Of a DNA stretch of 64,000 nt, positions 1 to 64,000 are shown piece after piece. Both the position numbers and the translations under genes were made by a program. Position 1 is the stretch's first letter, and each line of letters opens with the position of its first letter. Under the pieces are notes generated by a model. It was not told the origin of the DNA, made no database searches, and worked only from the letters and a program-made list of their open reading frames with translations. Source of the stretch: Halichondria panicea (Eukaryota; Porifera; Demospongiae; Suberitida; Halichondriidae); NCBI RefSeq assembly GCF_963675165.1, contig NC_087385.1, positions 2,294,501 to 2,358,500 of the forward strand, written 5' to 3'.

Positions 1-330
1 TGACTTCACTTACAGAATTGACACACCAATATTCATTACTTTCGCTATGCTGATGATGACGTTTATACAAAGTTAATGTGCAGTGTAACCTCTTTTTTGT
101 CATAGCAAACATGGTGGCCTTTGTTGAGAAGTTGTTTTGTCCACTAACGGACCTGTAACATTGGTATGCCTGGCCTATATAATTGTATTGCAGTTGACCT
201 CTCTTCAGGGATGGCTGTTAAGAAGGGTTCCACTGTTTAACAGTTGTCCCAATGTTACATGCACACATACATGTACATGTACGTACGTGTAAGTACACAC
301 ACACACACACACACACACTGATACTCACAG
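1..330. other. Noncoding: TOP1 intron sequence
   Basis: No open exon is visible. The stretch ends in a CA-repeat tract followed by an acceptor (ACTCACAG) at 330 that opens the first visible TOP1 exon. The missing N-terminal TOP1 exons, which should encode a Lys/Glu-rich tail, are therefore presumed to lie before the window. Confidence 0.6.
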
Positions 331-3300
331 CCCAAGAAACCTAAACCAACTCCTCCGTCCAAGACCAAATTAACCATTCCTAAATCTGCACCTGCTAGGG
401 GCAGAAAGACAAAAGCTCCCCCCAAAGGAGCGGCTAAAGCGGCATCAGGGGCCTCTGCTGTTGTAAGTGTTTATCTACAATATCTCCTTGTTGTCTGGTT
501 GTCTGGCTGTTATTCAATACTTGTTTCAATACAGATAAGTGTCGAATGTGTGTATTTCTCACCATTTAAATACATAATGTATAATTATTGGTTATTAGTC
601 GCCAGTGAAAGGAGGTCGTAAAAAGAAGGAGGAGGAGCGTGAGGTGTGGAAGTGGTGGGAGGAGAAGCCCCACCCAGAGGGAGTCAAGTGGCTCTCGCTA
701 GAACATAAGGTACACTGCAACTAGCAAATCGCCATTTTTGTGTGGTAGAATTTGAACTGCTGTACATACATGTATTCGTAGTACAGAAGTACATGATAAT
801 ATCTTTACACAACGTGCTTGCTATTAGACAGGATAGAAAGCCACACGTTTTGGTATGAAACTTTTGGTTTTTACACCCACCCATACAGGGCCCGTACTTT
901 GCACCCGCCTACGAGCCGCTGCCCAAAGATATCAAGTTTCGTTATGACGGTAAGGTGATGTCCCTCTCCACTAATGCAGAGGAGGCTGCCGGGTTCTTTG
1001 CCAAGATGCTCGACCACGAGTACACCACCAGAGATGTGTTCTGTAAGAACTTCTTCCAGGACTGGAGAAAGGTATATACAGTGTCGAGAATGGTTACATG
1101 TGTGTAATTGCTAGCACTGTGTTCGGCAGCCTGGAACCAATCTACATGCATGTTTCATGCAACAGTGGCTGTGTAATGTACTGTACATGTACGTAGCTAT
1201 ACTTTGTTACTTTCAGTTACTAATCCATGACATGAGGGTTCATATCACATCCCTCAATTGATGCCCTCACCACACACCCTTCTAGGAGATGACTGCCGAG
1301 GAAGCTTCAACCATATCAAAGTTTTCCAAGTGTGACTTCAAGGAGATCCATGCCTACTACAAGGAGAGGTCCGAAGAGAGAAAGGCAATGTCAAAGGACC
1401 AGAAAGCAGCTCTCAAGGCTGAGAATGAGGCGATTGTGGCTGAGTATGGATGGTGCATGATCGATGGGCATAAGGAGAAGATTGGCAACTTCAAAATAGA
1501 GCCTCCAGGTCTCTTTCGAGGCAGGGGAGACCATCCCAAGCAAGGCAAGATCAAGGTGAGCAGTAATAACTATGGTCAGGCCTGCTATGGTAGATGTTGG
1601 ATTGATTGAGTGCTCTGTAACAGGTGCTCATTAATTTTTACGAGAAATTTTATGGGAAAATATCTATTAATTGTGAGCATGCGTGAACAGTCAGTAGCAG
1701 GCCTTCTCAAGAGGGAGGCCTGTGAAGGAGGCTACGTGTATACCAACTGTCTTGCCTGTTCTATACGGTTATTTGGATATGACGCCTCGTACTGTATTTT
1801 TTGTTTTGTCAATAAAATGTGAATGCAGCAATGCATTTGTCTTCTCTCTGTACAGAAAAGAATCGAGGCTGAGGATGTTATCATCAATATTGGCCAGTGA
1901 GTTATTGCAACTGTGATGAGGCTTGACACAGCAGGATTTTGTTTTGAATAGGACAGTTAGTTTTAGAGGCTTCTTGGCACAGCAGGAACTTAGACATTCA
2001 GAGCAAGTACGTGTTAGGTGCCTATACTTCTGTTGTACACATCATTATTTCCCCCTACGTATCAACATGTACCACTCTCCCCTGCCCTTGCACAGAGATG
2101 CAGTGGCACCTGACCCTCCTCCCGGACACAGGTGGGGCAAGGTACAGCATGACAGCAAGGTCACGTGGTTAGCCTCATGGACTGAAAACATTCAGGCCTC
2201 CATCAAGTACGTCATGCTCAACCCTACCTCAAGGTTAAAGGTTAGTCAAGAATTTTGCTGTTAATTGGATATTACTTATGCGTACATTTTGTATGCCATA
2301 AAAAACTACATGTACATTTATTTTTTATCAGTTGAAAGTTCGTACTCTCCTTACATATCCCGTAAGCTTTATTGGGCTCGCATACCAAGAATTAACAGTA
2401 CAACGTCATAATTACTATTATACGCAATGGAACCTTTATGTAGGCGTCCTAATATGGAGTTGTGACTTGGTTGAGTTGTCCTGATTTCAACATTTACAAT
2501 GTAGAGGCCGGGTCGCTGCACACCTACATGTACACTGCATGTAGCTATCTTTAATGCCCACTTCCCAATACAAACACTTACAGGGTGAGAAGGACTGGGC
2601 CAAATACGAAGTGGCACGTCGTCTAAAGACTAAAGTGGATGTGATTAGGAGAAACTATGAGTCTGACTTCAAGTCTAAAGAAATGAAATCCAGACAGAGG
2701 TATACTTAGTCATACAGAAGTACTTATTGTTCTACATAATTATGCCTCGAGGCGTAGCCGCACGAGGGATACGGTAAAGCTGACTGTGTGTGTGTCTGTC
2801 TGTCTGTCTGTGTGTGTGTGTGTGTATTCCAGCTATAACTGCTCAACGGTTGCAATGTAACGAAAACTAACAGCTTCTATAGGCTTCTAGCCACGTTCTC
2901 TTGGATTTTGATTCGTGGATTAGCAAACTAAAGCTTCTTTCTCGAGTTATGGCTAGTTTGACTCACATTGAAGGCTGTTGCAGTCTCTTCAGAATCTTTC
3001 ATAGCATCATCTGTCCGCACAAACTTTCTATTCAACATATGAGTTAGCCTTGCACTAAAGCGCTAGCTTTTTGTTAGCTACAATACTCAGAAAATATCTG
3101 TTAAAACAGCTAGCTAGCAGTAGCCATTTGTGAAATTGATCTCTTTGGACACACCCTTTAATTTTCCTGTGGATGTAATGCGCATGCGCGCTCATTCCCC
3201 ACGTGTGAGAAAATAATATCCCAAGATCCTCCTGGCAGAATCATCTTTGTCTTGAGGGCCTGGTATATAAGCCACAAAACAACAATATAGATAAAAATAT

Positions 3301-6300
3301 GCATGTACACAGGTCTTTTCTTCTTAGATATTATATACACTGAACTACAGATCCTGGAAGAATCAATTTTCTTCTTTCTTAAGATCCTGGTAAGCCACAT
3401 AATACAACAATAGATGCATGTAAATAAGTCTTTTCTTCTCAGTGACTTATATAGATAAACTAACTTTAATACTAATATAACACTCTAATACTTTTAAGCG
3501 AAAGCAAAAACATGGCGAGAGGCATTAGCACAGCGCCAGCTTGAACACTAGTTATGTACATGTAGCTGAAACATCATTAGTGTCGTGAGTGTACATTATA
3601 ATACCGTATACAGTTTACTTAGTTCAACAAACTTTGCTTGCCATCTTGTTGTCTCTTTAAACAATTGTTCTAAATTGTTTACTTTGTTATGTTACATGTA
3701 CACACTTATTGCTTTGATTGCTGTGTCTAATATAAGAGCTAGTTCACTTCGTCTGTTTGTACGTACAGGGCTGTTGCGATGTACTTCATCGACAAGCTGG
3801 CCCTGAGAGCGGGGAATGAGAAGGACAGCGATGAGTCTGCTGACACTGTCGGCTGCTGCTCTCTCAGAGTGGAGCACCTCAGTGAGTGCATCCATTAGGG
3901 TGGCCGGTGTATGCGTGTTATCCACTGTACACAAAGTGGTCATGAGTTGGCTATTAAATAGGGTGTCACACGGTGTTTTAGTAGATGACTTTAACGATGC
4001 ATGAGTGTCAATAACTATATAGAGTCTAGAACATCCAATTCTTAATAAGAGGTGTCTGTGAAAGCTATTAGGGCATGCTCAATTTACAATGACGAGCCAA
4101 ATTTTACTTGCTGACCAAGAATCTACCTAACATGTGTCATGATGCTACCTCCTTACAAATAGAAACCATCTTAAACTGGTACCCCCTTCCCTCACAGCGC
4201 TCCATGATGAGTTGGATGGGAAAGATAGGATGGTGGTGTTTGATTTCCTGGGCAAGGACTCGATACGCTACCTCAACTCAGTGCAGGTGGATAAGGCGGT
4301 GTTCAAGAACTTGGGTCTCTTCATGAAAGACAAGGATCCAGGGGACGACCTCTTTGATAGGCTTAATGTGAGTGGGTTTGCATGTGATGCCGATGAATAG
4401 TTGCTTGTGATTCTCCCAGAACTTTCGTACCAACTCTGCACTATAATCCTTCACAAGTTATGCACATCGTTTGAATGCACATTGAATGACAGTGTTGATG
4501 TTCATGCATGCACTTTATGAACTTTGAGCCAAATGTCCAAATCAGTAACTCTATTAATCTAGTACTACATTCTGTATCTGTATAGCACAGAAGTACATGT
4601 ATCTCCATCAGCCTAAGGCTTAGTCGTTAGTTGCTTGACTATTTTACTATTCTCTCGGCCCAGACGGGAGTGTTGAACCAGCACCTATCCTCACTGATGG
4701 ATGGACTCACAGCCAAGGTGTTCAGGACCTACAACGCCTCTAACACCCTGCAGGAGCAGCTCATAGAACTTACACAAGGTACATAATACTGAAATATTAG
4801 GGTGTTTGATCGTTTTTGAGAGTACGTACCTGTGACAAGTATTAGGGTGTTCGATCGTTTTTAAGAGTACGTACCTGTGACATGTTGTCAGGGTTTTATT
4901 TAGTGGGGCGAGGGTATCCCCACTCCCACATTTTTTTGACATCATCACAATATTTTTATCGATAAGTGTAAGGGTAATTGTATTTGCTAAATTTATGTGT
5001 AGCTTGTTGATGTTCTCATTATTGTACAGCTAGAGATGTGCTTCCCTCCAAGATCCTCTCCTATAACAGAGCCAACAGGGCAGTGGCCATCCTCTGCAAC
5101 CATCAGGTACAGTATAATTATGTACATCACTTCCTCTACTTGTACAAGTGTTGCGAGACTGGTGATTCTCTGGCCTTTAATCTGACAAGTATTTTGTCGG
5201 TTTCAACCAAAGTTGTTTCTTACCATCTACATGTACATCTAGCGTGCTCCCCCAAAGATGTTTGACAAGCAAATGAGCAACCTTCAGGAAAAGATCGCAG
5301 CTAAAGAAGATTCCATCACTGAGACAAAGTCTGAGATTAAGTCTCTCAAAAAAGAAGTCAAGGCCACCAAAGACTCAAAGGCCACCAAGTAAGATTAATA
5401 TGTGCCCGGAAACCTTGTGATTGTGGCCATCCTTGGGTCGTACCAATAATCACTGTATTAAACTAATCCAACCTGGAACAAGCTTTGGCACTTATTACTA
5501 GTACCTAACTGAAGGCTCTTGATCGACCTGCTGTCTAAAAAGACTTGGTCTTACTGCACACGTATGATTGAGCCACAATAATTTTAGTGCTTCCCGATAC
5601 ATGTACTACTGTATTACTAGCTGGTGAAAAACGTTTGCAAATGAGCCAAAGGAGCAGAAAATGTAACCTTTGCGATCTAACTATTGTGTTCTGGCAAGGA
5701 TCGTGTAGTACTAATTTAGGTTTTGTGATTTTTTTGAGAATTGAGCAACCCTTGAAAAGTCCGCATGTGTTTGATGCTTGCAAAACATTCTAGTAACTAA
5801 TACGGTAGCTTGTGTACTAGTGAAATCATTCGAGATTTACAGTGTGTGGTGTTATGTTTGCAGGAAATTAGAGGCAAAGAAGAAGCAGTTGGTTCGTCTC
5901 GAGGAGCAGCTACAAAAACTGGAAGTCCAGGCCACTGACAAGGTATGATCTACTCTGTTATGGTTTTATGTACACATTATTTGACATTAGTATGTGCTAT
6001 GGTTGGTCTTAAGTCATTTTTCTGCCTTTAGGTATGGTACAATGTTAGTTATTAGTTTGAGTTGAAATTAGCCTTAGCAAATCATTCTATGAGTATACGT
6101 ATGTACATGTACATGTACATGTAGCAATAGTAGCATCATATGAAGGATAATGTTATTAAGTACGCAACATCATGCACACACTCACACAGCAAGAGAATAA
6201 AGAGATTGCCTTGAGTACATCCAAGCTCAACTACCTCGACCCCCGTATCTCTGTGGCTTGGTGCAAGAAATACGCCGTCCCACTCGAGAAAGTCTACAAC

Positions 6301-6363
6301 AAGTCACAGAGGGACAAGTTTGCCTGGGCCATTGACATGGCTGGTGAGGACTTTGAGTTTTGA
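331..6363 (+). CDS. TOP1: DNA topoisomerase I (type IB), 5'-truncated by window edge
   Basis: Nuclear type IB topoisomerase that relaxes supercoils by making a transient 3'-phosphotyrosyl nick. Fourteen exons, all with GT/AG borders and matching phase: 331-462, 599-709, 889-1071, 1286-1555, 1856-1896, 2096-2240, 2584-2699, 3769-3881, 4198-4367, 4664-4778, 5030-5106, 5243-5388, 5864-5942 and 6190-6363. They encode about 623 residues against about 765 in vertebrates, so the N-terminus lies upstream. The order is a Lys/Pro-rich basic tail, the core domain ([67 protein letters not shown]), a charged coiled-coil linker (5243-5942), and a C-terminal domain with the catalytic Tyr in SKLNYLDPR, ending DMAGEDFEF. 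The gene looks intact and is convergent with the ATMIN-like gene. Confidence 0.97.
2743..3520 (+). repeat. Dispersed repeat, TATGCCTCGRGG family, copy 1
   Basis: Lies in the TOP1 intron 2700-3768. It starts with an ATTATGCCTCGAGG palindrome-like head, then a TG/TCTG microsatellite, then a body containing GGCTTCTAGCCACGTT and TCGAGTTATGGCTAGTTTG. Related copies sit near 13.98, 21.29, 35.63, 42.14 and 43.11 kb, and reversed heads near 30.9 and 49.7 kb. The 3' limit is approximate. Confidence 0.6.
4795..4883. repeat. Tandem duplication, about 50 bp x 2
   Basis: Two near-identical units share ATTAGGGTGTT(T/C)GATCG and AGAGTACGTACCTGTGACA within a TOP1 intron. They differ at a few positions. Confidence 0.8.
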
Positions 6364-6806
6364 TCTATTCTTCTACACAGTCTAATTATTAGGAGATATT
6401 TTCAATTGACTTTTTGCTACTTCTATCATTCACACTATATATGTATAATATTATAGGAGAACAATGTATTTTAATTTCCTTTACGTGCACATCATTGTCA
6501 AACGCCATGCAGCAATGTTACTATACCACCAGTCATTACATTTCTGTTTCCAGATTTTTATAGACCTAAAAATCCGCGCTTTAATTTGTACCCGTTTCTG
6601 CTAATAATAATTTTATATATACATTGCATGTACTTATTTATTTATAATATAAAATTATATACTAGCTGTTGAACCTCAATCGACTTTCATGCATGTATTG
6701 TACTAGCTCCATGCATGAAAGTATATATTAATTGGTAATAATAAAGCAAATTTTATTTAAAGATTGGAGATATATAAATTCCGATGATAAATAATTTGAT
6801 AATGAA
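6364..6806. other. Convergent 3' intergenic space of TOP1 and ATMIN-like gene
   Basis: AT-rich, with no gene. It holds an AATAAA on the plus strand at 6740-6745 and, on the minus strand, an AATAAA at 6752-6757, about 50 bases beyond the ATMIN-like stop. The minus signal is well placed for that gene. The plus signal is a candidate for TOP1, giving closely abutting or overlapping 3' ends. Confidence 0.45.
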
Positions 6807-9800
6807 TTAAGTCTGAGTGCCAAAGTTAGTCATGAACTGGTAGCCCAGCAGCGTTTGTGTTGCAGACTCACTCAGGATGGAGGTCTGTGTGAAAGAATCC
6901 GTCCCAGCACCTGTCTGTGTACTGAAATCCGACAACTCAGGAATGTTGGCGAGATCAACTAGACTTGATTGGTCGATAGTTTGTGTGCCAAAGTCTTGTC
7001 CATATCCAGACAGCAATTGTGATATTTCGTCCAATTCTGCACTGGTTTGTACTCCATATTCTGAAGTTGAAACATTTGTTGAAGTGGAGATGTCTCTGGT
7101 ATGGGAATGTGACTCAGAAAAATCAAAACTGCCGAAATCTGGTCCACCAGCAAAATCATGAGTTACGAAGCAGCTTGTGTAGTCATGTGATTGAGCTGAG
7201 AAGTCACCAGATGTATATTCACATGCAACATTAAAGTCGTGCGATTCAAGATCAATTTGAGGTAGTTCAGTTTGTGTAGCCAGATCGACGAGTGTGGCAA
7301 ATTCCTCAAGGTTTGTCTGTGTAGCCAACTCTACAGTGTCTCCAGTACACACACTAGATGATATAGTACTAGTGCCAGTGTCCACTCTGGACATAGGGTC
7401 AGCCCAGCTTTGAGGTAGTGTGTTAGTGCTTGCATCAATAAGTTGCTCAAACGAAGAGTAGGTGATGGGGTACTCGAGCATTGCTGTGTTTGTGCTTGCG
7501 TCCAGGGCTTGATACATGGGACTTAGTGAATCTAAACCAAATGGCTGTGTACTTGGGTCAACGAATGAACTTGTGCTGGTACATGTACTAGCATCTTCGG
7601 AGGTTAGGGTTAGGTTTGGAGAAATAGGCCCAATGAGTTGTGTACTTGCATCGATTTGTTTTGTGAAGTCTGTAGTCTGTGAGGCTGTGGCAATGGGGGT
7701 GGGCTCGGGGTCGGTCTGAGTGGATGTACTCTGATTGGACATTTCAGGCACTTGGTTCACAATAATCGGGTAGAGGATAATTCCATTCATGTGGCTGTTA
7801 GCATTGGAGCTCTTTTTGCTGCCCCTACGAGTGTGTGCAGAGTGGAAACAAGAAAACGTATTATTGTGTTTTTATGAAGTGCAGTCTATATACACTACCA
7901 GTATAATGATATTGTCATGAAGTTCTAAGGGTCACCACTATCTATTGGTACATCGCAAGCAATACTAGAGTGTGTACTACAAAACTAGTACACACACGTA
8001 AGTCAAGGCCGGAATCTGAAGACTAAACAATATAAACCGTAGACAGGCTAAGCAACAAAGCTACAGGGACAATTAATAACAGTTGGTTCGCACTGAGCAC
8101 ACATGTAGGGAATTGCTAAAGAAACGTTCCGACTCCATAATAACTATAATTATTATGTTATAGTTAAACTACGGCCTCAAGTAGTCTATTTGATTTACAC
8201 GCTCGGAGTAATCTGATAAACCAACTCGGCTTTGCCTTAGTACAACCATAGTACAAGTAATTATACTGCTCTTAAGAGAATCCCTATCACCTGTTACTAC
8301 CAGCCCTTGGTTTGGACCCTAGTGGCAGTTGGTGGCTCTTCCTCTTGGCATGCTGGTAGAGAGCATTCTTGCTACGAAACGTCTCCTTACATGTGACACA
8401 CTGCATCCGAGTCCCACACTCCGCCTGATGACGATTGCACACGTCCTTTAAGCCAAAGCTCCGTCCACACCGCTCACAACTGTACTCTTTCGTCCCGTGC
8501 ACTGAGTGGTAATGCTGGAGAAGAGAGAGGAAAGACTTAGTGACTGACGATAAACAGGTACACCAAGTACAGTAGAACCTCGATTATCCGGACACTTTGG
8601 TTCCAGAAGCAGGCCGGATAAGTGAATATGCCGGATAATCGAATAGATAAACCACGCCTTGATCCACCCACTTTATTGATAAACAGCAGTGCCACATGGT
8701 TGTCTGCGCATGCGCAGAAGATAAGCAGGCATGTCTCCATGGTAACAGCTGCAACGCGCATGCGCGTTTGAGGGACACGCCCATTTTCTGATCTGATAAC
8801 AAGAAAACTGCCAAGCCGGATAATCGAGGTTCCGGATAATCGAGGGCCGGATAATCGAGGTTCTACTGTAATCTGAATCTACCTGAAAATCAATCCGGTA
8901 ACAGATTGATAGGCATGCAGACTCATTCGGGCATGAACGAGTCTGAGATATGTAACGTTTTCTAAAGTACAGGGGGATTTCCCAAACGAAATTAGTAGAC
9001 ATGCAGACGCCAAAACAAGTGTGAAGTTACAGGAATCTCCATGCGGATATTTTATCTAAAAACATTTGCTAGTGGCCTCTGTTTCATCATCCTCCAGCTT
9101 TTAGTCGGTTTAAGCAGTTGTATGACAAATCAAAGCATCAGTAGGGTTCACTTAAGAAAAGGGGGTTTAATATTAGACTATGACTCATTGTAAAATCCGT
9201 CGCCACTGTTCGTTTATTGCCTAGTGAACTCCTGCTTTTTAAGCTGCATTCATTTCTGTTGTTACACGTGATTGTTCGATGCTTACCATTGATCTCCATG
9301 TCATACAGTAAGTGTGTGAACGTTTAATGTATCGTATAGCGGGTTATTTTCGAGGCACTAAATGTTCACAGATTGCCCAAACAAAACATTTTCGAGAATA
9401 GCCGGTTCAAATGACTACACTCCTACAGTAATGCCGATTTTCGAGGCACTAACTTTTTGTGTTTCTGGGTCAATCCTCGAAAACCCTTACTGCGGCCTTA
9501 CATGTACCTCGAGGAACAGGGCACGCAGATGTACAGGCGTGGCCTACTATCCTACATATGTGAAGTCATCTACTGACTGCTCAACTCTCTGGACACCCAA
9601 CCTCTAATACGACAGAGTCCAAAAGGCACGTGACACCAGCTTAGACCCGGTGTCGGAGGATTCAGGGACCCCGATCACTGGTTCCTAGGACTCAGTGACC
9701 CCCAGACACTGAGTCCTAGGATCCAGTGACCCCTTTAGGATTTATTGACCCCCCCCCCAAAGAACACGTACAGAAAGAGAGTACTAAGGCTTAAGCTATT

Positions 9801-10884
9801 ATATAATTATAAAGTATGTGCAGCGACAGTCAGACTAATATCAGCAGCTCAGACATCACTTAGCATATTGCAGACAAACTGGATTTCAAAGGCCATTGTC
9901 AATCTAACAAAAGATTAACATTGGAGCCCTGGAACTACTTTGTTGTTGACAATAGTGTCTGAGCTGCTGCTATTAGCCTGACTGTCACTGCATGCACACT
10001 TATAGCTTAGCGTCTTTGTACATGTATAAATAATACTTTGGAATATGTCACAGCAACACCAGATCCTCGACAATCGATCTCAGCTGGTAACACTTCCTGA
10101 CTCTTCCACTTTAAGTGCTCATGCAATAAATGTTGCAACACGCTGGTCCACGTCTATGTTTATATGGTAACCTGTTTGTGCAGGCTTGCCATCAACATTT
10201 CCTTGTCAAAGTTACAATATTTTATTTAATAATGTCCTTCGTGTTGAAAATCCATGTTATTGGGGAGGGGGGGGTAACAGGAGATAGACATTGGAGACCT
10301 GGAACTTGTTTATTGTTGAAGTATTGTAGTGTCTCAGCAGCTGCTATTAGCTTAGTATCTTTCCACACGTGTTATTAGGGAGGGGGTCACTGAATCTTAG
10401 AACCCAGTGTCCTGGGTCACTGAATCCTAAGACTCAGTGTCCGGGGGGGTACGGGTCACTGTAACAGGGGGTCACTGAATCCTCCGATACGGGTACTGCC
10501 CAAATGTTAATAATATCCACGCATCGGATATGGCGCGCACTAGTTCTTGCATACTCTTGCGATCAGAGTTTAAATAAAGCAGTGCATATATAAAGTGTCC
10601 AGCAACACCTTCCAGTACATCTTGGTACTTAACCCAAAGACAATTTCACTCACTTGCTTTAGCTGACTAAGTCTTGGGAATGGCTGACTGTTCCCCTGTG
10701 CTCTGTGACAACCCTCCACTGGACAGTAGTGCTCACTTGACTGTCCCACTTTGACTGGCAGTTTACAACCGTCATGACGTCTGAGTATGTGCATTGTGAG
10801 CTGAGAGGAGCCCCGAAACTCCTGGCAGCATGTATCCACAGGACACACACATTTATTTTCTATTGCTAGCTCAGGGAACTCCAT
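6807..10884 (-). CDS. ATMIN: ATMIN/ASCIZ-like zinc-finger transcription factor with TQT-repeat tail
   Basis: In animals this factor activates transcription of dynein light chain LC8 (DYNLL1) and is itself bound by LC8 on many TQT motifs, forming a feedback sensor; it also interacts with ATM. Three exons with matching phase: 10884-10654, 8514-8291 and 7824-6807, giving 490 aa (human about 820). Residues 1-150 hold four zinc fingers as in ASCIZ: CPVDTC...HILRRH, CPVEGC...HYHSVH (split by intron 1), a C2HC-like CERC...HQAEC, and CVTC...HAKRKSH. The last exon is low-complexity Ser/Thr/Asp with eight exact TQT triplets (for example STSTQTD, DLATQTEL, DFGTQTID, ending NFGTQT) plus degenerate forms (STQ, SNT, VQT). 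Intron 1 holds two transposon-like insertions. The 163-bp gap to the next gene suggests a shared promoter. Confidence 0.9.
8570..8868. mobile_element. pogo/Tigger-like MITE
   Basis: A 299-bp element with terminal inverted repeats CAGTAGAACCTCGATTATCC at both ends, flanked by TA dinucleotides (8568-8569 and 8869-8870). This end sequence and TA target are typical of pogo/Tigger elements of the Tc1-mariner superfamily. The right end carries extra internal copies of CCGGATAATCGAGG. There is no transposase. It sits in intron 1 of the ATMIN-like gene. Confidence 0.85.
9335..9500. mobile_element. Fragment of TATAGCG-family MITE
   Basis: Begins CGTATAGCGGGTTATTTTCG and contains two GATTTTCGAGG/TTTTCGAGG motifs typical of the family described at 26.8, 33.1 and 50.3 kb. 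No clear right terminus, so probably truncated. Confidence 0.5.
9635..10502. mobile_element. Foldback-type element with GTCACTGAATCCT termini
   Basis: The left end (about 9640-9750) contains CGGAGGATTCAGGGACCCC and repeated CTAGGA(C/T)(C/T)CAGTGACCC. The right end (about 10380-10500) holds the reverse complement, including GGGGGTCACTGAATCCTCCG. The middle has a second internal inverted pair around CAGCAGCTCAGACA and GTCTGAGCTGCTGC. No ORF of note. Inserted in intron 1 of the ATMIN-like gene. Confidence 0.7.
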
Positions 10885-11047
10885 ACTTTGATGAACTCGA
10901 GCATAATTATTGTATAACTTTGTCTTGCTGTTCTCTTGGGCAGTGCAAAGGTCAGATTAGACATCAAGATTACTATTGTGCTGACATCAGCAAACTTAGG
11001 AAGCCAATCAAGCTCCACTTTTTGCTAGACAAGTGGCAGAGAGCTAC
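10885..11047. promoter_or_regulatory. Candidate bidirectional promoter (ATMIN-like / unknown gene)
   Basis: Only 163 bases separate the two divergent start codons. No TATA box is evident in a convincing position. The promoter call rests on geometry alone. Confidence 0.45.
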
Positions 11048-12335
11048 ATGAGCTACTTTCAGCAGGTAAGTGTACAGGACCTGTAGGCAAGGATTTTAGA
11101 GGATTAAGATGTAGTCTTCCTATTGAGTTTCTCATTCCGCTGCAGAAAGAGTTGTGCTTAAATTCTGGTGAAAAGGGGGTGGGGCTGGTGAGCTAGTTCC
11201 TACTATTAATTAACACTTTGTCATTCTCCTATAGAAAATGCATCAGCCTGCAGCGAATGAGAAGCAGGACCTTTCTGTGCTCCTCAGTAGCAGCAAGCTC
11301 TCAACTAGATGGCAAGAAAGTAGTGTTGGTGTGGAGCAAAGGAAGTCTTTTTGTGGTTGGAAACTAATCCGACCAGCTGCTGCTTACGTTGTAACACAAA
11401 CACCATCCGTTACAAGAAGAAAGAAGATCTTACTACCTGATGCTGATTCGCATCCAAGCAGACATGTTAAGTTTGACTCTACATCCACAGGTAGATCTAG
11501 CAAGCTGGCTGATTACCCTTACATGAGCAACATGACTGGACATTTAAACGAAGATTATTCCTATGTGTATAGAGAAGGTTTAAGCTCTGATGTTAGTGGA
11601 AATAGTGTGTATCCTTTCTATAAACATTTTCCAACGCAGACAAGATCAACGATAGAACTTGAGCCGGTTGTACAATATAGATGTCCTGATCCATCGACTC
11701 AAATTGATATATCAAGGATTGTATCGATGCAACTTAAACCCGAGGTTCTAGTTGAGCAACTCTTAATTGAAAACAGGCTACGAACAATGAGTATGGCTGC
11801 CTTGCCTACTCTTAATCTTGAAGGAGTTGGAGTAAGCTCAGATAAATCTTCACAGAAGAGCGACAGTGCACCTTTGTTAAGAAAATCGTCCTACCAAAAC
11901 GTGAAGAAAAAAAGACGCAAGCCTTATGCACAATTAGAGTGGTGTAGCTTGAATGCAGGCTCAGATAACTCACCTCAATTGGGTCGACTACGTGAGGATC
12001 AATTGAAGCACATACAAACACAACAACCCACAGAAGATTTTCCATTCAATAACTTCAGCTATTCTCATCAAAGTAGTTTGAACTTCAGACACAGTCTAAA
12101 TCCTTCAGTAGACACTAAGGCCGAACATTATTCTCAAACAAAAGGAACTGGCAAACTACCTGAGCGGAAATCAAGTGCTCAGCAATCAGTTCATGTTGTG
12201 GAGCCTATACTGGATAGAACATTGCCTGTGCATACTGATAGGCAAAAATATCAGCGAGATTTGTTTGAAACAAAGTCACCGAATACATTGACTTCATTGC
12301 TGAAACTGTGGAAAAATACACCAGTTAGGTACTAG
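11048..12335 (+). CDS. Unrecognised 371-aa protein with TQT motifs
   Basis: Not recognised. Two exons: a short first exon 11048-11065 (MSYFQQ) with a GTAAGT donor joins in frame to 11235-12335. The long exon can also open at the internal ATG 11238. The product is hydrophilic, rich in Ser, Gln and Lys, with no signal peptide, no membrane segment and no domain I can name. A basic stretch VKKKRRKPYAQLEW lies about two thirds along. The best candidate for a structured or conserved core is IVSMQLKPEVLVEQLLIENR. It carries VVTQTPS and FPTQTRS, which resemble LC8-binding TQT motifs, plus IQTQQPT. That is noteworthy because its head-to-head neighbour is the LC8-regulating ATMIN-like gene. A real gene is likely given the length, splice fit and codon use. 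Confidence 0.65.
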
Positions 12336-13035
12336 ATATCTAGGACTTCACTAACGCACATTTGTACCAATATAATGCATTTCATTGTACACCAGCTGTG
12401 TATTACTGTTTATATTGCTTTTTAATAAGTGCTGACATCAGCGTTTTACATTCAAATTGCACAGGAAGCGACTCATCACCGACTGTGCAGATATTTTTCC
12501 ATATTGCACACCCGGAAGTATTATTGCACACTTGTTATTGCACACTAGGAAGTGATTCTTATTTGGAATACAACGTTTTCAGCAGTGAGAGAACAAGAAA
12601 AACATAGTTTACACACTTATAATTATGCATTGCAATGTTTATCAGTCTCTTTTCTTGTTTTCTGATGCTCTGTATCACTTCTGTGCTCTTTTTGCAGTGA
12701 AGCTGAGGGTCAGGAGGTTGTCAGTGTTCATATTTAACACATCAAACAGGCATCAGTGTTGGAAGTGGGTGCTTTGAGCAGAGTATTGCACATGTAGAAG
12801 TGTACTGCACCACCATATAAGCCTGTTCAGGCTTGTATAAAGTCGTTTTGGCTTCAAAAACGGTTGTCACACTTTTCTTCAGTTATAGCGGTGCATGTTT
12901 CCTCTTCTGATACACTGGAGCATGATAGAAAGCAAGCACATGCTGTTTATCCTTCAGAACTATCCATTTTCAAAACGGGTTGCTGGTTGTCAACGTTTTT
13001 CTTGTCTTTTTTCTTGTCTGTTCTCTACAAAATCT

Positions 13036-13188
13036 TCAAGTAGCCTTCTGCAAGCTCTCTTGGTGTTCTAGAGTCTTATTTCTTTGTCTTTCTAGCTGTT
13101 TTTTTTCTCTTAAACTCGTCTTCAACTGGGAGAAATCAATTTCGTTGCTACGCACTTCTGGTTGATAAAGCAACCGCATGTTGCGCAT
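13036..13188 (-). CDS. Possible 50-aa basic coiled-coil ORF, doubtful
   Basis: The minus strand has an ATG-initiated 50-codon ORF with strongly charged, helix-like composition (for example SLREKKQLERQRNKTLEHQE). A one-base frame change just before the stop would continue into LEDFVENRQEKRQEKR. This could be a small gene, an exon of an unseen gene or a relic. No homolog is recognised. Confidence 0.2.
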   Translation of the reverse strand: MRNMRLLYQPEVRSNEIDFSQLKTSLREKKQLERQRNKTLEHQESLQKAT

Positions 13189-13230
13189 GCGCAGATTCAA
13201 CCTGCATTTTGGTTGCCAAGCAATAAATGC

Positions 13231-13350
13231 ATTATCCCATGGATACTGATGATTATCACTCGTCCGTGCCTAGTAACTGTCACTCGTGCCTTGCAGGCAC
13301 TCGTGCAGTTACTGGCACAGACTCGTGATAATCTTCAGTATCCATAGGAT
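13231..13350. repeat. Short foldback repeat
   Basis: TTATCCCATGGATACTGA near 13233 is matched in reverse complement by CAGTATCCATAGGATAAT ending near 13351. Inside, CTCGTGC-type units and CAGTTACTGGCACAG / CTAGTAACTGTCACTCG also pair. The whole unit can fold into one hairpin. Confidence 0.65.
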
Positions 13351-13654
13351 AATATCATATTATGTACCATGAGCCCCATATTACCAGCCCCACCCCCTTT
13401 TTGTGGTGGCTCTCTATCTGCATGCATACATGCAGGACAGGTGAGAATATAATACAGACTGTCAGTGGTTCCAAACAGGTTGAAGTTCACTGTTGTACAG
13501 CAGTTTTAAGCACCTAAATTTAGCCATGATTTTAGCTTATATATAGCTGCATGCAACCATGTAATTTGTAAACTGTAGGAGCCCATAAATATGGGCTCCT
13601 TACTGTAGTTACTTGAATGTGGTGCATGAAACTATAGCTGTGATACAAATTTGA

Positions 13655-13960
13655 AGCCAGAGGAGGTACGACACGCGTGCCTTGATAAAAGCTGTACACA
13701 TGCATACTGTGTGTCAAGAGTAGATAAGAGCAGAGGAGGTCCGACAACCGTGCGCCTGGAATTAATATTTGCTGAATCAGCATTTAATAAAACTTGCCTT
13801 TACGGGAGAGTTAGAGCTCCTATTACTAAAACTAGACCTAACAATACAAGACAGAGGGCTAAGTCTAAGAAGAGTGCAACACCTACCTCTAAAGGCAAGT
13901 TTTATGAAAATGCTGATTCAGCAAACATTAATTTAGGCGCACGGTTGTCTGAGATAACAC
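13655..13960. mobile_element. MITE with AGAGGAGGTCCGACAACCG-type ends
   Basis: Left arm: GAGGAGGTCCGACAACCGTG, GCCTGGAATTAATATTTGCT, then AAAACTTGCCTTTA. The right arm is the reverse complement (TAAAGGCAAGTTTTATGAAA ... GGCGCACGGTTGTCTGAG) ending near 13955. A second GAGGAGGTACGACACGCG at about 13661 lies just left. The same end motif (GAGGAGGTCCGA) recurs near 46.64 kb and, as GAAGTCGGACATCAC, in the element at 39.9-40.3 kb. Confidence 0.7.
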
Positions 13961-13978
13961 AGCTGTAGTAAATACTAA

Positions 13979-14560
13979 TTATGCCTCGGTGCGCATGCGC
14001 AAGCGAGGTATACGGTAGTGTGTTTGTGTGTGTGTCTGTGTGTGTGTGTGTGTGTAGACCGCTACAGCTGCTCAAGGATGAATCAAGTGCAAGTAAGAGT
14101 TTCTATAGGCTTCTAGTCATGTTTACTTGGATTTTAATTCGTGGATTTGCAAAATAATGCTTCGTTCTCGAGTTATGCCTAGTTTTGCTTACTTGGAATG
14201 CTATTGCAGCCTTTTCAGAAGAGTCCGTAGCAAAACTTGTTCACCGAGTGTTACTACTTTACTTAGTAGTTAGCTCTGCACTAGAACGCTAGCTATTGGT
14301 AGCTGCAAGAGTGAGCAGAGAGCTGCAAGGCTCTGCTGACTTGCAGCCATTAATTTTAGACTTGAACTTTTGGCATCGATCGTTTTTAACAACAATCATG
14401 GTCGATCATTACCCACTCTATTCGGTTGATTGCATGCAGCAAAATTCATCATGATAATTATAATCAATGTGTGTATAAAAGCTAGTAGTTTTATGTTATG
14501 TAGCTTTGGCACCTCCACCGAGGCATCAGCACCCGCGGTGCTTTTATTACTAATAGTAAA
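13979..14560 (+). repeat. Dispersed repeat, TATGCCTCGGTG family, copy 2
   Basis: Starts TTATGCCTCGGTGCGCATG with GCGAGGTATACGGTA and a TG microsatellite. Ends with CACCGAGGCATCAGCACC and GCGGTGCTTTTA. The head ATGCCTCGGTG and tail CACCGAGGCAT are inverted, so this is probably a short-TIR DNA element. Confidence 0.7.
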
Positions 14561-14758
14561 GGAGCAGGAAATTGCTGTTACTAGCAGTTCAACACTCTTA
14601 CTCTTATCTACTCTTGTGTGTGTAAACACACTACTGAGTGGTTGACTGTATAATGTTCTCCCTCATATTGAAGATGTTTTGCATGATCACACATCATGCA
14701 ATGCCAATTACAAACTGGCAATTATCACAATTATTCCAGCTTCAAATGCATGCCATAT

Positions 14759-15662
14759 TTATTTGGAACATACTACACAGTTAAGTTCTTTAGCTGGTTC
14801 GTAGGGTGGACAGGGCAGTCCACTGCAGGATGCTTCAGCATGCTGAAACCTAAAACCAATGGTACCGCCACCAGCACTCCCGGCAATCGATTCTTGGTCT
14901 TCGTCAACGCATTCGAACCTAGTTCGACTCCATTGATAATAACTAGTCATAATGTAGCCATAGTACTCTCTTGTCCATGATTTAGGGCATGTAGCTTTAG
15001 CTGGAATCATGATGATCTTGGCTCGGTTAGAGACCTCACATACAGCACAAGGAATGTTGTGATGGTTAACTCCTTGAATAGGTTCATTATATTCTCCTCC
15101 ATAGACATACGCATGATTTCTCACTCCTCCTGCGTGTGGAAGAATATATTCTGGGTCTGTCGGCATACATAGGTAATTGCCACCGCCTCCTTTGTGTGAG
15201 TAATGCGTCCCCCCGGCAATTCCGGAGTAGAGAAGCTCTGTTCCAGGAATGTCTGGACAGGAGCTCTTTCCCCATCGTGTGTACACCACCCCTCCACTGG
15301 CTGGTCCGGAAGGCCCTTGTGATCCAATTTTACCCTCTGGTCCAGAGCCTCCCCTTAAACCTGGTGACCCGTCTCTGCCTGGCGCCCCAGGTAGACCATC
15401 TCGACCGTCTCTGCCTCTCAGAATCTCGATATAGGTTGTCCGATTGTTTTCTGTTATTGTGATGCCTCTCTCTTCTCTTTGCAGAATATTTCCTGTATGT
15501 TGTACATTTATATAGTAGGGATGCAATTACACATAATTTTGATATCTACGTACGTGACTACAATGTCATGTAGAGTCTAATTTATGAGTAGATCTTACCA
15601 TTTGCTGCTGTTGAAATGCAGAAGGTGATGAACACAACTCCAGACAAGTTCTTCAAATACAT
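14759..15662 (-). CDS. Short-chain collagen C4-like secreted protein
   Basis: Secreted matrix protein of the sponge short-chain (spongin-type) collagen group. Exon 1 (15662-15599) encodes a signal peptide, MYLKNLSGVVFITFCISTAA, and ends in phase 1 at a GTAAG donor. Exon 2 (15492-14759) joins in frame, giving 265 aa. After a short linker, residues about 47-85 form 13 uninterrupted Gly-X-Y triplets (GRDGRDGLPGAPGRD...). A globular C-terminal domain of about 170 residues follows, with the motifs known from Ephydatia short-chain collagen C4: YTRWGKSSCP, GTELLYSGIAGGTHYSHKGG, NYLCMP, CAVCEVSNR, IPAKATCP, GLPCPPYEPAKELNCVVC. Cysteines are paired in number as expected for an extracellular domain. 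The triple-helix tract is very short. The gene supports a poriferan source. Confidence 0.92.
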
Positions 15663-16026
15663 CGCCACAGATATTTACTGTTAAAATTAAGAACCAACTC
15701 CTATTTTTATAGCCCTCAGAATGTGGTTTTATTACACTGATAATGCAGGTGTGCTGAATGCTGAGATTGAATGTTATCAAGGGAGAACATCGAGGGTACA
15801 TGACCACTGGAATCACTTTATCTAAAGAACTCTGCCTAATTGATAGTAGTTTCAGCTCAAACCCACAAAGTTCAATGTCCTAATTCCCATTGCATACTTC
15901 GCCACATGTTACCCTTGTGAGTAGGCTAGGAACTGGACTTACGTGTGTACATGTATACGTTTCACAGTCTAAATCAATATGAAAACTATGAAACACGATA
16001 GTGGACAAACAAATCAAAGCAGGGTA
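15663..16026. other. Intergenic, nothing recognised
   Basis: This is the space between the 5' end of the collagen gene and the 3' end of RPP40, both on the minus strand. It should hold the collagen promoter, but no specific element can be identified. Confidence 0.5.
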
Positions 16027-19000
16027 CTAAATAATATCGTGTGAGCCTAACATATTCAAATACCAAAAATGACCAGTTCTGAACATGACTACAGTGTAAT
16101 GATTGTCACCAGATTGGCAGTAGCCATGCTCATTAGTTCTCCATGATACAGGGGCATCCTCGAACCCCCACACAGTCACAGCAACCCAGGGTGGTCCAGA
16201 GCCATCCACAGTTGACACATAGTCCCTGAGGTGGAATAAAACCAGCTCCTTTAGCTCACTATGTTAATCCTAATTGTAATCATACACAAAATGCACTGAA
16301 CAGACTCACTAATTAACTTAAGAGGACATATGCAGTGTATGATTGTAGCGAAGAACTGTACACAGTTCTACATACAGTTATAAATATTATACATAAGCAC
16401 CTTAATTTTTCCAATAGATGCACAATAGAAGCAGGAGACATCATTCCAGTCCACCTTGTCCTGATTCCATGCTGACACTCTGAATGTGGCTCGGGTGGTA
16501 AAAACCTAGACACATAACTGTCAACAGCTGATCCTTCGTAGAACGTAGTCAGTCCACCGTTAGCAACAACCCCTAGCCAAGTGTGGAACTCCTGTACAGT
16601 GCAGCTTAATACTTCACCATCCTCAACCAGACCGTGTGGGTGATCGCCTCGTATGGTTGGCATGGGGAAACTTGCAAGGGTTTCTTTATCCAGCTGGCAG
16701 ATTTGTTTGATGGCTTTGAAGTCCTCCAAGAACTTTGGTTCATCATCCACATCTAAAGTGCATGTGTATGGGACATTGTAAATATGATTTTAGTGCACTA
16801 TAAACACTATTAAGCACATGTAGGTACTCATGAAAAGCAAAAAGGGATAAATGGACTTTTTCAAACCTACCTAGCTTGAGAATCAAAGACATGTTCCTGT
16901 ACTATAAGTTATAAATTAGTTAAACACACCATTTCCATTCCAGCAGATGACAAAATCGACCTCCAAGTCTAGTCTCTCCGTGAGACACCACTTCACTCTC
17001 TCGTAGTTGGGCTTCCCAGGCTTGAAGTGAGGGGCTGTTAAGTCCAGCTCAACCACTGCAAAGGGTAACATGAGTATAGTCAAGCAGTTCTAATAAATGC
17101 TGGATTAGACCTATACCAGTATGTTAAATGCTAGACGAAATATGGCTTTACAGTCTTAGTAGATTCCAGGCGGCAAAAACGCTAATACAAACAGCCTGGA
17201 ATCGAGGCTAGTCAATCAGCTACTTTGTGCATAGATAAAGAAGAGAGGGATTGGCAACAAAAGCGACCTCAAATAACCATCCGTGTTGCCCCGGCTTTAC
17301 TCGAGGCTGTCTACTTTTACATGGGAAGAAAATCCAGGCTGGGATTGGCCGGGGAACGGTTGAGGAGACAAATGATTGTCTTACTGTCAGTATAACAATC
17401 CTGCTGCTGAACTTAGACTTCATTTCCATGCTTGAGGCTATAAGTGACCCAAGACACTACTTAGTTAGACAATCTTAGCTATATTATAGGTGCTATTGGT
17501 ACATAGCCATCAAAAAACGGTGAAAAGAGGTGAAAAAAGCGCTATGTACCGCTAGCTCTTTCTCAACAATCTAGAAAAAATTTTGGGAATTTCCACATAA
17601 TACCCATCATCAAGAAGCATGGAAATCAAGGTTTGGGGATTCTTAGAAAGCTCCGTGTAAGGCCTCAAACATAAAAAAGTGTTTCGCGGCGTTACGGCGA
17701 GGGACAACACGCATCGTTTCAGGATTAAGCCACACCCCCTGCACAAAAGTCTACGTTTTTCCGTTGCCAATCCCTCTCTTCTTTATCTATGCTTTGTGCT
17801 AGTTAAAGGAGCTAGGTGATGTAAGAGAATTATTATACTAAATCGCTGATTCTTGGTATATCTCGATGGTCGCCCTTGCAGCCCAAGTTGCTCATACGTG
17901 TCCTTGTCTAAAGAGAGGATCAGTTTCCCTGTACAGAAACAACAGACAAAGAATGTTATTGACAAAGGCACAATTCATAATTGCTATAGCCTAAGGTTAA
18001 ATATTGATACTAAGCGGTCATGTGCCATTTGTCATGTAGCATTTTTGGTTTGTGAGAATATTCGTACCTGTTGGTAGTAGACAGTAAACATTGTCAATGT
18101 CAATTCTTGTTCCGACCGAGAGGGCAGATATACTGCCTAGTGCTATGTACTTGCTAATGATGTCAGGCTGTATTATGTGACTCAGGGAAAGGTGTGCTGT
18201 GTAGTACGACTGGGGCGTAGAAAACAGTAGCTCGATGTAGTCAGGTACAGTAGCACTGTGTGGCAATAGCACCTCCAACTGAGTAAAGGGAGTAACAAAG
18301 AATTGCTAGCTGTTGTTACTGTACATGTACATGTAGTTAGATAGAAACACCTTGAATCAAGGCGTGGTGGTTAATATAATCGACGAGTATAATAACAGTT
18401 CTAACTCCTTCTGGGTCAGTCAATCTGAAGGAAGCCACATATACAAGATATTGTCTAGAAGCCAGACTCGATCATCCCATTGTAAGAGGTTACTTAGTTA
18501 GCCTAGTTCCCAGGCCAATTTTTCTTTGACCTAGCGTTCAATAGAGAGAAAAGTCGAGCCAGGAACAAGGCTAAAGTTGCTAGAACCACAAGAAAATACC
18601 TCAGCTATTGTTATTCCTATTGTGAGATTGTTCTCAGGTAGGGGTTTTCCACTACACGAGGTCATTAGAACTACATGTTGGGATTTTCCCATTTCAGGAG
18701 TACCTTAGCAGCAAGGGGTTTTCCCATACAAGATGTCAAGACAGATATTCAGCTATAGTATAGTACTGTAAGAAGGTATAAGGCCAACCTTGTACAATAC
18801 ATGTACTAGGAAAAATGATCTGACAACGTTAAAATACACTCTACCCGAGTAGACTCGCAAACCGCCACTGTTGCACAGCAAACAGTAGACTGGTCAAACT
18901 CCATGTAGAGACTTGTGTTGCACAGTCAGCATTATCAGATAAGATTTTAAGTGGCTGCGGTTTTCCGTCAGTATACTGCATGTGATACCAGAGTTTTCCA

Positions 19001-19345
19001 GTGCTTGCTACGTCACTATCAATGACTTGTGGTAACCGCATGCGGTCTAGCCACTTGAGTTGCCACAAATATCGTGGCAAACGTTGCACAAGTCTCTACA
19101 CGGAGTTTGACCAGTCTACTGTTCGCCGTGCAACAGTGACGGCTTGCGAGTCTACTACCTGAGTGCTTGTCCACATTTAATAGCCTCAAGCAAATAGTGC
19201 AATAATTCTTACAGTAAAATCAGCTTACTGCATGGTTGAATGGATGATCTGCTATTCTCTTGGCAAGGGTATTCCATCTGTGAGAGCAATCTCCCTGGAT
19301 CAGCCAAAGTTGACTGCTGGGACCACTAGGTACCTTTATAGCCAT
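16027..19345 (-). CDS. RPP40: Ribonuclease P/MRP subunit p40
   Basis: Protein subunit of nuclear RNase P (tRNA 5' maturation) and RNase MRP (rRNA processing). Six exons with clean borders and consistent phase: 19345-19229, 18278-18068, 17928-17839, 17055-16930, 16752-16401 and 16225-16027. The product is 364 aa, almost the same as the human 363. Diagnostic stretches are YLLFSTPQSYY-type N-half residues (LLFSTPQSYYTAHLSL), DIDNVYCLLPTGGKLILSLD, DKDTYEQLGLQGRPS, EFHTWLGVVANGG, then the C-terminal signature PPWVAVTVWGFEDAPVSW, NEHGYCQSGDNHY. Introns 1 and 3 each contain a large MITE. The start codon lies 173 bases from the proposed TOPBP1 start, in head-to-head orientation. Confidence 0.96.
17218..17803. 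mobile_element. MITE in RPP40 intron 3, about 590 bp
   Basis: The left arm GCATAGATAAAGAAGAGAGG then GATTGGCAAC (about 17229-17260) is perfectly matched by the reverse complement at 17763-17793 (GTTGCCAATCCCTCTCTTCT...). The outer ends are CTACTTTGTGC / GCTTTGTGCTAG. No transposase ORF. Confidence 0.85.
18843..19161. mobile_element. MITE in RPP40 intron 1, about 320 bp
   Basis: Terminal inverted repeats of about 85 bp. The left end has AGTAGACTCGCAAACCGCCA and AACAGTAGACTGGTCAAACT. The right end carries the matching reverse complement with TTTGACCAGTCTACTGTTCG and GGCTTGCGAGTCTACTACC. The arms are about 90% identical. An 82-codon minus-strand ORF inside (18841-19089) is just one arm plus the loop, not an exon. 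Confidence 0.88.
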
Positions 19346-19518
19346 GTGAGTTGGTAAAGATCCACATAATAAAATGCATGTGATAGACTAGTAATTATCT
19401 ACACCCACGTGGCAGAGGTCAACTGAAAATTAAACTGAACTGAGCAACAGGAGATCGAGAAAAGAGACAAGCACATCTATTAAAGTACCAGAAATTAAAG
19501 CTTTAAGAGGTCTCAGCT
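19346..19518. promoter_or_regulatory. Candidate bidirectional promoter (RPP40 / TOPBP1)
   Basis: This gap of 173 bases lies between the RPP40 start (minus) and the proposed TOPBP1 start (plus). The call rests on the divergent geometry only. Confidence 0.4.
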
Positions 19519-22500
19519 ATGCTCAGTAAGTGTCATCTAGTGCATGTTCAGAGGAATTCCTATCCAATCCAAAACTTCTGAGCTAGCTAGCTAGCTACAG
19601 CTGACAAAAAAGCACTCAAACATTTATTAGACTGTCAGTAAATCTAGTGCCTATTGATAATACTTCCCTGGCCTGGTAGGTATCATACATACTCTGAGAA
19701 AGTATATTGGTGCTAAAATATGTCCTAGCTGGTGTATGATAAGAGACACGAGTATCCATGGTGATAGTGTAGCTTAATTAAACCATATCTGAGCTATTAT
19801 ATTCTAGGAATGAGCACACTCCAAATCTAAAGCAAGCATAGTTGTTATTGCAATGTCTTACTCACATCTGTTGTTCACTTGCAGGCTGCCTCAGATTCTG
19901 CAGGTCAGGAGAAAGTGATGCTCTCTTTCAGCAGGCGGTTAAGGTTTGTGCGTTAGTGCATCGCTTGTTTTAGATACTTGAATAAGGGTATCTGTTGGAT
20001 GAGCTAACACCAACATAAATTGTCAGGAACTTCTTTACAGTTCATAATAATACTGATTGCAAAGCGTCATGTAAGAACAGCTTTGTAAATAAGAAACAGC
20101 AATTGGTCAATCTATCCTGAGTCATGAATACTGTCAGTCAACGATCTAATAATCTAATCATGTCCCCAGGCTGTGAGTGGTGTGCCTGATGTGGAGGTGG
20201 TGTGGGTGGGAGAAGAAGTGGAACCAGACAAGAACCTTATCTACGTCTTGGCATCGTTCGACACACCTCGCTACAACTCTCTGCTCAACAAGTGCAGGTG
20301 AGCCATTGCTCATTTCTGTCTCTAGGCAACAGTAGGCAATATTAGAGAGTCTCTTGTTAATCCGTACATGTATAGTTGGTTACATCGTAATTTGACCGTT
20401 AGTATGTCGAATCATTTGTTTGACCCACCTTATGATTGGAAACTAGTTGAACCGTTGCCATGGAAGGATACAGTACACCATAAAAAGATTCTCACTATTC
20501 CCCCCACAGGATAATCGGGCCTGCTGTCGTACTGGCTCACTTGGAACATGGATGGGTGAGTAGCAGTGGATAGTAACTCTATAGTAACTTCTTGTTTCTA
20601 TAACTACCAAACTCCTACACAGTCTCCTTCAATGAATGTATACACTATAAAACTTAAAACAGGATGTGTACTGTACGTAGGTTACAGTAGTACTTATAAT
20701 AATAGAAGCAGTCTTTTCGCCCTGCTTTGGACATTGTTTCTCAAATAGTGTATAGAAGACAGTAAATTGTGCTTTTATTTCTACCCACCCCATATTTAAT
20801 AAATAACGCGTTCTCTATTACGGTATGTTAACCCCCCTCCCCTCCTCAGCCATTCCCGGCTAGTTCCCAACCAGTGTTCTCTCTGGCCATGCATGGAGTG
20901 GTGGCTTGCTTCACTCAGGCAGGGAACAAAGAGAACAGAGTGAGTCATTGTCGTCATGCAGCTACACAGTAACTATGCAACTGCCCTTTTATAGTGGTGG
21001 ATGTTAGTACCCTGATTGATCATTTCTTCTTTTAATAAGCTCAGTGTGCTTCAATGTAGGATGTAGATGTAGCACTTTGCCTGGCTAAGAGCTGCTATAA
21101 GCACACGCATGCACTTATAGTGCGTAATGGTGTTGAGTAGTGCAGAGCCTTAACCCACTGTAATGTACAATCATGTAAGTCCCAAATTTGGCCATTCTCT
21201 TGCAGCTAGTGAGCAGAACTCTATGCATGATTATAATTATGTGCTTTAAGTTTTATTGTCTGATATGGTAGTTTAGCTATAAAATTATTCGGAGCCGCAC
21301 AGGAATATGGTAAAGCTGACTGTGTGTTGTTGTCTGTCTATTCCAACTTAAACTGCTCAACGGTTGTAATGCGACGAATATTTACGGCTTCTATAGGCTT
21401 CTAGCCACGTTTCTAGAGTTATGGCTAGTTGCAGTCTCTTCAGAATCTTTTATAGCATCATCTGTTAGCATAAAGTTTCTATTTAACTTATGAGTTAGCC
21501 TTGCACTAAAGCGCTAGCTATGTATTAATCACAAAAAGCAGCAGCCATTGTGAACTTTGACCTCTCTGCAAGTCCTTGACAGGAAATGCACAGTGTTTCA
21601 CACTTTTGCTCCTCCTCCATAACACCCTAATACTTTTCACCAAAACAAAATATGCCTCAAGGGGTTAAATACTCGTTAAACCAGTCTTGTATATGAACCT
21701 GGTCGCTTCTATGTACAACTGTTAAGCTGCATTCTTTACGGCATCAGTTTCTCACTGTCTCATTTCAAATATCGTGTGGTACAGTATACATGAAATTATA
21801 AATGTACATGTACATGTGGACTTGTTGGGGCAATACTTATGCTAGCCGTCTAGTCGTACAAACAACCAAACACTCAATTTAGACCAGTAAAGTTGTACAA
21901 GGCTGGTTTGCTGGGACACCGTACAATGCTGAGTAGACAAGATACTGTAGCATCGCTTGGTATTAAGAAGTGTTGAGTACTATTCGCATCTGGATAAGTT
22001 ACTTCACACACACACCGAACCCTTTGATGTGAATCGTCTGGTCGTAGATAGGCTGACTCTAGAAAGATTCCGAACCGGTTAGAACTGTACTCACAGCGCG
22101 TACTCAGCGTGTAGTGGCCCTGCATGAGTACATCCAGTTAAATAATAACTGTATTGATGTACATGTATTGTTATGTATACTCTAAGATGAATAGGAAGTT
22201 GGAACGTGCAAGTGCACAGTTGGTAAATAATATAGTATTATTTTGTGCATTTGTGCATTTCACCCATTGTTCCTCTAGTACTGGTAGCTTATTTGTGCCA
22301 TACTGCATGGTTGACCGAACTAGTTTAACTTCCTATAGGTGAACTGCACGTACCCTAAGTTAGTAATACAATGCTGAGTTTATAAAGTAACTCATCATGC
22401 CTGTAGCTGGTTCACTTACAGGAGAGTCCATCGGTAATTCCTCTGTCGAGCACTGTCTCCAATAATGGTTACTGGCTGGACCCAGGTCACACGTTCTTCT

Positions 22501-25500
22501 CTCCGAGAAGCAGCCATGATAGAGATCAATTGGGGAGCTGATTAGACTTTTCAGTATGTTTAGATCGTTTTGAAGGGTGGTGCAGTTTGACTCTTGTATC
22601 TGCTGTAACTCATCTCGCACGGCTGCTAGCTCTAAGTTTAGTGACACGACTGTTGCAAGTGATATTAGCAGAGCCAGGATACACAATATAGCTATGCTTA
22701 ACAGTTTGTAGTCTATTGATTTCATGGAGTGTAGTCTGCTGTATGTTTCTGTGGGCCCCCAATTGAGGTGATTGTAGGATGACTCATCAGACCCACTTGG
22801 TAGTGGCCATCTGAAGAATCTCCTGTGTTCGTCATAGGCCGGATTCGATACCACGTTTTGAAATGATCCAGGATTTCTATGTGTAGGCGAATCTTCAGTT
22901 TCGAGCGGTTCATCTGTTGTAGATAATATATCAATGGGCGTGTCTTCATAAGAGTGACTTGACTGATAAGCACGGTTGTTTATCAAGCTTGACTCTAGTC
23001 TTGAGCTTTCAGTACTACTGCTTTTCATCGCTATAAAATCTGATGTTGGCTCCATCTTTAGGGAGCAGTAGACCAATTCTAGCTGCTGTGTTATGTTATG
23101 GCCTGTAATCTGACATGTGATAGTATGTGTCGCTCATAGAATGCCAGATTGTATGCATTGTGTCATTTTTAACAACAATGTGTTCTAATTTGCTAGATGA
23201 TTGGCTGTATATTTATGTGCGTAGTATGCTCCGTGCATGCAGGTCTAGCCTAACATTCAACTGTTGTTACGCGTATAGCAGCGAGGAAATAAATTTGACA
23301 AAATAGTTGGCGAGTCTATGTAGGGATCACCGAATAAATATTCTCTAATGTTCAATGAAGTGTGCATGCCTTAATCTATCTTAGGTAATCAGTAACCCAT
23401 GCACAGCAAGATTGCCAAATAAAACAATTATTCTAATCACCATGCAAGTATAGCTCACCAAATTAAAACTACCTGTTATACGGTATACATGTAGTAAACC
23501 TGTACATTCATGTATCAATGACATGCATCTTATACTATTATTTTGGTTACTCAGTTCCGATTTTAGTCTTGCTACATGTACATTGTATATACTATGGTGT
23601 TGATGCGTCCCATATTGTGTGTTAGTCAATCCAATTTCATTTTGACTATAATTTTATGTTCATAGTTATGTACGTATAATTATGTGCTGTTGATCATAGT
23701 CTTACAAATTTGTGCTTTAGATACTTGTAAGTCGCAACTAAAAAAATATTCTGTTTGTAAGGGCAGTGAGATTTTCTTGCACTATTGCCAGATCTTGTTA
23801 AACTTGGTTCCTAAGCTGTGATATATAGTCAGTGTTAGCAGTAATGTTGGTCATCAGGGATGATAGATTCTGCTGCAACTCTTGTAGCTGTACAACCTTT
23901 ATGCTCATTGCAACGGTTACTGCTATGCACAACACAAGACCCAAGATAGATAAGATAGATAATAGAGCTAGGCCATAGAATAATTTATTCGTAGATCGTA
24001 CACCACTGTGTTTTTCTCCAATCTCTGTGTACTGTTGACGGTATTTTGCTGCACCTGCCACTGATTGTTGGTAAAGAGGATTTATTCCTCCTCTGTGCTG
24101 ATGATACATGTATGCTGGATTGGCTGTGAGCTGTGTTGATTGACTAACTGAATGGAAAATTCCCATGGAGTCGACGTACTCGTACAGATCACTTGGCACA
24201 GAACTATGCTGTTGCGGTGACCTTCTAATCACGTCTTCATCTAGCTTCAGATAATCTGAGATTTTTGGTTCCATGTTCAGGCTTAGTCGTAGAAATTGAT
24301 TCGATTTGTGATAGTCTTGATACGTCTGTGAAGCTTTATAGTGTTAGGAAGAATACATGTAGTACTCTGTGTAATATGCAACTGCCACTGAAAACAGTGA
24401 ACATGTCCATTTAAGAAAATGCTGTATTCTTTATTGTATTCTTATATCCGTTTTAATGTTTGAGTGTAGTAACAGGATGATCATTGTCTTTAGGTATTTT
24501 CCACTGTGACATACATAGATGATACAAGGTCATCTATACGGAACTATCCAAAATGACCTTACTGCTCAAATCCCCCAAAATACAATGCTTAGTAAATTAT
24601 TGGGGCGAGTAAAGCGAGTCCATATACATATACCTTTTCTTCAACGTTGCATTTTTGTCTGTCTGTATTATGTGTGTATGTCGTGTACCAGCACGATAAT
24701 TTGCTTTTGGGACTCATGATCCTTTACCTAATTTACTCGATCATGCGCAATAAGCTGGCAATTATTATACATCGATCAGCTACAGAGACTCCTGAGGCCA
24801 CAGGCACGCCTGGCTCAAATGGGGACTCATGAGGTCACACAGGAACACCTGCAGCATCTGACTTGCTAGTTGCTACGAGTAGTAGAAGGTTGTTGTTTTC
24901 ATCAACAATAAATATTGATAATACTCGGTCAGTCCTTCAGTAATCAACATAATATAGCTACTGGTGTATGTCAGCAATTGGCAACACAGAGCTTAAACAG
25001 ACACAGACACTCCTGAGAGGCGGCAGGCACATCGAAAATCTCAATGTTTTGGAAATATCTATGGGATTTAGAAGCCCAAGGCACTGATTTAGTATCCCGA
25101 GCGGCTTCTAAATCACATGGACACTGTCAAAACAGTGTCTAGATTGCGCAAACCTTGCCTCAGCTTGACTATAATACAACAAGTTTACTTTGCTTGACAA
25201 CAGGATACTAAATAAGTTGCAGGTATACTAAGTCTCATAGTATACCTCCTCTGAGGCGCTTTTCCCATGTACTTCCATGTAGATCTTATCTAGTGTCTAT
25301 AAGAGCTAATTTGTTACTGAACAGGTTACGTAGAACTAGACAAGTAAAATTTATGGTTTGTAGCACACAAAAAACCAAATTGCACCTAAGATAACCATTC
25401 CTCAAAACATTTTCCAGGGGAAGATTCCCCTCAATTAAACGTTTCCCCCTCCCAGCTAAAAAAATCCTGTATGAAACCCTGTGTAAAACTTACAGTAATG

Positions 25501-28500
25501 CTAATGGGAAACTGTTCAGTTGAACACTGCCTCCAATAGCGGCCTGTGGTTGGAGAGAGGTAACACTCAGCCGTTTTTTCATAGCAATTCTGATAGAGGT
25601 TGACAGGAGAGCTGATTTGATTTGTAAGGGTGGTGACATCGCTCTAAATTGTGGTCTGATCTAGTTGGAATTGGTTCTAGCTAGTCAAAAGCTGCGATAC
25701 TGTACTGTCCAGTTGTGTTACCCTTGGACCTGCTGTAGGTGTCTCGATGACTCAACACTTTCGGACAACATGTCCACTGAAGATTGTAGGGAAAGGTGCT
25801 CTTGCTGCAACTGTTGTTGGGCCGATGACAGTTGAGTCACCATATTTTTGACTACTTCAACCTCTTCCAGAGTTACATTCAATTTATTCTCCAAAATTTC
25901 AATATCTTGTAAAGTGTGAGTACTATTAGCTGGAGGAGCTGTGGTATATGCACAATTCTTTCCTTGATCTTCCGAAGGCAACTGTACACGTGTAATGGCT
26001 AATTGTTGCCAAAAAAGGTGTACTTTGTTACTGCATGTATAACACTGTCTGTGTTTAATACAGCAGTGTGCTTTGTTGTCAAGAGTAAGAGTGTTCTTAT
26101 TTACTTTTGTTATTGTATAAACCAGTTTGACAACAATAGCTTATTGTGTTCTTCTGCATGCCTTGTTTTATTGAACAGGTGCATGCACACGTCCGATTTA
26201 TGATGACAGACACAATCAATTGTTACCTTTTTAGTTACTGTATATTCTACCGAGATTACGCCCACCCTAATTGAAAGGTGGGATGAGTGAATAGTTTTGT
26301 CTCGAAATTACGCCCACTCACTAAGAAACTATTATAAAGTATTTTCTATCGGAGGCCTACCAGCGCTTGAAATACATTGAATACAACAATGGTATAATGC
26401 ATTTGTGTGTAAAGTAGTGGAGATGTCCACGCAAGGCTACGGTTAGCATTATTTTTTTTTTAGAAAACAAATTTGTTAAAATTTGTGTTTCATCCAAGGA
26501 TATAGGTCACAGTATAAATGCTTGTCTACTTGGCGTTCAGCATGGTCTTGTGTCTTGTGATAATAAACCTTGCTCCACAATAACATTGATAAACCAGACA
26601 GCAGATCAGAAAAGTACTATTAAGCTACATGTACATTAAACCTGAAACGAACGGGAGTCCTGCATGGGGTCACAGGCACGCCCAGAGCAGATCACAGGCA
26701 ATTTTTCACAGTATAGTAGAGGACTATTGCTTGTACTTGTCATCCTGCAAGAGGTCCCAGGCTAGGCTGAAGCATACGTATCTATATACCGTATAGTGGG
26801 TAATCTTCGTGGGGCAAAATATTCGTGGTTTTCGTGGTTGGAGGTCTGACCACGAATATTTTACCCACGAATGAAGCGACCTTGCCTACCTTTACTTGCA
26901 GTGCAAGCTAAGCAACCACGAAAATATTACCCACGAAATGTCTCAATATTGCTGAACCACGAATATTTTGTCCCCCGAAAATTACCCGCTATACGGTATA
27001 TGGCTGAGGCTATCACCACGGTACAACCATCTAAAAACAAATCATCACTACAACTATCATGAATCATCACAGTACAATTAATTAAAACTCCAAATTTTGA
27101 ATTCAAACGCTGCTGCTCCCACATGACACCATGTGTGACCATGTAGTTATACATAACTAGTTGTACAAAGTGGATGCAATAGGACATCTGATAATAGTCA
27201 GTTTGCAAAATAGGTCCACATCACTGTCGCCAGGTATGAGCCAATGACCATCTGCATCCTCTCTTGGGTAGGTTGTATCGCACACACAACGAACATTCTG
27301 GTTCGAGTCGTTTGGTCGCAGATATGCTGACTCTTGAAAGATTCCAAACCGTCTTGATCGATGCTCACATCGCATACTCAGTGTGTATTGTCCCTGTATA
27401 GAAGTGAATAACAACAACTGTCATCAATTTATTTGCCTACGTATAATCCCATTATATAGCCTTACACATATAATACTAGTGGAAACTACACCTGTCACCT
27501 GGACATGTCAGTGCATATATGCATGTACGTATCTGTATATTGATTAATGCAGAGAATAGAAAAGTTTGTCTCCCGCATACATGTATATACAAAATTCTAT
27601 GGAGCTTAATCCCCTAAGTATATATAAGAGCTAATTTATTAGTCGTTTACTGAACATATAATTACTACACTACAGTTATACTAGGAGAATGCAGAGCATG
27701 TTTGGGGCGAGCGTGGGAAAATTGTGTATTTGGGTTCTCTTGTTACAAGGTGTAGCCATTATATTATTGCAAACCTTGCCAAATTCTAAAACAGCACAAC
27801 AGTAGATCTAATGCGGAGCCTAACCAATATCTCACGTATAAGTTGGTAAAGGATCATGAATCTCAAAAGCAAATATCGTGCTGGTCCATATATACATATA
27901 CAGACAGACAGACAAAATTGCAGCGTTGATGACTAGGTAGGGACTCGCTTTGCTTGCCCCAACTATACCGTATAGCGGGTATATTTCGAGGGTGTAAAAT
28001 GTTTGCGGTTTTTTCACTGATTCAGCACGTACCGCGAACATTTATAACCCACGAATTTAATATCACATGCATGTGCATGCTGTAAAAAGGCTGCTATTCG
28101 CGAAAACCTTTCTAACAATCTGTACTAATGACAATGTTCTTACTGTAAGATAAAGATTAACAACAATGCATGCATGCATGTACATGTAAGACTTACAGTT
28201 ATGCTAATGGGTAGCTCTCCAGTTGAACACTGCCTCCAATAGCGGCCCATGGTTGGAGAGAGGTAACACTCAACTGTTTGTTCATAGCAATTCTGATAGA
28301 GATTGACAGGAGAGCTGATTTGATTTTTTAGGGTGGTGACATCGCTCTGAAGTGTGATCTGATCTAGTCGGAATGTGTCCACTGAAGATTGTAGGGAAAG
28401 GTGCTCTTGCTGCAACTGTTGGTAGGCCAATGAGATTTGAGTCACCATATTCTTGAGTACGTCAAGTTCTTCCATAGTTGTATTCAATCTGTCCTCCAAA

Positions 28501-31500
28501 TTTTCAAAATCTTGTGGAGAGCGGGTGCTATTAGCCAGAGCTGTGGTACATGCACAATTCTTTGCTTGTTCTGCTAAAGTTTCTTGCTGACCTATCTCAT
28601 TATGAAGGCTTGCTTGTGCTGTTATAATCCCCAACACCGCTGCTATGGACAAGACAACAGCCAAAGTAGCCACCACTGCTAAGCAACTTAGTTTGCAGCC
28701 TGTTGTCTGCTTCTTGAGCATTAGTTGGCTGTAGATTTGTTTAGATGTCCTAGATAAACTAAACAGATGATTATATTCTGTTGTATCTGTCTTACCTACG
28801 TCTTCATAAACTGGGTTTATTGTTACATGCTCAAATGAGTCTCCCATAGTGCTGGAATCTCCATTGTTAGTGGTCTGTTCGTAGTCAGGTTCAACGTGTG
28901 TTATGTAGCCACTGTTGTACACCATGCTGTGTTGTCCTTCTGATCTGACTGAGCTGTATATATCCTTCTCACTTATCTCCATCTCTTCTGGCTAGTTCAA
29001 TGTCTGATACATATAGTACTATAATAGTTATGTGCGCTGCTTTACCTTATGATAGGCAAGCTGTATAATGGCTAATTACTTATTCTGAACAGGTGTTTTA
29101 AGTATATACGTTCTTTGTTATGGTACAAACAGTATTACAATAGCTTATTGTAGACTGTTTATTGTTTTTCTGCTTCTCTTTTCACATAGTGCTGGTGCAT
29201 GTGATGTGTTGCTGTGCATGGTATGATCGTAACCAGGAGTGCATGGATAGAAGTATCTGACTACCAAGCACATTTGATTTTCTCTGTTGACAGTGCAAAC
29301 ACTTGTTTCATCAAAACTAAAAAACATTTGCGATGTGAACGTTGCTAGGATTGCCAGGAAAGAAAAGCGCGAAAAAGCGAAGAAACAAGAAATTCGGCGA
29401 GTACATAACTCCAACGTCATTCACATGTACTGTTTAAGCTATTTTTGTTTTGGTACTTTTTCTTGGCCAATCCTTTCACATTGCAATTATAGTGATGTTT
29501 ATGATTGTGTTTTTGATCTGACAGTGTTTGAGCAAACACACTAGTGTTGGATGTGTGCGGGGTGGAAGTATTCCAAGTTTATATGACCAGCAGATAAAGA
29601 CCCTTTCAAGAGGCATAGATCTAACTACTTCTTCTACAACAATGAGTACTGTGTACTGTGTTCTTTTATATCATAGAAAGTCAGTGTTAGTAGTAATTAT
29701 TCAAACCATTGTTTCACTGTCCAAAGGTGAATTCTTATTGTAGTGCAATGACTGTGCATTTTACCCAACCTGTATTTTGATTCTAAAATTCCTTATCAAC
29801 AGTAGGTCACTCGACTGTACATGTTCATGACATTGTAACGGATTGGAGTTATGCACTCGCCAAATTTCTTGTTTCTTCGCTTTTTCGTGCTTTTCTTTCC
29901 TGGCAATCCTAGCAACGTTCACATTGCAAATGTTTTTTAGTTTTGATTCCCTTTCTTTTTCATTACAGTAGTACATTAATAAATTAATATGACGTTGCCG
30001 GATTAATTTGTCATCGTCCTGTAATCTTGTTGAAGATAATAATTATGTAAGTGGTCGTTTGACAGAAGTATAATTATTATTATACTCCTCAATAATGAAA
30101 GTGAAATACCTAAGAGGAACATGAAGAAGCAAGAGAAGTTCAAGAAGAGAAGACAGGACTGGAATATAAAACATTATTATTTTATTCAATCATTTATCTA
30201 TATGATAAAAATAATTGCAGCCATGTTTATACTGTAGATGTACTTCCAAGTGCAAAAGCATGGAGGCCTACAGTCAGTGCATACGTCTAGCATGCATACC
30301 TAAAGTGAGAGAATGTAGAGCTGAGACGTTGAGCTGAAGAAAGGAGGTTTTGATGTCACAGCCACGCCCATCTCATAAGTTGCCATGTGCGTTGCTGTGG
30401 CAGTCATTTAAAGATGGCGGAATTGCGTAGGCAAGAGAAGTGAAGCATGAGAAGTCACCTGCTACCTCTTGGAAGCAAACGCAATTCTGAGAAAAACGCC
30501 CATGGTCCGGTTTGTAATTGACTAGAGGCTGAACATGTCTGTACAAGGAGGAAATGCTTTCCAAGAATATTACTTACTTACTAACTCAGTCAGACGAAAC
30601 GCGGTGAAATATGAAAATAGTGCAAATATCAATAGTAATGCATGAGAGTATTCATAGACTATAATATCGCACATTTAAAAGGCTAACTAAGCTATCTATC
30701 CAGTCCATTTCTTGCTGTGGCCTTTCCCTGCAGAAATAGAGCAGTCTAAACACGAATCAAAATGTGTGCAATAATTGAAAACACACACTACTGCACTGTC
30801 AATCCTATGTACAACCTACTGGTTGTACTAATACAGTATAATTATGAAGTAATCTCCTAAAAATTCCACTGCAATACACAGACACACACACACAGACACA
30901 CACACACAGTCAGCTTTACCTTATTCCTCGTGCTGCTACGCTACTATAGGCATAATTATGCATACGCTTACACACCATCAACAGACACACTTGTGTGATG
31001 TTATGTGCATTTTCATCGTAAGTGTATTCGTGCACTCTAGCTGTGATTGCTATGATAAGTATACGTATAGTATGACGGCGGTCACAACACAACGAAGCCA
31101 TGCATTGTCTAAAATGTGTGGGAGGCAGATCTCCTAATCATGACCAGCACTCCTGTTGTGACTAATAGTCCCCCGGGTTTATTTCAGTGCGAGTTAGCTG
31201 GTTAATTTTCACCCGCTTGAAATATCCTGTTACCCGCTTCCAACAAGTAAATTTTCTACTTGCACCTTGTCGATTACCTGCTTAATATTTAAAACCCACG
31301 TTTTCACCCAATTCTGAAAGAAAGCCATGTTGTCCCAAATATGTACATTGTACGTTGAGCAATATGCCATTGTCATGTGATCTCTACCTACTTAATTTCC
31401 TTGTCAGAAAACTTGTTCATTGTGAAAAGGAGGTGCACATAGTAAATTTTGCAGACACACATGATCGTTCTATAGGACTTCAATTACTGTTGGGCATCTA

Positions 31501-34500
31501 GTGATGACTAAATTGCATGTGTACACTAGACCACTCGGCAGTATAGCATGTCCTGGGGTGTTCTTGATCGGATTGGTCACTTCACAAGCACATTGCACGT
31601 TGCCCTGTCCGTCAGGTCGTATGTAGGTAGACTTGAGGAGGGAGCTGTCATCTCTGTTGCAACTCTGCTCACAGTGCATGCTCAATGTGAAAAAACCCTG
31701 TCAATAGTGTGTGGTGTACACATATAAATATAGATGTCATTGAAACGTGAGCACTTTATAACTCTGTCAACAATGTCCAAACGATCCATAACACTGCACA
31801 ATGTACTTCTTACATAATTATAGCTCCACTAAGCTGTTAAAAAAGTAGTCTACAGTGTGTAATAATATCTATTGAACGTAGCTCTGTTCTTATAACGAAT
31901 CCTCATGAACGTTAGGAACATGCATGCACACTTATATGCATGATATTATAACTTACATCTCTTGTAATAGGCTGAGAATTTGTGAAACATTGACTCCAGT
32001 AATTGTTTCCATTTGCTGTGCACATAGTCGTATCATCGTAGCACGCCTGGTAGAGGCTAATGGAAGTACTTTGTCTAGTAGATGAGTTCATCATGCTGTT
32101 TACTTGTGCTGTCAAATTATCCAATGAGGAAAGTAAAACTATTTGCTCTTGCTGTAACTCCTGTTGGTTTGCAGAAAGCCGAGTCACATTATCCTCAAGC
32201 TGCTGTATTTTAGGATCTTTTAGATCTACTGCCTCCAAGCTCTGAAATGTAGTCGTAACGTTTTGTGCTTCTTCCTGGAGTATTTTTATCTCTCCTTTTA
32301 GGCCTGCTACTTCTATCTTTGTCACTACCAGCGCTGTTACAGACAAGCTACATGCTACTATGCACAGTAGAAGTAGCAATACCATTGGTAGAAGATTGCT
32401 TGGTTTACCTTTGTATACTTGATCGTTGTTCGACTGCACCTGCTGCTTTTTTCGTGCCCAACTGAAAAGACGGTTGTATCGTCTGGTCTCATACGCAGGG
32501 TTAGCCATCATTTCATTGCTTTCCTGGTTGTCTTTTGCATCTGTCATACTAGTCACTTCGTACACCGTATTGTACTCCAAACTCGTCTCCATCTGCTCGG
32601 CATTGCCATCTGCAGATTGCAAACTGTTGTTCTCGTACTCGTTGATGGTTCCACTTCGTCCAGGTAGCTCCATTCTCACTCGAGTTGTGCTGGTAGCAAG
32701 TCACTCTACAGTCATCACCTATTGTTTCAATGAATTAACATGTCAGGATTGTCCACTCAAATATGGACATGGTCTGATCTGTAAAATCAGGCTATGGAAG
32801 TATTGCAGATAATTACCATTGTTTTTCAGGGTGGGGTATTTAATGCTAAACGATTCATCAGTTGTTTTAATTCATGCTATGGAGTAGAAAGTTGTGTTTT
32901 GTGATATTGATCCCCGTCCCCCGTCCCAAGTTGTTGTATGCAAGTTTTCACTTATGCTGTGTAATTTTAAATTTCGAATGCACATGTTTTTCCTGCGCAG
33001 GAGAAACTGACACAGCTCGTGCGATTGATGGGTGGAAAGGTAGAAGGGGACTTCACAAAGAGAGTAAGTTGTAGCTACTACCGTATAGCGCGAAATTTTC
33101 GAGGCACTTATATTTCGTGGATTGGCCTCTAAAAGCCATTTCGTTGCACAATGTTCGCGGAATGACTGCTTACCGGAAGCCACGCCTTTAAATATTTGCA
33201 TGATAGCAGGTAATTCTAATTAAAGAACAATTTTCGTAGACTTAATTTTCGTGTACAATTCTAACCCACGAAATCCGCGAAAATTAAGCCCCCCGAAAAT
33301 TTCGCGCTATACGGTATTTAATGGGTTGTGAATAATTTCAACCCATGAATGGCTGAGGAGGTGCGAAGCACTTGATCTTAGTTAATTAAGGTCACTACTT
33401 TTAGCCGAGTTTTTAGTGCTGTATAGGCTTAAAACGTAGTTGGGTTATAATTTATTTTCGCCAATTTTGCTCAGAAGCAAGATACACAGTGGAGCAGCTT
33501 GTTCTTGAGGTCAACACAAAACTGATCTTTCAAGTAGGGTTTTGAGTGAAATTGGCAAAATAAAATTATAAATACCCAACTGACATTTTAAGCTTACAGG
33601 CACTAAAAACTCAGCTAGAAGTAGAGAAGGTAGGAGAAAACCAATGATTAGTGACCTTCATTAACTACGGTGAAGTGCTCTGCACTGCGAATGGCCTGTT
33701 AGCTTTAATGTCAAGTTCTTAATTCCCACACCCTATACAAATAATTATGTCATGGCATGATGTTCAGCCAATTTTGGGGGTCTATATGAAGTTTATAGTT
33801 TAATTACGTAACCATATATGCATATAATTATTCTCCTATATGCTTTCATTCCTATAGCGGACCTTTAACATTCACATTTATGTTAATCTAAGTACGCATA
33901 TTGTACAGTACATAGCACAGCGATTACGTTCAGTACCAGTTATGTAGTTAGTAAACAGCATGACTGTGTAACTGCTATATAGCTATAGGTGTTCAGTTAA
34001 TTTTAGTCAGCCATACACGTACATAGCTTCTTGATATCTGCTATTATGTGTTACAATGCAAATGAGGACGCAAGAAACTTTTTTTCTTGTGGCAGGTCTC
34101 TGGAGAACTCTATAATACATGTATATACACGTAGCTCCTATGATTATGGAAGATGGTCTATACATGCAATTTGATAGTAATCTCTCCAAATCAACCGACA
34201 TCTTACGTGTACGTACGTACATTCATGCATTGTAATTTTGGAGACAATATAATTCATGTGCATTCCAATGACAAAATTCAGCTGGTATCAGAGTATAATA
34301 CTCAGTACTGCAAATATAGAACATATAATTATATTATGCATACATGTATATACGATACAGTCGTATTGATTACTATACTGTATGCCTGAGTGTCTATGGG
34401 TTTTTGACGCCGTACACTGTACGTGTTGGTGAATAATGTATTGCTGTATAGCGGGTAATTTTCGTGTGATAAAAATTCGTTATTTTCCTGGGCAAGCTGA

Positions 34501-37500
34501 CCTCGACGAAAATTTACCCACGAAAATGTAGGCGTGGTTTACTGAAACGCATGCAATGCAGTGCACCTAATGACATTTTTTACTCACGAAATCACCGCTG
34601 TTCAACTCCCATGAACATTATTTGCTATACGGTATAATTATAGGTACGTATGTACATGTATATGATGACCCGTATATACGTATGTATGATGATCCATACC
34701 ATGGAAAGTACTAATTGTTTTGTGAGTGTAAATCAATGGACTTGTACACAACTAATTGTAATCAACTACTTTGAGTCCTTCTTTCTGCTAGTGAAATATC
34801 CCACTCCACCCAAAATCGCACCCCCAACGAGAGCTCCCACGGCTAGAGGCACTGCTCCAATCCCTGAGCTAACAACGCCCACGCAACCTCCTACAGCAAC
34901 TCCAGCTGCACTGAATTTTGTTATCCTCATTAATATTTCTTTTTTCGTGTGGTCATGTACTACGATCGGTTGAAGCTCGATATCTTGTTGAAAATCTTTG
35001 TCTCTTGTATCTTGACGATTCTGTATTCGTTCGGCATTCATCGAGTAGAAAGCGTTTTTAGTTTCAGGTGTTGAAATAGTGTCCAAGCAACCGAACCACA
35101 ATTCTGTGAACCAATATTCGCGATCAGGTAGGCTGCGAACGTCATAGTAACCGGCTGGTAAAATTTTTATAGCATGTGCTACATCTTCTGAAACTTTCGC
35201 CTCTGTTATTATTAGATTTCGTACCTTTTTATCAAACTTAAGAATTTCTGCAACAAATTTTTCAACTTTCTCGCTTGGGCGAAGTCTTGACCAGCTAACG
35301 TGAAAATTTTCAATCGTATTCGCAAATGTAAGAACAATGACAGTCTTCTTCCAAATCTCCTCACTAAAAGCTTCGGTTAAAGTGCGAATGACGGAAGCCT
35401 CTGGATTTTCAGTGCCCGGCACGAACCGTGTTACACTTGAGTTGATACAGTATATCATCAAATCAATGTTTTGTGAGCACTTGTCAACCATTTCTTGGAC
35501 ATAGGCCTCTTGGTTCTGAGTCCCATCGTATAGTCCCGGGGTGTCCCAAACTGTGGCTAACACATCATCTTTCCTGCACTGGTACTGCTTGACCTCTGCA
35601 TGATAAAAATAAATTTCAGAGATTGGATGTTTATTATGCCTCGGTGCACATGCACAAGCGAGGTATACGGTAGAGTGTGTGTGTGTGTGTGTCTGTGTGT
35701 AGACTGCTGCAGCTGCTCAAGGATCAATAAAGTGCAATAGGCTTCTAGTTATGTTTTCTTGGATCTTAATTCGTGGATTTGCAAAATAATGCTTCGTTCT
35801 CGAGTTATGTTTACTTTTGCTTACTTGGAATGCCATTGCAGCCTTTTCAGAAGAGCACATAGCCAAACTTGTTTACCGAGTGTTGCTACTCTACTTAGTA
35901 GTTAGCTCTCTGCACTAGAACGCTAGCTATTGGTAGCTGCAAGAGTGAGAAGAGAGCTGCAATTAAGGCTCTGCTGATGCAGCCATTAGTTTTAGACTCA
36001 AACTTTTGTTTTTAACAACAATCATGGGTCGATCATTACCCACTCTTTGAGTTTGCATGCAACAAATTGCAAAAATGTTCATCATGACGGTGTATAAGTT
36101 CGTAGCTTTATGTTATGTAGCTTTGGCATCTCCACCGAGGCATCAGCACCTGCGGTGCTTTCATTTATTTGCTTAGCTATAATAATAATTATGTAGTACA
36201 CTTGTAACACAGCGTGAGAAATTATTGCTACAGTACACCCCTATAGTATACTTTTCATTTCCAAATGATACTCACCATCAGGGGTCATAATTATTATGCA
36301 CTGTGAAAAATGATATGTGACTTCAATACGTGCAGTCTTTGACATATGTATAAGTTTCCCGGGAGTTTTAGAACCGAAATGGGTGGTACCAGAGCCACTA
36401 CATAGACTTAAACATCACGTGAACCGCTTCTGGTTGTACTATTGGATCGGTGCTATAGTGACAGTAGTCTGTTTGCTTTCAGATTAGCCCCAGCTTTTCA
36501 TGTTTAGCTCAAAAAACTTGTTTGCAAGCTTTAGTTTTACTGTATAGCTAGGCTACTACTGTAATGGGCCCTACCAGTGGTGCATGTCTTTAGCTGAGTG
36601 TTGCTGTCATTTTCTTTTGCTTCTCCTTCACCATAGATAGTATCTATTCCTTCATCCTTGATCTTCAAGCCAAGTATCCCGTTCACGAGTGATGACTTCC
36701 CACTGCCTGCTTTACCGGTCACTAAGATATGGATCTCACGGGTCTCCTTGATATGACCTTCAGAAGTAGCCATACTCAACTCTTTGAAGTTGTGGACACT
36801 ATTTTTCTCCTATCAGTAGATCTACAGTAATTTACTGTATGCATTTACTGTGTAGGTACAGTATTATGGGACTGTTTACTTTACTAATTCTGTTTCTAGG
36901 ACACTAGATCATCTGATATAATGAATACTCTTGTAATCCAAATTTAGACTTGTAGGCCTATTTTTACATTTTGATCTCTTTAACAAAAATGGATACCGAG
37001 AACAATGAAGATGGTTTTCGAATAATGGAAGATAAAGGAAGCGATTTGGACCTTTCAAGGCTTTCTTCCGAAGTCAAGAGTCACCTAAGCTCTACAAAAG
37101 TGGCTGCCATTTTACGCAGTGGCAAGTCCATAGATATCCTTATTTGTGGTAAAACTGGCGGTGGAAAATCAACTCTAATAAACGGATTAATGGGAGTCAA
37201 ACTTATGGAAAAAGAGGCTGCTAAGGAAGGTGACAGTTTAACTCACTGCACCACTCGAGTGGATGAGTACAAAACGATCAAGGATAAAATTACTGTTACT
37301 GTGTGGGACACTCCTGGTTTACTGGATGGCACGGACAAGCAAGACGATTATTTGAGGGAAATTGAAGACAAATGTCCTCCCATACACCTCAAATTATTTT
37401 GTATAAGTTGCAGCCAAACACGATTTGTTTCTGGACCAAATAATGCTGATAATGGTGATTTCTTGGTCATGAAGAAGTTCACTGAAGCCTTTGGAATGGA

Positions 37501-40500
37501 ATTTTGGAAAAATACCGTTATTGTCCTTACTATGGCAAATACGGTAGAAGCCTTCAAACCCAAATGGAAATATTTGGCACCATCCGACAAACAACAAGAA
37601 TTCACGCAATACATCAATGAATTCAGGTCAAAAATTCGTTCTATCCTTGAAGACGATATCAAACTTGATAAAGACATTGTTACAAAGATGAAAATTGTTC
37701 CTGCTGGTCACTATGATGATAGAAAGCTTCCTGGTCGTGATTACTGGCTCTCTGACTTTTACTTTGAATGTCTGGACGCCATTCCCTCACCAGAAGCCAA
37801 AGGAGCTCTCCTCAATTTAAGCCTAGACCGGTTCAAGATGAAAAGTGAGGTGGTCGACAGTAACTTCAAAGAAGATGCTGAAATGCAACCGATTGTTGTT
37901 GATGTGGAGAATGGTTTTGTTATAATTTCCGAAACGATTGAAAACTGTTCAATACCAGTTGGGTCTGCAGCTCCTAACGATCAGCCTACTGAAGGTGGCA
38001 TAGGCACCAAAGGAGCAGCTGGTATCGGTAGTGGTGTGGGGGGTGTGGTTGGGGCTGGGCTTGGGTTTATCGGTCTTCTTGGTGGCCCACTCGCCTTTTT
38101 TACGGTTCCGGCTGGAGCAGCTGTTGGTACTGCATTGGGAGCTGGCCTGGGGTACGTCACAAAGAAAATTATCGGCTCAAGTGAACCGTCAGCCAGCAAC
38201 GAGTCTAAAACTGAGAAAAATTGACATTAATTAGCTAGCTCTATTTATTATATACTCACAAAACTTTGTAGGATCCAAAATGTTTACAGAATGATATTTT
38301 CTTAGTTTGTTGTTAACTCAGTATTTCTTTTGAGATTAAAACTTGGTAAATATAATGTGGTTGCTGTTCATGCAGGCTATTATACATGTACATTAATCTT
38401 CTTTGCATTAGGTAACCCACCTGATAGCCGGACATGTTGGCAGCACCAAGTACCATGTAAGCTTACATGAACTGCATCTCCACAGTTTGTAGGGAGATAT
38501 CAACTCGTCACATTGTAGAGAGCTAGGTTGTCCTTTTTCCGAGGTTTAATATATTTTGTAGGAAATAACATTTAGGGGGCAGATCAAAGCAATATATATA
38601 TATTTAGGTATATTAAGTGTTCTTATAGTTCCACTGTGTGTGCGATGATTAAATATTCATTCTACATAATTTTATATGTACAAGAATCAAATGCGAAGGA
38701 TTTTTGAGCTCATAAATACTTTTTCATTTAACATGTACTCTTATCTCCCAGGTGGCTCGAAAACTCCGGCTCCCAGTGTTACTACCATCCTGGGTGGAGT
38801 CCTGTTGGGGTGATGGCCTTAAACAAGTGATCTACGCCACCGACCCAACCACCTTCCCACCTCATCAGGCACCACCATTCACCGGAATTACTATCACTGT
38901 TACAGGACTCGACGAAAAAGCAAGGTCAAAGGTCAAGAATACGTGCTCGGAGAACGGAGGGAAATATTCCGGAGAGTTAACAAAGGACGTTTGCACTCAC
39001 CTCCTAGTGGGGAACAAGTCCAGTAAGTGCATGCATGTGGGTCATAGTTTATAATTATAGTATCTTCAATACTCAGCTGGGTTTTTTCCTAAGATGCTCC
39101 CCATAAAAGTCACGAAAGTCACGTTATTTCCACTATTGTCTAAGATTTGTATGTACATTTGTTGTTGCATTCAGCACATTGAAATGATTAATAAAAACTA
39201 GAGGATATTTTACCCGAGGCGCGCGTGGGCGGCCACGGGTATAGTAGTCTGTTGGTTTGTTTGTATAATGAGTGAGTCTGCTTACCTGGATGGATAGCCT
39301 TCATACAACAAGTAATAGTAGCAGATTTTGATGTTAAAGCCTCATTGTCGAATAAAAGCGAGCAAAAACGAACTTGCATGTTGGCAGCTAGCTAACTACA
39401 CGCGGCCTTTATTCGAAACAGATTCCGTATTTGCAGCTGAAGTGATCCCGTACCCTAATTATGGAAAAGGGTAACTAAAGTAGAAAGCTAGAATTGTGAC
39501 TGCTTCGAGTGGATCCTAGCGCCAAGGCTTCTCTGAGACTCTAGGCTTCTTTGCTGTGATCCTAATCCACAGTACATGTCTCATGGTCTCATGTACAGGC
39601 CTACCACTAAAACTCTATTCTCAGCATGCCTCATGAGTCCACTCTGATTTTATTGCTCCTGAGTTGCTGTGCTAGACATACATACTACATGCACTGGATC
39701 GTCTGGTTTCTTTATGCATGTCACCAGCCAGGGCTTGCACTTTAGTGCTCTATAGTTTCTCATTTGACACTCTGCCTAATAACTTGTGGTATTGAGGTAA
39801 TTTATACTACAAACGCACACACTTTTGGCATCCAGGTGAGTGAACACACACAGACAGACAGACTAATAAACCAACAGACTAGTATAACACACCAGAGGAA
39901 GTCGGACATCACTTGAACTTTCACTAATTATGACCTTTTAATGACATTCCAGGCCAAATTACTTTTCGTTTTTGCTGACTCAGCAGTAGAATACGACTGG
40001 ATTTAGCTTGTATGGCTATTATATGCTGATAGGGTTAGGTCCAGTAACCATCACAGACACCAACACAACAAGTTGTCAACAGATTCAGCGACAGAAACCG
40101 TGCAGAAACATTGTCTCATAAATCAGTCGCCCTCTATGACATGGACTCGTGATTAGGCCGCCCAACGTTTAGAGGGCAGCTGAAATATAAGACTAGCAGA
40201 AGTACAGTAGACGTTACTGCTGAGTCAGCAAAAACGAAAAGCAATTTGGCCTGGAATGTCATTAAAAGGTCATAATTAGTGAAAGTTCAAGTGATGTCCG
40301 ACCTCCTCTGATAACACACGGCTGCCTACACGCGGCTGCCTACACGCTGAACACACACACACAGACAGACTAATAAACCAACAGACTACTATAACACGCG
40401 GCTGCCTACACTACACGCCGAACACACACAGACAGACAGACTAATAAACCAACGGACTACTATAACACGCGGCTGCCTACACTACACGCCGAACACACAC

Positions 40501-43500
40501 AGACAGACAGACTAATAAACCAACAGACTACTATACGATGAGCTATCTCACTGTTACACAGCAAAAACACTTACATGCATCATCGTATTTTAGTGTTAAA
40601 ATGGCAGAAATTTATGTCATTTTATATGAAATTTCAAAAGATACGTTTCATTTAACATAATGTTTTGTTTTATGTTACTGTAACGAATGTGTTTTTACTG
40701 TGTATTTGTGTGTTCAAAGCTGTTGAAATGGTGAGTATATATTATTATAATTATGCACTAAACACTATATCTTATGTACATACAATATTAGTTTATAATC
40801 GTAGACATTGTCTCTATATCATCGAGCTGACATGTTAATAAGCATGCATGTAAAAGGGTGCATATAATTAATTATACTCGGAATCCTTTTAGCTGAACCA
40901 TACGTATACATGATGGTGGGTGGTAAAAATTGGTGACTTCGACGTGATTCGAACACGCAACCTTCTGATCTGGAGTCAGACACGCTACCATTGCACCACA
41001 AAGTCACTTCACAAAATATAACCGTGTTCGAACTCACCAAACCAGTGATGGAACTTCTTGTTGTGGATAGTACTTGACTTTCAAACTCTTGTAAAATATG
41101 TCAGAAAAAAAGCATGCTATTTAACGCAATTTTAACGTTAACAGAGTTTTTTTTAGTAGAGACTTCTGCACCTTACCCATACACTATAGTCTAAACTTTG
41201 TCTCTATGTTCAAGGTTTATTACCCCTTCAGGTACCAAGTACAGATACGCTCGTCAGTGGAAGATGCACTGTGTCACGTCTCAGTGGTTCTATGACAGCG
41301 TGGACTGTGGCTATTGTATGCCTGAGGTAGAGTATGATGTGGACGGTAGTGGAGGTGCCGAGAAGGAACCAGAGAAGGCAGAAAACGGCTGGAGGAAGAG
41401 CCTGGAGAGCTTTAAACTACCAACTGTGGCTGATGATGAATTTCTTGATGGCTGTAAGGTAGGCAGCCCATATTATTGTCAGAGATCATTCAGTAGGTTA
41501 TGTATATGCATATGACTCTTTCTGCCCAATGCATGCGTCTAGTTTGGTCCTTTGTGCACCATTGATACCATACTGCCTCTAATGTTCCTTAGTGGTAATA
41601 CTGTACATTAATGCTTGCCTACAACAGTTGTGTAAACTTCAGGTGCAATCAGCTTACCCCCTCTCCTCAGATCTTTCTGACTGGTTTCAGTGAAGAGGAG
41701 TTGATGGTAGTGTACAAAATCGTTAATCTTGGGGGCGGAGTCAGACTGGATCGGCTGAGTGAGGAGATCTCTCATGTGGTGATGGGGGACAGGGAGCAAT
41801 CCGTTGTTACCACAATACAACACCTCAACAGCAGGTTTGCGTGGACACACTAGTGCATGTGTATAATTATATCTGTCCCTTCAATGGTCAGAAAAACCTC
41901 TAGCACAGGAAGTTCAATTGTTACATTGAAAGACTGTATGTCACCTGTTGTATAATTTGTAGAAGTATGACTGTATTTCGTCCCACCCCCCTTCAGTCCA
42001 CGTGTGGTGAGTGCCCAGTGGCTATTGGACTGTTGCAGTATAGGGGAGAGGGTGAATGAGGAAGACTACCTCTGTCTCCACTCGGGTGAGAGCATGACTG
42101 CCGGGAAGAAGAGGTGAGGCTAAACAAACAATTGTTATGCCTCAGTTGCGCATGCGTAGCGAGGTATATACGGTGTGTGCCTGTTTGTTTGTGTAGACTG
42201 CCACAGTGAAGTACAAGTAAGAGTTTCTATAGGCTTCTAGTCACGTTTTCTTGGATTGCAATTTGTGGATTTGCAAAACATTGCTTCGTTCTCGAGTTAT
42301 ATAGCTATAGGTTTTGTTTACTTGGAATGTCTTTGTAACCTTTTCAGAATAGTGCGTAGAAAACTTGTCCATGGAGTGCTGCTACTATTTAACTCTGCAC
42401 TAGAACGCTATATAGCTATTGGTAGTGCACTTGGCTGTTTCATGCATCCATTAAATTTTGGCATCCTTTTTAGCAACGATCATGGTTGATCATTTCCCAC
42501 TTTTTAAGGCTTGTTTTTAGCAAGATCTAGTAGTTTTTACCGGCGGTGCATGCTTTCATTTATTGAGAGGACAACCTAAGAGTGGCAGAGGTTGTTTGCT
42601 TTGATGCTCATTGTGTAAGAACCTGCATGCCCTGTATAATTATGCATGGGATATTACTAGTAACAGTACATCGGGACATTTTGATTTAGGTATGCCTTGA
42701 CGTGTGATTCATGTGCCTAATAAGGGGATGTTAACTTTCTTCTATTACAGGAAGCTACCCGATGATAAGAATGATGGTATTGATGCTGCTAAACGGCCGT
42801 GTTACCAAGGTTATGATGACAATGAGCTGCTAGATGAGGAGGATTTAATGAATCAGTACAAAATGAGGGATTCCCTTACCGAAGCTCCACCCACAGGAAG
42901 CGGAGTGCTGAGTGGGTATTCTCTATCAGTGAGCAGAAGAATTCCAGCAGAGGATCGCAAGATGTCTGTCCGAGTTATCACAGAACAAGGAGGTATACCC
43001 CCAGTGCACGTAGCATTGTATATAACAGTGCCCTACTACCGGTAGTTGATAGTGCAAATAATGTACTGCTTTTAAATTAGCAGTGTACCCTTTATAGCAT
43101 TTCAATTTTACTATGTCTTGGTGTGCGCATGCGCAGCGAGGTATACGGTTGTGTTTGTGTGTATGTGTAGGAAAATTACATCTATAGAACGCTAGCTATA
43201 AAAGAGCTGCAAAGCTGTACTGTATACTAATGTAGTATCCATTCATTATAGACTTTGAACTTTTGGCAACCTTTTTAGCAACACTCAGAGTCGATCATGT
43301 CCCACTTGCACATTTCCTGCATGCTATTAAACAAAAAGTATTAGCTGCATGATTCTACATGTAGCTTTCCACTGAGACATCAGCACCTGCTATACAGTAC
43401 ATTTATTTGCAGGCAAGGTGGTGTCTCCTCCTAACGGCTCATTTTATATCCTACCTATTGAGTTTTTCGAAGAGAGTGCTATGCAACAGAGTGAAGCTAC

Positions 43501-46500
43501 TCACGTCACTATGATCTGGGTGGTGAGTGTGTGAGGAATGTAGTGTGTGGGGAGCAGACTGGATGGGTCCATGTTCTATTCACTCACAGATTGTACAATG
43601 TAGTTGAGAATTGCCTACTTTTCCCCCTTGCAGCTACACTCTATTGATGCCGGCACTCTACTTGAACCCTCCTCCCACTTCCTGTTCATGCCAATGGCCA
43701 CACCCATCTCCACAACCACCCTCTCTGGCTGTGTCCTTGCCTTCAGTCAGTTCTCTGACATAGAGAGAGAGCATCTAATCCGACTCAGCAAGAGCCTGGG
43801 AGCCGTGTGAGTGGTATGTGTGTGTGGGGTGGGAGGAGTGTGAGTGTGTGCAACTGTTCCGGGGAGTGGGTGGTGTGTGTGGGGTGGGAGGAGTGTGAGT
43901 GTGTGCAACTGTTCCGGGGAGTGGGTGGTATGGAGTGAATGTGTACACTAAGATGAGTATATGTATATATATACCCATTGAAGTGTTGTATACATGTACA
44001 TGTTTATAATGTTGGGGCAAATACAAGATTCAAACATTTTTGGTCTTCTGTATGATTTATGTTATGTGTATAATTGCAGTGTACAGGACCATTTTGCTCG
44101 GTACCCAGCCCATGGTCTCCTGGCGACTACCCACCTTATAATGAAGCACCCCTCAGGGGACAAATACTCGTTCTCAGTCAAGTGGGGGGTACCTGCTGTG
44201 ACAGACAGGTGGGGTACTAGTAGTACCATTCGTTTGTAGACTGTACCAATCACTAATGTTGTACGTGCATCGTAAGTTACTAAAAGTGTCCCCTTGTATA
44301 CGATGCATGTACATGTATATAAGCTGTGTTGCATCGATATCTCTTAGACTTCCAAGCAGGAAACAACCTTAAGATGTGTTCTTACAATTTACAGCTGGTT
44401 ATTTGCCTGTGCCAAGGCTCGGATTATTGTTGCCATTGACTCCCACCTTGTCAGTCTCCAGGAGGTTGCCCCGCCTCTCTCTGTTCCCACCCTCCCCTTG
44501 TCCTCGGCAGCCCCACCCACTTCCCTATCCAACAACGTTCAAGCTAGTCTGTCCACATCAAAAGAATGTGATGTTGAGAGAGCAGAGCCTATGAAAGATG
44601 TAAAAGGGAGGTTGACCATTCTCAGTGGTGTGGTAATAGCACTGAGTAAGAAGCTGGGAACTCAGGAGGGTGAGTCAAAGCATCGCTGTGCACATTAGTA
44701 GCACCTGAGCAGTGTATAAGCAATGGCTGGAAACTTGTTGAAGAAAGCTGTTCGCACTATCCATTTCGTTCCTATTTCAAAAGAAATCTGCCCGAATGTA
44801 CATATATGCGTTTACACAAACACTCACAAACATGTACAACACCTCAGAATTAGCGCTCTGCATGTGTTTATATACTCTTAGCTAAACCGCTTCTGGCACA
44901 ATCTACACCACCTCCAGAAGTGGGTTGGCTAATCCGGATTAGAACCCGGATAAGGCCGTTTACACGAACGCGGTTAGGTTTAATCCGGATTCCAACCCGG
45001 CCTGGTGTAAACGGGGCTTTATTTAAATAAAATAGCCTCTTTATGTTAGTACTGCTACAAATTAGTAGCTACTGTGCCCCTCCAGAAAAATCGTACCGTT
45101 TCTAAAAAGGGTGACCTCTGACCTTTAGAAGATATACTGTAGAGCGAATACTGTCTAGAAAAGAATCAAAGTTAGGTTGAGGGTTCATTTCGCTAATAAT
45201 AAGATGTCGTTATTAACGTTTTGGCTTTCGTGTCAAACCTCCTCTGTTTTTAGGACAATAAGAAGCTCTGTGCCAAATATTGTCAAGTAGTTACTGTACA
45301 TCTATACTGCCCCCCCCCCCCTCCTGGCCATAGTATAGCCACCCTGTTTGAACTTTACACTGATGGGGGAAGCACTGTATATAACTGAATTCTGAAATTG
45401 TACATTGTAACATGAATGCACGTCAACACATTGCCCTTGCTATACTCAGCCCAACTGAAATCTCTGGCCTTGGAGATGGGAGCTGAGTTCAAGAAGAGAC
45501 TGGACCACAAGTGTACTCACTACGTCTATCAGGTAGCAGCCATAAAAATTGTACCTTTAATGTGTTCTTTTACCGTGTTGTTGAGAAACCCCAATGACTA
45601 CACACTTATATTGGGTATAATTTGTAGGATTTCTATAATATGCATTTTCATCAGTCGTATTGATTCGTTGAAGGATTCAGCTGCATAGTGATTTAGTGTG
45701 TGCATCAATAAACTCATTTCTGTTCACTTATGCATGTACGCGTGCATGCGTGCAGGGTAAGGCTACAGAGGCACTGAGGGATCGTGAGGTGAAGATGGCT
45801 AAAGAACAAGACTGTTTCATTGTGTCCCCACACTGGATCACAGCGGTGAGTGGCTACATGTATAAATACTGTAGACTTTTGATTTGATGAGAAAATAATT
45901 GTACTTCGGTATGACGTATATATAGCACACGATACTAATAGTATAATTATAGCATATTCTACCGACCTACCCTAATTCCATACTACAAAAGCAGGTAGTG
46001 TGGATGGGCTTTCGAAAACAGTAGTTTTGTCTCAAAATTAGGCCTACCCAGGTGTTTGTCGAAATTACGCTCACTCATTAAGTATTTTTTGTCCGAGTCT
46101 GAGGCCTGCCAGCGCTTGAAAACAACAATATACATGGGTAAAGTAGCTAGGTATAAAGAAAAGTATGATTGTTTGCATCAGAAGGTTGTTATACCTGCAA
46201 ATAGGAGCAATAATAATGTTCACCTTTGACCCCACAGGAATTCTATAATAATTATGGTCTATAATTATTACATAATTGACCGCGTCATGATGATGCAAGC
46301 ATGTCCAACACTTCCTCTGATAGAACATTAAGTTGTGTGTGTAGCCCTCGTATCCAATTTTTGTAAAATGTGTATAAAAACAATAGAAACTGTTTGTGTG
46401 TGTAAGGCCTATACTACATGTACCATTACTCTTGTGTGCAATTATATATAGGCATGCTATCATTATGTTTCCCCCTCCCCCACACACATACACAGTGCTC

Positions 46501-49500
46501 AGAGCGGTGTGCTCGAGTAGAAGAGGCTGACTACCCTCACACCTACAACCCCAACATGGCTCTGGTGAGTAGCTGCACACAAATTTACTTTTGCATGGTA
46601 ATAACTAATCGGTATTAATGTGACAATGTTTTTTCGTTTCAGAGGAGGTCCGATCACCAATTACTATACAAGTTTAGTGCATTTTCAGCATTTAAATCAA
46701 AATGCAGGGCCCGAATAACATTAGTTATGGTCACTGTAATAATTACCTTAAGGTTACTATTATAGACGGGTAGTAATTTTAGCGTACTAATTTTGGCGGA
46801 TTTGTAGCAAATTCATTAGCACAATATTTGTCAAAAGATGCATGTACCGTACCCTCGCGAAAATACGCCCACCCTTTTCTGCAAGAAGTCTAGGCTTATT
46901 AGGGGACTGGGCATTTAATCGCGAACTGCGAGTTTTCATTTGAATATACGCCCACCCGCGGCCTCAAATCGAGGTTTACACTTTGCTCTATGACCATTCT
47001 TTATGTTTTCATTTTAACTCTATTCGTTGCTTGTCACTTGTGTCGATGTCAAATGTAGCAGAAACTTCCCAAAGGATGGAAGGTCATACTCCTACAGAGC
47101 AGCTATCAGGTACTTTTGTTTCAGAAAACCAAGGCAAGGTAACCTGCAAAATTGGCCTGTGTGATAACTTTCTTGGACTTCGTGTTTTCTTTTCTCTGCA
47201 TATAACCTTAGGACTACTTGTTCCCTGCATATACATCTTCAAGGGCAAACAGATCCATACAGAGAAAGTTATATGTCTGATCTGGTCCAGCAAGGAGTAT
47301 AGTCTTACTAGCTACTACCCTTTCTTCACTAAAATTAACAGTCAACATGTGGCATTTAGCTACTGCGCATGCTCAAACTCTTCATTCTGGGTGGGCTTAT
47401 AATCGAGTGAAAATACCCTTGTGCAAGAACTTCGAAGCAAAAGAGGGGATGGGCGTTTATTCAAGATGGGCTTATTTTCGCGAGGGTACGATACTAAGAG
47501 TATGATATAGATGGTTTTAGCATGCATATAATACTCTCAAAATCACATTTTCATTATGCGCATTACAATGTGCATTATATGCTGCGTGTAAACAGGGCTT
47601 ATTACAACATTAGAAAAATAAATAAATAGATTCATAAATTATTAGCGCAGACTTAGTTAGCGTTAATTACAAATTCGCTAAAATTAGTACCCGTTTATAA
47701 TAAGGTATGCATGCCTGATGGTCAGTAAAACAACGCTATATAGTGCAAGCTTTCACTCTGTTCAGATGATGGTCATCCAAATGCACTGCATATTGCAGGA
47801 TGTGAGTCTTTGGATATAGCCTTCATGCATGCTTCGTTCAAATAAAAGGGAGCAAAAGCTGAACTGAACTTTGTCTGCATGCATGCATGGCTACATGCTA
47901 CATGGCTAGCTACACGCGGCCTTTTAATCGAGGTACATAGAATTATTTATTTGGAGCTGAAGATATCCTTTACCAGGATCAATGGAAGAGGGACCCTAAA
48001 GTAAGAAGCTATAGCTATAGAATTATGATTTTGATTGTGGTTGCATGTGCTTACCCTAGCCCAGAACATACCAGAAGGCTTCTTTGCTGATTTTGCTGTG
48101 ATTCTAGTCCGCAGTGAATGTCTCATGCACTGTGTGCATGCATGTGTTATTGATATTTAGCATCCATTTTCTTCTATATTTAGGCTGGTCTCTCAATGCC
48201 AAGAAATACCCTCAGTCAGTTGCAAGCCAAGACCACATCAACACATTTGGATGCCCCACAATCCAACACCATGCATGGGAATGAAACAGGTTCTGAGGAT
48301 GACACCGATTCTTATAATTCTGAGAGTGATACGGATGACACTAAAGTTGCATCTTCGGAGGCTGCCAAACGTTTGCAAGAGCATCTTGAACAAATCAAGG
48401 AAGCCCCAATGGATCAGCATAAAAAACGGCGCAGTCGCCGACTCTTGGGCAAGGAAGACAAGACAAACGAAGCCCCACCACCCTCACACCAGCCACACCA
48501 TCGCAAGTCCCCACATAAAAAGGGGCGAAGTAGACGAGATCGCCGCGGAAAACGGAAAGAAGAACAGCTCCTCGAGAGTCAAGTAACTGATTCACAGCTG
48601 CTGCAAGTGACCTATGATGACCCCAACGGCAGGAAAGAGAGAGAGAAACTACTGGCCAAGATTGATAGGTGAGAACTGGGTTGTACTTCTTGTTACGTGA
48701 TTGTGGATTGTATATATAGAATAAGGTAGCAAGTGACTGAGTATATACAGTTCAGCTCCTACACATGCATGCAGTACTGGTATCGTAACTGTCCTTTGTT
48801 ATGGATTGATATAGAAGCTGTGTTTTGCATTTGCATTACAGAGGAGACAAATTGAAAACCCGTGGACTTGAAATAAGTGAAGCTGTTGGAGATGATGCTC
48901 CTCCGAAAAGTATAGATTGTCCGCTCAGTGAAAACAAACATCAAGTATTAAAACCTCAATCTTCCAAAGATTCAATATCTAGCAACAAACTTGTTTGTGA
49001 TAATGACCTCCCCCCGAGCACTCCCGCTGCTCCCTCATTGAACGTTCCCATAGTAACACACGCGAGCAAAGGTGGAGGAGTTCAACAACTGTATGATGAG
49101 AGAAACACTAGCATCACTACCAGGGTGAGTGAGTGCTTGTGTAATTTAATAGAGCCATCAGGTTCGTCTTCATGTGTTCTGTCTAAGTTTACTTTTGTCA
49201 ACCCTAAGCATGGAATTACATTATCAAAACATTGTTGGTTAAAAGTAAGCTCTATCACTTTCTTGTGACTTTTTAAGTCTTGTTCTACAATCCTCCATTG
49301 ACTGCAGACCCGGAGACAGTGTCAACCTAAGATTCTTCTGTCTTCTTTGGACCAGAGAGTAAGTGCATTATTCACACCAGCAGAAAAGTGCCTACGCAAT
49401 GCTATGTCACTGTATGTACCTCATTCTATATGAACAAGTTATAAAACACATGCATATGAGCGTTTGAAACATCGATACTCTGGAGAAAATGCTCTTCAAT

Positions 49501-51488
49501 TATTTTTGTTACATGCACAATCATGCAGTACTTGAAGCTCTTATGTTTAGTGTGTGTATGTATACGTATATACATGCATCTTTATGAATAATGTGATAAA
49601 TTTGAATTTTGCAAACTAATGCCTTTCTGCACGACAAGGTTACGAAATAAATCGTTGAAACACAGTCAGCTTACCGTATTCCTCGTGCGGCTACGCCTCG
49701 AGGCATAATTATTGTTCGTTGCCACAGGAAAAACTGGACTATGGTGCCCTGATCCAGGACCTGGGAGGAGATTACATTGACCAGGACTACTTTTCCCCAA
49801 AGTGCACACACCTTGTTGTTGGTAAGCTCAACTTTTCAACTTTCACATTACTGTTTCTATATCATACATGTAATTATGTGCAGATAAAAACTAGCTCATG
49901 TGTATTTTTTGTATACATATACATGTGTAGTATCGAATTATGGCCCGGTATTGTGGTGTATAAGCAGTGCTTTTTCAGCCAGGCTAGTCCTCGATCTGAT
50001 TGAGTGGTGTACACGCATGTTTCCATTATAGAAAGCAAGAATATCTTTGCACTCATAGGTAGAGCTAGTAGGACTGAGAAATACTTGGGAGCATGTGCAG
50101 CTGGGAAGTGGGTGCTACACAAATCATTTCTGGAGGAGTCTCGAGCTTGTGGTGCCTTCGTCAAGGAGGAGTCTCATGAGTGGGGTGTAGCCAAGGCAGG
50201 GGGCACGATCCAACCACTGGAGGCCGCTCCAAAAACATGGAGACTAGCTCTTGCAGAGAAACAACGACAGGTAGGGAATTTAGGCATGCATGTATACCGT
50301 ATATAGAGGGTAATTTTCGTGGGGCAAAATATTCGTGGTTTTTGTGGTTGAAGGTCTGACCACGAATATTTTATCCACGAATGAAGCGACCTTGCCTACC
50401 TTTACACAGTGCAAGCAGCAACCACAAAAATAATATCCACGAAATTACTAAATATACTGCTCAACCACGAATATTTTGTCCCCCGAAAATTACCCGCTAT
50501 ACGGTACTGATCCTGTATTAATTGTGTTGAATGGTGCATGATGCTATCACTTTATTATATGTAATGCATTTTCTTTCGATTAGAATCCTGGCCAGTCTGT
50601 GAGCGGAGCATTCGATGGTTGGAAGGTGAGTTTTTTTGCTGTTCCATATAATTATACTATCTATAAAACTGCTTTAAATTAATCGTGAACATGTTAGCTA
50701 TACTGCACATGCTCAAACTCTTCATTCTGAGTGGGTATATATCGAGTCAAAATACCCTTGTGCAAGAACTTACGAAGCAAAAGAGGGGATGGGTTAAAAT
50801 GAGCGTATTTTCACGAGGGTGCGGTAATTATTCAACTTGTTGCATGCTCTCTGTGTACCAGGTCTTGCTGTTTGCTGAGCGTAACAAAGTGCCTGGGATG
50901 AAGCGACTGCTTGAGGCCGGGGGAGCACAGGTCCTCACTCCTTCTAGTCACAAGGCTGCCACTCACGCTTTCATCAGCATCAGCTACTTCCCCAAGGACT
51001 CAGTAAGTATCGTACATTGTATGCCATGTATATATATATATATATGCATGAGAATTGTACATTTAAACAGTGCATGGGGAATAGTGGAATAGTCTATAAT
51101 TATAGGTTGTTGAAAAACATGTTCCTTGTACAATAATTATATGTACACTGCATGGACATATACGTATGGCTTCAGAACCCTATACTACTAGCATTACCGT
51201 GCTAACGATGTATGATTTCCCCACTATATATACATACAGTCCTTGCATGTATTGATTATCGAAAGGCAGCTCTATATTGGCACCCTATAGTTAGTTGGTT
51301 TGATATAATTACGACACCGCTGCCGTTATTTTTTCCAGCTCTCATTGGAGCAGCTTGTCAATAATGGGGTCCACTGTTTGAAGCCCGACTACATTGCGGA
51401 CTATTTAGCCAAGGGAAGTGCTCTAAAAACAGAGTCACTCTATATCAATGAAGTCAAATCGCTAACACGAAGGTGTGTGCATGTGTGA
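19519..51488 (+). CDS. TOPBP1: DNA topoisomerase II-binding protein 1 (multi-BRCT scaffold)
   Basis: Nuclear scaffold that binds phosphoproteins through BRCT domains, helps start replication and activates ATR. I trace 27 phase-consistent exons: a tentative 7-nt start exon 19519-19525, then 19885-19943, 20170-20297, 20510-20555, 20850-20939, 33001-33063, 38412-38456, 38752-39022, 41232-41458, 41671-41834, 41997-42113, 42751-42992, 43413-43522, 43634-43806, 44080-44208, 44395-44669, 45450-45532, 45756-45845, 46496-46564, 48184-48668, 48842-49124, 49308-49358, 49728-49821, 50059-50270, 50584-50625, 50862-51002 and 51339-51472 or read-through to TGA 51488. About 1,280 aa (human about 1,520). BRCT landmarks: VTHLIAGHVGSTKYH, MHCVTSQWFYDSV, VVSAQWLLDCCSIGE, CFIVSPHWITA, GKWVLHKSFLEESRACGAFV, HCLKPDYIADYLAKG. 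Exons 48184-49124 form a charged linker. BRCT6 is not evident. The true C-terminus is uncertain. Confidence 0.9.
21290..21665 (+). repeat. Dispersed repeat, TATGCCTCGG family, copy 3 (5'-degraded)
   Basis: Head decayed (GGAGCCGCACAGGAATATGG, then GTAAAGCTGACTGTG). The body GCTTCTATAGGCTTCTAGCC and the GCCTTGCACTAAAGCGCTAG stretch match the copy at 2.7-3.5 kb more closely than the others. Confidence 0.6.
21874..23055 (-). CDS. Type II membrane protein, NPxY/cysteine-rich family, copy A
   Basis: Not recognised as a known family. Two exons, 23055-22420 and 22119-21874, join in phase 0, giving 293 aa. Residues 1-116 are a hydrophilic tail rich in Ser and Tyr with NPAY at 71-74 and SYEDTP. There is no signal peptide. 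One membrane span lies at about 117-141 (LLSIAILCILALLISLATVV), so the orientation is N-in/C-out. A short coiled coil follows (LELAAVRDELQQIQESNCTT), then LYHGCFSERRTCDLG and HYWRQCS. Exon 2 encodes an ectodomain beginning GHYTLSTRCEYSS, with YLRPDDS, VRCVCEVTYP, FLIPS and IVRCPS. Eight cysteine positions are shared with copies C and E. Nested antisense in the TOPBP1 intron. The start ATG was chosen because copy B also opens MEP. Confidence 0.8.
23798..24274 (-). CDS. Truncated membrane protein of the same family, copy B
   Basis: 158 aa in one exon. It has the family layout up to the coiled coil: a tail with two NPxY sites (NPAY 52-55, NPLY 65-68) and DLYEYVDSM, then a span at about 99-125 (ALLSILSILGLVLCIAVTVA) and a short heptad-like stretch with NLSS and NITA glycosylation sites. 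It stops at RNQV before the Cys-containing HYWRQC-type segment, and no second exon follows toward 22.1 kb except that of copy A. It may be a shortened working protein or a broken gene whose 3' exon was lost. Confidence 0.55.
   Translation of the reverse strand: MEPKISDYLKLDEDVIRRSPQQHSSVPSDLYEYVDSMGIFHSVSQSTQLTANPAYMYHQHRGGINPLYQQSVAGAAKYRQQYTEIGEKHSGVRSTNKLFYGLALLSILSILGLVLCIAVTVAMSIKVVQLQELQQNLSSLMTNITANTDYISQLRNQV
25494..25981 (-). pseudogene. Pseudogene fragment of the NPxY membrane family, copy D
   Basis: Very similar to the ectodomain half of copy C exon 1 (shared LQQEHLSLQSSVD and VVKNMVTQ) and ends at the equivalent donor (ATTACT then GTAAGT at 25494). The cytoplasmic and membrane-coding 5' half is absent, the frame is broken by stops around 25,690-25,720 before the GRYWRQCS-equivalent, and no second exon follows. 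Probably a recent partial tandem duplicate that decayed. Confidence 0.75.
26245..26400. mobile_element. Fragment of an ATTACGCCCAC-type element
   Basis: TTCTACCGAGATTACGCCCA and GTTTTGTCTCGAAATTACGC, followed by GGCCTACCAGCGCTTGAAA. The same succession recurs at 45,955-46,130, showing an interspersed copy. Confidence 0.6.
26788..26998. mobile_element. TATAGCG-family MITE, subtype GGGTAATTTTCG
   Basis: A 211-bp element with ends ACCGTATAGTGGGTAATCTT and the reverse complement of AAATTACCCGCTATACGGT. The interior repeats (A/C)CACGAATATTTT and CGAAAATATTACCCACGAA. Nearly the same sequence occurs at 50,296-50,505, in the same orientation. Confidence 0.9.
27157..28982 (-). CDS. Type II membrane protein, NPxY/cysteine-rich family, copy C
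   Basis: Family unrecognised. Exons 28982-28197 and 27393-27157 join in phase 0, giving 340 aa. The cytoplasmic tail is about 95 residues, with NPVYEDV (NPVY 56-59) and further tyrosines (DIYSSV, GYITHV, DYEQT). The membrane span lies at about 97-122 (CLAVVATLAVVLSIAAVLGI), followed by a longer coiled coil (residues about 125-215, with LQQEHLSLQSSVD) bearing NST and NTT glycosylation sites. Next come LYQNCYEQTVECYLS and RYWRQCS. Exon 2 gives GQYTLSMRCEHRSRRFGIF, AYLRPNDS, RCVCDTTYP, LIPGD, IIRCP. The second-exon start (Gly, phase 0) and spacing match copies A and E, so this gene is probably functional. Confidence 0.82.
27964..28115. mobile_element. TATAGCG-family MITE, subtype GGGTATATTTCGAGGG
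   Basis: Starts TACCGTATAGCGGGTATATT and contains CGCGAACATTTATAACCCAC and AAGGCTGCTATTCGCGAAA. It corresponds in reverse orientation to 55,742-55,912. The right end seems eroded. Confidence 0.65.
29300..29960. mobile_element. Foldback/MITE with about 100-bp arms
   Basis: The left arm (about 29310-29410) contains AAACATTTGCGATGTGAACG, TTGCTAGGATTGCCAGGAAA and AAGCGAAGAAACAAGAAAT. The right arm (29838-29950) is its reverse complement. ORFs on both strands (29287-29544 plus, 29761-29976 minus) read the two arms and give near-identical peptides, which explains them as repeat translation. Confidence 0.85.
30850..30957 (-). repeat. Reversed head fragment of the TATGCCTCGG family
   Basis: CACAGTCAGCTTTACCTTAT, TCGTGCTGCTACG and GGCATAATTAT read in reverse match the head of the copy at 2.74 kb. 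Confidence 0.55.
31470..32673 (-). CDS. Type II membrane protein, NPxY/cysteine-rich family, copy E
   Basis: Exons 32673-31957 and 31697-31470 join in phase 0, giving 314 aa. The cytoplasmic tail is about 94 residues, with NPAYETRRYNRLF (NPAY 58-61) and extra tyrosine motifs (NEYENN, EYNTVYEV). A strong span lies at about 95-117 (LPMVLLLLLCIVACSLSVTA). A coiled coil with NVT, NLT and NSS sequons follows, then LYQACYDDTTMC and NYWSQC. Exon 2: GFFTLSMHCEQSCNR, YIRPDGQG, VQCACEVTNP, ILPSG, VITRCP. The most divergent copy and nearest the 3' side of the host intron. The shared architecture and intron position show common descent with A and C. Function unknown; a receptor or adhesion protein is inferred. 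Confidence 0.8.
33080..33316. mobile_element. TATAGCG-family MITE, subtype GCGAAATTTTCG
   Basis: Ends ACCGTATAGCGCGAAATTTT (left) and the reverse complement of AAATTTCGCGCTATACGGT (right). The interior includes TTCGTTGCACAATGTTCGCG. A shorter copy in the opposite orientation is at 52,055-52,234. Confidence 0.88.
33358..33705. mobile_element. Foldback element, about 350 bp
   Basis: GAAGCACTTGATCTTAGTTA / AAGGTCACTA on the left is matched by TAGTGACCTTCATTAACTAC ... GAAGTGCTC on the right. Inner arms (GCCGAGTTTTTAGTGC / GCACTAAAAACTCAGCT, AGTTGGGTTATAATTTATTTT) pair as well. Confidence 0.75.
34443..34636. mobile_element. TATAGCG-family MITE, subtype GGGTAATTTTCG (degenerate)
   Basis: Left GCTGTATAGCGGGTAATTTT, right end TTATTTGCTATACGGTATAA. 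The interior has CGAAAATTTACCCACGAAAA. Confidence 0.75.
34766..36773 (-). CDS. AIG1/GIMAP-like GTPase with C-terminal membrane anchor (F)
   Basis: Septin-like (TRAFAC) GTPase of the AIG1/GIMAP/Toc-like group. Exons 36773-36575 and 35595-34766 join in phase 1, giving 342 aa. The start ATG gives MATSEGHIKE. G1 is GKAGSGKSS at about 20-28, with CTT (possible G2 Thr) at 64-66. G3 is DTPG at 84-87 within TVWDTPGLYDG. At the usual G4 place the sequence reads VLTFANT, not NKxD or TKxD. The C-terminus has a Gly-rich hydrophobic segment (GVAVGGCVGVVSSGIGAVPL and VGALVGGAILGGVGYF) followed by SRKKDSK, which suggests membrane insertion. The intron holds a TATGCCTCGG-family repeat. Head-to-head with a close paralog; antisense in a TOPBP1 intron. 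Membrane traffic or immune roles are known for GIMAPs, but the role here is unknown. Confidence 0.85.
35633..36165 (+). repeat. Dispersed repeat, TATGCCTCGGTG family, copy 4
   Basis: Head TTATGCCTCGGTGCACATGC with GCGAGGTATACGGTAGAG and a TG tract. Tail TCCACCGAGGCATCAGCACC with GCGGTGCTTTCATT. Very close to the copy at 13.98 kb, so probably a recent movement. Sits in the intron of GTPase F. Confidence 0.8.
36774..36988. promoter_or_regulatory. Candidate bidirectional promoter of the GTPase pair
   Basis: 215 bases between the divergent starts of two paralogous GTPase genes. No clear core element. Shared control is inferred from geometry and paralogy. Confidence 0.45.
36989..38224 (+). CDS. 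AIG1/GIMAP-like GTPase with C-terminal membrane anchor (G)
   Basis: A 411-aa intronless paralog of GTPase F. G1 is GKTGGGKST at about 54-62. HCTTR at about 86-90 supplies a candidate switch I Thr, G3 is DTPG at 107-110, and the G4 position reads VLTMANTVEAF, again without NKxD. PAGHYDDRKLPGRDYWLSDF matches PAGYYDVRSLPDREYWFTEL in F, so the region after the G domain is conserved too. The C-terminal 100 residues include an extended Gly-zipper-like hydrophobic region (GAAGIGSGVGGVVGAGLGFI, VPAGAAVGTALGAGLGYV) that could insert in membranes. The ATG at 36989 was chosen over non-ATG codons upstream. Same strand as the host TOPBP1, so pre-mRNA splicing of the host must remove it. Confidence 0.87.
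   Translation: MDTENNEDGFRIMEDKGSDLDLSRLSSEVKSHLSSTKVAAILRSGKSIDILICGKTGGGKSTLINGLMGVKLMEKEAAKEGDSLTHCTTRVDEYKTIKDKITVTVWDTPGLLDGTDKQDDYLREIEDKCPPIHLKLFCISCSQTRFVSGPNNADNGDFLVMKKFTEAFGMEFWKNTVIVLTMANTVEAFKPKWKYLAPSDKQQEFTQYINEFRSKIRSILEDDIKLDKDIVTKMKIVPAGHYDDRKLPGRDYWLSDFYFECLDAIPSPEAKGALLNLSLDRFKMKSEVVDSNFKEDAEMQPIVVDVENGFVIISETIENCSIPVGSAAPNDQPTEGGIGTKGAAGIGSGVGGVVGAGLGFIGLLGGPLAFFTVPAGAAVGTALGAGLGYVTKKIIGSSEPSASNESKTEKN
39280..39605 (+). repeat. Dispersed repeat shared with 47.80-48.14 kb
   Basis: Shares, in order, GGATA(G)CCTTCAT, CGAATAAAAGCGAGCAAAA-like, CACGCGGCCTTT, AGCTGAAG, GGAA(G)AGGG, and GGCTTCTTTGCTGTGAT...TCCACAGTACATGTCTCATG with the other copy. No ORF. Confidence 0.65.
39835..40545. 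repeat. Satellite-like tandem repeat (about 75-85 bp unit) split by a MITE
   Basis: The units contain GAACACACACAGACAGACAG, ACTAATAAACCAACAGACTA and TATAACACGCGGCTGCCTAC. One partial unit lies before 39,893 and about three follow 40,312. The MITE at 39,893-40,312 interrupts the array. Confidence 0.85.
39893..40312. mobile_element. MITE with about 100-bp TIRs
   Basis: Left arm AGAGGAAGTCGGACATCACT, TGAACTTTCACTAATTATGA, CATTCCAGGCCAAATTACTT and TTTTGCTGACTCAGCAGTA. The right arm is its reverse complement, ending TGTCCGACCTCCTCTG. The arms are almost identical, implying a young insertion. No transposase. Confidence 0.92.
40934..41005 (-). tRNA. tRNA-Trp (CCA)
   Basis: A 72-nt cloverleaf without intron. 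The acceptor stem GACTTTG pairs with CGAAGTC and the discriminator is A. The D arm is GGTGCAATGGTAGCG, the anticodon arm TCTGA-CTCCAGA-TCAGA gives anticodon CCA, and the T arm is CGTGTTCGAATCACG. A run of five T follows the 3' end on the minus strand (plus 40925-40929), a Pol III terminator. CCA is not encoded. Antisense within a TOPBP1 intron. Sequence matches the usual animal tRNA-Trp closely. Confidence 0.95.
42135..42565 (+). repeat. Dispersed repeat, TATGCCTCGG family, copy 5
   Basis: Head TTATGCCTCAGTTGCGCATG with GCGAGGTATATACGG. The body has TTTCTATAGGCTTCTAGTCA and TGCTTCGTTCTCGAGTTAT. The tail lacks the intact CACCGAGGCAT. In a TOPBP1 intron. Confidence 0.7.
43110..43405 (+). repeat. 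Dispersed repeat, TATGCCTCGG family, copy 6 (internally deleted)
   Basis: Head CTATGTCTTGGTGTGCGCAT with GCGAGGTATACGGTTG, then a jump to the distal part (GAACGCTAGCTATAAAAGAG, CCACTGAGACATCAGCACC). About half the length of the full copies. Confidence 0.65.
43808..43930. repeat. Tandem duplication, about 60 bp x 2
   Basis: Two adjacent units share GGTGTGTGTGGGGTGGGAGG, AGTGTGAGTGTGTGCAACTG and TTCCGGGGAGTGGGTGGT. They follow directly on the donor of TOPBP1 exon 43634-43806. Confidence 0.85.
45955..46130. mobile_element. Fragment of an ATTACGCCCAC-type element
   Basis: TTCTACCGACCTACCCTAAT ... GTTTTGTCTCAAAATTAGGC ... GAGGCCTGCCAGCGCTTGAA. Parallels 26,245-26,400. Confidence 0.6.
46758..47703. 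mobile_element. Outer MITE (TTATTATA-GACGGGTA ends) with a nested element
   Basis: Left end CTATTATAGACGGGTAGTAA, TTTTAGCGTACTAATTTTGG. The right end is the reverse complement (CGCTAAAATTAGTACCCGTT, TATAATAAG). The interior is interrupted by a second element at 46,850-47,489. In the TOPBP1 intron 46,565-48,183. Confidence 0.8.
46850..47489. mobile_element. Inner MITE, GTACCCTCGCGAAAATACGC ends
   Basis: A 640-bp element with ends GTACCCTCGCGAAAATACGC and the matching CTTATTTTCGCGAGGGTAC. A 139-codon ORF inside (46983-47402) has no recognisable features. A partial copy of its right part is at 50,690-50,822 (TCAAACTCTTCATTCTG, AAGCAAAAGAGGGGATGGG). Confidence 0.85.
47800..48140 (+). repeat. Dispersed repeat shared with 39.28-39.60 kb
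   Basis: Contains GGATATAGCCTTCATGCATG, AATAAAAGGGAGCAAAAGC, CGCGGCCTTTTAATCGAGG, GGAGCTGAAG and CTTCTTTGCTGATTTTGCTG, paralleling the earlier copy. Ends just before the TOPBP1 acceptor at 48183. Confidence 0.65.
49655..49712 (-). repeat. Reversed head fragment of the TATGCCTCGG family
   Basis: CACAGTCAGCTTACCGTATT, CCTCGTGCGGCTACGCCTCG and AGGCATAATTAT, reverse of the head at 2.74 kb. Ends about 15 bases before a TOPBP1 acceptor. Confidence 0.65.
50296..50505. mobile_element. TATAGCG-family MITE, subtype GGGTAATTTTCG
   Basis: About 90% like 26,788-26,998, same orientation. Ends ACCGTATATAGAGGGTAATT and AATTACCCGCTATACGGT. In a TOPBP1 intron. Confidence 0.9.
50690..50822 (+). mobile_element. 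Right-end fragment of the GTACCCTCGCG element
   Basis: Matches 47,358-47,490 (CTGCACATGCTCAAACTCTT, GAGTGGG, AAAATACCCTTGTGCAAGAA, GCAAAAGAGGGGATGGG) and ends in TATTTTCACGAGGGT. Confidence 0.75.
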
Positions 51489-52054
51489 TTATGTGCCCAC
51501 ATACTATTATAATATAGTGCATGCATGCATATAGTGTCGAGCTCCTTCTTAGTATACGGAAGAGAGAAACAGGTTCGCTTGACAATTGAAGGCCTCCAGT
51601 AAAGAATAGCAGAGTGTTGCACTAACTTACTCGGTAGATCAAAGAAACTCCAGTGGCAATGATTACTAATTATGGAGTAATTATGGACAGTCAAAAGTAA
51701 ATAGTTCTATATAGAGACTAAATTCACTGTACATAATAATAGCTGTGACTAAGAGTCATAAATTATTATTACACATGACAGTACAGTATTGTATATAAAT
51801 GTGATTTGTGGTAACAAAAAGAAGAACAATCCACCGGGTTTTATTTTTATTAAAGGTTTAGCAATTAATGCAAGGATACAACAAAATTAATATCTATAAA
51901 GCTATAGGGTGAAGTGTGTCCTATAATACAAACTTAAGTTTTAATAGCTACAACATGTCAACTCTATAAGTGAGAATACAAATATGTCTTAACATAATTG
52001 AACATAATTATTGTTGGATTCTTCTTGCAACCATGCATGCGAATTGAGTAAAGT

Positions 52055-52234
52055 ATAGCGCGAAATTTTCGAGGGCTTAATTTTCGCGGATTTCGTGGGT
52101 TAGCAATCCTACACAAAAATTAAGGCGTGGCTTCCGGTAAGCAGTCATTCCGCGAACATTGTGCAACGAAATGCTTTTAGAGGCCAATCCACGAAATATA
52201 AGTGCCTCGAAAATGTCGCGCTATATACGGTATA
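52055..52234. mobile_element. TATAGCG-family MITE, subtype GCGAAATTTTCG
   Basis: AGTATAGCGCGAAATTTTCG left, AATGTCGCGCTATATACGGT right. The interior is the reverse complement of the copy at 33,080-33,316, with an internal deletion. Confidence 0.88.
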
Positions 52235-52660
52235 TATTATATAGCTAGACAGTCTAAACTATTGCTATTGTTTCAAGTTCAGAGATTGACTGCCAATAAA
52301 CATTTTTATTTTGTATAGTAAAGTACAACGACAACAACAACTGAAAAGGGTAATGAATGGACAACTATTTATAAGAGTCAGGTCCCGGGGGTGATCAATA
52401 ATAATCCAGAATAGTCCAGAACAATCCAGAGAGGAAGGGTGCATGATAATCGAAAACCAAAGAAAAACTGTGATCACACAACAATCATAAATGTGTATAA
52501 CAAGTGTGATAATTATAATTATACATAACAAAACACATCAGGATAGATGACAACACATCATGAACAATCACGCACATGCACCATGCAGTATATATACACA
52601 CCAACACATAATTTATACTAACACAGTATGAGAGGTATACCACCAACACATATATACTAG

Positions 52661-52738
52661 CACAGTATGAGAGGTACCGATCATAGACCTCTTCCACAAC
52701 TCCCTGAGGCTGATAACTCTCGTCTCTCAATCTCTTCA
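52661..52738 (-). pseudogene. Relic of the 3' end of a POT-type transporter gene
   Basis: The minus strand encodes LRDESYQPQGVVEEVYDRYL, almost the C-terminal tail of the transporter at 59.2-59.3 kb (VRDESYQPQRVVEEVYDRYL). No upstream transporter sequence adjoins it and the frame runs on past the expected stop, with a tandem copy of CACAGTATGAGAGGTA. Evidence that a second transporter copy once lay here. Confidence 0.75.
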
Positions 52739-53520
52739 GGCATGCATGCATGTGCAGTGAAGTATACAAACCCAACCAGACTGACTACCCATGCAAACTA
52801 AATGCTGAGCACATTTTAGTTTGTGGGCGGCGATTTTTTTTTTTTTAATAGGTGAAATTCATGACCGTGCAGAATCTTTAACATTAACGTTATAGCTAAA
52901 CCTGCTCTAGGATACTGCTTGGTTAATGATAACTTTGTTTTCTCCATGCAGAAATCACTAATCTACGCTACCCCCTCTTCTACGCAATTCTATGACTGCA
53001 TGCAGAAACAGTATATGCTCTGACCCTATAATATGTAAAAGAACTATGCCATTTTTAGTCTTTTGTATTCTACACTCTTTCTCATTGTAATAAAGCCGTA
53101 TTACTGCATGCATGTGTATAATTTCTGTTGACCTCACACAGCACACCTATTACAAAGTACAGTGTTAATTGTCCATAATGCATAATGCATGCATCAAAGT
53201 AAATAATTATTGATTATAATAGCCTTGATTCATGCAGCCTGCATGGAATCAAGGCCATGCGCAGTGAGGTGTGAGATCACGATATGTTATAGTTATAACA
53301 CGGGCACAAGGGATGTATGGAATATATTGCACTGAAGCACGAGGGCGTAAGCCCCGAGGGCTGAGTGCAATATATTCCATGCATCCCGAGTGCACGTGTA
53401 ATAACTAGTTTATATCCCGAGGGCATAGCAACATAACACTGTCTTAGTAACACAATATAAACTGCACAAAAAGATGACAAAGACAACTCTAGACACAGCT
53501 CCATCTCTTCTCTCTCCTAG

Positions 53521-53833
53521 ACGCCAGTATATTATGCAGCGTATAAGATTGGCATGACAGACGAATGGCTTGACAAAAATTGTTGGAGTTCCAACGCTGA
53601 AACCACTGCAAAACAGCCCCACCCCTCTACTGCTGCAAAGAAACAGCCCCACCCCATTTACTGCTGCGAAGAAACAGCCACAACCCACTATACTACTCAG
53701 TGTAACTGCTGCTCGAACAGCCCCCTCCACTAGCACTATCCTCGGTATCACAACCAAGCCAAAGAAGCTCGCCTCTACACTGCTGCAAAACAGCTCAAGC
53801 CCCCTGCAAAAAGAGCCGCTTCTAGTGCTATGA
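53521..53833 (+). other. Possible TOPBP1 C-terminal exon, frame broken
   Basis: Follows a good polypyrimidine acceptor (TCTTCTCTCTCCTAG). One frame reads TPVYYAAYKIGMTDEWLDKN. After an imperfect repeat (CTGCTGCAAAGAAACAGCCC / CTGCTGCGAAGAAACAGCC) the Lys/Pro/Thr-rich reading moves to another frame (AAKKQPQPTILLSVTAARTA). Splicing from 51472 (phase 2) enters yet a third alignment and stops at 53557. Either an exon is missing, there is an indel, or this is a relic. Confidence 0.3.
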
Positions 53834-54044
53834 TGAAGCCAGAATTGACCGTGCATCAAGAAGTGGAGGACTAGGTCTAGGATCACAGAATCTTCACAAA
53901 ATGAGCTTGGGACGATTTTAAAACCTGCATGGTTGCAAAGAAGAAGCTCCAGCAGTGCTGAACATTCATGCATGGCTGGACTTACTTTGATACTTATGAT
54001 ACAATATTTAATTTAATTATGCCAGAGGGGCGTTTTGTGGTCAG

Positions 54045-54110
54045 TGCAATATGACTTTTCAGCAGTGCAATATGACTTTTCAGCAGTGCAATATGCTTCA
54101 TATTGCACTT
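54045..54110. repeat. Short tandem repeat, 24 bp x 2.5
   Basis: CAGTGCAATATGACTTTTCA repeats with a 24-base period, followed by an inverted CATATTGCACTTGGC. The GCAATAT motif also appears near 53.32 and 53.36 kb. Confidence 0.8.
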
Positions 54111-54589
54111 GGCAACAACATAGCAACGGGATATAACTGCAAATATAACATACATGCATGCAGTGCCTCCATATTATAGAGCTCATAATTATGCACTCCA
54201 TGCACTTCTTCTCAAGTACATGCATGTATATATGCTCGTATATATCTGAAGGGTTTTCAGAGAATGATGACAAAATTAAAGCACTTACGCTAATCAAGGC
54301 CATGCATGCATGCGCAGTGAGGTGTGAGATCATGATAGCATTTAATAGAGCAGATAGCCAACAATTGCAATAAGCAAAACGCTCAAGTGGGATCTAAAGC
54401 ATATATTGCATGCCTATATATACACGTTTAGTAAAAATAAATGATAGCTTTATAGCATGAAGCTACTGCTAGCTGGCTATTAGTTAACCCTCAATATTCA
54501 TGCATGTACTATAGCTTCATTTTCTATTGCTGTGCTTTGTATAGACACCTTGGCTGGGAATATAAGAAGGTCATGCATAAGCTAGCTAT

Positions 54590-55410
54590 AAGTGACTGGG
54601 TATAGCTCCTATATATACCACCATTGTGTATCGTCTGTCCCTTGTTATGGATTGATAGAAGCTGTGGTGTGCATCGGCATGCATGCATGTTGCTAGTTGG
54701 GCGGAGCCCGACCGTCCCTGACGGGAGGTCGGGTTGCAAGCCTATCTGGAATTTGTTCTGCGCATTATGTAGTACTGCTATGAATATTATTATTCTCAAG
54801 TGGGTGTTAACCGACTTGATGACGTTGTAAACCACAGGATGGCACAGCAATACTGCATGCGGTTTTGCAACTAGATGCAAGCGGAAGTGTAACCAAGCCA
54901 CGTGAAAAATGCTGCAATCTGATAGGGCGCCACTATAGTGGCGCTAGAACAAATCCCAGATAGGCTTGCAACCCGACCTCCCGTCAGGGACGGTCGGGCT
55001 CCGCCCAACTAGCATGTTGCGTGGTTGTTACAGAGGAGACAAATTGACAAAATGAGACAAATTAACGTACTTTTTTGGTGTGATTACATGACTGTAATTG
55101 TTATTTTTAGGTATATATATATAAATTATACTATAAGTATACAGAATGATACACTTGTCAGTGGAATATGTATACTGTGTCATGCCTCAGTATATAGTTA
55201 TATGACAGTGGCAATTACATGCCTGCCTGCGATACGTAGAGTATGATGTGGAGGTGCGAGAAGGAACCATGCAGATAAGGCAAAAACGGCTGAGGGAAGA
55301 ATCTGGAGGGCTTTAAACTGCTAACTGAACTGACGATGCTGCATTTTTTTAATGGCTGTAAGGTGAGCAGCCCATATATATATGCTGTCAGAGATCATTC
55401 AGTATAGGTT
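54590..55410 (+). pseudogene. Decayed duplicate of TOPBP1 segments
   Basis: 54,630-54,670 plus 55,020-55,045 (CCTTTGTTATGGATTGATAG, TTACAGAGGAGACAAATTGA) match the end of the intron and start of the exon at 48,800-48,860, now split by the MITE at 54,693-55,012. 55,235-55,410 (GTAGAGTATGATGTGGAGGT, GAGAAGGAACCA, GGGCTTTAAACTGCTAACTG, AATGGCTGTAAGGTGAGCAG) matches exon and intron 41,330-41,490, with small deletions and frame breaks. The two pieces come from distant parts of TOPBP1, so this is a rearranged, dead partial copy. Confidence 0.8.
54693..55012. mobile_element. MITE, CTAGTTGGGCGGAGCCCGAC ends, 7-bp target duplication
   Basis: A 320-bp element with TIRs of about 60 bp (CTAGTTGGGCGGAGCCCGAC, CGTCCCTGACGGGAGGTCGG, TTGCAAGCCTATCTGG) that are near perfect. 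It is flanked on both sides by CATGTTG. Inserted into the TOPBP1 relic. ORFs across it are artefacts. Confidence 0.93.
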
Positions 55411-55741
55411 CAGCTCATAAATCGGAGGGGTAATATTGGCCTGATGTTGTCTCCATGATACTTGCTAAATATATAAACTGCATTGAGACTGAATAAGTGT
55501 ATGCATGCTCTATATATTCATGTCACGTGTTCTGCTGCATTTCACCATTTTTATTTAATCTGTTTCCAAAGACCCATGGCTACTGCATGTATATACTCAT
55601 CATATACTTGTGTATACTGCTGGAAGTCATTATTGCACATACATTTCTCCACTGAATAAAGAACACCTCCGAGTAGCGGACAAAACCTCATGTCCGTTAT
55701 TCGGAGGTTTCACTGCATGCATGTACCGTACATGCAGCAGG

Positions 55742-55912
55742 TGTATTTGGAGGGTATAAATTTCGCGGAATAGCAGCCTTTCTGCAGCATGCGTGCATAT
55801 ACATGCGATATTAAATTCGTGGGTATAAATGTTTGTGGTATACATGCTTAATTAGCGTAGACACAAACATTTATACCCTCGAAATATATACCCACTATAC
55901 GATATATGACTT
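55742..55912. mobile_element. TATAGCG-family MITE, subtype TATATTTCGAGGG, reverse
   Basis: GGAGGGTATAAATTTCGCGG at the left, CCCTCGAAATATATACCCAC then TATACGATA at the right. The interior mirrors 27,964-28,115 (ATAGCAGCCTTTCTGCAGCA). Confidence 0.75.
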
Positions 55913-56044
55913 TAGAATTTGTATTCTCTGTCTGTATATATAAAACAATTAAAAATGTATTATTACGATACATTTTACGGGCTAATATAGTTGCATGCGC
56001 AAACAATGTAGCAGGCCTTTTTTCTTCCTTCAAGGCTTGCATGT

Positions 56045-56340
56045 GGAGGAGGCTATTATTATTTTACTATTATTATGATAATGCATGGTATTCATGGTCT
56101 GGTGATTTGGGTTGTTGTCTCAGCGGTGCATGTGCATGTGGATACGTGCATGATGATGTGGAGGAGGCTATTATGCTCATTTTTGTGTGATAATGCATAA
56201 TATGGTATTCATGATCTGGTGATTTGGGTTGTTGTCTCAGCGGTGCATGTGCATGTGGATACGTGCATGATGATGTGGAGGAGGCTATTATTGTGTGATA
56301 ATGCATATATGTGTCAGCGGTGTGCGTATGGATACGTGTG
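56045..56340. repeat. Tandem repeat, about 115-120 bp unit
   Basis: Two full units and a partial third contain GATTTGGGTTGTTGTCTCAG, CGGTGCATGTGCATGTGGAT and ACGTGCATGATGATGTGGAG. The units are nearly identical, suggesting recent expansion. Confidence 0.9.
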
Positions 56341-56390
56341 GATACAGGAATAGTGCATGTATACAGAAGACATTTATGAGCTTGTGGTAT

Positions 56391-56755
56391 ATTAGTCTGG
56401 GGGCCAGACCTAATAGCTCGGGGGCAAAATCAAGAGAGCTAGGATTAGGTCTGGAGACTCTTGCAGCATTTCCGTGTGCTCTAGCGGAATGTGGCCAGAG
56501 CCAATGAAATGCATGTCATGTGATTTTTAACCCAATGAAATGCGAGTATTGCCTCTGTGGAATTTGGATTACAGCCAATGGAATTTGGATACAGCCAATG
56601 AAATGAGAGTATTGCTACATAACCTCCAATATCACAGTCTCCGCCCTATTGACATTCCAAGACTGTCACACGGAAGTGCTGCAAGAGTCTCCAGACCTCT
56701 TTCTCTCTTCCCCCTCCTCCCTCTTGAGAAAAGGTCTGGCCCCCAGACTAATGGT
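56391..56755. mobile_element. MITE with TTAGTCTGGGGGCCAGACC ends
   Basis: Left TATTAGTCTGGGGGCCAGAC, right GGTCTGGCCCCCAGACTAAT. Inner arms (GGTCTGGAGACTCTTGCAGC / GCAAGAGTCTCCAGACC, CCGTGTG / CACACGG) also pair. The middle has a short tandem repeat of ACAGCCAATG and GAATTTGGAT. Coding potential on the plus strand is incidental. Confidence 0.88.
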
Positions 56756-57734
56756 ATATATAGGGTCTCCACAGCAAAATTTGATATGCAATATTAACGC
56801 TTCAGAATCTGCTAGCAGATGCTAATACAGTCACCTTTAATGAAATGCTTTGCAGCATTAAAAACTTTGTAATTCACTCAACTCTCACGCAAATGCTAGT
56901 AGAAAGGCAGAGGTAAAACGCAATTAACTGGTCACGTGACCAAAATTACAGTCTATACTTAGTTCAGCGTCTGTGATGTTGCAGTATAATTCCCGTTGAT
57001 GATTTTGAGACTAATGCATGGGTAATAATTAAAGACAATTGCAAATTGGTAAGAATTAAAGACTAATAGGTACAATGCATGAGACTTGGAGACTAGACTA
57101 TAATAGGCAAATTTTAGGCCTATACTCACCACAGCAAATTTAGATTTTGTTTACAAAGGGAGCAAAGCTTGTTACCCAGCTTTTATTAGAGATAATTATA
57201 TTGGCGTTGCGATACAAACCTCATAATAGACTGAGACTACCGGTACTAGATATCTAGCTGATAAGTTCACTATGAATATTATTATTCTCATGCTGACTCT
57301 GTCAGACTGCAGTGTGTCATATCATTATAAGTGCATGACCTATAATAACCCAAAATTATAAGCCTAGCTTGTCTTAGCTAGCTGTGGGTGATACTTTTAT
57401 TATTATTATCAGAATTGCAATACTCTTCTATATAAGACTATAGTTCTGTTTGTACTTCTATTCGCTGTAAATAGATCCATGCACACCTCAGGCCGATGAG
57501 GGTTTAGCATGCATGCAGTTTTTAAATCAGTGTGAGAGGAGTGTCAAAACAGGAAATTCCTTCATAGTTGCATGGTTGAAGGTCTTGCATTTATAGCACA
57601 TGCATGCAGTATAGGTATTTAGTATATAGATTCCATGCTGTAAAGTCAGATCAGCTATAGATCTATATACCTTTCTAAGAATCTAATATATACACTGAGA
57701 AACTCAGTCAGTTTGTTTCAGGAATAAACTATCT

Positions 57735-59305
57735 ATGAAAGCAGTCAAGCCGTCTGCAGTGAACTCGCATTGTTGTTTCAAGATGGGTTGTAGACTGAGG
57801 TTCTTCTATTCCAAGGGAGCATTTCTGGTCCTGCTGTGGGTGTTCTTGCAGAGTGCTACATGCTGGTCAATTGTCTGCCTTTTTAATCAGCTTTTCCGAG
57901 ATATTCCACGCAGTTCGGTGTACTTTTATGTTGCCCTCGTTCCTCTAGTACCACTTTTTGCTATTGCACCACTGGCTGGGTGGTTAGCTGATGCCCATTA
58001 TGGAAACTTTAAGGTACTTAAATTTGGTATGATATTGCTGTTCTTTGCTTCAGTTCTGGCTTGCATAAATTTACTGATCGATCCTGAAATTGAAAAATTT
58101 GGATACTTGAATATAGTGATAGCAAATGTCGTATACGCACTTTTGATATCAGGTTTCAGTTTTTGTGTAGCAACATCTCTTCAATTAGGCTTAGACCAGA
58201 TGCCAGATGCTTCAGCCAACAATATAATTAGCTGTATTAACTGGTTAATTTTTTCATTTTGCTCTGGAATATGGGTTTGCGATACCTCATGGTTCATTCT
58301 AGAGGAATGTGCTCTAAAAGACACGGTCAAGAAAGGTCAGCTTTTTAGCATTTTCCCTGTAGTTTGGATGTCCTTTTTTGCTGTACTGTATTCATTTTAG
58401 CACCAAAATGGCTGATTAATGAACCAAAATCACCTCAGTCGTTTAAAACTATCTATCGTGTTCTCAAGTTTACTGCCAAGCACAAGGCTCCCCTCAATCG
58501 CAGTGCTCTCACATACTGGGAAGAAAACGTCCCTTCGAGAATTAACTTGGGAAAATCGAGATACGGTGGCCCGTTCACCACAGAGCAAGTAGAAGATGTC
58601 AAAACCTTCTTTAAAATCATTGTTATTCATGTACCATATTTTATCAGTGCCACATCAATTGCATCTCGTCCCCCTTTCTTTTCCTTCGCCAAGAAAACAT
58701 TGCCTGGTCTTGGTGACTGCCAATCTGCTCTTGTATATGGTTTCACATGGAGTCCTGCGTGGTGTGCAATGCTTATGATACTGCTCACTGAGTTGGTGAT
58801 TTACCCACTGGTAAAAATAGAGCCACCAAGTCTTCTTAGGCGCATTGGAATTACTTTGTTTTTTATTCTGGTTGGGAGCATTGGATTTCTAGTTGTGGAT
58901 ATAGTGAGCTACGTCGTAGACATTCAGTTTTCTCACTGGCAACAAATCGCCTATTCTGTGTATTTTGCAGTCATTGATTTGTACCTATTGTTTAGCATTA
59001 CCCTTCAGTTTATCTGTGCTCAGTCACCCTATAACATGCGTGGCTTATTGTCCGGCTATTCAGTGTTCTTGCATTTGATTTCAGTAGGGATTGGAGCAAT
59101 AATTTATCGAATTATAACTGTAGCTTTCCCAGGAGATTACCAGCATATTATTCATTCTTCAGCGGGTGTTGTTCTGAGTCTGGTTGGGTTTGTACTTCAC
59201 TGCCTCCTGGCTCATTGGTATAAGAAGAGAGTGAGAGACGAGAGTTATCAGCCTCAGAGAGTCGTGGAGGAGGTGTATGATCGGTATCTCTCATATTATC
59301 ACTGA
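57735..59305 (+). pseudogene. POT/SLC15-like (MFS) transporter with one frameshift
   Basis: Proton-coupled oligopeptide/nitrate transporter family, a polytopic membrane protein. Single exon. 57735-58400 encodes the N-terminal half, with several membrane spans and the family motif PLAGWLADAHYGNFKVL. The start could be 57735 or the in-frame ATG at 57783. The frame stops at 58400, but the homologous reading continues in another frame from about 58385 to the stop at 59305 (ILAPKWLINEPKSPQSFKTI ... NMRGLLSGYSVFLHLIS) with further spans and a charged tail. A one-base indel near the TTTTTT run at 58,371-58,376 explains the break. No GT/AG intron restores the frame. Without the break the product would be about 520 aa. 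It may be a young pseudogene or a sequence error. Confidence 0.72.
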
Positions 59306-59692
59306 ACACTTTGTACCTTTATTATTGTGCTGTATATAATTATATGCTCGAGATAAATTATTACCTATTTGCTACTTGTCTTAAGTTAACAGCCTCCTGT
59401 TATTCTTTTTAAATCGCCTATTATTCTCACATTATTCCTCCAAAGCACAAAATTATAGTTATTCTACACTGTTAATGTGTTAATTAACACACTTTAGGGG
59501 CAGCGTTGGGATGACTGTTTAAGTTTTAGGTGCTAAACAACACACCTATATGAAGAGTGCTGTTTAACACATTTTAAGTGTGTTCTATAGTACACTGCTG
59601 GGTGTACATGTGCTCTACTGCACATACATAATGAATGTAAAGTAACACCCTTGTTAGTGTGCTAGCCTTACCCTCGACGGTCCATTGTCCCG

Positions 59693-59752
59693 AAAGGAAA
59701 CTGCTAAAGGAAACTGCTAAAGGAAACTGCTAAAGGAAGGAAACTGCTATTC
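59693..59752. repeat. Tandem repeat GGAAACTGCTAAA, 14 bp x 4
   Basis: Four units of AAAGGAAACTGCTA in a row with one 4-base insertion (AAGG) in the last. Confidence 0.9.
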
Positions 59753-61228
59753 AGCTCAAATATCCCGGATTTTAAAGTTGCGCTCCTGATTTGGGTTACT
59801 AAGCTTATACTCCAATAAAGCTTCAAGCCTGGAAAAGCTTGGAAACTCTATAGCTGCTAGAATTTTAATGGCGGCTATATAGCTACATGTATATAGCCAA
59901 TAAGTGGGCGGAGCTAGCTTACTTGCATGTGCAATTAATGATGACGTTATTATTGTTATGAGCACGTGCAGTGAGCACGTGCAGTGAGCTAGCCGCATCA
60001 GCGGAGCCTCAAACAATTTATATATGAATTGTTGTCTTTGCACTGAAAAAAGCAGAGTTATGTGCTTAAATTATTGTGAATTCCCCCAAAAGTTGCCTCA
60101 TTTGGTGGCAGGCTAACGCGCCCATGTTTTGTCCCTGAAATTTGGCTGGGGAAGTTGGTACCTATGTAAGGATACTAAGTAGCATATTATATAGAATGAC
60201 TATATATACTTTGAACTTATCGTGCAGTTATCTTATAATGTGACATATTTTCACAGGTAGATTTTTCGGACAGTCTACGAGCAAATGATTTTGTTCTGGA
60301 TGATTGCATCAACTTAATTATACACTAGCGTAATTATTTCAACCCAGATTGTTTACTGTTCAACACATTTACTTATTGTTGTTGTTGTCATAATTATTCA
60401 TCAGCTGACAATGCACCAATCTCACTGATAATTGCTATAGCTCCATATATGTATTTGCTTCGAAGATTGGCAAGTTTATTGGGTGTATTTGCAGGAGAAC
60501 TAACTTCCCAGGCTATAATACTATTATAGTATTGGTATTTCCTCAAGTGCAACTCTTTTGCTTTTCAAACCAAGGCAATGAACTGTTTGGCAAATGGTGG
60601 ATATATACAACTGCATGTCAGTGAGTAGTCTGTTAAAACATAAAACTCTGTTTGCAGCTTCTCTATATAGGTACATTATTGGTTTATGTAACAGATTGCA
60701 ATATCGATTCTTGTTCAAAATCAGAGAGTATATAGAGGTCAATGACGTTGCTTATAGCTAGCACACCTGTTCAGTTGTCAAATGTACTGATCTACTCGGA
60801 TCTCTTTGATATGAAAATAATGTCATTCTGCTTTAATTTATGTCTTGATTTACCACGTATCAAATCGGAAGCCAAACAGATCTCCAGGCACCTGTAAGGT
60901 CCATAGTGCATGTATTCAATAGGCATTTCTTGGCACTTTTTCCTCAGATACATGCATGTATATACAGCTTAAATTATTCATCCAGAACGGTTGATTCTAT
61001 TCATAAAATACCACCGTCCACGGGCACTACTGAACACCACTGAGAAACTCTAGGACACTAGACACTATTGAATCAGTCTATTGGACACCATGCATGCATT
61101 CATATGGATACGTTAGGATACCATTATTGCATAGACAACATTGAAAACCATAGACACCATTATATTACTAATCTATGTAGAATGAGAAAGTATCACACTA
61201 GCTCGATTCCAGGCCGATTAAAATATGT

Positions 61229-61410
61229 ACCGTATACTGTATAGCGGGTAATTTTCGGGGGACAAAATATTCGTGGATTAGACATTTAGTGGATAAAATG
61301 TTCGTGGTTGCTGCTTGCACGCGGTCGCTTCATTCGTGGGTAAAATATTCGTGGTCAGACCTCCAACCACGAAAACCACGAATATTTTGCCCCCATGAAA
61401 ATTACACAGT
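61229..61410. mobile_element. TATAGCG-family MITE, subtype GGGTAATTTTCG, reverse
   Basis: TGTATAGCGGGTAATTTTCG left and TTTTGCCCCCATGAAAATTA right. The interior is the reverse complement of 26,788-26,998 (GGTCGCTTCATTCGTGGGTA). Confidence 0.85.
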
Positions 61411-61969
61411 ATTTTAATGCGGTCTGGAATCGAGGCTAGACTCTAAATAATGTGCCAGTACAGTGATAGCCTCGAGACCAGACCGGCCTGGATTCGAGGC
61501 TAGTACAGTGCCCATGTGATGATTCACGCATGCGTATAATTATAGTGAGAATTGTTTTAGGTTGAAGGTTTAGACCGCTAATTAAACTGGCTCCCGGGTC
61601 CCCAAGCAAGTACTGTATATAGTCTATATAGATATATCTAGGTACTGAATTCCACTTCAAATGCAGGTAAAGTCTAGATTTAGTAGACTAAGTAGTATAC
61701 ATCGAGTAGTACCATGCAGGTTTGCTTATTTGTGAGCATGTTCAATAAACCTATCATGCGATATGCATGTATGCTCATGTATTCTGTTACTGTGTACTAC
61801 ATAGATCTAGATCTAGTTATAGTAACTGATTTAATTACAAGTATGTATCTACAGTAATCTAATCAGGCAGCTTGTTTAAATATCCTGCTTTCATTTTCAC
61901 AACACCTGAATGCAGCTCAACTCTTCATACATGACTAACTAACCCAAGACCTGCCTCGTATTTTATCAG

Positions 61970-64000
61970 ATGTGTACACACAGCAGCATACCCACACAAG
62001 TCTTCATTGAAATGGATGAATCAAGTTGCGACCTCTTCGATATTGTTCAGAACAATCATTTAGATCAGCTAAAACAGTTTTCTGGAAACAGACTTTTGTT
62101 ACAACGAAATAGAGAGGGAATGTCTCTTCTTCATGCTGCAGTAATAAGCAATAATCTTGAAGCACTTCAATTTTTACTCGATGAAAACATAATTCCAATC
62201 AACACACAAGATAAAAACAAAGAAACAAGTCTCCACTTATCTGTAAAAAGTGGCAGCACTGGTACCATGACAATGCTATTGAAGAAAGGAGCCGATAACA
62301 TGATAAAGAATAGTGATAACAACACACCTCTCCATTTGCTACTTCAGAGCGATAGTGAAAGTGTTGAGCAGCTGTCCGAATTCTTGAAGCATCCGGTTGA
62401 CATTTCGGTAAATGGTGCGAACGGTTCTTCAATATTCCATGCTATAGTAGAGAATGACAACATTGAAGCACTCAGGCTAATTGCTCGATTGCAAGTATTG
62501 GATACTGCCAAGTACTTCTACAATAACACATTTTGCTTGCAAAATGATTTTGGAATGTCTGCAATCCACTATGCTTCGTTGAGAGGTGCTCATAAGGTGC
62601 TAGATTTCATGTTGTCAAAAGCTAGGGAGTCCTCTGATTCTCACCTTAAAAAAGTCCTCTGCCATCTAGATAAGAGACTCAATACACCCCTCCATATTGC
62701 AGTAGAGCACGGTCACAAAGGTACAGTTGATATTCTTCTTAAGTATAAAGCCTCACCTACAGCTATCGAAGGAAACAAATTGCCACCGATTCACCTAGCT
62801 TGTGTGCAAAACAAGATGGATATCGCTATGGCTATGGTCGAGTCGTTTGGGGTGGAAGTTCTTCTCGGTCTAGATTCCACTGGGGCCACCCCACTTCATT
62901 GTTGCTCAAAGAGTGTTTCAGAGGAACTGTTTTGTTTTGTTGTCAACAATGGATCAAATCTAAATGCACAGGACAACAATGGTAACACACCCTTGCATGT
63001 TTCTGTTGTTCACGGAAATGCTGGAAAAGTAGAATTTCTTTTAGCCAAAGGATCTGATCCAACTATTCAAAACAAGAGCGGCTTCAATCCTTTTCATTTG
63101 AGCATATTATCCCGCCGAAGGGAGGCATTTAAAGCCCTTGCAAAGTCACAACATGCCAAACGTCTGAGCCTACTACCTGATAGTCAAGGCTATTGGCCTG
63201 TTCATTTAGCCCTGAAGCACAAATTCAGTCAATCTATCCCCACTCTCGTGTCATTAGCAATGGACTCTGATTCAAATTTTGATGATTTGAATATCTTGGC
63301 CTACAAAGACAAAGATGGCAACAGTTTCCTCCACACTTCTGCAGAATCTATGGATGTGAGTAGCTTAAAGTATCTATTGTCTCTCCGTTGCTCTAGGTAC
63401 TTGCTCAATTGCTTAAACTCAGAGGGACTCCTTCCTCTTCATTTGGCTGCTAGAAGTGGCTTTGTTGCTTCTGTTCGAGAACTGGTAGACCATGGTGCAG
63501 TAGAACAAATATCGTACAACGGAGACACTCCATTCATGCTAGCTTGTCGTCATGGCCACCTTGAAACAGCGAAATTACTCATTGAAGTTTCCCTAATCAA
63601 TAAAAACGAAGTGAATAACGGTGGAAATTCTGCCCTTCACTTGGCTGCAAGAAGTAAGAACGTTGATGTGATTCTCATGTGCCTTGACCTTGGTATAGAA
63701 ATTACCTTAAACAATTCAAGAGAGAGCTTTCTTGATATCATCCTGAGGGATGCGGTAGCAGAGACAGCCATTGCTATATTAAAGCACAAGCGTTATGAAG
63801 AATGCATCAACATGTACTCCCCTGACTTGTCCCATCCTATACTGAGAATTATTGAAACTATCCCCAAAGCTTTTCAGGCACTACTGGATCAATGTATGTT
63901 ATGCTCACCACTACAGCCGGAACACCCTGACTACTGGGAAGAGTATAACTTTAAATATCTCACACTTGATAGTGGAGCACCATCTCTATCACCTCAACGA
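61970..64000 (+). CDS. TRPA1-like cation channel, N-terminal ankyrin half (open at window end)
   Basis: 677 codons remain open from ATG 61970 to the window edge. An in-frame ATG at 62012 (MDESSCDLFD) is the alternative start, and TATCAG just before 61970 could also be an acceptor. Residues about 30-590 form roughly 14 ankyrin repeats (for example GMSLLHAAVISNNLEALQFL, NTPLHIAVEHGHKGTVDILL, GNTPLHVSVVHGNAGKVEFL, GLLPLHLAARSGFVASVREL). The segment after the repeats is typical of TRPA1: SFLDIILRDAV, KHKRYEECINMYS, IETIPKAFQALLDQCM, YWEEYNFKYL. The membrane channel domain should follow beyond 64000. TRPA channels are Ca-permeable sensors of irritants or temperature. No intron in 2 kb is unusual for this locus. 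Confidence 0.85.
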   Translation, partial: MCTHSSIPTQVFIEMDESSCDLFDIVQNNHLDQLKQFSGNRLLLQRNREGMSLLHAAVISNNLEALQFLLDENIIPINTQDKNKETSLHLSVKSGSTGTMTMLLKKGADNMIKNSDNNTPLHLLLQSDSESVEQLSEFLKHPVDISVNGANGSSIFHAIVENDNIEALRLIARLQVLDTAKYFYNNTFCLQNDFGMSAIHYASLRGAHKVLDFMLSKARESSDSHLKKVLCHLDKRLNTPLHIAVEHGHKGTVDILLKYKASPTAIEGNKLPPIHLACVQNKMDIAMAMVESFGVEVLLGLDSTGATPLHCCSKSVSEELFCFVVNNGSNLNAQDNNGNTPLHVSVVHGNAGKVEFLLAKGSDPTIQNKSGFNPFHLSILSRRREAFKALAKSQHAKRLSLLPDSQGYWPVHLALKHKFSQSIPTLVSLAMDSDSNFDDLNILAYKDKDGNSFLHTSAESMDVSSLKYLLSLRCSRYLLNCLNSEGLLPLHLAARSGFVASVRELVDHGAVEQISYNGDTPFMLACRHGHLETAKLLIEVSLINKNEVNNGGNSALHLAARSKNVDVILMCLDLGIEITLNNSRESFLDIILRDAVAETAIAILKHKRYEECINMYSPDLSHPILRIIETIPKAFQALLDQCMLCSPLQPEHPDYWEEYNFKYLTLDSGAPSLSPQR

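Follow-up and report, generated by a model that had tools for sequence, protein, structure and literature searches.

Candidate recognition receptors in a sponge: a clustered family of predicted type II membrane proteins with tyrosine-motif tails and an eight-cysteine head

The analysed window is a stretch of 64,000 nucleotides of the Halichondria panicea genome (contig NC_087385.1, positions 2,294,501 to 2,358,500), in which three genes (A, C, and E) had been annotated as an undescribed family of type II membrane proteins whose ectodomain contains eight cysteines. What are these genes, how many relatives do they have, and what might their products do? All three were real two-exon genes on the minus strand. 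In each of them, a GT-AG intron in phase 0 separated the exons, starting with GTAAGT and ending with CAG. The encoded proteins run from a tail rich in tyrosines through a single membrane span and a coiled coil to a head with eight cysteines. The gene models were as follows (window coordinates):

22420..23055, minus strand: gene A exon 1 (212 aa), encoding the tail, the span, a short stalk, and the first head part, open frame, GTAAGT donor
22633..22701, minus strand: membrane span of gene A by hydropathy, roughly residues 119-141
21877..22119, minus strand: gene A exon 2 (81 aa), encoding the main part of the cysteine head, then TGA stop, CAG acceptor, phase 0
28197..28982, minus strand: gene C exon 1 (262 aa), open frame, GTAAGT donor
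27160..27393, minus strand: gene C exon 2 (78 aa), then TAG stop, CAG acceptor, phase 0
31957..32673, minus strand: gene E exon 1 (239 aa), open frame, GTAAGT donor
31473..31697, minus strand: gene E exon 2 (75 aa), then TAG stop, CAG acceptor, phase 0

Intron lengths were 300, 803, and 259 bases in A, C, and E, respectively. A coherent type II family with an eight-cysteine head was supported, and the two-exon phase-0 layout, also proposed earlier, recurred elsewhere in the same genome.

In A, C, and E alike, exon 1 encoded a single strongly hydrophobic span (highest mean over 19 residues 2.79-2.88), with 2-3 basic residues in the 12 positions before it and 0-2 in the 14 after, which fits the N-in, type II topology predicted from hydropathy and charge. 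Stalk length varied strongly among the family copies, and most stalks were heptad-periodic: a periodicity of 3.4-3.6 residues was detected at P<0.05 in 25/29 rows, and heptad periodicity in 21 of the 25 distinct stalks left after four rows repeating or borrowing the exon 1 of another gene were dropped. Gly-X-Y repeats were absent from A, C, and E.

Two further elements lay among the three genes:

23801..24274, minus strand: B, tail and membrane span, then a stop, with NPAY at 24110-24121 and NPLY at 24071-24082
25431..26140, minus strand: D, broken relative of C with stalk and first head part, tblastn pieces at 25494-25709 and 25835-25969

No head was found for B, tblastn gave no significant sequence similarity of B to the family, and its link to the family is one of place and layout only. 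No exon 2 was found for D.

The family of three genes given by the first-pass annotation was too small, an expansion to roughly 40 copies having gone unnoticed. The same genome contained at least 39 usable exon-2 copies. They were spread over three contigs, with most of them arranged in tandem on C14. Self-matches aside, exon 2 of A matched C14 copies at E 3.6e-6, and exon 2 of E matched such copies at E 1.2e-8; with one C14 copy as query, nine further copies were matched, all at E 7.3e-18 or below. Phase-0 acceptors were present in 35/37 places. Left out of the count were weak matches on C3 (E 1.12), C6 (E 0.26), and C12 (two, E 0.026, 21 residues), and two short C14 fragments (5956154 and 5943317). 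Judged from sequence, these genes for predicted surface proteins form a family without a name that has about forty members, most of them in clusters. Pattern searches returned eight stretches in viral contigs and 42 in bacterial and archaeal genomes, none of which was confirmed as a relative. In a tree of 28 heads, A and C were grouped (support 85/36) and joined E and C14_4497024/4491834 weakly (73/81); the deeper order is unsafe because of long branches. Alternative splicing to second heads was considered for the extra exon-2 copies C14_6328575 and 6368285, each lying downstream of another exon 2 at a distance of about 1.2 kb, but both looked frame-broken and were therefore read as remnants.

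The motifs C-x6-C, YW[RS]QC, G[HQF][YF]TLS, Y[LI]RP[DN], C-x-C-x-x-T-x-P, and RCP were present in A, C, and E alike, and eight cysteines were aligned across the three. The earlier claim of conserved head motifs thus stood for these genes, but RPD was RPN in gene C, and the YW and RPD motifs were not shared by the whole family. The five exon-2 cysteine columns were kept in 39, 39, 38, 39, and 39 of 39 copies, and all five in 38/39.

No Pfam match over the curated cut-off was obtained for the head in A, C, and E, in 13 exon-2 members, or in 16 whole heads. The scans of A, C, E, and the 16 heads accordingly gave no EMI, EGF-like, SRCR, collagen, C-type lectin, or TNF domain. Nothing convincing was found in NCBIfam with the 16 heads (one weak match, E 0.075) or by sequence in the PDB (one protein and two profiles). 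Several matches were taken as chance: the Pfam families BLOC1_2 (E 0.013, matching the coiled coil in C) and A33R (E 0.29, partly coiled coil), the single-head Pfam matches Polo_box_4 (0.028), EGF_BRNP (0.056, in 1/16 heads), and Ribonuclease (0.062), and the PDB sequence matches SYG-2 (0.18), CTLA-4 (0.33), and PapE (0.45). The head therefore appears to be an eight-cysteine domain with no convincing match in the libraries searched, in agreement with the earlier statement that no named family fits.

The fold was predicted for exon 2 only, which encodes the larger head part. Two models, each built from three sequences (mean pLDDT 72.6 and 75.4; other ranks down to 47 and 45), were all beta with four long strands. 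Searching PDB and BFVD with these models yielded nothing at or below E 0.001, the top Z scores being 2.2 and 2.4; a negative search with models of exon 2 alone does not establish a new fold. An all-beta exon 2 might suggest membrane-bound ligands of the TNF-superfamily type, in which the tail would be a reverse-signalling or trafficking element. TNF-superfamily ligands are type II proteins with a stalk and a beta-rich trimeric head, and the predicted order of parts is the same here. Given the missing TNF-domain match, a fold match of exon 2 to TNF-alpha at E 1.1, which is noise, and phosphotyrosine motifs atypical of ligands, this is a very improbable reading.

Variation among tandem copies was compared within clusters. 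In cluster I, identity was 90% in tails but 62% and 68% in the first and second head part, and pooled pN/pS was 0.57 in tails and 1.24 and 0.76 in the head parts. Synonymous divergence was lower in these tails (0.08) than in the heads (0.22-0.28); much of the tail-head contrast, which was confined to cluster I, may therefore reflect gene conversion. In cluster II, tails were 54% and heads 67-68% identical. Within heads, framework pN/pS was 0.35 in cluster I (interval 0.07-1.02, just reaching 1) and 0.29 in cluster II, and loop pN/pS was 0.82 and 1.24, respectively. In cluster III, which is small with its four copies, the ratio for the whole exon was 0.63. Positive selection was not demonstrated, as the loop intervals include 1; the ratio above 1 in the cluster II loops was not significant. 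In the tandem copies, the framework of the head is thus the more constrained part, while its loops change at close to the neutral ratio, a pattern overlooked at first together with the secreted-looking and stalkless forms described below.

Tandem clusters, loops near the neutral ratio, and the conserved tails and diverse heads of cluster I would also be expected of cell-cell adhesion or self/non-self recognition, with clustered diversified heads binding heads or ligands on cells of the same species. We consider this role improbable, less so than the ligand reading above. Near-neutral loops could further be attributed to decay, most copies being duplicates with no function beyond one or two genes, and frame breaks or fragments were indeed seen in D, C14_6328575, 6368285, 6369476, and exon 1 of 5952891 and 5957565. 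The framework ratios of 0.29-0.35 and the retention of both exon-2 cysteines and phase-0 acceptors argue against general decay, to which we give very little credence.

The possible function was approached through the tails, in which the following motifs were located:

22834..22845, minus strand: gene A NPAY, residues 71-74, PTB or endocytic motif by inferred role
22732..22776, minus strand: gene A ITAM YNHL-x7-YSRL, residues 94-108, shuffle P 0.014
28806..28817, minus strand: gene C NPVY, residues 56-59
28722..28775, minus strand: gene C ITAM-type pair YNHL-x10-YSQL, residues 70-87, shuffle P 0.02
32491..32502, minus strand: gene E NPAY, residues 58-61
32467..32478, minus strand: gene E YNRL, residues 66-69, a lone YxxL, as E lacks an ITAM

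The NPAY, NPVY, and NPAY of A, C, and E end 44, 42, and 36 residues ahead of the span, and NP.Y arose by chance in 2.7%, 0.7%, and 3.2% of their shuffled tails. A single conserved NPxY had been claimed; it was present in A, C, and E but does not define the family, since NPx[YF] occurred in 10/27 distinct tails scanned (A, B, C, E, and six others). On the head tree, two changes of the NPxY label were needed among 17 labelled rows. The canonical ITAM of A and the ITAM-type pair of C had been missed. An ITAM-like pair (YxxPhi-x6-12-YxxPhi) was found in 11 of the 27 tails, one or both motif types in 19, and neither in eight. The strict L/I form was restricted to A and C, the other pairs having V at one or more places. 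Motif P values per tail were modest (0.002-0.06), and paralogous tails are non-independent tests. In cluster I, where NPxY was absent, the motif residues of YEHV-x8-YMTI were present in 7/7 copies compared; in the exon 1 common to C14_6368285 and 6369476, which are close to this cluster, the second half of the pair was lost (YMTT).

In receptors of the LDL and asialoglycoprotein types, NPxY and YxxPhi serve as signals for clathrin sorting. The proteins could hence be endocytic clearance receptors only, whose stalked heads would capture nutrients or debris without ITAM-type signalling. In favour of this explanation, 16/27 tails were devoid of an ITAM-like pair and the strict pair was present in just 2/27; the pair kept in cluster I without NPxY and the exact ITAM spacing in A speak against it, and we rate it as rather unlikely.

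From the sequences, we infer a receptor role for the family. With a small variable head on a rod-like stalk, combined in many copies with docking motifs of cell-eating receptors, the proteins may represent the animal's own set of recognition or engulfment receptors. The favoured reading, held with moderate confidence, is that of stalked type II recognition receptors in a clustered multigene family that would signal through phosphotyrosine and drive uptake. The stalk would form an oligomer, probably a trimer, presenting several heads, whose ligands would sit on particles, microbes, or other cells. Clustering could then allow Src-type kinases to phosphorylate the tail tyrosines; a Shark- or Syk-type kinase with tandem SH2 domains would be recruited by the ITAM, and a PTB adaptor (CED-6/GULP or clathrin type) by NPxY. 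Whatever the heads have bound would be internalised, as with Draper, MEGF10, and CED-1.

Two known receptor classes resemble the family in architecture. Class A scavenger receptors (MSR1/MARCO type), which function in uptake, are type II proteins with one span, a coiled-coil stalk, and a C-terminal cysteine-rich head. The order of parts is shared, and the single span and stalk are present in the sponge family by prediction (hydropathy, charge, periodicity); the sponge proteins differ in their tail and in having neither SRCR domains in the Pfam scans nor collagen repeats. Type II C-type-lectin-like receptors (NK, CLEC) have a stalk, a small disulfide-rich head, clustered diversified genes, and tail tyrosine motifs, all of which have counterparts here, whereas the A/C/E family has two exons with an intron inside the head and no lectin-domain Pfam match.

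The tail logic of A and C is that of engulfment receptors. Draper and MEGF10 are reported to have NPxY and ITAM tails, and CED-1 NPxY and YxxL (PMC8092387, PMC9388098); A and C have NPxY with an ITAM and E has NPxY with YxxL, but these features do not extend to the whole family, as 25/27 tails had only one of the NPxY and ITAM motifs or neither. The reported ectodomains of the three known receptors are EMI and EGF-like (PMC8092387), while the sponge proteins are type II, with a coiled-coil stalk, an unrelated head, and about 40 copies. What is new is the gene family; the kind of receptor logic is known. Engulfment-type tail motifs are here coupled to an unrelated head in a type II protein, and an unclassified eight-cysteine domain is added for structure work.

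To our knowledge, no ITAM receptor has been assigned to Syk-family kinases in early animals, and none was named among the literature matches listed. The kinases themselves are reported to occur in animals ranging from sponges to primates (PMC9601881). Being clustered and having tails with ITAM and NPxY motifs, the present family offers testable candidate receptors for them, and bears on how a simple animal could distinguish food, symbionts, pathogens, and self. More tentatively, the family may be a near-basal animal's own repertoire of about 40 clustered receptors, with a head unmatched in the libraries searched, diversified loops on a fixed disulfide framework, adjustable stalks, and ITAM/NPxY tails feeding Shark/Syk kinases and PTB adaptors; it would then be an independently evolved counterpart of the vertebrate NK-type/CLEC clusters and supply receptors for early-branching Syk-family kinases, a possibility we put below the favoured reading itself.

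Partners reported for Draper, MEGF10, and CED-1 are Src-family kinases, the SH2 proteins Shark, Syk, and NCK-1, and the PTB adaptors CED-6 and GULP, with GULP being a candidate (PMC8092387, PMC9388098). The sponge genome encodes an SH2-ANK-SH2-kinase (L019, Shark-like arrangement), a tandem SH2 with kinase motifs (L018, Syk-like), and an SH2-SH2-phosphatase (L017, SHP-like), and nine PTB-exon matches were found. The Shark/Syk-type and PTB proteins are candidate partners only. Proteins with SH2 or PTB domains occur in animals generally, and their presence shows no link to these receptors.

Several family members were stalkless. In one member, a signal-peptide-like start replaced the tail and span, and its product would be a soluble version.

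The layout that the first-pass annotation had claimed for three minus-strand genes (A, C, and E) of the window (C9:2294501-2358500; C numbers denote contigs of the assembly) was present in each, with two exons and a phase-0 junction. Exon 1 encoded an N-terminal cytoplasmic part (tail), a membrane span, a stalk, and the first three cysteines of the C-terminal eight-cysteine part (head), and exon 2 the last five head cysteines and the stop. The introns (GTAAGT...CAG, phase 0) were 300, 803, and 259 bases long in A, C, and E, respectively. Each gene had one hydrophobic span with basic residues on its N-terminal side, which fits a predicted type II topology. Between the three genes lay two incomplete pieces, B and D. 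B had a tail with NPAY and NPLY and a span that was followed by a stop codon. A search for its head was negative and similarity to the family was not significant, so it is place and layout that argue for its membership. D is a broken relative of gene C.

The same genome (a 131-Mb assembly of 39 contigs) was searched for exon-2 copies with single exon-2 query sequences, and 37 places were examined, one of which (C14_6302162, named by contig and position) was first picked up by pattern and later by sequence search too. Four were added by further search and C14_6297340 by cysteine pattern alone. Three sequences that were fragmentary or broken in frame were set aside, and the remaining 39 were aligned. 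Of these, 35 lie on C14, mainly in tandem at 5.83-5.96 Mb and 6.28-6.37 Mb and with a further pair at 4.49 Mb; C9 has three and C4 one. The five cysteines of exon 2 were conserved in 39, 39, 38, 39, and 39 of the 39 copies. C-x6-C...C was found ahead of the donor in 28/28 usable exon 1 rows; this figure carries less weight than the one for exon 2, because exon 1 was itself located by a cysteine and donor pattern. A phase-0 AG acceptor lay at the match start or within 9 bases in 35 of the 37 places (21 in-frame positions tried each), and GTAAGT made up 29 of the 34 donors assigned by pattern, six of these 34 rows being later judged mis-paired or broken. The YW-x-Q-C and YxRPD motifs, earlier described as shared features, were typical of the C9 genes and did not extend to the whole family. 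The architecture of the family itself is regarded as highly probable.

Family and structure sequence searches gave no convincing match of the head to a known family. Two models of exon 2 alone, built from shallow alignments, each had four long beta strands and reached moderate confidence. Fold searches with these models were negative; as the models do not include the whole head, this says little on its true fold. No description of such a family was found among the papers listed in the literature searches, which took in few subscription papers.

Stalk length ranged from almost none (C14_6301141 and 6302162) to more than 300 residues (C14_5918326). Stalks of the 5.95-Mb cluster contained a 21-residue repeat, equal to three heptads, with about ten copies in C14_5959192. 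Heptad periodicity exceeded 95% of shuffles in 25/29 rows, or in 21/25 when four rows with repeated or borrowed exon 1 were left out. By general coiled-coil rules, Asn and Thr at the stalk core positions would suit a trimer. C14_5832243 had a signal-peptide-like start instead of the tail and span. In six members with a short stalk or none (C14_6305686, 6295966, 6306729, 6299745, 6297340, and 6302973), each of the two main loops carried an extra cysteine, and the first loop of 6299745 carried two; this suggests an additional disulfide.

Two sets of tandem copies were compared for divergence. In cluster I (seven genes), identity was 90% in the tails and 62% and 68% in the two head parts (encoded by exons 1 and 2), with pooled pN/pS of 0.57, 1.24, and 0.76, respectively. 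Synonymous divergence was lower in the tails (0.08) than in the heads (0.22-0.28). Gene conversion acting on the 5' part could therefore account for this contrast instead, or contribute to it. The contrast was absent from cluster II (five genes; identity 54% in the tails, 68% and 67% in the head parts; pN/pS 0.60, 0.55, and 1.23). With ten exon-2 copies per cluster, pN/pS (95% bootstrap intervals) was 0.35 (0.07-1.02) and 0.29 (0.10-0.94) for framework codons in clusters I and II, and 0.82 (0.59-1.24) and 1.24 (0.87-1.88) for loop codons. The head framework thus looks constrained and the loops look free or diversifying, at ratios that stop short of demonstrating positive selection.

The tails of A, C, and E carried NPAY, NPVY, and NPAY, ending 44, 42, and 36 residues ahead of the span; the chance of NP.Y in shuffled tails of these genes was 0.7-3.2%. 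The motif was followed by YNHL-x7-YSRL in A, YNHL-x10-YSQL in C, and one YNRL only in E. The scan covered 27 distinct tails (30 minus three duplicates), leaving out those of C14_6337623 and, in the stretches L020 and L021, those of four exon 1 frames that lack a stalk. NPx[YF] was found in 10 tails and an ITAM-like pair (YxxPhi-x6-12-YxxPhi, V allowed) in 11; 19 had one or both and eight neither. Excluding B, the counts were 9/26, 11/26, and 18/26 for NPx[YF], the pair, and either. The strict L/I form occurred in two of the 27, genes A and C. Two NPxY tails (near C14_5952891 and 5957565) had an exon 1 frame that was broken or contained an unmodelled intron. Cluster I tails were without NPxY, and their YEHV-x8-YMTI motif residues were conserved in 7/7 copies compared; a related exon 1 adjoining C14_6369476 had YEEV and YMTT, hence no pair.

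The tails of A and C resemble those of Draper, MEGF10, and CED-1. In PMC8092387 and PMC9388098, Draper and MEGF10 tails are described with NPxY and ITAM and that of CED-1 with NPxY and YxxL. Partners named there include a PTB adaptor, CED-6, with GULP as a candidate; Src-family kinases; Shark, Syk, or NCK-1; and, in the case of Draper, a phosphatase. The overall plan resembles class A scavenger or CLEC-type receptors. Pfam gave the family no match to the ectodomain of any of these systems, and it was therefore not assigned to any of them.

Candidate readers of phosphotyrosine tails were sought in the same genome, which held 71 SH2 and nine PTB matches:

C9 about 5.255-5.259 Mb (L019, stretch C9:5251500-5260500), SH2-ankyrin-SH2-kinase, Shark-like, all domains by Pfam
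C4 4.842-4.850 Mb (L018, stretch C4:4841500-4850500), tandem SH2 then kinase motifs, Syk-like, SH2 by Pfam (one SH2 half-exon below the cut-off), kinase motifs read by eye
C3 about 8.4045-8.4063 Mb (L017, stretch C3:8399500-8407500), SH2-SH2-phosphatase, SHP-like, phosphatase and one SH2 by Pfam, the other SH2 from a separate search

These domain orders are taken to be those of Shark, Syk, and SHP-2/Corkscrew, respectively. The predicted genes show that candidate readers are encoded, which speaks to their presence alone and not to action on these tails.

We give about even chances to the family being recognition receptors for uptake. Its anatomy, size, motif content, and rate pattern were observed; ligand, oligomer state, phosphorylation, and uptake itself we infer. 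Oligomeric stalks would lift the variable heads, ligand clustering would lead to tail phosphorylation, and tandem-SH2 kinases and PTB adaptors would then drive engulfment. In the main rival reading, the members would be pure endocytic clearance receptors. According to PMC9998073, sponges possess professional phagocytes as well as a wide range of recognition receptors.

Several further frames were also seen. In L020, C14:6298716-6297756 (minus) held a family-like exon 1 whose tail had about twenty short ANGPHA-type repeats ahead of the span. In L021, a neighbouring frame (C14:6308897-6307982, minus) had a span, a coiled-coil-like stretch, and a different C-terminal part; it could be either a related stalk protein or a member of another family. 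A 225-residue frame adjoining the cluster (L003, C14 about 5.965 Mb, minus) had a long tyrosine-rich stretch (YEDTL, YDYENTL) and then a hydrophobic span. Within the window, 14759-15526 (-) encoded a short collagen-like stretch (below the Pfam cut-off) and a cysteine-rich C-terminal part without a Pfam name. Two divergent AIG1-type GTPase frames were located at 34766-35716 (-), about 2 kb beyond gene E, and 36956-38224 (+), and a long ankyrin-repeat frame at 61943-64000 (+) continued past the window end.
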